Shown piece after piece: positions 1 through 33,486 of a stretch of DNA of 33,486 nt. The DNA comes from Burkholderiales bacterium. Its GTDB lineage: Bacteria > Pseudomonadota > Gammaproteobacteria > Burkholderiales > Burkholderiaceae_C. Both the position numbers and the translations under genes were made by a program. The notes under the pieces were generated by a model that did no database searches, was not told the origin of the DNA, and saw only the letters and a program-made list of their open reading frames with translations. The DNA is taken from the NCBI GenBank assembly GCA_017302505.1, contig JAFLDH010000016.1:1-33486 (forward strand). Direction: 5' to 3'. Numbering within the stretch: position 1 is the first letter of the stretch; each line of letters opens with the position of its first letter.

Positions 1-18
1 AGGTTCAGTTCAGATTAG

Positions 19-36
19 GGTTAAGTAGGTTAAGTA
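19..36. repeat. Perfect 9-bp tandem repeat
   Basis: GGTTAAGTA occurs twice back to back at 19-27 and 28-36, with a degenerate continuation to the left (GGTTCAGTTCAG). All three leftward frames carry stops within bases 5-17 and no rightward gene is recognisable, so bases 1-159 look non-coding. No function is assigned. Confidence 0.5.
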
Positions 37-159
37 TTTCCGAGAGTATAGCACAGATGTTCTGACTGTCAAGATGTGTGCGGGGTTGGTTACGGGTTGG
101 ATGTTCAAGGTTTCGGGGGCCGGCGGCGGCAGGCCGGCGGGCGGGGAGTCCATGCTGGA

Positions 160-179
160 TACTGTACTTTTATACAGTA
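160..179. promoter_or_regulatory. LexA (SOS) box
   Basis: The sequence TACTGTACTTTTATACAGTA has the CTG-N10-CAG core (162-177) with symmetric TA flanks, which closely matches the gammaproteobacterial and betaproteobacterial LexA operator. It ends 34 bases before the GNAT start at 214. No leftward gene can start within 1-159 and run off the left edge, because all minus frames are closed there. The GNAT gene is therefore the nearest candidate target. LexA control is inferred from the motif only. Confidence 0.75.
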
Positions 180-213
180 TTCAGGGCAAGCTGCCGGCCT
201 ATAGTGGCTGCCC

Positions 214-741
214 ATGTCCGCGCCCGCCGCCCCCGCCGACCTGCTGCTGCGCCCGCCCCGCCCGGGCGACATCGGCTGGGTGGTGTCGCGCCACGGCGCG
301 CTGTACGCGCAGGAGTTCGGCTGGGACCTCGGCTTCGAGGCGCTGGTGGCGCGCATCGCCGCACACTTCGTCGAGCACTTCGAGCCGGCACGCGAGGCCT
401 GCTGGATCGCCGAGCGCGACGGCCAGCGCCTGGGCTGCGTGTTCCTGGTGCAGGCGCGGGACGAGGCCACGCAGGCCGTCGAGCCGGGCGTCGCGCAGCT
501 GCGCATGCTGCTGGTGGAGCCGGCGGCCCGCGGCCTGGGGCTGGGCGTGCGGCTGGTGGACGAATGCGAGCGTTTCGCCCGCCTGGCCGGCTACCGGCGC
601 ATCCGGCTGTGGACCAACAGCCTGCTGCTGGCGGCGCGCGGCATCTACCAGCGTGCCGGCTACCGACTGCTGGCCAGTAAGCCGCACCGCAGCTTCGGCC
701 AGGACCTGGTCGGCGAGATCTGGGAGCTGGAGCTGCGCTGA
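214..741 (+). CDS. GNAT-family N-acetyltransferase
   Basis: This 175-residue protein is a single GNAT domain expected to transfer acetyl from acetyl-CoA to an amine; the substrate is unknown. The acetyl-CoA pyrophosphate-binding signature (R/Q-x-x-G-x-G/A) is ARGLGLG at residues 105-111. The fold continues with a GYRRIRLWTNS strand and a YQRAGYRLL helix-strand near the C-terminus. Segments such as DIGWVVSRHGALYAQEFGWD and the terminal IWELEL resemble the C-terminal half of bifunctional MarR-GNAT proteins, but the MarR half is absent and there is no room for it upstream. The ATG at 214 has only a weak Shine-Dalgarno. A LexA box lies directly upstream, suggesting damage-inducible expression. 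It converges on the membrane protein at 758 with only 16 bases between stops. Confidence 0.9.
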   Translation: MSAPAAPADLLLRPPRPGDIGWVVSRHGALYAQEFGWDLGFEALVARIAAHFVEHFEPAREACWIAERDGQRLGCVFLVQARDEATQAVEPGVAQLRMLLVEPAARGLGLGVRLVDECERFARLAGYRRIRLWTNSLLLAARGIYQRAGYRLLASKPHRSFGQDLVGEIWELELR

Positions 742-757
742 AGGCGGCCGCGGCCGA

Positions 758-1300
758 TCAGGCGAATTCCTGGCGCACCGCCGGCGACATCAGCCGGCGG
801 ATGATCCACACCAGCAGCCCGCAGGCGCCCAGCGTCACCACCACCGCCATCACGCGGGCCGCGGTGACGAAGCCGCCGAACACGTTCGCCACCAGCGGCG
901 GCAGCGGCGAGGACTGCAGCGTGCTGCTGACCAGCGACTGCATCAGCTCGTGCTGCAGCCACAGGCCACCGACGTTGGCCACGATGGCCAGCACCAGCAG
1001 CGCGATGAACACGCGACGCGCCCATTCCAGACGCAGCAGCAGGCCGATGGCGCAGGCCAGCGTGGCCAGCGACACCGCCAGGCCGGCGCCCACCACCCAC
1101 GGCAGGTAGCCCATCAGCAGGCCGGTCAGCAGCGGCAGCGGCTGCACGTTGCCGACGATCGTCAGGCCGGGCAGCACCGAGGCCAGCTCGGCGTTCTGCA
1201 GCAGCGCCGACAGGCTGGCCAGCGCCGCCAGCACGATGAAGACCCAGGCGGTCACCGTGACGAACAGCGACTTCGATCCGACGTTGAAGGTCTGCGGCAT
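758..1300 (-). CDS. Small integral membrane protein, four predicted helices
   Basis: This 180-residue hydrophobic protein has likely transmembrane segments at about 11-34, 66-88, 95-114 and 143-168, and a basic cytoplasmic tail (IIRRLMSPAVRQEF). I do not recognise the family and assign no function. I chose the ATG at 1300 because AAGGAG lies 9 bases upstream; an in-frame ATG 24 bases earlier (1324) lacks such a site. It appears monocistronic: the upstream hairpin at 1433-1463 ends the neighbouring leftward operon, so it should have its own promoter in 1301-1432. Confidence 0.75.
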   Translation of the reverse strand: MPQTFNVGSKSLFVTVTAWVFIVLAALASLSALLQNAELASVLPGLTIVGNVQPLPLLTGLLMGYLPWVVGAGLAVSLATLACAIGLLLRLEWARRVFIALLVLAIVANVGGLWLQHELMQSLVSSTLQSSPLPPLVANVFGGFVTAARVMAVVVTLGACGLLVWIIRRLMSPAVRQEFA

Positions 1301-1432
1301 GGCCCAGTCTCCTTGCGGTGGCAACCGTTGCGCTCACAACGCCCGCCATCATGGACGGCCAGCGTGACACCAATTTTTCAGCCTGTGCAAGCCCCCGTCA
1401 TCCCCCGATTGGGTGGCGCTCCCAAGAAGATA

Positions 1433-1463
1433 GGGCCTGCCGTGCCATCCGCACGACAGGCCC
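1433..1463 (-). terminator. Intrinsic terminator of the DUF3501 operon
   Basis: An inverted repeat of 13 bases with one mismatch (GGGCCTGCCGTGC / GCACGACAGGCCC) encloses a 5-base loop. Read leftward, it is followed by the T-rich run TATCTTCTT. It begins 22 bases beyond the DUF3501 stop codon. Confidence 0.75.
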
Positions 1464-1484
1464 CGGGGCCGGGCGGCGCGGGCT

Positions 1485-2069
1485 TCAGCCCGCAGCCAGG
1501 TCGCCGGCCAGGCTGGCCAGCGTCTCGGGCGCGATCTGCACGTGCGCCGGGTAGTGGGTGTGGTCGCAGCCCAGGCGCACCGCGGCGCCGGCGCGGATGG
1601 CCTGGCGCATGGCCGGGTTGAACTCGAAGCGCAGGAAGTGCACCGACGAGGTCTTCTCGTCGTTCTCGCGGTCCAGGTCCTCGTCGGCGATGGCGTAGAC
1701 GCGCGGATGGCCCTCGACCTCGACGAACATGCGGTCCTCGACGCCGATCAGCCGCGACAGCTCGCGCTTGCGCTCGTGCGGATCGGGGTATTCCAGCAGC
1801 ATCGTCGCCTTCCAGTTGCTGCCGTCGGGCACCAGCGGGCCATAGGCCTCGAGCTCGGACTGGATGCCCTCCTCGTCAAAGATCTTCTCGATGTGCAGCA
1901 TCTCCTGGATCTGCCGGCGGATGGTCTGCTCGTCCTCGAACTGCAGCGTCAGGTGCTCGCCCAGCGGCACGCTGCGCCGCTTGCGGTGCGCGATGGCCTC
2001 GGCGCGGCTGCTCTTGCGGATCTTGGCGTAGGCCTCCAGCGTCAGGAGGCTGTCACGGGTGATGCCCAT
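1485..2069 (-). CDS. DUF3501 family protein
   Basis: This 194-residue soluble protein matches the DUF3501 family in length and features: a charged N-terminal half (R-x-E-A-I-A-H-R-K-R-R-S-V-P-L-G near 22-37, then LTLQFEDEQTIRRQIQEML), a central EVEG...VYAIADEDL segment, and a C-terminal LGCDHTHYPAHVQI stretch with three histidines that could bind metal. Its biochemical role is not established. The family occurs next to rubrerythrin and HdrD-like Fe-S proteins in proteobacteria, as here, suggesting a shared redox or oxidative-stress function. The ATG at 2069 has AAGAGGA upstream, and the gene lies 19 bases after the Fe-S protein, so the two are co-transcribed. A terminator follows. Confidence 0.88.
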   Translation of the reverse strand: MGITRDSLLTLEAYAKIRKSSRAEAIAHRKRRSVPLGEHLTLQFEDEQTIRRQIQEMLHIEKIFDEEGIQSELEAYGPLVPDGSNWKATMLLEYPDPHERKRELSRLIGVEDRMFVEVEGHPRVYAIADEDLDRENDEKTSSVHFLRFEFNPAMRQAIRAGAAVRLGCDHTHYPAHVQIAPETLASLAGDLAAG

Positions 2070-2088
2070 GGTGCGTGTCCTCTTGCGT

Positions 2089-3429
2089 TCAAAGTCCGTA
2101 GGCGGTGCGCACCATCGTCAGCGGGTGCATCACCTGCTTGGCCGGCGTGCCGGCCTGCTCCATGCCCTGCGCGATGTGGTGGCCGGCCATCGGGCAGTCG
2201 CTGCCGATGACGTCGGGGCCGTCCTTGGCCATGGCCTTGAACACCGGCTTGCCGATCTTCATCGCCACCGGGTGAGTGGGCGTCTTCACGCCGTAGGTGC
2301 CGGCATGGCCCGAGCAGCGCTCCACGGTGGTGAGCTGCAGCTCGACCTTGCTGCCCACCAGCTTGAGCATCTCCTCGGTCTTCTTGCCGATGTTCTGCAC
2401 CCGGCCGTGGCAGGGGATGTGGTAGCTGACCTTGCCCAGGGCGGCCTTGAAGTCCAGCTTCAGCAGGCCGTCCTTGTGGCGCGCGACCAGGTACTCGAAG
2501 GGGTCGAACATCGCCTCTTTCACCGCCTGGGTGTCGGCGCAGTCGGGGAACATCAGCGGCAGCTCCTGCTTGAACATCAGCGTGCAGCTGGGCACCGCGC
2601 TCAGGATGGCGTAGCCCTCGCGCGCATAGCGCGCCAGCACCGGCATGTTGGCCGCCTTGTGCGCGGCCACCGAGTCCAGGTCGCCCAGCTCCAGCTTGGG
2701 CATGCCGCAGCACTTCTCCTTGTCGACGATGACGTAGGGGATGTCGTTGTGCGCCAGCAGCTTCAGCAGGTCATGGCCGATGCCCGGCTCGTTGTAGTTG
2801 ACGTAGCAGGTGGAGAAGATAGCCACCTTGCCCGGCGTGCGCTGGCCGTTGGTGACCACCTGCGACGGCGATTTCTCGGCGCCCCAGCGGAAGCGCTGTG
2901 ACGCCAGCGCCGGCATCCAGGCGTCGGGGTGCACGCCCAGCATCGCGTCCATCTGCTTGCGCGCGAACTTCGTGCGGTTGACGGCGTTGACCGCCTGCAC
3001 CACCACCGGGATGCCGGCGAACTGGCCGTGCACGTCGGTGCTGGCCAGGAATTTCTCGGCCCCCTTGACCTGCCCCTTCCTGAACTTGATGGCCTTGGCG
3101 CGCAGCATCAGGTGCGGGAAGTCCAGGTTCCACGCGTGCGGCGGCGTGTACGGGCACTTGGTCATGTAGCACAGGTCGCACAGGTAGCACTGGTCGACCA
3201 CCTTCCAGTAGTCGTCCTTCTTGACGCCGTGCACCTCGCCATCGTCGGTGGCGTCGACCAGGTCGAACAGGTTCGGAAAGCTCTGGCACAGGCTGACGCA
3301 GCGGCGGCAGCCGTGGCAGATGTCGAACACCCGCTCCATCTCCTTGAAGGCCGAGGCCTCGTCGTAGAAGTCGGGGTTCTTCCAGTCGATGGGGTGGCGG
3401 GTCGGGGCTTCGAGGTTGCCTTCGCGCAT
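2089..3429 (-). CDS. HdrD/GlpC-like (Fe-S)-binding protein, rubrerythrin-associated
   Basis: This protein of about 446 residues is related to the electron-transfer subunits of heterodisulfide reductase and anaerobic glycerol-3-phosphate dehydrogenase. Numbering from the ATG at 3429, two ferredoxin-like [4Fe-4S] motifs are visible: C38-C41-C44-C48 and C81-C84-C87-C92. The C-terminal half carries two cysteine-rich (CCG-type) units: STCYVNYNEPG followed by EKCCGMPKLELGD, and IPCHGR followed by ERCSGHAGTYG. It presumably shuttles electrons in the cytoplasm with the adjacent rubrerythrin, which is inference from conserved context. An alternative in-frame TTG at 3456 adds nine residues. I prefer ATG because MREGNLEAPTRHP fits a natural N-terminus and because the hairpin at 3459-3485 would crowd the upstream start. 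Confidence 0.85.
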   Translation of the reverse strand: MREGNLEAPTRHPIDWKNPDFYDEASAFKEMERVFDICHGCRRCVSLCQSFPNLFDLVDATDDGEVHGVKKDDYWKVVDQCYLCDLCYMTKCPYTPPHAWNLDFPHLMLRAKAIKFRKGQVKGAEKFLASTDVHGQFAGIPVVVQAVNAVNRTKFARKQMDAMLGVHPDAWMPALASQRFRWGAEKSPSQVVTNGQRTPGKVAIFSTCYVNYNEPGIGHDLLKLLAHNDIPYVIVDKEKCCGMPKLELGDLDSVAAHKAANMPVLARYAREGYAILSAVPSCTLMFKQELPLMFPDCADTQAVKEAMFDPFEYLVARHKDGLLKLDFKAALGKVSYHIPCHGRVQNIGKKTEEMLKLVGSKVELQLTTVERCSGHAGTYGVKTPTHPVAMKIGKPVFKAMAKDGPDVIGSDCPMAGHHIAQGMEQAGTPAKQVMHPLTMVRTAYGL

Positions 3430-3458
3430 CGCGGTCTCGCTGAAAGGGTCGGCCAAAC

Positions 3459-3485
3459 GAACAAGGGGCCCGAAGCCCCTTGTTC
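3459..3485 (-). terminator. Hairpin between rubrerythrin and the Fe-S protein gene
   Basis: A perfect 11-bp stem (GAACAAGGGGC / GCCCCTTGTTC) with a 5-base loop begins 22 bases past the rubrerythrin stop. The following leftward sequence (GTTTGG) is only weakly T-rich. It may be a partial terminator or an mRNA-stabilising structure that lets rubrerythrin be expressed more than the downstream genes. Confidence 0.65.
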
Positions 3486-3507
3486 CCTGCGGCAGCGGCT
3501 GGCCGGT

Positions 3508-3930
3508 TCAGTCGACCAGCGCGTCCAGCGCCTTCTGGTAGCGGTTGGCGTGCGAGCGCTCGGCCTTGGCCAGCGTCTCGAACCAGTCGGCGATCTCGTC
3601 GAAGCCTTCCTCGCGCGCCGTCTTGGCCATGCCCGGGTACATGTCGGTGTACTCGTGCGTCTCGCCGGCCACGGCGGCCGCCAGGTTCTGCCGGCTGCTG
3701 CCGATGGGCAGGCCGGTGGCCGGGTCGCCCGAGCCCTGCTCGAGGAATTCGAGGTGGCCGTGCGCGTGGCCGGTCTCGCCCTCGGCGGTGGAGCGGAACA
3801 GCGCCGCGACGTCGTTCTGGCCTTCCACGTCGGCCTTGTTCGCGAAGTACAGGTAACGGCGGTTGGCCTGCGATTCGCCCGCGAAGGCGTCCTTCAGGTT
3901 CTGCTCGGTCTTCGATCCTTTCAAGCCCAT
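3508..3930 (-). CDS. Rubrerythrin (diiron domain only)
   Basis: This 140-residue ferritin-like four-helix protein is expected to reduce hydrogen peroxide at a non-heme diiron centre. Visible ligands follow the rubrerythrin pattern: E19 ([10 protein letters not shown]), E52-x-x-H55 (GETGH), E90 (AGETHEY) and E124-x-x-H127 (AERSH). The C-terminal rubredoxin domain of classical rubrerythrin is absent, so electrons must come from a partner, plausibly the neighbouring Fe-S protein. The ATG at 3930 is preceded by AGGAG at 6 bases. A longer frame to 4026 is rejected because its extra residues are not family-like. It is the first gene of the leftward rubrerythrin - Fe-S - DUF3501 cluster. Confidence 0.92.
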
Positions 3931-4041
3931 CTCAGTCTCCTGGTTGGTGAACGAAACTCCGTCGCCGCTTGGCGGGAAACCGGACGCTAGCAAAGCCTCC
4001 GCGCCAAGGCCAATACACAACTTCAATGCCGGCCATAGGCA

Positions 4042-4055
4042 GGGCCGATCGGCCC
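4042..4055. terminator. GC palindrome downstream of the hydrolase gene
   Basis: GGGCCGATCGGCCC is a perfect 14-base palindrome (5-bp stem, GATC loop) 14 bases beyond the leftward hydrolase stop. No T-run follows, so terminator function is uncertain. Confidence 0.3.
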
Positions 4056-4069
4056 GCCGCGCCGGGCCC

Positions 4070-4921
4070 TCAGCGCAGGCCCAGCAGGCGCAGCGTCAGG
4101 TCGTGCAGGCGGCCGTCGGGGTCGACCAGGCTTTCCAGCACGCTGAAATGGTCGCGGCCGGGCAGCGTCTCGCACACCGGCACGGCGGTCGGGCCCCAGA
4201 CGTCGCGGATCAGCTGGTTCTGGCGCAGGAACTCCTCGCTTTCGGCCGCGCCGACGGTGGCGTAGAGCTTGCCCTTGGGTCGCGGGAAGAAGGCCGGGCT
4301 GAGCCGGGCCACCGAGCTGGGTGTGAGCTGCAGATCGCCCTGCAGGAAGGGCGTGTGGCGCAGCGGCTCCAGGTCGAACAGGCCGGAGATCGACAGCGCG
4401 CCGGTCACCAGCTGCGGCGGCAGCTCGTCGGCCACCTGCTTCCAGCGGCAGCTGAGCAGCATGGCCGCCAGATGGCCGCCCGCCGAATGCCCGGCCACGA
4501 CGATGCGCGAAGGATCGCCGCCATGCTCGGCGGCATGGGTCCACACCCATTGCAGCGCGCGCACCAGTTGCAGGCAGATGTGCTCGACCGTCACCGTCGG
4601 GCACAGCGCGTAGTTGGGCACCAGCACCATCGCACCGGCCTGCGTGAACACCGGCGCCACGAAGGAAAAGTCGCTCTTGTCCAGTGCCCGCCAGTAGCCA
4701 CCGTGCAGGAACACCAGCACCGGCGCGCTGGGTGCGGCTGTGGGGAACACGTCCAGATTTTCCAGCGCGCCGTCGCCATAGCGAAGGTCCAGGCGGCAGT
4801 TGCTGCGCGAACGGCTCAGCGCAGAGGCTTCGGCCCAGTGGCCCAGGTGCCGCGCATAGTCGGGCACGCGGGCACGGTTGTTGTATTGCTCATCCAGCCA
4901 GACGGGGTCGATGCGGGACAT
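4070..4921 (-). CDS. Alpha/beta hydrolase, arylformamidase-like
   Basis: This 283-residue serine hydrolase has the HGGYW oxyanion motif (73-77) typical of kynurenine formamidase-like and BD-FAE esterases. It has the nucleophile elbow GHSAGG (144-149, Ser146), an acidic segment at about 227-230 (ESEE) and the catalytic histidine in GRDHFS (His258). Likely substrates are N-formylkynurenine or a small ester or amide. No kynureninase or tryptophan dioxygenase gene is nearby to support the pathway. The ATG at 4921 is chosen because GAGGA and AAGGAAA lie just upstream; an upstream in-frame start at 4978 gives a non-family leader. Confidence 0.85.
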   Translation of the reverse strand: MSRIDPVWLDEQYNNRARVPDYARHLGHWAEASALSRSRSNCRLDLRYGDGALENLDVFPTAAPSAPVLVFLHGGYWRALDKSDFSFVAPVFTQAGAMVLVPNYALCPTVTVEHICLQLVRALQWVWTHAAEHGGDPSRIVVAGHSAGGHLAAMLLSCRWKQVADELPPQLVTGALSISGLFDLEPLRHTPFLQGDLQLTPSSVARLSPAFFPRPKGKLYATVGAAESEEFLRQNQLIRDVWGPTAVPVCETLPGRDHFSVLESLVDPDGRLHDLTLRLLGLR

Positions 4922-4984
4922 GGTCCTCGTTTCCTTTCGTGGTTCTGCCCGCCCCGCGCTCCCAGGCGAGCGCGACACGGATGC

Positions 4985-4990
4985 TAGAAT
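4985..4990 (+). promoter_or_regulatory. Candidate -10 box of the tRNA gene
   Basis: TAGAAT lies 12 bases before the tRNA 5' end, at the usual distance for a short stable-RNA leader. No good -35 hexamer is seen in the GC-rich sequence upstream. Confidence 0.4.
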
Positions 4991-5002
4991 TTACGCTGGT
5001 TT

Positions 5003-5078
<76 letters not shown>

Positions 5079-5088
5079 AAAAGCAACT

Positions 5089-5116
5089 AAGGCCTTGATA
5101 TTCAAGGCCTTTTTTG
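5089..5116 (+). terminator. Intrinsic terminator of tRNA-Ala
   Basis: AAGGCCTTGA and TCAAGGCCTT form a perfect 10-bp stem with a TAT loop, followed by a T-run. It starts 10 bases after the tRNA CCA end. Confidence 0.88.
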
Positions 5117-5141
5117 TTTTGGGTTCGATCGAAGTTCGAAG

Positions 5142-5162
5142 TGATCCAAATCGCTGATCCAA
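5142..5162. repeat. Direct repeat TGATCCAA, 13-bp period (candidate integrase arm sites)
   Basis: TGATCCAA occurs at 5142-5149 and 5155-5162. They are flanked by inverted CGAAGT/ACTTCG and preceded by the palindrome TTCGATCGAA (5124-5133). The cluster lies between the tRNA end and the integrase start. A second cluster with the same TCCAA core and the same 13-bp period sits at 23536-23558. Arm-type integrase or excisionase binding is an inference. Confidence 0.4.
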
Positions 5163-5177
5163 CTTCGCATTCGCATC

Positions 5178-7067
5178 GTGCTGACCAATCCAAGCCTGAC
5201 CCCTCCCGACCACACGGACGTTGCGAAAGAGCAACACGCCGCTGTCCTGCCGCCATCGTCCGACGACCCGGCACAACCCGACTCGAGTGTTGCGCCAGCC
5301 ACGGAAACAATCGCCGTCAACAGCGACCAGGTCTGGGACATTCACCCAGGCGCAGAGCACCTTTGGCGCTCACCGCACGGCATTTGGTACGTGCGGTTGG
5401 TTGTGCCGCAGTGGGTCCGCCAGGCTCATCCAAACTTGCCGTCGGAAATTCGCCGATCAACAAAAACTTCCGTAAAGCGGTTCGCCCTTGCCCGTTCGAA
5501 AGAAATTTGCCTAGACTTCTTTACCAGGTTTGGCAAACGGGGCATCCCTATGTTCAATGCTGGTAAAGAAGAAAACGGCTTCACGGTCGCCTACATCAAC
5601 GGCGCTCTGAAGATCGAGACGTCCGCAGGCGCCACGTATGAGACGCTGACCCTGCTGAAGCAATCCGTAAACGTGATTGTGCAGATGGTTGGCCGAGGAA
5701 TCGCGGCCAACGCGCCGAGTTTGCTGCCTTCGGATGATTCCGCACCTGCTGCGTCCAACTCATCCCGCGCCCACAAGCCCATGTCTGCAAGCAGCAGCCT
5801 GCCGGCGTCTCCGATTGAAGCGACATCGCCCGATCCTGCGTCTGATGTTGTTTGGCTGGAAGACGCCATCCAAGAGTGGCTGCATAAGAGCGGTGTGACA
5901 TTTTCAAAGCAGACCTGGGAAAGTTCGTACGCACCCTCTTTTCGAATCTTTCGCGAACTGGTCAGTACTGTACGCCGCCCGGTCAAAGGCGAGTCCGGCA
6001 CGGTCGACATGCTGGACATTCCCGTACGCGATTTGACGCGTCAAAGCATTGCATCGCTTCATGATCAGATGAAGTTGCTTCCCCCGCGGCAGGGAAAGCG
6101 GTCGGATGGGGTCGAAGCACCAGTACTCATCGCGGAAGCGAAGGCCAAAGGCCTTCCGTCCCCGAGCGCCCGCAACGTATTGAAGAAGCTGACGCACATT
6201 GCCCCTTGTATCTTTTGGCTCGAGCGCAAGGGCTATATCACCGCAGACGTGCGGATGGAGTTCGAACTCGCCAGGAAAGCAGCCGCAGGGGCAGCGTCGT
6301 CCAAGAAAATCAAAGGCTCGCAAGGCACTGGCTTCGTCGCTTTTTCGCTCAATGAGCTCCAACGAATCTTTGAGCAACCCGGCTTCAGGGTTAGGGCGAT
6401 GAAGCACGATTGGGCCTACTGGGCACCGCTCTTGTGCCTGTATCTGGGGTTCCGAATTTCAGAGGCCACGCAGACGCATACGGGCGACATCTGCTACGTG
6501 GATGGTGTGCCCTGCATTCGCACCGCGACCGTTGAAGAAGGGGAAGACGGCGCTGTCGTGGACATCACGTCGCAGACGGCGGAGGACTATCTGAGGCGGC
6601 TGAAGAACGGGGCGTCGCGGCGAACGGTTCCGATTCACCCGAAGCTTATTGAACTCGGCTTCCTTGACTTCGTCTCGCAGGTCAGCGGTGGCAGTTCTGA
6701 ATCAAGGCATCTCTTTCCGAAGCTTACGTGGCACGCGAAGAGTCTCTGGGGTCGCAAAGCTTCCGATCACATCGGCAAACTGGTCCGCTCGGCTGGAGCA
6801 TATGTGTTTCGCAAGAAGGTGCCGCATAGCCTGCGATCCAACTTTTCTCAGGCTGTGCAGAAGACCGGGCTGGCCGAAGCCTTGATCCAGCGTCTTCTCG
6901 GGCACTCGACGGGCGCGATGAAGGACGAGCACTACTCCGAAGCGGAGTATGGTGCTGCTGTACCTGCAGAGCTTGCGGTAAGCCATCTTGCAAAGGTCGA
7001 CTTCGGCATTTCAGTTCCCAGCTGGGCGGACATCGTCGCTTGGCGCAAGAAACCGGGGCGGCCATGA
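5178..7067 (+). CDS. Tyrosine site-specific integrase (DUF6538 type)
   Basis: This 629-residue recombinase is expected to insert and excise the island at the tRNA. The catalytic pentad is visible: Arg426 (LGFRISEA), His550-x-x-Arg553 (PHSLRSNF), His576 (LLGHS) and the nucleophile Tyr586 (EHYSE) ten residues later. An N-terminal DUF6538-like segment (about 60-115: LWRSPHGIWYVRLVVPQWV...RSTKTSVKRFALAR) and a core-binding domain (about 230-370) precede it. The first 55 residues are low-complexity and may be a mis-set start; the GTG at 5178 has no clear ribosome-binding site, but no better start is evident. The stop overlaps the next gene's ATG (ATGA), so the ParB-like protein is translationally coupled. 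Confidence 0.93.
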   Translation: MLTNPSLTPPDHTDVAKEQHAAVLPPSSDDPAQPDSSVAPATETIAVNSDQVWDIHPGAEHLWRSPHGIWYVRLVVPQWVRQAHPNLPSEIRRSTKTSVKRFALARSKEICLDFFTRFGKRGIPMFNAGKEENGFTVAYINGALKIETSAGATYETLTLLKQSVNVIVQMVGRGIAANAPSLLPSDDSAPAASNSSRAHKPMSASSSLPASPIEATSPDPASDVVWLEDAIQEWLHKSGVTFSKQTWESSYAPSFRIFRELVSTVRRPVKGESGTVDMLDIPVRDLTRQSIASLHDQMKLLPPRQGKRSDGVEAPVLIAEAKAKGLPSPSARNVLKKLTHIAPCIFWLERKGYITADVRMEFELARKAAAGAASSKKIKGSQGTGFVAFSLNELQRIFEQPGFRVRAMKHDWAYWAPLLCLYLGFRISEATQTHTGDICYVDGVPCIRTATVEEGEDGAVVDITSQTAEDYLRRLKNGASRRTVPIHPKLIELGFLDFVSQVSGGSSESRHLFPKLTWHAKSLWGRKASDHIGKLVRSAGAYVFRKKVPHSLRSNFSQAVQKTGLAEALIQRLLGHSTGAMKDEHYSEAEYGAAVPAELAVSHLAKVDFGISVPSWADIVAWRKKPGRP

Positions 7068-8083
7068 AGAAGACTACGACGCTCAATGGCGAATCGGCGC
7101 CGCCTGCCGGACCCCGTACTTTGGAGCGCAGCCCCAAGGTGCGGCGCAAGAGCTTGCCACCGACGGATAGCGCCCATCGCGGGGGTCGCAATGGCAACCC
7201 CAAAGCGTCGCCTTCACGGGGTCGCGCCACTGGGGCGGAACTTGCGCTCCTGCCGGCCCAGCTTCTGGAGTGTGAATGGTCACACTGCCACCCTGAGCGG
7301 TTGGCCGATGAGGCATTCCAGGCCCTGAAGCAATCTATCGCCAAGAGCCAGCGGAATCGTGTGCCGATTCTTGTCCGGCCCACCGGTGATACTGTCACCG
7401 TGTCGAATCGGGTCGTTGCCCAGTACCAAATCGTTTACGGAAGGCGACGTGCGCTTGCTTGCTCGCAACTCGGCAAGCCGGTTTACGCACTGGTCCGCGA
7501 AATGGACGACCACTCGGCAGCGGCATACCTGCACGCCGAGAACAGCTTCCGCGAAGGCCTTTCAGCCTTCGAACGCGGCAATTTGTACGATAGCTTGATC
7601 TCAGACGACGATCATCGGCATTCACCGGCTCAGCACCTGTTCCGCACCCAGTTGGAATTGGCAACGGCGCTGAACGTTGATGCCGGTGATGTCAGCCGCT
7701 GCCGCTTTCTTGCGCGCCTGCCGGCCGAGATTCTCGCGATCGTCGAGTCACCTCGCGATCTTGCCGTCCATGACGCCGATGCGCTGCGTGTCGCACTCAA
7801 GAGCCACCCCGCGGAAGTGCTGCGTCGCGCGGCAGCGATCGCGGAAGCCGACGGAAAGCTCAAGGCCAGGACTGCCGTGAAGCGACTGACCGACTTTCGC
7901 GCACATGCACCGAAGCACTCGGCCCTCGAGCGCCGGCTCGAGGTGGATGCCGTTGACTACGGACGGCTCAGGATCAGTGCATCCAGGCTGCTGTCGATTG
8001 AGTTTTCGCAACCGCTGACCGAAGCGCAACTGAAACGTGTGGAGTCCGCGCTGCAGAAGGCGTTGCGCGTTCCCCGGCGCTGA
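7064..8083 (+). CDS. ParB N-terminal-domain protein, coupled to the integrase
   Basis: This 339-residue protein has a basic, disordered leader (1-55) followed by a ParB/Srx-like domain (about 60-175). The domain contains NRVPILVRP, the box-II-like VYGRRRALAC (124-133) and ENSFREGLSAFERG (159-172). A helical part after 185 is likely the DNA-binding region. Chromosomal ParB proteins bind parS and, in many cases, CTP. On an integrated element this one might stabilise the excised circle or regulate the integrase; that is inference. No ParA partner is visible. The ATG at 7064 overlaps the integrase stop as ATGA and has GGGGCGG upstream. An in-frame TTG at 7040 is less likely. Confidence 0.85.
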   Translation: MKKTTTLNGESAPPAGPRTLERSPKVRRKSLPPTDSAHRGGRNGNPKASPSRGRATGAELALLPAQLLECEWSHCHPERLADEAFQALKQSIAKSQRNRVPILVRPTGDTVTVSNRVVAQYQIVYGRRRALACSQLGKPVYALVREMDDHSAAAYLHAENSFREGLSAFERGNLYDSLISDDDHRHSPAQHLFRTQLELATALNVDAGDVSRCRFLARLPAEILAIVESPRDLAVHDADALRVALKSHPAEVLRRAAAIAEADGKLKARTAVKRLTDFRAHAPKHSALERRLEVDAVDYGRLRISASRLLSIEFSQPLTEAQLKRVESALQKALRVPRR

Positions 8084-8207
8084 TTAGTTCCGCCAACAGA
8101 AATCCGTGTCAGACCTCGAATCCGGCGAATGGGCGTGCAAGCTACTCGGCAAGTTTTGAGGAGGGTTTGGGCACCGGAAGGTGAAGACTTGAATCAGAAT
8201 CCAGCCG

Positions 8208-9545
8208 TCATGCGGCGGGGCGTGTTTTGGCTTCGAACGTAGGCTTTCTGAGCCGCCAGGTGCAGTCCAGCCCATGCTGTGCGAGTGCCGCGGCGATCTC
8301 GTGCTTCAGGTCGCCTTGTGGATCGGCCACATACACCGTCAAGTCGTCCAGGCCCAGCGCCGCGGCGACGTTGACAAGCGCATAGCCAAGTCCTGGCATC
8401 TGTCCGTCGGTGGCCAGGTATCCAGGGCCCATCAGCACAGCGTTGTCGCAATCGGCTCGGGTCCACCATACCTGTCCGCGCAGATTGGAGCTCAGCCATC
8501 CCGTGCCCAGAGCGGCACGCACGGCAGGCACAAACGCCAACACGCCGCCCGCACCACCACCATCGGCGGCGCGTGCCATCTTCCTGCTTAAGACCAATAC
8601 CGACGCGCTCGAAATAAGACGCGCATCAGGGTCGGCGAGTGGGTGTGATGCCAGCATGCTGCGGAGGTCTTCGTTGGCCGCGAGCAGCTCTTGCTGTAGG
8701 CGCCGCTCTTCGGCCTCAGATTGCCTGCGCCAGGCGGCTGAATGAGCAGATCCTTTGCGAAGCGCCTCGAGCGCTTCTTCGTGCTTCTCGTTTTCCGCTC
8801 GAACGCGTGCGTTGTATTGCACACGCGCATCCAGTTGACCCATCCTCAGCAACGCGTGCCGCGCCGGCCCAAGGTGGACGGTAGGCAAGGCCACCAGTCC
8901 ACGTGCACGGTGCGAACGATGATCCAGAGTGGCAGGCAGGCCCGCTTGACGCAGTGCGGCGTTGGCAAAGCTGCTCCACGATTGGCGCAGCTGCAGCAGC
9001 CATTTGCGCGTACCAATAAACGTGGATCTCGGCGCCCCGCTCCTTTCAGGCTTGGCGCCGTTTGCGCGACCGAACCATATCTCGGGCGGTCGCTTGCGCC
9101 CGTCGTTGATGCTGGTCGAAATCAGGAAATGAAGATGTGGATTGGGCTTGCGGCCTGTAGCGGCATCGTCACGCCGAATACCTTCGTGAATGGCATAGAG
9201 GGCCGGCATACCCTGCTCACCGTCGCGCCCCGATGACACTTGGGCGATGTGGGTCACAAAGTCGTCGACCAATTGATTCTGAAGATCATCGGGCAGATCC
9301 CGTGGGATAGCGGCCTCGATGCAAAACATTAGCCGGGCGTTCGCCCTAACGTTGGTCTGGCGGTCGAGTGCACGCCAATACTCGCGCGGATCCGATTTGG
9401 CCCACTCAGGCATGTACTTCCAGCCGATTCTGCGCACTCGATCACCCCGGGCGGAGTAGCGACCCTCGCGCAGTATGTAGTCCGCCTTTTCGGATGATGT
9501 GGATTTGCTATTTCTACGCATGTAGCTGATGTGAAAATGAAACAT
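8208..9545 (-). CDS. MOBQ relaxase, RSF1010 MobA-like
   Basis: This 445-residue relaxase should nick at oriT and pilot single-stranded DNA through another element's conjugation machine. From memory, the N-terminal about 240 residues align convincingly with RSF1010 MobA: KADYILREGRYS (probable nucleophile Tyr23), REYWRALDRQTNVRANARL, the metal-binding NPHLHFLIS (His137, His139, with His120 upstream), SINDGRKRPP, FGRANGAKPE, and DHRS...TVHLGPA. A coiled-coil segment follows (about 250-300). The last about 135 residues are not the RSF1010 primase and match nothing I recognise. The start at 9545 fits the family's MFHFHIS opening. It converges on the ParB-like gene and is divergent from the TraD-like gene. 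Confidence 0.92.
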   Translation of the reverse strand: MFHFHISYMRRNSKSTSSEKADYILREGRYSARGDRVRRIGWKYMPEWAKSDPREYWRALDRQTNVRANARLMFCIEAAIPRDLPDDLQNQLVDDFVTHIAQVSSGRDGEQGMPALYAIHEGIRRDDAATGRKPNPHLHFLISTSINDGRKRPPEIWFGRANGAKPERSGAPRSTFIGTRKWLLQLRQSWSSFANAALRQAGLPATLDHRSHRARGLVALPTVHLGPARHALLRMGQLDARVQYNARVRAENEKHEEALEALRKGSAHSAAWRRQSEAEERRLQQELLAANEDLRSMLASHPLADPDARLISSASVLVLSRKMARAADGGGAGGVLAFVPAVRAALGTGWLSSNLRGQVWWTRADCDNAVLMGPGYLATDGQMPGLGYALVNVAAALGLDDLTVYVADPQGDLKHEIAAALAQHGLDCTWRLRKPTFEAKTRPAA

Positions 9546-9572
9546 GATCTTTAATTTTTGGCACTGGAACTT

Positions 9573-9612
9573 GTGCGCTCTCAGGTATCGGAAGGTTCGC
9601 CCCTATCGGGGC
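9573..9612. other. Candidate origin of transfer (oriT)
   Basis: The intergenic stretch 9546-9764 separates the relaxase from its accessory gene, the usual place for a MOBQ oriT. GTGCGCTCTC at 9573-9582 differs by one base from the GTGCGCCCTC of the RSF1010 nic region. A GCCCC-TATC-GGGGC hairpin follows at 9599-9612 and a CTCGATCGAG palindrome lies further on. The inverted repeat that precedes nic in RSF1010 is not evident, so the exact nick site and strand are uncertain. Confidence 0.4.
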
Positions 9613-9764
9613 TCAGTTTCCTTTTTTCTTGTATCGGTCTTCGGCAGTTTGTAACTTGAAGTCAACAAAAAAAACTCGCTCGAAATCCGTGCAACGCAAC
9701 TCGATCGAGCCCGGCCGCAATACATTCACAGGCTTCCAGTGTTTCTCTTGAACAGGAGGTCGAA

Positions 9765-10202
9765 ATGGCTAAGGATGGAAAGGCAGCGAATACGAAACTG
9801 ACGCAAAGTCTGTCAGCAGCATCAACCCGAAGCGAGAGAGCATTGGCTGCTCTCAGAGCGGCAGAGGCCGCACGAAGCCGCCGAATCAAGGAGGAGATCG
9901 AAAAGCTGGAGCGCAACGCCGCTGCAGAGCGGAACGCCGCGCGAAAGCTCCATCGCCAAAAGGTCCGGCAACGGCGAGGCTTCTTTGCGGCCAAACTGGG
10001 GCAGTTGGTGATTTGCGCACTGGAACGGCAAGGCAAGACTGGCGTGTTGCTCACGGCCGCCGATCTGGACATATTGGCGCCCGACGAACTCGCCGAACTA
10101 CTTTCTCTTATGCAACCCGACGCTGGCGACGAGCCACAAAGTGCGACACGCTCGCACCCGAAGCCCCAGGCAAAGGGTGTGGATCTCAATTTGGACGAAT
10201 AG
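9765..10202 (+). CDS. Small coiled-coil mobilization accessory protein (TraD-like)
   Basis: This 145-residue basic, helical protein has a charged coiled coil (about 25-70, AERNAARKLHRQKVRQRR) leading into FFAAKLGQLVICALE, then a short helical tail ending at an acidic LNLDE. Small proteins with an (R)RK-rich coil followed by LG-x-LV accompany MOBQ relaxases as TraD/MobC-like nicking accessories. That assignment rests on this pattern and on the divergent position beside the relaxase. The ATG at 9765 has a strong AGGAGG seven bases upstream. Confidence 0.65.
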   Translation: MAKDGKAANTKLTQSLSAASTRSERALAALRAAEAARSRRIKEEIEKLERNAAAERNAARKLHRQKVRQRRGFFAAKLGQLVICALERQGKTGVLLTAADLDILAPDELAELLSLMQPDAGDEPQSATRSHPKPQAKGVDLNLDE

Positions 10203-10263
10203 TCACCGGGCTCTCCAAGCCGGCCCTTTCCGGCTACCAGTCAAGAAACTCGTTAAGTGCGCA

Positions 10264-10557
10264 TCACGCCACCGTGAAACCGGCGGTTTCGATGTTTGTT
10301 TTCGTCGTCGTATTGTTCTCGATATCGTTGAGGCACTCGAAATCGAAACTGCCTTGCAGGCTGCAATCCAGGCAAATGTGGCGAAGACTTCGTGCTCGCA
10401 AGATCGAGCACGTTGCGGTTTCGATTTCGGAAAGGTCAACGGTGTCGTTGTTGTCGGTGGCGTGAAACTCGGTCGCGGTGCAGGCACCGATGGCGATACC
10501 GTGCTTCGAGTAGGCTACGCAATCGTGAACGGGTTCGAATTGCCGCAACTGCACCAA
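10264..10557 (-). CDS. Possible small hypothetical protein (doubtful)
   Basis: An open leftward frame of 97 residues has a natural-looking composition (for example ATEFHATDNNDTVDLSEIE, and cysteines in RHICLDCSLQ). Its only starts are TTG at 10557 or GTG at 10554, with no ribosome-binding site. The opposite strand is also open in the mirror frame (10141-10575), and purine/pyrimidine periodicity does not separate the two. It may be a decayed gene or no gene at all. The surrounding stretch 10203-10931 holds nothing else I recognise. Confidence 0.25.
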   Translation of the reverse strand: MVQLRQFEPVHDCVAYSKHGIAIGACTATEFHATDNNDTVDLSEIETATCSILRARSLRHICLDCSLQGSFDFECLNDIENNTTTKTNIETAGFTVA

Positions 10558-10934
10558 TCGATTGGCGTCGACTGAAGTCCGACAACCCGAGAATCTCTTC
10601 CGTACTCAGTGGAACGGGGGTCGATGCGATTCGCTACACACGCCGCGGTTGGCGAGCCGGGCTTGCGAACTTCCACCCGAATCATTCTTCGCCAGTGACG
10701 TTGCCGCGGCCTGTCGCGTCCCGCTGAGAATTCAGCATTCCCTTTCGGACTTCACCAGCGCACTGACCATCGGGAAAGTTGCCAATTCAGAGGACCAATT
10801 CCCAACGGAACGGATCCCCCAGGCTTGTGCACCGCTCGTTGTGAAACCCGTTCGTTCTTTGCCGCCATCCCACTTCGCTTGATAGGATCCAGTTATGGGC
10901 GTGAAGCCTGCAGAACTCGGCGAAGGGGAAGGTG

Positions 10935-13337
10935 ATGCGAGACGGCGTGATCACCGAGGCGGACACCTGCCGCGAGTTCGTCACCCCGAAGCTCGTGGAG
11001 GCTGGATGGGGCGTGGCGCCCCACGCCATCGGCGAACAGCGCAGCTTCACCAACGGCCGCATCATCGTGGCCGGCGGCAAGGTACGGCGCGGCAAGCAGA
11101 AACGTGCCGATTACCTGCTGTACTACCGCCGCGACTATCCCCTGGCCGTCGTCGAAGCCAAGGAGATCGGCCTACCCGCCGAGACCGGCGTGCAGCAGGC
11201 CCGAGAGTACGCGGAGATCCTGGGGCTCAAGTTCGCCTACGCGACCAACGGCCACCGCATCATCGAGATCGACTACACCGCCGGCACCGAGCGCGAGGTC
11301 GACCGCTACGCCACGCCCGACGAGCTGTTTGCCCGCCTGACCAGCACGGCGCGTCTTACCCAGGAAGCCGCATCACACCTGTTGGAGCCGTTCAACCTGT
11401 TGTCGGGCAAAGTGCCCCGCTACTACCAGCAGATCGCCATTCAGCGCGTGATCGAGGCGATCCTGCGGGGCGACAAGCGCATCCTCGCCACCCTGGCCAC
11501 AGGCACCGGCAAGACCTGCGTCGCGTTCCAGATCTGCTGGAAGCTGTGGAGCAGCCGCTGGAACCGCACCGCCGAATACCGCCGACCGAAGATCCTGTTC
11601 CTGGCCGACCGCAACATCCTGGTCGACGACCCGATGGCCAAGATGTTCGCACCCTTCGGCGACGCCCGCCATAAGATCGCCGGCGGCGACGTCAGCCAGA
11701 GCCGGGACATGTACTTCGGCATCTATCAGGCGCTCTCCACCGCCAGCACGGACGTCTTCCGGCAGTACCGCCCTGACTTCTTTGACTTGATCATCATCGA
11801 CGAGTGCCACCGCGGCTCCAGCCGCGACGAGAGTGCCTGGCGCGCCGTCCTGGACTACTTCGCCCCTGCGGTGCAGTTCGGCATGACGGCGACGCCGCTG
11901 CGCGAAGAGTCGCGCGACAGCTACGAGTACTTCGGCAACCCCGTCTACACCTACAGCCTGCGCCAGGGCATCGAGGACGGCTTCCTCGCGCCCTATCGCG
12001 TGCACCGGGTGATCACCACCGTCGACGCGGCTGGCTGGCGGCCGAGCAAGGACGAACTGGACCGCTACGGCCGCGAAGTGCCCGACGACGAGTACCAGAC
12101 CAAGGACTTCGAGCGTGTCGTGGCCCTGCGCGCCCGTACGCGGGCAATGGCCCGGCACCTGACCGACTTCCTGAAAGGCACCGACCGCTTCGCCAAGACG
12201 CTGGTGTTCTGCGTCGACCAGGAACACGCCGCGGAAATGCGGCAGGAGCTGGTCAACCTCAACAGCGATCTGGTCAAGCAGTACCCGGACTATGTCTGCC
12301 GCGTCACCGCCGACGAAGGCGCCATCGGCCTGACCCATCTGGCGCATTTCCAAGACGTCGACAAGCCGGCGCCCGTCATCCTCACCACCTCCCAGCTGCT
12401 GACCACCGGCGTCGATGCCGAGATGGTCAAGAACGTGGTGCTGGCTCGCGTCGTCGGATCGCGCGCCGAGTTCAAGCAGATCGTGGGGCGCGGTACGCGG
12501 CTGAAGGTCGACTATGGCAAGGAGTACTTCAACATCATCGACTTCACCGGCACGGCCACCCGCCACTTTGCCGATCCGGACTTCGACGGTGAGCCCGCGC
12601 TGATCGAGGAGGTAACGGTCGACGAGTCGGGCGAACAGGTCAGCGTCACGGAGACGGCTCCCGAAACGCCGCCCGAAGCCCAGGCTGTGGGGTACGAGGT
12701 GCCGAAAGAGCAGATCGGTCCGGGTGCAGGCGGCGTTCTCATCAACGAGCCGCCGCCCGAGCCGCGCAAGTTCTACATCGACGTTGGCGAAGTCGAAGTC
12801 ATCGGCCACCTGGTCTACGACCTGGACACCGACGGCAAGAAGCTGCAGGTGGTGAAGTACACCGAGTACTCCGGCCGCGCCGTGCGCACCCTGTACCCCA
12901 CCCGCGAGGCCCTGCAATCGGCCTGGGCCGACCCCGATACGCGCAGCGAGGTGCTGCGCGAGCTCACCGAGCGCGGCATCAGCTTCGAGGAGCTGGCCGC
13001 CAGCAGCGACCAGCCCGATGCCGACCCCTTCGACCTGCTGTGCCATTTGGCCTGGAACGCACCGCTGCTCACCCGCCGCCAGCGCGCCGAAGCGGCCCGT
13101 CGCCGGGCGCAGGACCTGTTCGGCCAGTACGGTGACACCGCGCGCGAGATCCTGGCGCTGCTGCTCGAACGCTACGTCGAGCGCGGCATCCTGCAGTTCA
13201 GCACGCTGTCCGAGCTGATGAAGGTCCAGCCCTTCGACCGCTACGGCAGCCCCGCCGAGATCGCGACCCGCCATTTCGGCGGCGTGCGCGGCATGAAGGA
13301 CGCCGTCTCCCGCCTGCAGACCGCGCTCTACCAATAA
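10935..13337 (+). CDS. hsdR: Type I restriction enzyme, R (motor/nuclease) subunit
   Basis: This protein of about 800 residues is the DNA translocase and endonuclease of the type I complex. The N-terminal PD-(D/E)xK nuclease shows Asp59 (ADYLLYY), Glu74-x-Lys76 (VVEAKE) and a following Q-x-x-x-Y (QQAREY). Superfamily 2 helicase motifs follow: Walker A TGTGKT (189-194), DECH (289-292), TATP (318-321) and QIVGRGTRL. The C-terminal part should contact HsdM/HsdS. Its length fits the shorter, EcoEI-like R subunits. GTG (10932) and ATG (10935) are adjacent start choices after GAAGGGGAAG; I take ATG. It is the first gene of a four-gene operon. Confidence 0.96.
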   Translation: MRDGVITEADTCREFVTPKLVEAGWGVAPHAIGEQRSFTNGRIIVAGGKVRRGKQKRADYLLYYRRDYPLAVVEAKEIGLPAETGVQQAREYAEILGLKFAYATNGHRIIEIDYTAGTEREVDRYATPDELFARLTSTARLTQEAASHLLEPFNLLSGKVPRYYQQIAIQRVIEAILRGDKRILATLATGTGKTCVAFQICWKLWSSRWNRTAEYRRPKILFLADRNILVDDPMAKMFAPFGDARHKIAGGDVSQSRDMYFGIYQALSTASTDVFRQYRPDFFDLIIIDECHRGSSRDESAWRAVLDYFAPAVQFGMTATPLREESRDSYEYFGNPVYTYSLRQGIEDGFLAPYRVHRVITTVDAAGWRPSKDELDRYGREVPDDEYQTKDFERVVALRARTRAMARHLTDFLKGTDRFAKTLVFCVDQEHAAEMRQELVNLNSDLVKQYPDYVCRVTADEGAIGLTHLAHFQDVDKPAPVILTTSQLLTTGVDAEMVKNVVLARVVGSRAEFKQIVGRGTRLKVDYGKEYFNIIDFTGTATRHFADPDFDGEPALIEEVTVDESGEQVSVTETAPETPPEAQAVGYEVPKEQIGPGAGGVLINEPPPEPRKFYIDVGEVEVIGHLVYDLDTDGKKLQVVKYTEYSGRAVRTLYPTREALQSAWADPDTRSEVLRELTERGISFEELAASSDQPDADPFDLLCHLAWNAPLLTRRQRAEAARRRAQDLFGQYGDTAREILALLLERYVERGILQFSTLSELMKVQPFDRYGSPAEIATRHFGGVRGMKDAVSRLQTALYQ

Positions 13338-13364
13338 CGACAAGACACGCGAGAACCCGAATCG

Positions 13365-15227
13365 ATGCCCCGTTCCAAACGTCCAGCGGCTGCCGCCACC
13401 ACCGCCGACGCCGCCGTTGCAAAGAAACCCCGCGCCGCGCGCAAGGCCAAGGCGCCGCTCACCACCCGCGAGAACCTGTCGGCGCTGATCGGCACCGCCC
13501 GCCAGATCCTGCGCAAGGACAAGGGGCTCAATGGCGACGTGGATCGCCTGCCGCTGCTCACCTGGGTGATGTTCCTCAAGTTCCTAGACGACCTCGAAGC
13601 CGTGCACGAGCAGGAGGCCGAACTCGACGGCAAGCGCTACCAGCCCATCATCGAGGCGCCATACCGCTGGCGAGACTGGGCCGCGCGCGAGGACGGCCTG
13701 ACCGGCGACGAGCTGCTGGCCTTCATCAACCAGGATGAGACCCACCGCGCCGATGGCTCGCGCGGCGCGGGCTTGTTCGCCTACCTGCGAGCCCTGGCCG
13801 GCAGCGGCGAGAAGGGCAGCCAGCGCGAAGTCATCGCCAACGTCTTCAAGGGCGTGCAGAACCGCATGGTCAGCGGCTACCTGCAGCGCGACATCGTCAA
13901 CAAGATCAACGGCATCCACTTCAGCAGCAGCGAGGAGATCCACACCCTCTCGCACCTGTATGAATCGATGCTGCGCGAGATGCGCGACGCCGCGGGCGAC
14001 TCAGGCGAGTTCTACACCCCGCGCCCCGTGGTGCGCTTCATGGTGCAGGTGACCGACCCGCGCCTGGGCGAGACCGTGCTCGACCCCGCCTGCGGCACCG
14101 GTGGATTCCTGGTGGAGGCCTACGACCACCTGGCCCCGCAGGTGACCACGCCCGAACAACGCCGCACCCTGCAGCGAGACACCCTCTACGGCCAGGAAGC
14201 CAAGCCGCTGCCCTACATGCTGGCGCAGATGAACCTGCTGCTGCACGGGCTGGAAGCTCCGCAGATCGCCTACGGCAACACGCTGGACCGCCGCGTCAAC
14301 GAGATCGGCCACAGCGAACGCGTGGACGTGATCCTGACCAACCCGCCCTTCGGCGGCGAGGAGGAGGTCGGTATCAAGGCCAACTTCCCGCCCAACATGC
14401 AGACGGCGGAAACGGCGCTGCTGTTCCTGCAGTACATCATGCGCAAGCTGCGCGTGGCGGGTGCACCTGTACCCGGCGGCAAGCCCGCTGCGCGTGGCGG
14501 CCGTGCGGCCGTGGTCGTGCCCAACGGCACCTTGTTCGGCGACGGCATCAGCGCCGCCATCAAGGAGGAGCTGCTCAAGGCGTTCCGCCTGCACACCATC
14601 GTTCGCCTGCCGCAAGGCGTGTTCGCGCCCTACACCGACATCCCGGCCAACCTGCTGTTCTTCGAGCGCGGCGGCCCGACCGACACCATCTGGTACTACG
14701 AGCTTCCCTTGCCCGAAGGGCGCAAGAAATACAGCAAGACTGCGCCGCTGCAGTTCGAGGAGTTCGCAACTGCCCGGGCCTGGTGGAACGCCCGCGAGGA
14801 GGGGCCGCAGGCCTGGAAAGTGGACTTCGCCGCCAGGCGCGCTGCTGCTGTGGAGGCCGCCACGCCGCACTGGCAGCGTGCCGAAGCCGAGCGCAACGCG
14901 GCGCTCTCACTGGGCAAGCCGATTCGCGAACTGGAACAGGTCGCACAGGCCGCGGCAAACAGCGACAAGGCCGCGCTGCAGGACAAGCTGCGGGTGCTCA
15001 AGGCCGATCAGCAGGCCCACGAGCACGCAGCCAAGGTGGCCCAGGCCGAGGGCGATGCCCTGTACTGGCCCATCTACAACCTGGACCTCAAGAACCCGCA
15101 CGCCCGCGCGGGCCTGGAGCACGCCGACCCGAAGTACCTGATCGCGTCGATGCGCAGCCACGAGGCCGAGGTGATGCGGCTGCTGGGTGAGATCGAGGCG
15201 CTGGTCAGCGCGGTGGACGGCGAATGA
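13365..15227 (+). CDS. hsdM: Type I restriction-modification methyltransferase subunit
   Basis: This 620-residue N6-adenine methyltransferase has the SAM-binding motif I DPACGTGGF (240-248) and the catalytic motif IV NPPFGG (326-331). An HsdM N-terminal helical domain (about 35-190) comes first, and a long Ala/Glu-rich helical C-terminus (about 500-620) is likely for HsdS contact. An alanine/lysine-rich 30-residue leader is probably disordered. It lies 27 bases after hsdR. Its last four bases overlap the hsdS start (ATGA), so HsdM and HsdS synthesis is coupled. Confidence 0.97.
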   Translation: MPRSKRPAAAATTADAAVAKKPRAARKAKAPLTTRENLSALIGTARQILRKDKGLNGDVDRLPLLTWVMFLKFLDDLEAVHEQEAELDGKRYQPIIEAPYRWRDWAAREDGLTGDELLAFINQDETHRADGSRGAGLFAYLRALAGSGEKGSQREVIANVFKGVQNRMVSGYLQRDIVNKINGIHFSSSEEIHTLSHLYESMLREMRDAAGDSGEFYTPRPVVRFMVQVTDPRLGETVLDPACGTGGFLVEAYDHLAPQVTTPEQRRTLQRDTLYGQEAKPLPYMLAQMNLLLHGLEAPQIAYGNTLDRRVNEIGHSERVDVILTNPPFGGEEEVGIKANFPPNMQTAETALLFLQYIMRKLRVAGAPVPGGKPAARGGRAAVVVPNGTLFGDGISAAIKEELLKAFRLHTIVRLPQGVFAPYTDIPANLLFFERGGPTDTIWYYELPLPEGRKKYSKTAPLQFEEFATARAWWNAREEGPQAWKVDFAARRAAAVEAATPHWQRAEAERNAALSLGKPIRELEQVAQAAANSDKAALQDKLRVLKADQQAHEHAAKVAQAEGDALYWPIYNLDLKNPHARAGLEHADPKYLIASMRSHEAEVMRLLGEIEALVSAVDGE

Positions 15228-16375
15228 AGGGGTGGTCCAAAGTTGCCCTGGGCGAGTTGCTGCGGCGCTCCGATGAGGCCACGGTACTTGACCCCGCAGC
15301 CGAATACCACGAGGTGACGATCAAGCTGTGGGGCAGAGGCGTCGTCAGCCGGGGCAAGGTCCGCGGCGGCGACGTCGTTTCGGTTCGCCGTGTCGTTCGC
15401 GCCAATCAGCTGATCCTGTCGAAGATCGACGCACGCAACGGTGCGATCGGTCTGGTACCGCCCGAACTCGACGGCGCCATCGTCAGCAATGACTTCCCGT
15501 CGTTCGAGTTTCGCGACCCAGAGCGATGCGACGCCGCCTTCATGGGCTGGCTGGTCCGCTCGGCGCCATTCGTCGAACTGTGCAAGGCCGCCAGCGAAGG
15601 CACCACCAACCGCGTGCGCATCAAGGAAGACCGGTTTCTCGATCAGCAGATCGGGCTTCCTCCACTGTCAGAACAACAAGCCATCGTCGCCCGCCTCGAC
15701 GCGCTGGCCGAGAAGACGCGGGAAGTCGAAGCGCATCTGGATGCCGTCGAGCGTGATTCGGAGCGGCTCGTGAGGTCCTACATCTTCCATCCCGCAGGTG
15801 ATCAGGCCATCAAGCGGCCTCTGTCCGAACTGGTACAGCATCGGCCGACGGATATCTCCGTCGACAGAACGGCGCAGTACCGCTTTGCCGGCGTTTACTC
15901 GTTCGGGCGCGGCGTGTTTCCAAGCGTCGTCAAGGCTGGTAGCGAGTTCGCCTACGAGCGGCTCTCGACCGTTCGTTCTGGCGACTTCACATACCCCAAA
16001 CTGATGGCCTGGGAAGGCGCGCTTGGCGTCGTTCCGCCGGCCTGTGACGGGATGGTTGTATCGCCCGAGTTCCCGGTTTTCAGCATCAACACCGACGAGG
16101 TCTTGCCCGAGATTCTGGACATCTATTTCCGCACGCCAGAGGTCTGGCCAGCGCTCGCGGAGCTGAGCGGCGGCACGAACCTTCGCCGCCGTCGCCTGCA
16201 GCCGTCCGCCTTCCTGCGCTACGAAATGCCTGTGCCGCCAATGGCAACGCAGCTGATGGTTCGCGAGGCGTTTCGACGGACCCAGGCCCTGAAGTCGAAG
16301 CACGCTGCCATCCGCCAGGCCAACGCCGCGCTACTTCCCGCCACGCTGGAGCGGCTATTCGCCGGGAGCGTGTAG
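15224..16375 (+). CDS. hsdS: Type I restriction-modification specificity subunit
   Basis: This 383-residue DNA-recognition subunit has two target-recognition halves, about 1-145 and 195-340. The first ends with IGLPPLSEQQAIVARLDAL and the second with MPVPPMATQLMVREAFRR, each leading into a helical spacer as expected for HsdS. It sets the recognition sequence for both methylation and restriction; that sequence cannot be read from the protein. It is slightly short for the family but appears complete. The start overlaps the hsdM stop by four bases, and its own TAG stop shares a base with the GTG of the SIR2 gene. Confidence 0.95.
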   Translation: MKGWSKVALGELLRRSDEATVLDPAAEYHEVTIKLWGRGVVSRGKVRGGDVVSVRRVVRANQLILSKIDARNGAIGLVPPELDGAIVSNDFPSFEFRDPERCDAAFMGWLVRSAPFVELCKAASEGTTNRVRIKEDRFLDQQIGLPPLSEQQAIVARLDALAEKTREVEAHLDAVERDSERLVRSYIFHPAGDQAIKRPLSELVQHRPTDISVDRTAQYRFAGVYSFGRGVFPSVVKAGSEFAYERLSTVRSGDFTYPKLMAWEGALGVVPPACDGMVVSPEFPVFSINTDEVLPEILDIYFRTPEVWPALAELSGGTNLRRRRLQPSAFLRYEMPVPPMATQLMVREAFRRTQALKSKHAAIRQANAALLPATLERLFAGSV

Positions 16376-19300
16376 TGCAGTTCATCACCAACGGTCCGGA
16401 CATCCCCGATGCGCTCCTGCAGGCGCACGAGGACGGCCGCGTGGTGTTCTTCTGCGGTGCCGGCATCTCCTACCCCGCCGGTCTGCCGGGCTTCAAGGGT
16501 TTGGTGGACGAGATCTACCGGCTAAATGGCACTGCACCGAGCGACATCGAACGCGCGGCCCTGGACCGGGGACAGTACGACGCCACGCTCGACCTGCTGG
16601 AGCGGCGTCTGCCGGGCCAGCGCTTGGCCGTGCGTCGCGCGTTGGCGGAGGCTCTGCAGCCCAAGTTGCGCCGCAAGGGAGCCACCGATACACATGCCGC
16701 GCTGCTTCGGCTGGCGCGTGATCGTGAAAGGCGCGACCGCAAGAGCGCGCTGAGGCTGGTCACAACCAACTTCGACCGTCTCTTTCACACCGCGGCCAAG
16801 CGCACCGGGCAGGCGTTCCAGGCCTTTGCAGCGCCGATGTTGCCGATCCCTAAGAACAGCCGCTGGGACGGGCTGGCCTATCTGCACGGCTTGCTGCCCG
16901 AGAAGGCGGACGACACCGCCTTGAACCGGCTCGTGGTCACCAGCGGCGACTTCGGGCTGGCCTACCTGACGGAGCGCTGGGCGGCCCGGTTCGTGAGCGA
17001 GCTGTTCCGCAACTACGTGGTGTGTTTCGTCGGCTACAGCATCAACGACCCGGTGCTGCGCTACATGATGGACGCGTTGGCGGCGGACCGCATGCTGGGC
17101 GAAGTCACACCGCAGGCCTGGACGCTGGGCGACAGCGAGCCGGGGCAGGAGGCGCCTAAGACCGTCGAGTGGGAAGCCAAGGGCGTCGCGCCGATCCTGT
17201 ACCCCGTACCGGCCGGCACGCACGACCATTCAGCGTTGCACCAGACCTTGCAGGCCTGGGCCGCGACCTATCGCGACGGTGTCACGGGCAAGGAGCGCAT
17301 CGTGGTCGCGCATGCCCTGGCACGGCCGTCGGCCAGCACACGGCAGGATGACTTCGTGGGCCGGATGCTGTGGGCATTGTCGGACCCGTCTGGCCTGCCG
17401 GCCAAGCGGTTTGCAGAGTTCAATCCGGTGCCGTCTCTGGAGTGGCTGCTCGACGCCTTTGCCACGGACCGTTATGGGCACACCGACCTAATCCGATTCG
17501 GTGTGCCGCCGCGTGACAACGCCGACCCCAAGCTGCGGTTCAGCCTGATCCATCGCCCGGCACCGTACCCGCTCGCGCCGCCAATGCAGTTGGTTGCCGC
17601 ATATGTCTCCCATTCGGGGTGGGACGACGTGATGGCCGAACTTGCGCGCTGGCTGGTACGGCATCTGAATGACCCGCGGCTCGTCGTCTGGATTGCCGAG
17701 CGCGGCGGTCAGCTGCCTGAGCAATGGATCCGGCAGATCGAGCGCGAGCTGGACCGTCTGGCCCAGCTAGAACGTGACGGCAAGACGTCCGAACTTGACG
17801 ATATTCGCGCCCAGGCCCCCGAGGCCATCCCAAGGCCAATGATGCGGACCCTGTGGCGGCTGCTGATCTGCGGACGTGTGAAGGCACCGCGGAGCGAACC
17901 CGACCTCTATCGATGGAAGATCCAGCTGAAGCGCGAAGGCTTGACAGCCACTATGCGACTGGGGTTGCGAGAGCTGCTGTCGCCCAAGGTGCGCTTGAGC
18001 AAGCCGTTCAGCTGGGACCAGGAGCCCGAAAGCGCCGACGAGGCCACAAGACTGCGGCATCTGGTGGAATGGGAATTGGTGCTGGCCGCCGATCATGTGC
18101 ACGAGGCCTTGCGCGACCTGGCCGACGCGCAGTGGCAAGCGGCGCTTCCAGCATTGCTGGATGACATGCAGCAGTTGCTCTTAGATGCGCTGGGACTCCT
18201 GCACGAACTGGCTGAGGCCAACGAGCGCGAAGACCGCTCCTATTGGGGTCTGCCCTCGATCAGTCCACACTGGCAGAACAGGGGATTCCAGGACTGGGTC
18301 TCGTTGATCGAGCTGGTGCGCGATGCGTGGCTGGCGGTCCGCAGTGCCGATGGTGGTCGCGCGGCGCGTGTTGCGGCGGCGTGGTTTGACCTTCCGCATC
18401 CAACGTTTAAGCGCTTTGCATTTTTCGCTGCGAGCCAGGAGGGATCCATCGCTCCAGAGAAATGGGTGGAGTGGTTACTGGCAGATGGCAGTTGGTGGTT
18501 GTGGGCTGACGATACGAGGCGAGAGGTGTGCAGGCTGCTGGTACTGCAGGGTCGTCGATTGGCATCACCTTCGAAGGAGCGGCTGGAATCGGCGATCCTG
18601 GCGGGACTTCCGCATGAAATGCGCGGACACGATGCCGACCCTGAACAATGGCGAAGACTTGTCGATCGGGCGATGTGGCTGCGCCTTGCCAAGCTGCATG
18701 CTTCCGGCCTTGCTCTCGAATCAACCAGCGCAACGCGTTTGGCCGAGCTGTCGGGTGCATACCAGCAGTGGCAACTGGCCACCAATGAGAGCGACGAGTT
18801 CCCGCACTGGATGAGTGGCACTGGCGACCCGGACTTCGAGGAGAGCCGGGATCTAGACATCGCCCCCCGCAAGCGCAGCGCACTATTCCAATGGCTCAGT
18901 AAGGCGCAGCCCGCGAGGAGCTTCTTCTACGAGGACACGTGGCGCAGTGCCTGCCGGAAGCACATGCTGAACAGCCTCTACGCGCTTTGCGACCTCGCTC
19001 ATACAGGTGTGTGGCCTAAGGAGCGCTGGCGCGAAGCGCTGCAGGTATGGAGCGAAGACGCCATGGTGCTGCGCTCCTGGCGCTTCGCCGCTCCACTGGT
19101 TCAAACCATGCCCAATTCAGTGGTGCAGGAGCTCGTGCATGCCGTCACTCAGTGGCTGCAGGCTGTATCCAGGTCCATTGATCGATACGAGGCCATCCTG
19201 CTGAGCATGTGCCAGCGTATCTTGGCATTGCCGTTGGATGAGGACTCGGGGATCACAAGCGGCGACGGCGAGCCGATCCATCAGCCAGTCACTGAGGCAA

Positions 19301-20220
19301 TCAACCATCCGATTGGCCACGTCACGCAGGCACTGGTCAACCTCTGGTTCAAGCGAAAGCCCAACGACGGCGACCTGCTTCCCGCGGACATCGGACCCTT
19401 GTTCACCGAGCTGTGCGATGTACGGGTCCAGCGGTTCCGGCATGGCCGAGTTCTGCTGGCTTCCCGATTGATTGCCCTCATTCGTGTTGACCGCAAGTGG
19501 ACCGAGCACTACCTGCTGCCACGATTCGATTGGATGTCCGACCCGCTCGAAGCCAAAGCCGCGTGGGAGGGCTTCCTCTGGTCGCCTCGCCTTTACCAAC
19601 CGCTGCTTCTTGCGTTCAAGCGCGAGTTCCTCGAAACGGCGCGCCACTATGGCGACTTGGGTGAGCATGCCAAGCAGTTCGCCGCGTTCCTGACGTACGC
19701 AGCGTTGGGGCCGGTCGACGGCTACACGGCGGAGGAGTGGCGCGCTGCGATCGCGGCGCTGCCGCGCGAGGGCTTGCAGGAGTCAGCGCGGGCGCTGGTG
19801 CAGGCGCTCGACGCGGCCGCAGAGCAGCGTGAGGAATACTGGAAAAACCGCATCCAGCCGTTCTGGCAGGACGTCTGGCCCAAGTCGCGCGATCTCGCCA
19901 CTCCTGGCATCTCCGAATCTCTCGCGCGGCTCTGCATCGCGGCCGGCTCCGAGTTCCCTGCTGCCCTGACCACGGTCCTGGATTGGTTGCGACCCATCGA
20001 GCACCCGTACTACGTCATCCATCGCCTGCACGAGTCTGGGCTGTGTGGCCGTTTCCCGATACACGCGTTGCGACTGTTGGCGGCGATCGTCACGGATCAG
20101 TCTTGGGGGGCGCTCGAACTGCGGCAATGTTTGAATCTCATTCTGCGGGCGGACGCGAGCCTTGGCCAAGACCCAAGCTACCAGCGTCTGCACGAGTACG
20201 CCAGGCGACAGGGAGAATGA
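16375..20220 (+). CDS. Large SIR2-domain protein, probable NADase defence effector
   Basis: This 1281-residue protein has an N-terminal sirtuin-like domain (about 20-270). It shows the NAD-binding GAGIS (28-32) and GLPGF (36-40), TTNFD (130-134), a catalytic-type His171 in YLHGLL, and the closing segment FVGYSINDPVLRYMMDAL (218-235). The remaining about 1000 residues are Trp/Leu-rich and helical, probably an infection-sensing scaffold; I see no further enzyme motif. Long SIR2 proteins of this layout (Dsr-type) abort phage infection by degrading NAD+. The GTG start lies within TAGTG, overlapping the hsdS stop by one base, so it is translated as part of the R-M operon. Codon GC falls relative to hsdRMS, hinting at a separate origin. 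Confidence 0.88.
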   Translation: MQFITNGPDIPDALLQAHEDGRVVFFCGAGISYPAGLPGFKGLVDEIYRLNGTAPSDIERAALDRGQYDATLDLLERRLPGQRLAVRRALAEALQPKLRRKGATDTHAALLRLARDRERRDRKSALRLVTTNFDRLFHTAAKRTGQAFQAFAAPMLPIPKNSRWDGLAYLHGLLPEKADDTALNRLVVTSGDFGLAYLTERWAARFVSELFRNYVVCFVGYSINDPVLRYMMDALAADRMLGEVTPQAWTLGDSEPGQEAPKTVEWEAKGVAPILYPVPAGTHDHSALHQTLQAWAATYRDGVTGKERIVVAHALARPSASTRQDDFVGRMLWALSDPSGLPAKRFAEFNPVPSLEWLLDAFATDRYGHTDLIRFGVPPRDNADPKLRFSLIHRPAPYPLAPPMQLVAAYVSHSGWDDVMAELARWLVRHLNDPRLVVWIAERGGQLPEQWIRQIERELDRLAQLERDGKTSELDDIRAQAPEAIPRPMMRTLWRLLICGRVKAPRSEPDLYRWKIQLKREGLTATMRLGLRELLSPKVRLSKPFSWDQEPESADEATRLRHLVEWELVLAADHVHEALRDLADAQWQAALPALLDDMQQLLLDALGLLHELAEANEREDRSYWGLPSISPHWQNRGFQDWVSLIELVRDAWLAVRSADGGRAARVAAAWFDLPHPTFKRFAFFAASQEGSIAPEKWVEWLLADGSWWLWADDTRREVCRLLVLQGRRLASPSKERLESAILAGLPHEMRGHDADPEQWRRLVDRAMWLRLAKLHASGLALESTSATRLAELSGAYQQWQLATNESDEFPHWMSGTGDPDFEESRDLDIAPRKRSALFQWLSKAQPARSFFYEDTWRSACRKHMLNSLYALCDLAHTGVWPKERWREALQVWSEDAMVLRSWRFAAPLVQTMPNSVVQELVHAVTQWLQAVSRSIDRYEAILLSMCQRILALPLDEDSGITSGDGEPIHQPVTEAINHPIGHVTQALVNLWFKRKPNDGDLLPADIGPLFTELCDVRVQRFRHGRVLLASRLIALIRVDRKWTEHYLLPRFDWMSDPLEAKAAWEGFLWSPRLYQPLLLAFKREFLETARHYGDLGEHAKQFAAFLTYAALGPVDGYTAEEWRAAIAALPREGLQESARALVQALDAAAEQREEYWKNRIQPFWQDVWPKSRDLATPGISESLARLCIAAGSEFPAALTTVLDWLRPIEHPYYVIHRLHESGLCGRFPIHALRLLAAIVTDQSWGALELRQCLNLILRADASLGQDPSYQRLHEYARRQGE

Positions 20221-20222
20221 GT

Positions 20223-20330
20223 ATGCCGCGAGGTGAGCCGACTCGGTTACGCGAACTGAAACGAATCATCTCAGTACTGCACGCGATTCTGCGAGCGTCG
20301 ACAAACGGTCAACGATCGAGCTCCCCTTGA
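20223..20330 (+). CDS. Possible 35-residue peptide after sir2
   Basis: An ATG two bases after the sir2 stop opens a 35-codon frame, beginning MPRGEPTRLRELKRIISVLH. The RLRELKRIISVLH segment could be the first helix of a truncated regulator. No clear ribosome-binding site is separate from the upstream coding end. It may equally be chance read-through into the structured region that follows. Confidence 0.25.
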   Translation: MPRGEPTRLRELKRIISVLHAILRASTNGQRSSSP

Positions 20331-20353
20331 AGGCCGGGATTGTCTTCGAGCTG

Positions 20354-20437
20354 CGACCCTGCACACAGGGTCGACAGCGCGGATTTGATCGTAGACGGAC
20401 GCACTGCTCCGGAGCGTACTTCGCGTTATCAAATCCG
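20354..20437. other. Nested inverted repeats downstream of sir2 (structured RNA or terminator)
   Basis: Three dyads lie within 84 bases: a perfect 8-bp stem CGACCCTG/CAGGGTCG with a CACA loop (20354-20373); a perfect 10-bp pair CGGATTTGAT (20380-20389) and ATCAAATCCG (20428-20437); and inside the latter the palindrome GCTCCGGAGC (20406-20415). No T-run follows on either strand. It could end the hsd-sir2 transcript or encode a small structured RNA. The rest of 20331-20528 shows no gene. Confidence 0.5.
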
Positions 20438-20528
20438 TCTCGAACTCAAACCACCCGCAGCTTAGGGCTGTAACTGTAGCCTGACGTGTCGATGCGCCAC
20501 GGTCGCAGCAATCCAGAAGGTGAGTTCG

Positions 20529-20855
20529 TCAACGAGCCTTCGCTCGCGCACTGGAAACCTTTGAACCCATCTTCGGCGCCTTGCCAGTCGGTAGGCCTGC
20601 GCTGGCAGGTTCCGCTGTGATCGCATTGATCTGCTCGTCGGGCACGTACTCAGCAAGGTCACCTAAGCTGCACCCGAAGTAACGGCAAAGCAGGTCCATA
20701 TTCGCGGACGTGACGTTGGTGCCGCGGATATTGATGATGCGCGACAGCGTGCTACGGTGAATGCCAGTGGCGTCGGCAACCTCGCCGATTTCAACGCGAC
20801 GACCTTCCCGAAAGCCTTTGTCGACCATGAGCTCGGCGAGCCTGAATCTGATCAT
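20529..20855 (-). CDS. XRE-family transcriptional regulator
   Basis: This 108-residue Cro/CI-like protein has a helix-turn-helix at about residues 20-45 (IGEVADATGIHRSTLSRIIN) followed by TSANMDLLCRYFGCSLGDLAEYV, the characteristic end of the HTH_3/HTH_26 fold. A short polar tail of about 35 residues follows. The ATG at 20855 has GGGAGCG upstream; a longer in-frame start (20948) is not family-like. It is divergent from the LAGLIDADG-AAA-Zn-finger operon with about 170 bases of repeat-rich promoter between them, so it most likely controls that operon and itself. Confidence 0.88.
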   Translation of the reverse strand: MIRFRLAELMVDKGFREGRRVEIGEVADATGIHRSTLSRIINIRGTNVTSANMDLLCRYFGCSLGDLAEYVPDEQINAITAEPASAGLPTGKAPKMGSKVSSARAKAR

Positions 20856-20909
20856 TTGAGCGCTCCCGCCGCCCGAACCGGGCGCCTGATGGCGAATTAT
20901 CCGCGAATC

Positions 20910-20999
20910 GCATGTTGCACACACGCGACATGTAGCCTTCAGAGGCATCGTTCAGCTTGCATGTCGACTCATGCGCTGTATGATTCATTCATGCGACAC
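20910..20999. promoter_or_regulatory. Divergent promoter/operator region with repeated CATGTYGC motif
   Basis: An imperfect dyad CATGTTGC...GCGACATG spans 20911-20932. Related words recur as GCATGTCGA (20959-20967) and TCATGCGACAC (20989-20999). A plausible rightward promoter overlaps them: TTGCAT (20957-20962), a 16-base spacer, and TATGAT (20979-20984). This placement suits repression by the adjacent XRE protein. Confidence 0.5.
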
Positions 21000-21023
21000 A
21001 CAACCCATGGAAAGGAGCATCGC

Positions 21024-21515
21024 ATGTCGAAGTGGAGATTCGCCCCGTCTGACAACGGAATCCTCGTTACCCCGCGCAGCCCCAAGCCCAGTTCCACGGA
21101 ACGGGCGTATGCAGCGGGCCTGACAGACGGCGAGGGTTGCGTGTCAATCATCAAGCAATCGGTGCCGGGGCGCAAAAACCCGACGTATCGGCTGCGGTTG
21201 GACGTGGTTCAGAACGATTTCCAAACGCTAGTGAACTTCGTCCATTGCGTGGGCGTCGCCACCAAAGTGCGGCCTGTTAAACGCGATGCCAGAGCCAATC
21301 GTCAAGTTTGGCGCATCGGCTACGACGGACCGCAGGCCTACGAAGTACTGACTCGCCTGCATCGATACCTTGTGCGGAAAAAGCCCGAATCCAGGGTGGC
21401 AATGGACTTCGTTGAAAAGGGACGCATCGGATTGCACCCGGGTTGCGCAGGCACTCCTGCCAGGTACTGGAAGGTGCGCGAAGCGTGCTATCGAAAACTG
21501 AAGAAGCTCAAGTAG
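21024..21515 (+). CDS. Single-motif LAGLIDADG-like protein
   Basis: This 163-residue protein carries one LAGLIDADG-type signature, AAGLTDGEGCVSI (30-42). A basic alpha/beta region with YRLRLDVVQND, VWRIGYDG and a lysine-rich end (CYRKLKKLK) follows. Single-motif members act as homodimeric homing endonucleases, and some serve as maturases or regulators. No intron or intein surrounds it, so it is free-standing. The ATG at 21024 has AAAGGAG upstream. It lies 10 bases before the AAA ATPase gene, in the same operon, which is unusual for a selfish endonuclease and suggests a working role in a three-gene system. Confidence 0.8.
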   Translation: MSKWRFAPSDNGILVTPRSPKPSSTERAYAAGLTDGEGCVSIIKQSVPGRKNPTYRLRLDVVQNDFQTLVNFVHCVGVATKVRPVKRDARANRQVWRIGYDGPQAYEVLTRLHRYLVRKKPESRVAMDFVEKGRIGLHPGCAGTPARYWKVREACYRKLKKLK

Positions 21516-21525
21516 AGGAGACCTC

Positions 21526-22629
21526 ATGCCAAGGCAGCACCAACATCACAGATTTCCTGTCGCCAGTAAAGCGTTGCCTCGCAACAGGCGGCTTCGTGCC
21601 GACCCAGACTTGCTCAGACAGATTGCGTGCATTCGAAAGATGGCGGAGGATTTCGCAGGCTCGGCTTCTGCTGCACCGCCGCGAAAACAGCTTTTCGCCG
21701 ACAGCGACATGAAGGCCCAACTAGAGATTGCGTCTCGGTTGAGCGGCGATGCGCAGCGCATGGTGCAGCGGCATCTCAACCGGGCCAAGACGCTTGGTCC
21801 GTGGCGCGATGTGGTTCGGGCCCCCTACCCTTCGTGTCTGGATGAACTGCACCGTAGCTTTCCGCATTGCAGCGAGGTGATCTCGCTGGTGCAAGGCTAT
21901 CTTGCACTGTGCCAACGAAGCCGTGACTGCGTGCTGCGCATGCCGCCCTTGCTGCTGGTGGGCGACCCGGGCATTGGAAAGACCGCGTTCATCAGGCAAC
22001 TGGCGCAGTTGCTTGGCTCGCCGATTGTTGATGTGTGCGTGGCCGCGTTGAGCGCGGGTTTCTCGTTGGCAGGGCTCGACTCTAGCTATGACTCCGCAAA
22101 GCCGGGGCAGGTGTGGTATGCGCTTGACACCGAGTGCATGTCGCCGATCGTCTTGCTCGACGAACTCGACAAGCCGGCTCGCGATAGCCAGTCCATGCTG
22201 GGCAGCCTGTACCCCCTGCTAGAGAGACACACCGCATCACGGTTTGTCGACCAGGCGGTGCCTTTGCCAATCAATGCGTCCTACGTGAACTGGTTCGCGA
22301 CCTGCAATGACGTCACGGCAGTTGAGCCAGCGCTTCGTTCTCGATTTGAGATTGCCAGCATCTCTGCCCCGACTCGAGCGCAAATGCCGGCAGTCTTGGC
22401 GAGCGTCCACCGCGAGATGCGGTCCGAATACGAATGGATGAATGGATTCGATATCGAACTCGACGACAACGTGATGGCGCTGCTCACCGAAATGACGCCG
22501 CGTGAATTGAAACGCAGTTTGGCGAAAGCCTATGCCCTCGCGGCACGGGCAGGACGCCGGAGGCTCGCTGTCGCGGACCTTGTTCAGTCATTCAACGGCT
22601 TCACTGCCAAGTTCATGGGATTCCTCTGA
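21526..22629 (+). CDS. AAA+ ATPase, Lon-like module without protease
   Basis: This 367-residue ATPase has an N-terminal helical region (1-135) and then a AAA+ core: Walker A GDPGIGKT (146-153), Walker B IVLLDELD (208-215), a sensor-1 region ATCND (258-262), arginine-finger candidates in LRSRFE (R271, R273) and a sensor-2-like TPRELKRSL (324-332). The path LLLVGDPGIGKT...AKPGQVWYAL...VLLDELDK resembles the Lon AAA module, but there is no serine-lysine protease domain, so it probably remodels a partner. The ATG at 21526 has AGAGGAG six bases upstream. Its TGA overlaps the next gene's ATG by one base (TGATG), tying the two in expression. Confidence 0.85.
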   Translation: MPRQHQHHRFPVASKALPRNRRLRADPDLLRQIACIRKMAEDFAGSASAAPPRKQLFADSDMKAQLEIASRLSGDAQRMVQRHLNRAKTLGPWRDVVRAPYPSCLDELHRSFPHCSEVISLVQGYLALCQRSRDCVLRMPPLLLVGDPGIGKTAFIRQLAQLLGSPIVDVCVAALSAGFSLAGLDSSYDSAKPGQVWYALDTECMSPIVLLDELDKPARDSQSMLGSLYPLLERHTASRFVDQAVPLPINASYVNWFATCNDVTAVEPALRSRFEIASISAPTRAQMPAVLASVHREMRSEYEWMNGFDIELDDNVMALLTEMTPRELKRSLAKAYALAARAGRRRLAVADLVQSFNGFTAKFMGFL

Positions 22630-23252
22630 TGACTGTACGAAACAAGATCCGCATGCCCGACAGCAACATCGGCCTGGGCGAAGCTGGGTTGACTGCGTTC
22701 GAAAGCAGCCTCAAGGCGCTGGACCGCGGAACTACCAATGTGCCGATGGGCTGGCGTAGCGCATATCAGCGCTGCCTCCAACACCTTTCGCAGATGAGTT
22801 GCAGGAAACGCGCAGACTTGCGCCTGGCGGGCCCAGTCGTCGCCAACGGCGATATCGCCGTCGCAGCTTCTCGATCCGATCGTTCCGTTGAAGGCGTGTT
22901 GCGAAAGCTTTCGATGCAGGTGCGGTGCCATTGCGAGATCTGTGGGCGCAATGCACGTCTTCGGAGTATTGGCCTGCGATCGCGCGCCATGTGTGCTGAG
23001 TGCTTCGCTCCGGTGGCACTTCAAGACGATATCAGCGGCCTGCTCGATAGACTGCGCGATGGGCCGGATAGTCTGCCAGTGCTGTTCGCATGCGACCTGC
23101 CGCAGCGTGTGCTCGCATGTATCCCTGAATCCATCTGGCGCCAGAACCAGAGCACTCCTGGACACGACTCCAAGTATCTTGCAAGACAGGACCTACAGGA
23201 CTGGTTGAGCAAGCTTGTCGCTGCAACTTCCCGCGGGCGCGGCGACGCTTGA
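22629..23252 (+). CDS. Unrecognised Zn-finger protein coupled to the AAA ATPase
   Basis: This 207-residue protein belongs to no family I can name with confidence. A helical N-terminal half contains GWRSAYQRCLQHLSQM. A Cys4 zinc site follows at C102-x2-C105-x16-C122-x2-C125, with extra C100/H101. The C-terminal part (about 135-200) ends in a Trp-containing helix and a basic tail. The C-x2-C-x16-C-x2-C spacing equals that of flagellar activator FlhC. FlhC-like proteins (SetC) switch on transfer of SXT-type elements, so an element activator is one reading; sequence similarity beyond the cysteines is slight. It is translated from an ATG inside the AAA stop (TGATG), so it is probably the ATPase's partner. 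Confidence 0.7.
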   Translation: MTVRNKIRMPDSNIGLGEAGLTAFESSLKALDRGTTNVPMGWRSAYQRCLQHLSQMSCRKRADLRLAGPVVANGDIAVAASRSDRSVEGVLRKLSMQVRCHCEICGRNARLRSIGLRSRAMCAECFAPVALQDDISGLLDRLRDGPDSLPVLFACDLPQRVLACIPESIWRQNQSTPGHDSKYLARQDLQDWLSKLVAATSRGRGDA

Positions 23253-23639
23253 AGTCTTGCTGATGTGAACCGCACCAGATCGGCATCACACGCGTCTTGG
23301 AGCTACTCGCCCCAGTATCAGCTCTGTCGAAATGAAACTGGTGGCATCGAAATCAATTCTCCACCGCTTTCCGCCTTCAGCGCGAGTCGCCGCCGGCTAA
23401 CGCAGCGGATCGCTGTCTGCCATCACAGCGGAACAGCAGCTTGGCCCGCTGACTGCGCCACAAGAGCATTCTGGGTGTGAACAGCACGATGATGATGGAA
23501 CCGAGTTGTCCCAAGCATGGCCGAAGAATTGGAGGCTCCAATATCCTCCTCCAATATCGTGCAACAGCCCATCGAACTCGCTACAGCCGATTCTCTGGGG
23601 TTCGCAGCAGCGACTGAATCACGGTGAAGGCCGCCAGGC
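23253..23639. other. Gene-free stretch holding the presumed right end of the island
   Basis: No supported gene lies in these 387 bases. Notable items are TCTCCACC at 23358-23365, identical to eight bases of the tRNA 3' end, and the TCCAA repeat cluster at 23528-23558. No terminator for the rightward Zn-finger gene is obvious. The chromosome-to-island junction is most likely here but was not pinned to a base. Confidence 0.45.
23528..23558. repeat. CTCCAATATC direct repeats plus inverted copy (candidate arm sites)
   Basis: CTCCAATATC is repeated exactly at 23536-23545 and 23549-23558, a 13-bp period. ATTGGAG at 23528-23534 forms a 15-base palindrome with the first copy. The left-end repeats at 5142-5162 have the same TCCAA core and period, which is what paired integrase arm sites would look like. 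Confidence 0.45.
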
Positions 23640-24371
23640 TCAACTGGTCGGCCGTCGCCGCTTGCCTTGGGCACGAACAGGCGGCGCCAGAAGCCCACCC
23701 TCGAGAAAGCGCGTCAGGTAGTCCGCAGCCGCCGAGAAATCGGTCCGGTTGAATCGGTCTCCCCAGAGGGCCGTGGTGCGCGTGTGCTGTGTGTGTGCAT
23801 ACAGAAACGCGCCGTACAGGAATGTCACCCGCCAGTAGAACTCGTCGTCGCTCAGGTCCGGACAGTGATCCCGAACCAAGCCCACAAAGCGGGTCGCGAA
23901 TCGATCGAGCAGCGCCGCCAGAATGGCCTGGACATCCGGCGAAGGGTCGAAGAGCATGCGGCCGTAGAAGCGCCGGAAGGCTTCCGATTCCGCGGGCTGG
24001 GCCCCACCCGCCAACAGCGACGGCCGATGCGAGGCATCGAGCAGCTCGGCCAGGCCGCCCCGCTGGGACACCACGGCCTCGATACGCTCGGTCCGCTCGG
24101 TCAACACGGGGACCAGCCTGCGCTCCAGCGTCTCGCGACACAAGGCCTGCTTGGAGCCCCAGTAGTAGTGGATGGCCCCCAGGTTGACGCCCGCCTGCTC
24201 GGCAATCTGGCGCACGCCCGTGCCTTCGTAGCCCTGCTCGGCGAACAGCCTCTCGGCCGTGTCCAGCAGCAGCGCCCGGGTGGTATCCGAGCGTTTACCG
24301 TTGCTTGCCGCGGCAGTCTTTGCCGCAGTGGCGCGACCGGATGGAAGCTTGGAGAGTTGCTTGACGGCCAT
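23640..24371 (-). CDS. TetR/AcrR-family transcriptional regulator
   Basis: This 243-residue regulator has a 27-residue Ala/Lys-rich leader and then a typical TetR DNA-binding domain (about 28-75: ALLLDTAERLFAEQGYEGTGVRQIAEQAG followed by GAIHYYWGSKQAL). A helical ligand-binding domain follows, with a C-terminal FYWRVTFLYGAFLYAHTQ helix. It is transcribed divergently from the cyclase operon across a 102-base gap that contains a promoter and repeats, so it is the likely local repressor of that operon. The effector is unknown but is presumably the operon's substrate. Confidence 0.93.
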   Translation of the reverse strand: MAVKQLSKLPSGRATAAKTAAASNGKRSDTTRALLLDTAERLFAEQGYEGTGVRQIAEQAGVNLGAIHYYWGSKQALCRETLERRLVPVLTERTERIEAVVSQRGGLAELLDASHRPSLLAGGAQPAESEAFRRFYGRMLFDPSPDVQAILAALLDRFATRFVGLVRDHCPDLSDDEFYWRVTFLYGAFLYAHTQHTRTTALWGDRFNRTDFSAAADYLTRFLEGGLLAPPVRAQGKRRRPTS

Positions 24372-24418
24372 TCGCGGATTCTAGGGAGCCGATACCCGCA
24401 GGCTGGTGCCGCGGTGGG

Positions 24419-24465
24419 TTGACAGCGTGTTGGCGTGAGTCAAGAATGAGTCACTCGACTGACTC
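24419..24465 (+). promoter_or_regulatory. Promoter and candidate TetR operator of the cyclase operon
   Basis: TTGACA (24419-24424) is a consensus -35, with AAGAAT 17 bases later (24442-24447) as a weak -10. TGAGTCA occurs at 24436-24442 and 24447-24453, and the inverted TGACTC at 24460-24465 pairs with the second copy across a 6-base spacer. The repeats cover the -10 and the start region, a classic repressor position. Confidence 0.55.
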
Positions 24466-24473
24466 TTTGTCTC

Positions 24474-25271
24474 ATGAAACTGATAGACCTGACCCGTACG
24501 CTGGATCCGCGCGACCGGGAGCGCCTGGCCGGGCACACGGCACGCCCCGACCTGCATGCACCGCGGATTCGTTACATGAGCCCGGATGGTGAGGGCCTGG
24601 ACGAATTCTGCCGCTGCCTTCACTGCACGCCGGCCGACCTGTCGGACGGTGAAGGCTGGGGTGAGGAGATCATCGAAGACATGTCCTCGCATTGCGGCAC
24701 GCATGTCGACGCGCCGCTGCACAGCGGCACCACCTGCGAAGGCAAACGCTCGCGGACCATCGACGAGATCGATCTGGACGAGCTGTACTGCCCGGGCATC
24801 GTGCTCGACCTGCGCGGCACCGTTCGCCGCGGCGAGCCGATCCCGATCGACGCCCTGGACTCCGCGATCCTGCGCACCGGAACCGCCATCGAGCATGGCA
24901 GTGCGGTGCTGATCCGCACGGGCCAGGAGGACTGCAGCGCCGGCAGTCCTGACTACTTCAACTACCCCGGCATGACGCGCCAGGGCACCTTGCACCTGAC
25001 GGCCTTGGGTGCCCGGGTGCTGGGTACTGATGCCATCGGCTGGGACCGGCCCTTTGCCGTGATGACGCGCCAGTACCGCTTCGACGGCACCCCGCTCTGG
25101 GACGGTCACAAGGCCATCCGGGAGCGGGAGGCCTTCATCGTCCAGAAGCTGACCAACCTCGGGGCCTTGCCGTTGGCGGGCTTCCATGTCGGCTTCTTCC
25201 CGCTGAAGCTGGCACGCGCCAGTGCTGCCCCGGCCCGGGTCGTGGCCTTCGTATCGACACCTTCGGCATGA
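24474..25271 (+). CDS. Cyclase-family (kynurenine formamidase-like) metal hydrolase
   Basis: This 265-residue member of the cyclase family carries the metal-binding signature H73-x-G-T-H77-x-D79-x-P-x-H83 (HCGTHVDAPLH) seen in KynB-type formamidases and polyketide-type cyclases. It likely hydrolyses a small amide, lactone or related bond in the substrate handled by this operon; kynurenine itself is not indicated. The ATG at 24474 lies about 20 bases after the predicted transcription start and lacks a strong ribosome-binding site. It is followed 28 bases later by a periplasmic receptor gene, pointing to an uptake-plus-catabolism unit. Confidence 0.88.
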   Translation: MKLIDLTRTLDPRDRERLAGHTARPDLHAPRIRYMSPDGEGLDEFCRCLHCTPADLSDGEGWGEEIIEDMSSHCGTHVDAPLHSGTTCEGKRSRTIDEIDLDELYCPGIVLDLRGTVRRGEPIPIDALDSAILRTGTAIEHGSAVLIRTGQEDCSAGSPDYFNYPGMTRQGTLHLTALGARVLGTDAIGWDRPFAVMTRQYRFDGTPLWDGHKAIREREAFIVQKLTNLGALPLAGFHVGFFPLKLARASAAPARVVAFVSTPSA

Positions 25272-25299
25272 GCGCGCGTGCCGCACAACAAGGATGACC

Positions 25300-26268
25300 A
25301 TGAAAATCCTCAAGAGTCTGGCCGGTGTCGGTGTCCTCTGTTCGCTGCTGGCGGCGACGCTCGGACACGCCGCCTATCCGGAACGCCCGCTGACCATCGT
25401 GGTCCCGTTCCCTGCCGGCAGTGCCGCAGACGCCAACGTCCGGGTGCTTGCCGAGCGGCTGAAGACCACCCTGGGCACGGCCGTCGTCGTCGACAACAAG
25501 GCTGGTGCAAACGGGCTGATCGGGACCAAGGCAGTGGTCGGCGCAGCCCCGGACGGCTACACCCTGCTCTATCACAGCACCTCCATCGTCATTAGCCCCT
25601 GGCTGGTCAAGGGGGCTCCGGATCCCACGAAGACGCTGGTACCGCTGGCCCAGGTGGCTTCGACGCCCTATGTGATCACGGTCCGGTCGCAGCTCGGCAT
25701 CCGCAGCCTGGCGGAGTTCGTGGCCTATGCCAAGAGCAAACCGGGCGCACTGGCCTGTTCGACCTACGGCGTGGGGTCGCCGCCCCACATCGCACTGGAA
25801 CTGTTGAAGCAGTCGGCCGGGATCGACGTGCTGCATGTGCCCTACAAGTCCGGGTTTGCCGGTGCGCTGGTGGATCTGGAGTCGGGCCAGCTGCAATGTG
25901 CCGTCGACCTGCCGGCCAACGTGATGCCGCATGTGGCCCGTGGTGCGCTGGCCACCGTCGCAGCCACGGCGCCGTCGGGTCTGCCCTCGCTGAAGGGGGT
26001 GCCCGTGCTGTCTACGGACTACCCAGCGGCCGCCGTCGTCGGTTGGTCGGGCCTGTTCGCGCCAATCGGCACACCTCCGGAGGTGCTGAAGCAGCTGGAC
26101 GCGGCACTGCGGCAGACGATTGCAGATCCGACCGTGGTGACCAGCCTGCAGAACGTGGGCATGAGCCCTACGCCGCCTGCGGAACAGCCCGAGTTCGCCC
26201 CGCGGGTGGCGAACGACCTGGCGCGCTTCGGCGAGATCATCCGGCGCAACGGGATCACGGCGCAATGA
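25300..26268 (+). CDS. Bug/TctC-family tripartite tricarboxylate receptor
   Basis: This 322-residue periplasmic binding protein has a signal peptide at 1-23 (MKILKSLAGVGVLCSLLAATLGHA) followed by the family opening YPERPLTIVVPFPAG. DNKAGANGLIGTKAVVGAAPDGYTLL is the typical ligand-lobe segment. It binds a carboxylate or similar small organic compound. No TctA/TctB membrane genes are nearby, as is usual for the many orphan Bug receptors in Burkholderiales. The ATG at 25300 has AAGGA upstream. Its stop overlaps the next ATG (ATGA). Confidence 0.95.
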   Translation: MKILKSLAGVGVLCSLLAATLGHAAYPERPLTIVVPFPAGSAADANVRVLAERLKTTLGTAVVVDNKAGANGLIGTKAVVGAAPDGYTLLYHSTSIVISPWLVKGAPDPTKTLVPLAQVASTPYVITVRSQLGIRSLAEFVAYAKSKPGALACSTYGVGSPPHIALELLKQSAGIDVLHVPYKSGFAGALVDLESGQLQCAVDLPANVMPHVARGALATVAATAPSGLPSLKGVPVLSTDYPAAAVVGWSGLFAPIGTPPEVLKQLDAALRQTIADPTVVTSLQNVGMSPTPPAEQPEFAPRVANDLARFGEIIRRNGITAQ

Positions 26269-26819
26269 GCACCCGCATTCCGCTGACCGATGCGGCAGCC
26301 CTCGATGAGTCGGTGCGTGCGCAGCTCGCACAGCGTCCGCCCATCCATCTTTACAGGATGGTGGCGCATGCGCCTGGCCTGCTGGGCCCGTTCATGGCGC
26401 TCGGGGCGGCCCAGTTCAATACGACGGTGCTCCCCGCGGCATGCCGCGAGGCGCTGGTGCTGCGCGTGGCAATGCACCATCGTTCCGCCTACGAGATCCA
26501 CCACCATCGGCGCATGGCCCTTGACGCGGGTCTGTCCGTCGAGGCGGTCGAGGCCTTGCTGGCGGGTGCAAGGCACAGCCCTGCGTGGAGTCCGGCCTTG
26601 CAGGATCTGGCGGCATTCACCGACGAGCTGGTTGCCGGGCAAGACCCGGAGTCGTCGCGGGTCGAGCGCATCGTCGCCGCCTACGGTCACCGCGGCTACG
26701 TAGAAGCGGCGCTGGTCGTCGGCTTCTACAGGATGGTCGCGACCTTCATCCAAGCCACTGGGCTGGAGCCGGAATACGAAGACATCGTGGGCGCGTGGAG
26801 AAGGGCGCACGCAGGCTGA
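26265..26819 (+). CDS. Carboxymuconolactone decarboxylase family protein
   Basis: This 184-residue AhpD-like helical protein is recognised by REALVLRVAMHHRSAYEIHHHRRMALDAGLSVEAVEALL and a C-terminal AALVVGFYRMVATFIQATGLEPE. The Cys-x-x-Cys of peroxidase-type AhpD is missing, so it is more likely a decarboxylase, a lactone-acting enzyme or a scaffold than a thiol peroxidase. It is translationally coupled to the receptor gene by an ATGA overlap. Together with the cyclase it suggests breakdown of a ring-derived or lactone-type acid, which is inference. Confidence 0.85.
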   Translation: MSTRIPLTDAAALDESVRAQLAQRPPIHLYRMVAHAPGLLGPFMALGAAQFNTTVLPAACREALVLRVAMHHRSAYEIHHHRRMALDAGLSVEAVEALLAGARHSPAWSPALQDLAAFTDELVAGQDPESSRVERIVAAYGHRGYVEAALVVGFYRMVATFIQATGLEPEYEDIVGAWRRAHAG

Positions 26820-27061
26820 GGGACGGCCGGGTCGTTTGGGCAGCTGAACGCTCCTGCCGGAAGTGTTCGTGGCGAGCTTGAATCGTTGCCCGCTCGCAAG
26901 ATCCAGCTGGCAGCTTCGCAGCGATAGCTGCCCTTCGAGGTCGCCCGTCAAACTCGGGGTTGCTACCATTCAAGAGCAAGAGATATCTTGGCTTGCGCCA
27001 GTAGCCAAGGACATCGGAGCACAGGTTGCGCCACTTTGCGTTTTGCGGCGCGTCGCTACGA
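26820..27061. other. Intergenic stretch without recognised gene
   Basis: These 242 bases separate the cyclase operon from the zinc-finger orphan. TTGCTA (about 26960) and GATATC 16 bases later are a weak promoter candidate for the orphan. Nothing else is evident. Confidence 0.3.
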
Positions 27062-27817
27062 ATGGCACGTTGGCAGGAGAAAATCCCAGTGGCGTCAGAC
27101 GCAGATCTCCTCTTGGAATGCCGAGCATGTGGTCATTCGCAACTGGCGCTACCAGTTCTGCGCAACGCCGAGTTCCCAAAGGGTCCCGAGCGCTCCGCGT
27201 TTAAGGGGATCTTGGCAATTTCACACCGACTGAAATGTTCGGCTTGCGGAGCGCGCGACGTTGCGGTCGTTGAAGTTCAAGGCGAAGGCACAAAGCGGCA
27301 CCCCGACACACCGAGACCCCCACCCTCTGCTCCACCGTTACCGCCTAGTCGGACTAAGCTGAAAGTCAACCCGGATGTAGGGCTTGACAGAAGTTTTAGA
27401 GGAATCGGAAGCACGAAGCTGCCCCAGCACTTCTCAACCGATCGACAGAGGTTCTGGGCTTCGCATCTCACCGCTTCCAGTTCCTTGCTGAATCCACCTC
27501 CGCCCCCTATTCCGCGCCGGAACGTGATGGAAAAGCGCGAGCTGCCATCGCCACTTCCGAAGCCACAACTCACTCGCCGGCTACCTTCAGGCGCCTCAAG
27601 TGGAAGGTATTGCATAGATTGCGCGCGGGGCATCCCGCAAGAGCGCATTTCGGCCATGCCCCACGTCATGCGTTGTGTCGCGTGCGCAGCAAAGCATGAG
27701 CAAACGCAGGACCTGCGGCCAAAGGCACGCTCTGGATTTGCGGGGTCCGACGATGAGGTTCGTCGGATGAAGGCGCGCCAATGGGGAGAAGTAGTGAATC
27801 GTGGCAAGAAGCGGTGA
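27062..27817 (+). CDS. Orphan protein with a DksA-type zinc finger
   Basis: This 251-residue protein has two zinc-binding parts joined by a proline-rich linker (about 85-175). The N-terminal pair is C20-x2-C23 and C59-x2-C62. The C-terminal C184-x2-C187-x17-C205-x2-C208 has exactly the DksA/TraR spacing, and IDCARGIPQERISAMPHVMRC mirrors the family's finger. DksA-like coiled-coil tips are absent, so direct RNA polymerase action is uncertain. Its GC content is clearly lower than that of the flanking operons, suggesting acquired DNA. The ATG at 27062 is chosen over a TTG at 27026; neither has a strong ribosome-binding site. Confidence 0.6.
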   Translation: MARWQEKIPVASDADLLLECRACGHSQLALPVLRNAEFPKGPERSAFKGILAISHRLKCSACGARDVAVVEVQGEGTKRHPDTPRPPPSAPPLPPSRTKLKVNPDVGLDRSFRGIGSTKLPQHFSTDRQRFWASHLTASSSLLNPPPPPIPRRNVMEKRELPSPLPKPQLTRRLPSGASSGRYCIDCARGIPQERISAMPHVMRCVACAAKHEQTQDLRPKARSGFAGSDDEVRRMKARQWGEVVNRGKKR

Positions 27818-27914
27818 GATTGTTTGTCCCCCTTCATGCAAACGCTGAACGGCAGCAATCTGGAACGTTGAGGGGCCGCTGTCAGTCTCAAGCCGCACTT
27901 CGACCCATGTCGGC

Positions 27915-27951
27915 AAAAAATCCGCCTACTCCGTATCCGTCATGGAGGCGG
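27915..27951 (-). terminator. Intrinsic terminator of the leftward catabolic operon
   Basis: Read leftward, CCGCCTCC and GGAGTAGGCGG form an interrupted stem (27922-27951) followed by six T. It lies 18 bases beyond the dehydrogenase stop. Confidence 0.8.
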
Positions 27952-27969
27952 CGCCGATGCAGCCGCGGA

Positions 27970-28869
27970 TCATGGGCTCGGCTTCGGCAGCTCGATGCCG
28001 GGGAAGATCTTGATCACGGCGCTGTCGTCCTCCTTGGCAAAGCCGGCCGTCGAAGCCTGCATGAACATCTGGTGTGCGGTGCTCGACAGCGGCAACGGAA
28101 ACTTGCTGGCCCGCGCCATGTCCAGCACCAGCCCCAGGTCCTTGACGAAGATGTCCACCGCGCTCAATGGCGTGTAGTCGCCGGCCAGCACATGGGCCAT
28201 GCGGTTCTCGAACATCCAGCTGTTGCCGGCGCTGTGGGTGATGACCTCGTACAGCGCGGCCGGGTCCACGCCTTCGCGCAGGCCGAGGGCCATCGCCTCG
28301 GCCGCGGCGGCGATGTGCACGCCGGCCAGCAGCTGGTTGATGATCTTCACCTTGCTGCCGGCACCGGCGCGATCGCCCAGCCGATAGACCTTGGCGGCCA
28401 TTGCGTCCAACGCCGGCCCGGCCTTGGCATAGGCCTCAGGCGTGCCCGAGGTCATCATCGTCATCTGCCCCGATGCCGCCTTGGCCGCGCCACCGGAAAT
28501 CGGCGCATCCAGGTACAGAAGGCCCAGCGCGTTCAGGCGCTGCTCCATCGCGATCGACCAGTTCGGGTCGACGGTGGAGCACATGACGAAGACGCTGCCG
28601 GGCTTCAGCGCCACGGCCGCGGCGCCATTGCCGAACAGCAGGTCCTCGGTCTGCGCGGCATTGACCACCACCGACACCAGCACCTCGCAGCCGGCGGCCA
28701 GCTCGGCGGCGCTGCTGCAGGCGGTGCCGCCGTCGCGCGCGAAGGCCTCGGCCGCACCGGCACGCACGTCGAACACCCGGAGATCGAAGCCGGCGCGGCG
28801 CAGCGAATGCGCCATGCCGCTGCCCATGGCGCCCAGGCCGACAAGGCCAACAAGCTTGGTAGATTCGAT
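27970..28869 (-). CDS. 3-hydroxyacid dehydrogenase, LtnD-like, apparent ATC start
   Basis: This protein of about 299 residues is in the beta-hydroxyacid dehydrogenase family. The NAD-binding GLGAMG (11-16), substrate loop DAPISGG (121-127) and catalytic lysine in KIINQ (Lys175) are clear. NQLLAGVHIAAAAEAMALGLR and AGNSWMFENR resemble L-threonate dehydrogenase LtnD. The first ATG in frame (28827) would remove the first strand and glycine of the Rossmann motif. Upstream, the frame stays open only to the hydrolase TAG at 28879-28881 and has no ATG, GTG or TTG. AGGAG lies seven bases before an ATC at 28867-28869, so ATC initiation is proposed. It is the last gene of the operon. Confidence 0.85.
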   Translation of the reverse strand: MESTKLVGLVGLGAMGSGMAHSLRRAGFDLRVFDVRAGAAEAFARDGGTACSSAAELAAGCEVLVSVVVNAAQTEDLLFGNGAAAVALKPGSVFVMCSTVDPNWSIAMEQRLNALGLLYLDAPISGGAAKAASGQMTMMTSGTPEAYAKAGPALDAMAAKVYRLGDRAGAGSKVKIINQLLAGVHIAAAAEAMALGLREGVDPAALYEVITHSAGNSWMFENRMAHVLAGDYTPLSAVDIFVKDLGLVLDMARASKFPLPLSSTAHQMFMQASTAGFAKEDDSAVIKIFPGIELPKPSP

Positions 28870-28878
28870 GGCGAGCTC

Positions 28879-29610
28879 CTATTCCTTGGACGCCAAAGAC
28901 AGCAAGTGCTGTGCAATTGCAGCCGGCTGGGTCAGCATGAGGAGATGTCCTCCCGGCATGGAAGTCACTTTCCAACCCGCAGCCATTGCGGCAACCGCGA
29001 AGTCGGCGTAGGGCTGGGGATCGCGATCGCTGGAAAGAACGTAGCTGCCCGGGCGTTCGAACACATCAGCCTGCGGTGCGCGCACAGGCTCTTGGAAGCT
29101 GCGCCAGGGGTGAGGTGTGAGCCGGCGCGAGACCTCTTCGGCCAAGTCCGCGTTACCCAGCTGGAATTGCGCAGGGTCAGGAGGGGGAATGCGCCATCCC
29201 AAGCCACGATCGGCTACGGACTGCGCCAGACGTTGAGCGAAGCTCGGCGCAATCAGGTCGAGCATGCCCTGCCCTTGACGCGGGACGACCGCTTCAATCA
29301 AACACAGCGTGTCAAGCCGATCGTCCAATCTTGCCTGCAGAGCCGGCCCGAGCAATCCGGCATAGGAATGCAGCACCAGGATGACATTCCTGAGGTCCAG
29401 CGCTTCGATCAGATTGGCGACATCTTCAACGTGCGCATCGGCATCGAGCTCAGGAGTCAACAGATCCTTCCGGTGCGCCAAGCCGCGCAACGTCGGCGCA
29501 AAGCATCTGTGTCCCTTTTCTTGCAAGCGCTCTGCCACGCCGTCCCAGCACCAGCCCCCGTGCCAGGCGCCATGAACCAGTACGAAGCATGGGCGACTCA
29601 ATGCCCCCAT
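28879..29610 (-). CDS. Alpha/beta hydrolase (esterase-like)
   Basis: This 243-residue hydrolase opens with FVLVHGAWHGGWCWDGVAERL, the oxyanion region typical of small methylesterase and hydroxynitrile-lyase-like enzymes. The nucleophile elbow is VLHSYAG, a variant of G-x-S-x-G with Leu in place of the first Gly and Ala before the last. The acid may be Asp in SSDRDP, and the histidine is in MPGGHLLM. Its substrate is unknown. The start overlaps the end of the MetE-like gene by 13 bases, and its TAG stop is nine bases before the proposed ATC start of the dehydrogenase. Confidence 0.88.
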   Translation of the reverse strand: MGALSRPCFVLVHGAWHGGWCWDGVAERLQEKGHRCFAPTLRGLAHRKDLLTPELDADAHVEDVANLIEALDLRNVILVLHSYAGLLGPALQARLDDRLDTLCLIEAVVPRQGQGMLDLIAPSFAQRLAQSVADRGLGWRIPPPDPAQFQLGNADLAEEVSRRLTPHPWRSFQEPVRAPQADVFERPGSYVLSSDRDPQPYADFAVAAMAAGWKVTSMPGGHLLMLTQPAAIAQHLLSLASKE

Positions 29611-30755
29611 AGCCTTCGGCTGGCCAGGGCAGCCCCCTGCGACATCGCTTGCAGCTTGGCGTAGACGATCTGCGGGTCAACGAGGCCGTCGCCGGCAAAG
29701 GTTGAGAAGCCACAGTCGGAGCCCGCCATCACGCGGTCGCGACCGACGATCTGCGCGAAGCGTTCCAGCCTTTGTGCCACCAGTTCGGGATGCTCGATGT
29801 AGTTGGATGAGGACTGGACGACACCCGGTACCAGGATCTTGTCCGAGGGAATCAAGGCCTTCAGTTCCTCGAAGATGGCCCACTCATGCGCATGACGCGG
29901 GTTCGCCGCCTCGAACAGGATGGCTTGCGGACGGGCACGTATCACGGCCGCAAAGATCTTGCGCAGGTCGATGTCACGATGATGGGGGCCTTCATAGTTC
30001 CCCCAGCAAAGGTGCATCCGGATGCGATCCGCAGGCAACCCTGACAAGGCATGTTCGAGTGCCTCCAGTTGCTCATGCAATCTGCCGAGAAACGCCTCGT
30101 CGTCGAGGTCCTTGTAGGTCACGTGCCGGCCCATCGCAAGATCGGGGCAGTCGATCTGTAGGACGAAGCCGGCATCGATGATGCTCCGATACTCGTGGCG
30201 CATGGCTTCAGCCAAGGCCTCGAGGTATGCGGACTGCGACGTGTAGTACCGGTTCGGCTGGAACACGGCCACGACGCCCGGCGAAGCGGCATTCATGAAG
30301 GCCTCTTCGGCACCGCTGCTGTGCAGCGCGGCCTGCAGGTTCGAGATGTCCTCACGCAGCGGGCGTTCATTGCGCAAGCGGATTTCTGCGGTGCAGCAAG
30401 GCCGATGGATCTTCACGGCCCCTTCGCGCCGCTTCAGCAAGCGAGCGAGGTACTCCGGGAAGTCCTCGAGATCGGCGCCGCGCACGGCGGCACTCTCGCC
30501 GGAGAAGCCGGAGAACCGATCACGAAGGTAGTTGGCATACCCCACCTTCGCCTGTTCGCCATCGCTGACGACATCGACCCCGACCGCACGTTGTCGGCGC
30601 ACCACCTCAGCCACTGCGTCGCGCATGCGCAGGTAGAAGGCGTCTTCGTCGATGGGTTCGCCGGCCTCGCGCTGCGCCAGCATGTCGACGACCGCCTGAG
30701 GGCGCGGCAACGAACCTACATGGGTACAAAGAATCCGGTCAGTGGAACAGCGCAT
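29598..30755 (-). CDS. Cobalamin-independent methionine synthase II-like (MetE C-terminal) protein
   Basis: This 385-residue TIM-barrel protein is related to the catalytic half of MetE. The zinc ligand set is conserved: His248-x-Cys250 (MHLCWG), Glu282 (LFEAAN) and Cys348 (SDCGF). The N-terminal TRILCTHVGSLPRP-like opening (residues 5-18) and VVSDGEQAK are also typical. It lacks the folate-binding N-terminal half of full MetE. In a catabolic and transport operon it may move or remove a methyl or thiol group from the imported compound rather than make methionine, which is inference. It lies 18 bases after the cupin gene. Confidence 0.9.
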   Translation of the reverse strand: MRCSTDRILCTHVGSLPRPQAVVDMLAQREAGEPIDEDAFYLRMRDAVAEVVRRQRAVGVDVVSDGEQAKVGYANYLRDRFSGFSGESAAVRGADLEDFPEYLARLLKRREGAVKIHRPCCTAEIRLRNERPLREDISNLQAALHSSGAEEAFMNAASPGVVAVFQPNRYYTSQSAYLEALAEAMRHEYRSIIDAGFVLQIDCPDLAMGRHVTYKDLDDEAFLGRLHEQLEALEHALSGLPADRIRMHLCWGNYEGPHHRDIDLRKIFAAVIRARPQAILFEAANPRHAHEWAIFEELKALIPSDKILVPGVVQSSSNYIEHPELVAQRLERFAQIVGRDRVMAGSDCGFSTFAGDGLVDPQIVYAKLQAMSQGAALASRRLWGH

Positions 30756-30773
30756 GGCTCGGACTCCGCTGCA

Positions 30774-31361
30774 TCAGGGAACTCGCGCTGCCATGCCGTC
30801 CGGGCCGAACCCAGCGCCCAGTGCCTTGGCTTTCTCGGCCACGCTTTCGTCCCACATCACACGTCCAGGATGCTTGCCGCCAAGAATTGACACCAACATG
30901 CCGCCGCTGACCGGATCGTTGCCGTCAAGGCTCCTGAAGGCACGGTGCACGAATGGAGGAACACTGATCGTGTCCCGCGGGCCTAGGGTCACGGTGTGCA
31001 CCTTCCCGGTCGAACCGTCGATCCAGTCGACTTCCCAGCGTCCCGCCTGCACCACGAACACCTCCTCCGTGTCGTGCCAATGCATCGCAGCCCCGCAGCC
31101 CTTGGGAGCGACGATGTAGTCGATGTGGAAGTTCTCGGCTGCCGCGATCCGGGGCTTGAAGTTCGGGTCGTCGGTGACGCCGGAGCCGATGACGCTGTAC
31201 AGCGTGCGCTGATGGCCGTCGATCCAAGTGTCAACAAAGGCGCGCGGGCTGGCGGGAATGTCACCCCAGCGGGCGATGCGCGCCTGCATCTGAGCCGGGC
31301 TGCACGGCTGTGACGTTGCCGTGTTCTGTGCCCAGGAGTCGATCAGTGTCTGTTTGTCCAT
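30774..31361 (-). CDS. Cupin-domain protein
   Basis: This 195-residue protein carries a single cupin fold. Motif 1 is GAAMHWHDTEEVFVVQAG (about 91-108), with the H-x-H...E metal ligands, and motif 2 is PRDTISVPPFVHRAF, with the final His ligand. It could be a metal-dependent dioxygenase, isomerase or sugar-acid-binding protein; the reaction cannot be told. I choose the ATG at 31361 (MDKQTLIDSW) because upstream residues overlap the permease gene region and are not family-like. It lies 26 bases after the second permease gene. Confidence 0.88.
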   Translation of the reverse strand: MDKQTLIDSWAQNTATSQPCSPAQMQARIARWGDIPASPRAFVDTWIDGHQRTLYSVIGSGVTDDPNFKPRIAAAENFHIDYIVAPKGCGAAMHWHDTEEVFVVQAGRWEVDWIDGSTGKVHTVTLGPRDTISVPPFVHRAFRSLDGNDPVSGGMLVSILGGKHPGRVMWDESVAEKAKALGAGFGPDGMAARVP

Positions 31362-31387
31362 GGTGGTGGTTTCCTCACAGCGGGCAT

Positions 31388-32236
31388 TCAGCCCTTGACG
31401 GCGCCGGCCGTCAGCCCGGTAATGATCTGCTTGGCAGCTACGAAGGTGAAGATCAGCGGCGGCAGCGCGATCAGCACGCCGGCCGCCATGATCTTGCCCC
31501 ACTCGACTCCCGTGTCGGTGATGTAGTTGGAGATCGACGCCGGCAGCGTGCGCGTGACGCGGTTGGTAAGGATGAAGCTCAGGATGAACTCATTCCAGGC
31601 CAGCCTGAAGGTGAAGATGGCCGCCGCCGCCAGGCCCGGCTTCAGCAGCGGCAGCACGATGCGCCAGAACACCTGGAAGGGCCCGCAGCCGTCGATGGCC
31701 GCAGCCTCCTCCAGCTCGATCGGCAACTGGTCGACGAAGCCGTAGAGCAGCCAGATGGTGAAGGGCAGGTTCAGCGCCACGTAGACCAGGACTACGCCCG
31801 ACAGCGTGTCGGCGATGCCCCATGCCGACCACAGCACGAACACTGGTACCGCCAGCACGGCCGGGGGCAGTGTGCGCAGGATCAGCGTCGCATAGCCCAG
31901 CGGCTCGCGGCCCAGGAAGCGAAAACGCGCCATCGCGTAGGCGCACATCGTGCCCAGCATCAGCGTGATAAGCGTGGCGGCGATCGACACCTTGACGCTG
32001 TTCATCAGGTAGCGGTCGATGTGTCCGTCCTGGATGACAGAGCGGTAGTTGTCCATCGTCGGCATGAACAGCCACGACCAGCGCGTGTCGAAGATCTGTG
32101 CCTCGGTCTTGAAGGACACCAGCACCATCATCACCACCGGCAGCAGGCAGACCACAGCCAGCAGCGTCAGCACCGCATAGTGCAGCACCGAGCCGCGCGC
32201 CCGGCCGTCTTCGTACACCGCAGCGGCCGCGCTCAT
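31388..32236 (-). CDS. CUT1-type ABC transporter permease (MalG-like)
   Basis: This 282-residue inner-membrane permease has six predicted helices. The EAA loop that docks the ATPase is ELEEAAAIDGCGPFQVFWRIVLPLLKPG (within about 178-206). The C-terminal NEFILSFILTN and GLTAGAVKG are typical of MalG-like permeases. It forms a heterodimer with the permease encoded at 32233. No ATPase gene is in the window; it may lie beyond the right edge or be shared. The ATG at 32236 overlaps the preceding stop by four bases (ATGA). A longer frame reading to 33130 is spurious because it crosses the first permease gene. Confidence 0.95.
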   Translation of the reverse strand: MSAAAAVYEDGRARGSVLHYAVLTLLAVVCLLPVVMMVLVSFKTEAQIFDTRWSWLFMPTMDNYRSVIQDGHIDRYLMNSVKVSIAATLITLMLGTMCAYAMARFRFLGREPLGYATLILRTLPPAVLAVPVFVLWSAWGIADTLSGVVLVYVALNLPFTIWLLYGFVDQLPIELEEAAAIDGCGPFQVFWRIVLPLLKPGLAAAAIFTFRLAWNEFILSFILTNRVTRTLPASISNYITDTGVEWGKIMAAGVLIALPPLIFTFVAAKQIITGLTAGAVKG

Positions 32237-33123
32237 CGCGACCCCCTTGGCCGCAGCGGGTTGGCGATCAGCAGCACAGCCAGCGCCAGCACGGCCACGA
32301 TGCACAACAGCAGGATCGACAGTGCCGCCGAGTAGCCCAGCTTCTGGCTGATGAAGGCCGCCTTGTAGATGTGCAGCGAGAACAGCTCCGTGCTCTGGCC
32401 CGGGCCGCCGAAGGTCATGACGTAGACCACCTCCAGGCCGCGGAAGCCGTCGATCATGCGCATCAGCAGCGTCACCACCAGGATCGGCTGGATCACCGGC
32501 AGCTTGACGCGCACGATCTGCTGCCAGGGGTTGGCGCCGTCGATGCGCGCCGCTTCGATGATGCTGCCGTCGATGCCCTGCAGGGCCGCCAGCACCATGA
32601 TCAGCACGAACGGCGTCCACTGCCAGATGTCGGTGACGATGATCGCTAGGAACGCGAGCTCCGGCTCGGCCAGCCAGGCGCGGGGCGAGAGGCCCAGCGC
32701 GCCAGCCCACAGGTTGATCGGCCCGAAGTTGGCGTCGAACAGGTACCGCCAGATCAGGCCCACGCAGATCGGCGCAATCATCATAGGCAGCACGAACACC
32801 GTGCGGAACAGTCGCATGCCGCGCACCGGCCGCTCCAGGAACAACGCCAGCGCGATGCCCAGCACCATCTCGCAGGTGACGGCGATCACGACAAACGCAA
32901 ACGTCACGCCCATCGACGTCCACACCTGTCGCGAGCGCAGCATGTCGGCAAAGGCCTCCAGCCCCACCCAGCGCGCCGTGGCCCAGTCGGTGCCCAGCGG
33001 CCAGTCGTAGAAGCTCAGCCGCACCGCGTCGGCGATCGGCCAGGCCAGGCCGGCCAGCATCACCGCCGCGGCCGGCAGGATGTAGAGGTAGGGCGTCAGC
33101 CGGGCCAGGCGGGCGGGCGTCAT
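32233..33123 (-). CDS. CUT1-type ABC transporter permease (MalF-like)
   Basis: This 296-residue permease opens with PYLYILPAAAVMLAGLAWPIADAVRLSFYDW, the usual first helix of MalF-like sugar permeases. The EAA loop is GSIIEAARIDGANPWQQIVRVKLPVIQP, and TFGGPGQSTELFSLHIYKAAF is the conserved periplasmic segment. CUT1 systems import sugars, polyols or glycerol-type compounds. It starts 34 bases after the solute-binding protein gene and is coupled to the second permease by ATGA. Confidence 0.95.
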   Translation of the reverse strand: MTPARLARLTPYLYILPAAAVMLAGLAWPIADAVRLSFYDWPLGTDWATARWVGLEAFADMLRSRQVWTSMGVTFAFVVIAVTCEMVLGIALALFLERPVRGMRLFRTVFVLPMMIAPICVGLIWRYLFDANFGPINLWAGALGLSPRAWLAEPELAFLAIIVTDIWQWTPFVLIMVLAALQGIDGSIIEAARIDGANPWQQIVRVKLPVIQPILVVTLLMRMIDGFRGLEVVYVMTFGGPGQSTELFSLHIYKAAFISQKLGYSAALSILLLCIVAVLALAVLLIANPLRPRGSR

Positions 33124-33157
33124 CGCGCACCCGCTCCCGGACTACGCCGGTGAGGCC

Positions 33158-33486
33158 TCAGGACTTGAGCCATCCGCCCTTGCGTACCACGTCCTCGATG
33201 TCCTTGACGGTACCGTCCAGGGCCTGCTTGGCGGGTTTCTTGCCGGTGATCACGTCGGGCAGTGCCTGGCCGATGATCTGCTGGCTGATGTGGTCCCACT
33301 CGGGGATCAGCGGGCGCCAGTTGGGGTTGCAGATGGTCAGCGCGTCGCGAAGCGCCGGTAGCTCGGTGGAGTACTTGCGCGCGACCTCGACGTTCTCGGT
33401 GGTGCTGAGCCGGTTGATGTTGCCGCCCAGCAGCGCGATCTTCAGGTCGGACTGCTTGCTGGTGATCCACTGCGTGAACAGGAAGG
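33158..33486 (-). CDS. ABC transporter extracellular solute-binding protein (C-terminal part)
   Basis: The last 109 codons of a leftward gene cut by the window edge are present. The frame is open to 33486 and ends at TGA (33158-33160). FLFTQWITSKQSDLKIALLG, NWRPLIPEWDHISQQIIGQAL and DIEDVVRKGGWLKS match the C-terminal lobe of family 1 solute-binding proteins. It should deliver the substrate to the two downstream CUT1 permeases. Ligand residues and the signal peptide lie outside the window. Confidence 0.88.
   Translation of the reverse strand, partial: FLFTQWITSKQSDLKIALLGGNINRLSTTENVEVARKYSTELPALRDALTICNPNWRPLIPEWDHISQQIIGQALPDVITGKKPAKQALDGTVKDIEDVVRKGGWLKS

Follow-up and report, generated by a model that had tools for sequence, protein, structure and literature searches.

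A dsr1 defence sirtuin gene at the 3' end of a type I restriction-modification operon: a recurrent but not fixed linkage

Gene organization of the locus

The window, that is, the whole 33,486-nucleotide stretch analysed (contig JAFLDH010000016.1 of a Burkholderiales bacterium), carries on its + strand the genes hsdR, hsdM and hsdS of a restriction-modification (R-M) system, followed by a 1281-codon gene for a SIR2 protein. The ORF listing and profile matches give the following features.

10932..13337, + strand: hsdR, 801 aa, EcoAI/FtnUII-family type I restriction subunit (NF046051, 1013.6 bits, cut-off 550)
13365..15227, + strand: hsdM, 620 aa, type I N6-adenine methyltransferase (Pfam N6_Mtase, 203.5 bits; PADLOC MTase_I, 800.2 bits)
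15224..16375, + strand: hsdS, 383 aa, specificity subunit (Methylase_S, PF01420, 25.7 bits, cut-off 22; PADLOC Specificity_I, 483.6 bits)
16298..16377, + strand: hsdS/dsr1 junction, with the last 25 hsdS codons (KHAAIRQ...LERLFAGSV and stop), a GGGAG Shine-Dalgarno-like stretch and TAGTG
16375..20220, + strand: dsr1, 1281 aa, GTG start, defence-associated sirtuin 1 (NF041818, 2017.7 bits; PADLOC Dsr1, 2220.6 bits)

The hsdR product also matches PADLOC REase_I (717.2 bits) and Pfam ResIII and EcoEI_R_C (126 and 107.2 bits). With HsdR above its family cut-off, and HsdM and HsdS above theirs in the same operon, the R-M system is classed, on profile matches, as type I and EcoAI/FtnUII-like. The hsdM and hsdS genes overlap by 4 bases (ATGA at 15224-15227), and the stop of hsdS and the start of dsr1 overlap by 1 base (TAGTG at 16373-16377), so that the gene order and both overlaps are read just as the first-pass annotation had described them. 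The GGGAG stretch precedes TAGTG within the final hsdS codons. The GTG start of dsr1 is supported by the homology of this position in relatives, which begin at the same place, M1 being invariant across nine aligned relatives. The likeness shared by the window and the loci L044, L046 and L109 stops a few bases past the dsr1 stop, which makes dsr1 the end of the shared module in those loci. A small ORF across this stop (window 20217-20330) was considered as a further operon gene and rejected, its sequence not being conserved in relatives.

In some related R-M systems, hsdM and hsdS are separated by a gene for a PDDEXK nuclease, which the window lacks; genes 64-78% identical occur in L057, L089, L109, L111, L115 and L175. 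Among the linked loci HsdS identity ranges from 34 to 86%, a divergence wide enough to indicate that Dsr1 is not tied to any single DNA target. One R-M cassette whose HsdM is 85% identical lacks dsr1, and in another dsr1 has shrunk to ~40 codons.

Identity of the SIR2 protein

The SIR2 protein of the window matches Dsr1 over its full length (NF041818, residues 1-1277, against a curated cut-off of 1400 bits) and Pfam SIR2_2 with 76.2 bits. It consists of a SIR2 domain with N132 and H171 and a C-terminal region of ~1000 aa, and N132, D134 and H171 are conserved in 85 of 85 aligned Dsr1 rows, the window counted. According to the available text of PMC11087589, DSR2 needs N133/H171. A full-length score above the curated cut-off, combined with the Asn and His residues of SIR2 NADases, places the protein in the Dsr1 family. 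Judged by these features, the fourth operon gene codes for Dsr1, a known single-gene anti-phage sirtuin, and the SIR2 defence protein that had earlier been recognized within the hsd operon is now assigned to a named family. In a PDB sequence search with Dsr1, the sole match below E 0.01 is the SIR2 NADase KomC.

Linkage of dsr1 to hsdS

Linkage was scored in the best 80 of 456 Dsr1 loci, with at least 5 kb of upstream DNA available in 58 of the 80. An intact hsdRM(X)S set lies directly upstream of dsr1 in eight of them (L044, L046, L057, L080, L089, L105, L109 and L115), and in every one of the nine intact junctions found, the window counted, the hsdS stop is positioned -5 to -2 relative to the start of dsr1. 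Since the exact junction is repeated in eight of 80 other loci, the arrangement in the window is not due to chance. A further 10 loci show an HsdS-tail relic ending at the start of an open dsr1 (eight strong, two weak), and 62 show no trace of hsdS upstream, one of these (L104) having no upstream sequence to check. These frequencies are biased, because the best-scoring 80 of 456 were selected partly by similarity to the window. The linkage between dsr1 and R-M genes is real but not fixed, and the "fixed" coupling put forward in the first-pass annotation does not hold; most examined Dsr1 homologues lie away from hsd genes, one of the two outcomes which that annotation had named together as counting against its proposal.

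The test for HsdS tails covered 95 of 96 loci, L104 being left out, and its profile anchor tolerates 0-5 trailing residues; an ungapped profile missed L080, whose tail is one residue shorter. Strong relics, which lack an intact hsdS and outscore every one of 9345 background positions, occur in L106, L067, L111, L060, L102, L052, L108 and L075. The weak relics L114, L117 and L130, the last of which lies outside the best-80 set, score 9.4-10.1, values equalled by 7-10 of the 9345 background positions. By eye, L111 has an HsdS-like N-terminus fused to the tail immediately after the PDDEXK gene, and L114 retains the N-terminal HsdS stretch YHEVTI; L075 has an HsdR fragment upstream of its HsdS tail. 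From their sequence and position, the tail pieces at the dsr1 start are read as relics of lost R-M systems. Beside the 11 relics, dsr1 is open over 1255-1279 codons in ten and up to the contig end in L111. Four weak candidates (L076, L119, L122 and L128) were excluded from the count, as was L061, which scores 9.0 (equalled by 16 of 9345) but has its stop at -15.

In the available flanks of the remaining best-80 loci, HsdR, HsdM and HsdS profiles, which distant R-M families may escape, detected no other upstream type I set; the association is thus one exact arrangement rather than general proximity. An HsdR-like gene lies downstream of dsr1 in L120, the only such case among these remaining loci. 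In L128, outside the best 80, an HsdM-like stretch of 27% identity lies upstream on the opposite strand.

The predicted Shine-Dalgarno duplex at the window junction has an energy of -7.3 kcal. Duplexes of -5 kcal or stronger are found at 8 of 9 intact junctions as against 31% of shuffles, and at 5 of 11 relics as against 25 of 61 other loci, relics being not clearly better.

The relics bear directly on whether the R-M system controls Dsr1, as in a guard of the PrrC type, whereby linked HsdRMS would silence, or be watched by, Dsr1, and an Ocr-, Stp- or Ard-like phage block of R-M would fire the second layer. Such a guard would be consistent with the tight junction in nine of nine intact cases, with the recurrence behind the same R-M lineage and with PrrC itself, which, as the available text of PMC2610378 and PMC12707154 describes, is silenced by its linked type I R-M system and switched on by a phage anti-restriction factor. 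However, PrrC orthologues are reported as invariably R-M linked (PMC2610378, text available in part), whereas just 8 of the best 80 of 456 Dsr1 loci have an intact link and 62 are traceless, as noted above, and DSR1 is described as a single-gene system in the accessible sections of PMC10973363. Moreover, dsr1 remains open beside a destroyed hsdS, and two relic genomes (L060, which is G414, and L106, which is G459 and a MAG, perhaps incomplete) have no N6_Mtase match, from which HsdRMS may be unneeded for keeping dsr1 silent. Across the dsr1 genomes searched, some of them incomplete assemblies, 10 of 79 are without an N6_Mtase match, in a search that scored presence or absence in the genome and did not place matches on loci. 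Taken with the open dsr1 genes beside destroyed hsdS, this suggests that dsr1 and the R-M genes do not depend on one another, and the R-M-dependent trigger proposed in the first-pass annotation finds no support. An obligatory PrrC-like guard is disfavoured by these genomic patterns, and a guard of this type appears quite improbable.

Evolution of the linkage

The Dsr1 tree comprises 85 of 89 rows, L054, L083, L097 and L098 being omitted since their translation from the dsr1 start ends before 900 aa. Linkage labels are scattered over this tree, and its well-supported branches force at least 14 label changes; the labels are nevertheless more clustered than shuffled ones (14 changes versus a shuffled mean of 18.2, a count as low arising in 1 of 500). 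The R-M and Dsr1 trees concur on (window, L046), L109, and the R-M data do not speak against grouping L105 with L115; a conflict between the two trees throughout was considered and dropped, no open conflict being present within the tight R-M clade. Given this label clustering and agreement, part of the pattern is attributed, on phylogenetic grounds, to co-inheritance with a fast-evolving Dsr1.

These agreements would be accounted for if one ancient hsdRMS-dsr1 operon had been lost many times and dsr1 had never docked anew; loss is seen directly in the relics, and the root state probabilities are 0.45 linked, 0.31 relic and 0.24 none. Under a simple three-state model on a midpoint-rooted FastTree tree (L104 treated as unknown in one run and removed in the reruns), however, three reruns with a linked root favour gain plus loss over loss alone by 9.1-9.9 lnL, and another run does so by 9.6. 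In addition, the R-M system of L080 groups with that of L177 (100/100), a locus lacking dsr1, and lies far from the tight R-M clade, whereas its Dsr1 joins the window, L046, L109, L057 and L089 against L105 and L115 (100/100). A single origin is accordingly unlikely as well. The case for re-docking, as read from the trees, rests on L080, on the many unlinked rows interspersed among linked ones, and on the simple three-state model. Overall, these patterns suggest repeated pairing and separation of dsr1 and R-M, either of which can be maintained on its own.

Island setting and wider searches

The operon sits on an island with an integrase and a relaxase, which lie upstream of hsdR together with a tRNA gene.

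5003..5078, + strand: tRNA-Ala (CGC), from ARAGORN, a possible integration target of the operon-bearing island
5178..7067, + strand: integrase with DUF6538 and Phage_integrase domain matches, following the tRNA-Ala
8208..9545, - strand: MobA/MobL relaxase, 445 aa (PF03389, 70.3 bits)

Within the window, no attachment repeat was found for the tRNA-Ala site. Viral contigs hold 11 Dsr1 loci, with window-type hsd genes in none of their available flanks, and the phage records searched gave no match. The window operon is unmatched in E. coli genomes, a different dsr1 being present in 14 of 5426; the one inspected of these 14, a plasmid copy, is followed downstream by R-M genes in the opposite orientation. 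Among plasmid records with dsr1 coverage of at least 80%, hsdS lies directly upstream in 0 of 7 inspected of 11, and among those with HsdM identity of at least 55%, dsr1 occurs in 0 of 5 inspected of 8 (H42, H46 and H48 left out).

This setting would accord with hitch-hiking alone, in which the two systems travel together in defence islands and recombine at the conserved hsdS 3' end, co-expression not being selected. Modules do shuffle between loci, and R-M cassettes without dsr1, like dsr1 without R-M, are common among the loci inspected. Random neighbours, however, would not time and again bring the hsdS stop and the dsr1 start to within 5 nt of each other, and the association takes the form of one exact arrangement, the profiles having detected no further type I set upstream in the available flanks of the remaining loci. 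Hitch-hiking alone is therefore unlikely, though less so than the other alternatives.

Proposed role of the operon

The explanation considered probable is that Dsr1 is an anti-phage NADase able to act autonomously, whose gene has docked at the end of a type I R-M operon and forms a modular second layer of defence. Ribosomes finishing hsdS would restart at the GTG or ATG of dsr1 by means of the Shine-Dalgarno stretch inside the hsdS tail, and both layers would thereby be produced together. HsdRMS would cleave unmodified incoming DNA, and the ~1000-residue C-terminal region of Dsr1 would sense a phage component, not the state of the R-M enzyme; this trigger is postulated by analogy with DSR2, which is activated by a tail-tube protein (PMC11087589, available in part). 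The SIR2 domain would then lower NAD+ and stop phages that escape restriction from replicating. The earlier suggestion that a cell dies once its first layer is lost is weakened by a review (PMC10952713, seen in excerpt, citing Garb 2022), in which DSR1 stops phage replication without cell death. Docking of dsr1 behind hsdS of this R-M lineage probably happened more than once, and the hsd genes were lost repeatedly while dsr1 was retained together with the final stretch of hsdS.

A variant, in which the hsdS 3' end of this EcoAI-like lineage is a standing dock for a second-layer effector that dsr1 re-enters via the hsdS tail, and in which inhibition of the R-M system, or phage DNA cut by it, would tune the NADase in a conditional relay while the halves also work alone, is regarded as the most doubtful of all the readings. 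The loci provide a set of natural arrangements (both partners intact; an open dsr1 beside a dead R-M system; a reduced dsr1 beside an intact one) that allows asking whether co-coded defences cooperate or merely travel together. The relics allow the assumption "same operon, same mechanism" to be checked: here they speak against an obligatory guard, and the recurrent exact junction speaks for some value of co-translation.

Comparison with known systems

No published description of dsr1 behind hsdS was found, which does not prove its absence in print; the available portions of PMC11087589, PMC10121019, PMC11514479, PMC6299218 and PMC12707154 contain no mention of it. The window protein resembles Dsr1/DSR1 in its full-length match, SIR2 N-terminus and long C-terminal region, but DSR1 is classed as a single-gene system (PMC10973363, as far as available), whereas the window copy closes an R-M operon. 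DSR2 is likewise a SIR2 NADase with a large sensor (PMC11087589, in part), although its C-terminal region shares little sequence with that of DSR1 according to the accessible text of PMC10973363. The R-M system agrees with the EcoAI/FtnUII family in its HsdR score and R-M-S order and differs in having dsr1 docked after hsdS.

Like Dsr1, PrrC of EcoprrI is a translation- or growth-stopping effector within a type I R-M locus (PMC2610378, PMC12707154, both in part). PrrC, however, is an anticodon nuclease whose linkage is invariable in the text available and which R-M keeps silent, whereas Dsr1 has a SIR2 domain, is mostly unlinked and outlasts R-M loss. RloC is another enzyme, and the available text of PMC2610378 describes no recurrent exact hsdS junction for it; in the same text, it occurs in R-M loci only occasionally (8/72) and once beside an hsdR relic. 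By analogy, RloC is the closest precedent for the linkage pattern of Dsr1.

Operon organization and identity of the SIR2 protein

The arrangement proposed in the first-pass annotation, hsdR-hsdM-hsdS-SIR2 on one strand with overlapping junctions, is right as to coordinates, and both overlaps, ATGA and TAGTG, are seen directly in the window sequence:

10932-13337, +, hsdR, over the EcoAI/FtnUII family cut-off
13365-15227, +, hsdM, overlapping hsdS by ATGA
15224-16375, +, hsdS, overlapping the SIR2 gene at TAGTG
16375-20220, +, SIR2 gene (dsr1), over the Dsr1 equivalog cut-off along its whole length

The SIR2 protein is a member of a known family, Dsr1 (defence-associated sirtuin 1): it matches the equivalog above cut-off over its whole length, and PADLOC concurs. 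SIR2_2 is the sole Pfam domain match, the SIR2 NADase KomC is the only match below E 0.01 in a PDB sequence search, and the SIR2 residues are conserved in 85/85 aligned Dsr1 rows. The window's own genome holds a second SIR2_2 match, a 572-aa open frame (L002, G000:C300:3638-4009).

The surroundings of the operon resemble an integrated mobile island, with no attachment repeat found within the window:

5003-5078, tRNA-Ala
5178-7067, integrase
7040-8083, ParB-like, weak match
8208-9545, -, MobA/MobL relaxase

The region 3' of dsr1 (20529-22629) encodes an HNH-endonuclease-like ORF (phrog_5046) and a Lon-related AAA ATPase by similarity, and an HTH regulator lies on the opposite strand (20529-20948).

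Occurrence of dsr1 beside hsdS

The coupling of hsdS and SIR2, first taken to be fixed, is present in a minority of the loci examined. Scanning a single genome for each species yielded 456 Dsr1 relatives, and the best 80, with flanks up to 10 kb (upstream DNA of at least 5 kb in 58/80 and at least 1.2 kb in 70/80), were searched with the window HsdR/M/S queries and profiles from 51-58 members each. An intact hsdRM(X)S set lies directly upstream of dsr1 in just 8/80 of these best loci (L044, with hsdR truncated by the contig end, L046, L057, L080, L089, L105, L109 and L115), and in these and the window the hsdS stop falls between -5 and -2 relative to the dsr1 start. The same search found hsd pieces in L052, L075 and L106 and an HsdR-like gene downstream of dsr1 in L120; in 68/80 the queries and profiles detected nothing. 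Upstream hsdS was seen in 0/7 plasmid copies viewed, and the window's hsd genes in none of the flanks examined of 11 viral-contig loci. Across 398 genomes sampled evenly from the phylum, Dsr1 exceeds the cut-off in 10 (one, G101, without upstream DNA), with the intact pair in the window alone and a weak relic in L130.

Of 5426 E. coli genomes, 14 carry a dsr1 with 46% identity to that of the window, 13 of them on the chromosome and one on plasmid pMTY18781-2 (L154), which also has an hsdS-hsdM-helicase set downstream of dsr1 on the opposite strand. Many standalone copies (L033-L043, L047, L050, L051, L058, L059) share a similar TTGGATAGGAAATAGAAGAAATG-like leader just 5' of the start codon, which differs from the hsdS tail class.

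Relics of hsdS at dsr1 starts

Translation of the DNA 5' of dsr1 revealed the HsdS end (...LERVFxGxx*) at the dsr1 start of loci without intact hsdS. A leave-one-out profile of this tail was applied to 96 loci, of which L104 had no upstream DNA, leaving 95 (20 without a stop codon near the dsr1 start) scored against 9345 background positions. Eight loci without intact hsdS scored higher than any background position, for which the maximum was 12.6 bits (L106 64.2, L067 44.9, L111 36.0, L060 31.4, L102 26.0, L052 20.6, L108 17.2 and L075 14.9), and three weaker relics (L114 10.1, L117 9.6 and L130 9.4) have scores each reached by 7-10/9345 background positions; 10/11 relic loci belong to the 80, L130 lying outside. 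Further remnants are a 154-codon HsdS frame in L106, an HsdR fragment in L075, a PDDEXK gene in L111 (77% identical to that of an Azotobacter operon) and, by eye, an HsdS-like N-terminus fused to the tail in L111 and an N-terminal HsdS stretch in L114. Beside these relics dsr1 is open over 1255-1279 codons in 10/11 loci and up to the contig end in L111; therefore, these loci lost their hsd genes and kept dsr1.

The matched tail covers 6-22 of 22 profile positions, which makes it about as long as a translation start region. A Shine-Dalgarno energy of -5 kcal or lower occurs in 8/9 intact junctions versus 31% of shuffles, and in relics (5/11) it is not clearly more frequent than in other loci (25/61), so that retention of the tail by selection is conjectural.

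R-M sets without dsr1

In the reverse comparison, R-M relatives were found through HsdM rather than Dsr1. At HsdM identities of ~85% or more, the Azotobacter plasmid has R-M-PDDEXK-S without dsr1, G1061 corresponds to L089 and its intact dsr1, and G1044 stops before hsdS. At the same identity, G153 (L175, G153:C424) retains R-M with, 3' of hsdS, a dsr1 reduced to ~40 codons that continues into an unrelated open frame, presumably RhuM-like from its look. At 76% or less, the stretches viewed showed dsr1 in 0/6 genomes (G324, G139, G229, G119, G187, G941), 0/4 plasmids and 0/5 viral contigs, a sixth, L187, being left out as it ends at hsdS. Docking of dsr1 as last cistron behind hsdS is therefore found mainly in a single R-M lineage and additionally in L080 (HsdM 70%).

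Some members of this R-M lineage have a PDDEXK nuclease gene between hsdM and hsdS. It is annotated in L147 (7746-8879); genes 64-78% identical to it (tblastn) precede hsdS or its relic in L057, L089, L109, L111, L115 and L175, and no counterpart was found in the window, L044, L046, L080, L105, L176 or L177.

History of docking and loss

The pairing of dsr1 with the R-M genes is modular, and the two have come apart on many occasions. On a FastTree phylogeny of 85 Dsr1 rows, with weak support for 24/82 inner branches, loci labelled intact or relic are scattered, and well-supported branches force at least 14 changes. These 14 changes are fewer than the shuffled mean of 18.2; the label is therefore also partly inherited. 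A three-state model allowing docking exceeds a loss-only model by 9.6 lnL, and with a linked root the gain is 9.1, 9.1 and 9.9 lnL in three reruns (restricted to strong relics; omitting L080; omitting L080 as well as long branches). By these models docking was made more than once, and no single state is favoured at the root. The clearest separate docking is L080, whose R-M groups with the dsr1-free L177 while its Dsr1 groups with the window, L046, L109, L057 and L089. For the tight clade of R-M sets, the R-M and Dsr1 trees are free of conflict, so simple co-inheritance, with Dsr1 evolving faster, may account for some of this history.

Mechanism and comparison with known systems

Translation of dsr1 would proceed by termination-reinitiation at TAGTG, and the C-terminal region of Dsr1 would sense phage, leading to NAD+ loss. 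According to a review, DSR1 inhibits phage without cell death (PMC10952713), and tail tube sensing is described for DSR2 (PMC11087589).

PrrC, an anticodon nuclease, is silenced by its linked R-M, and this linkage is described as invariable (PMC2610378; PMC12707154). Judged from gene content, an obligatory guard role of this kind appears disfavoured for Dsr1 because, unlike PrrC as so described, dsr1 is retained in genomes without an N6_Mtase match (10/79, leaving out L074 and including the relic genomes L060 and L106, some assemblies being incomplete). R-M state may still be conditionally linked to Dsr1 in linked copies. RloC, described at R-M loci in 8/72 cases and in one instance next to a remnant of hsdR (PMC2610378; PMC12707154), is a better precedent than PrrC for the Dsr1 pattern.
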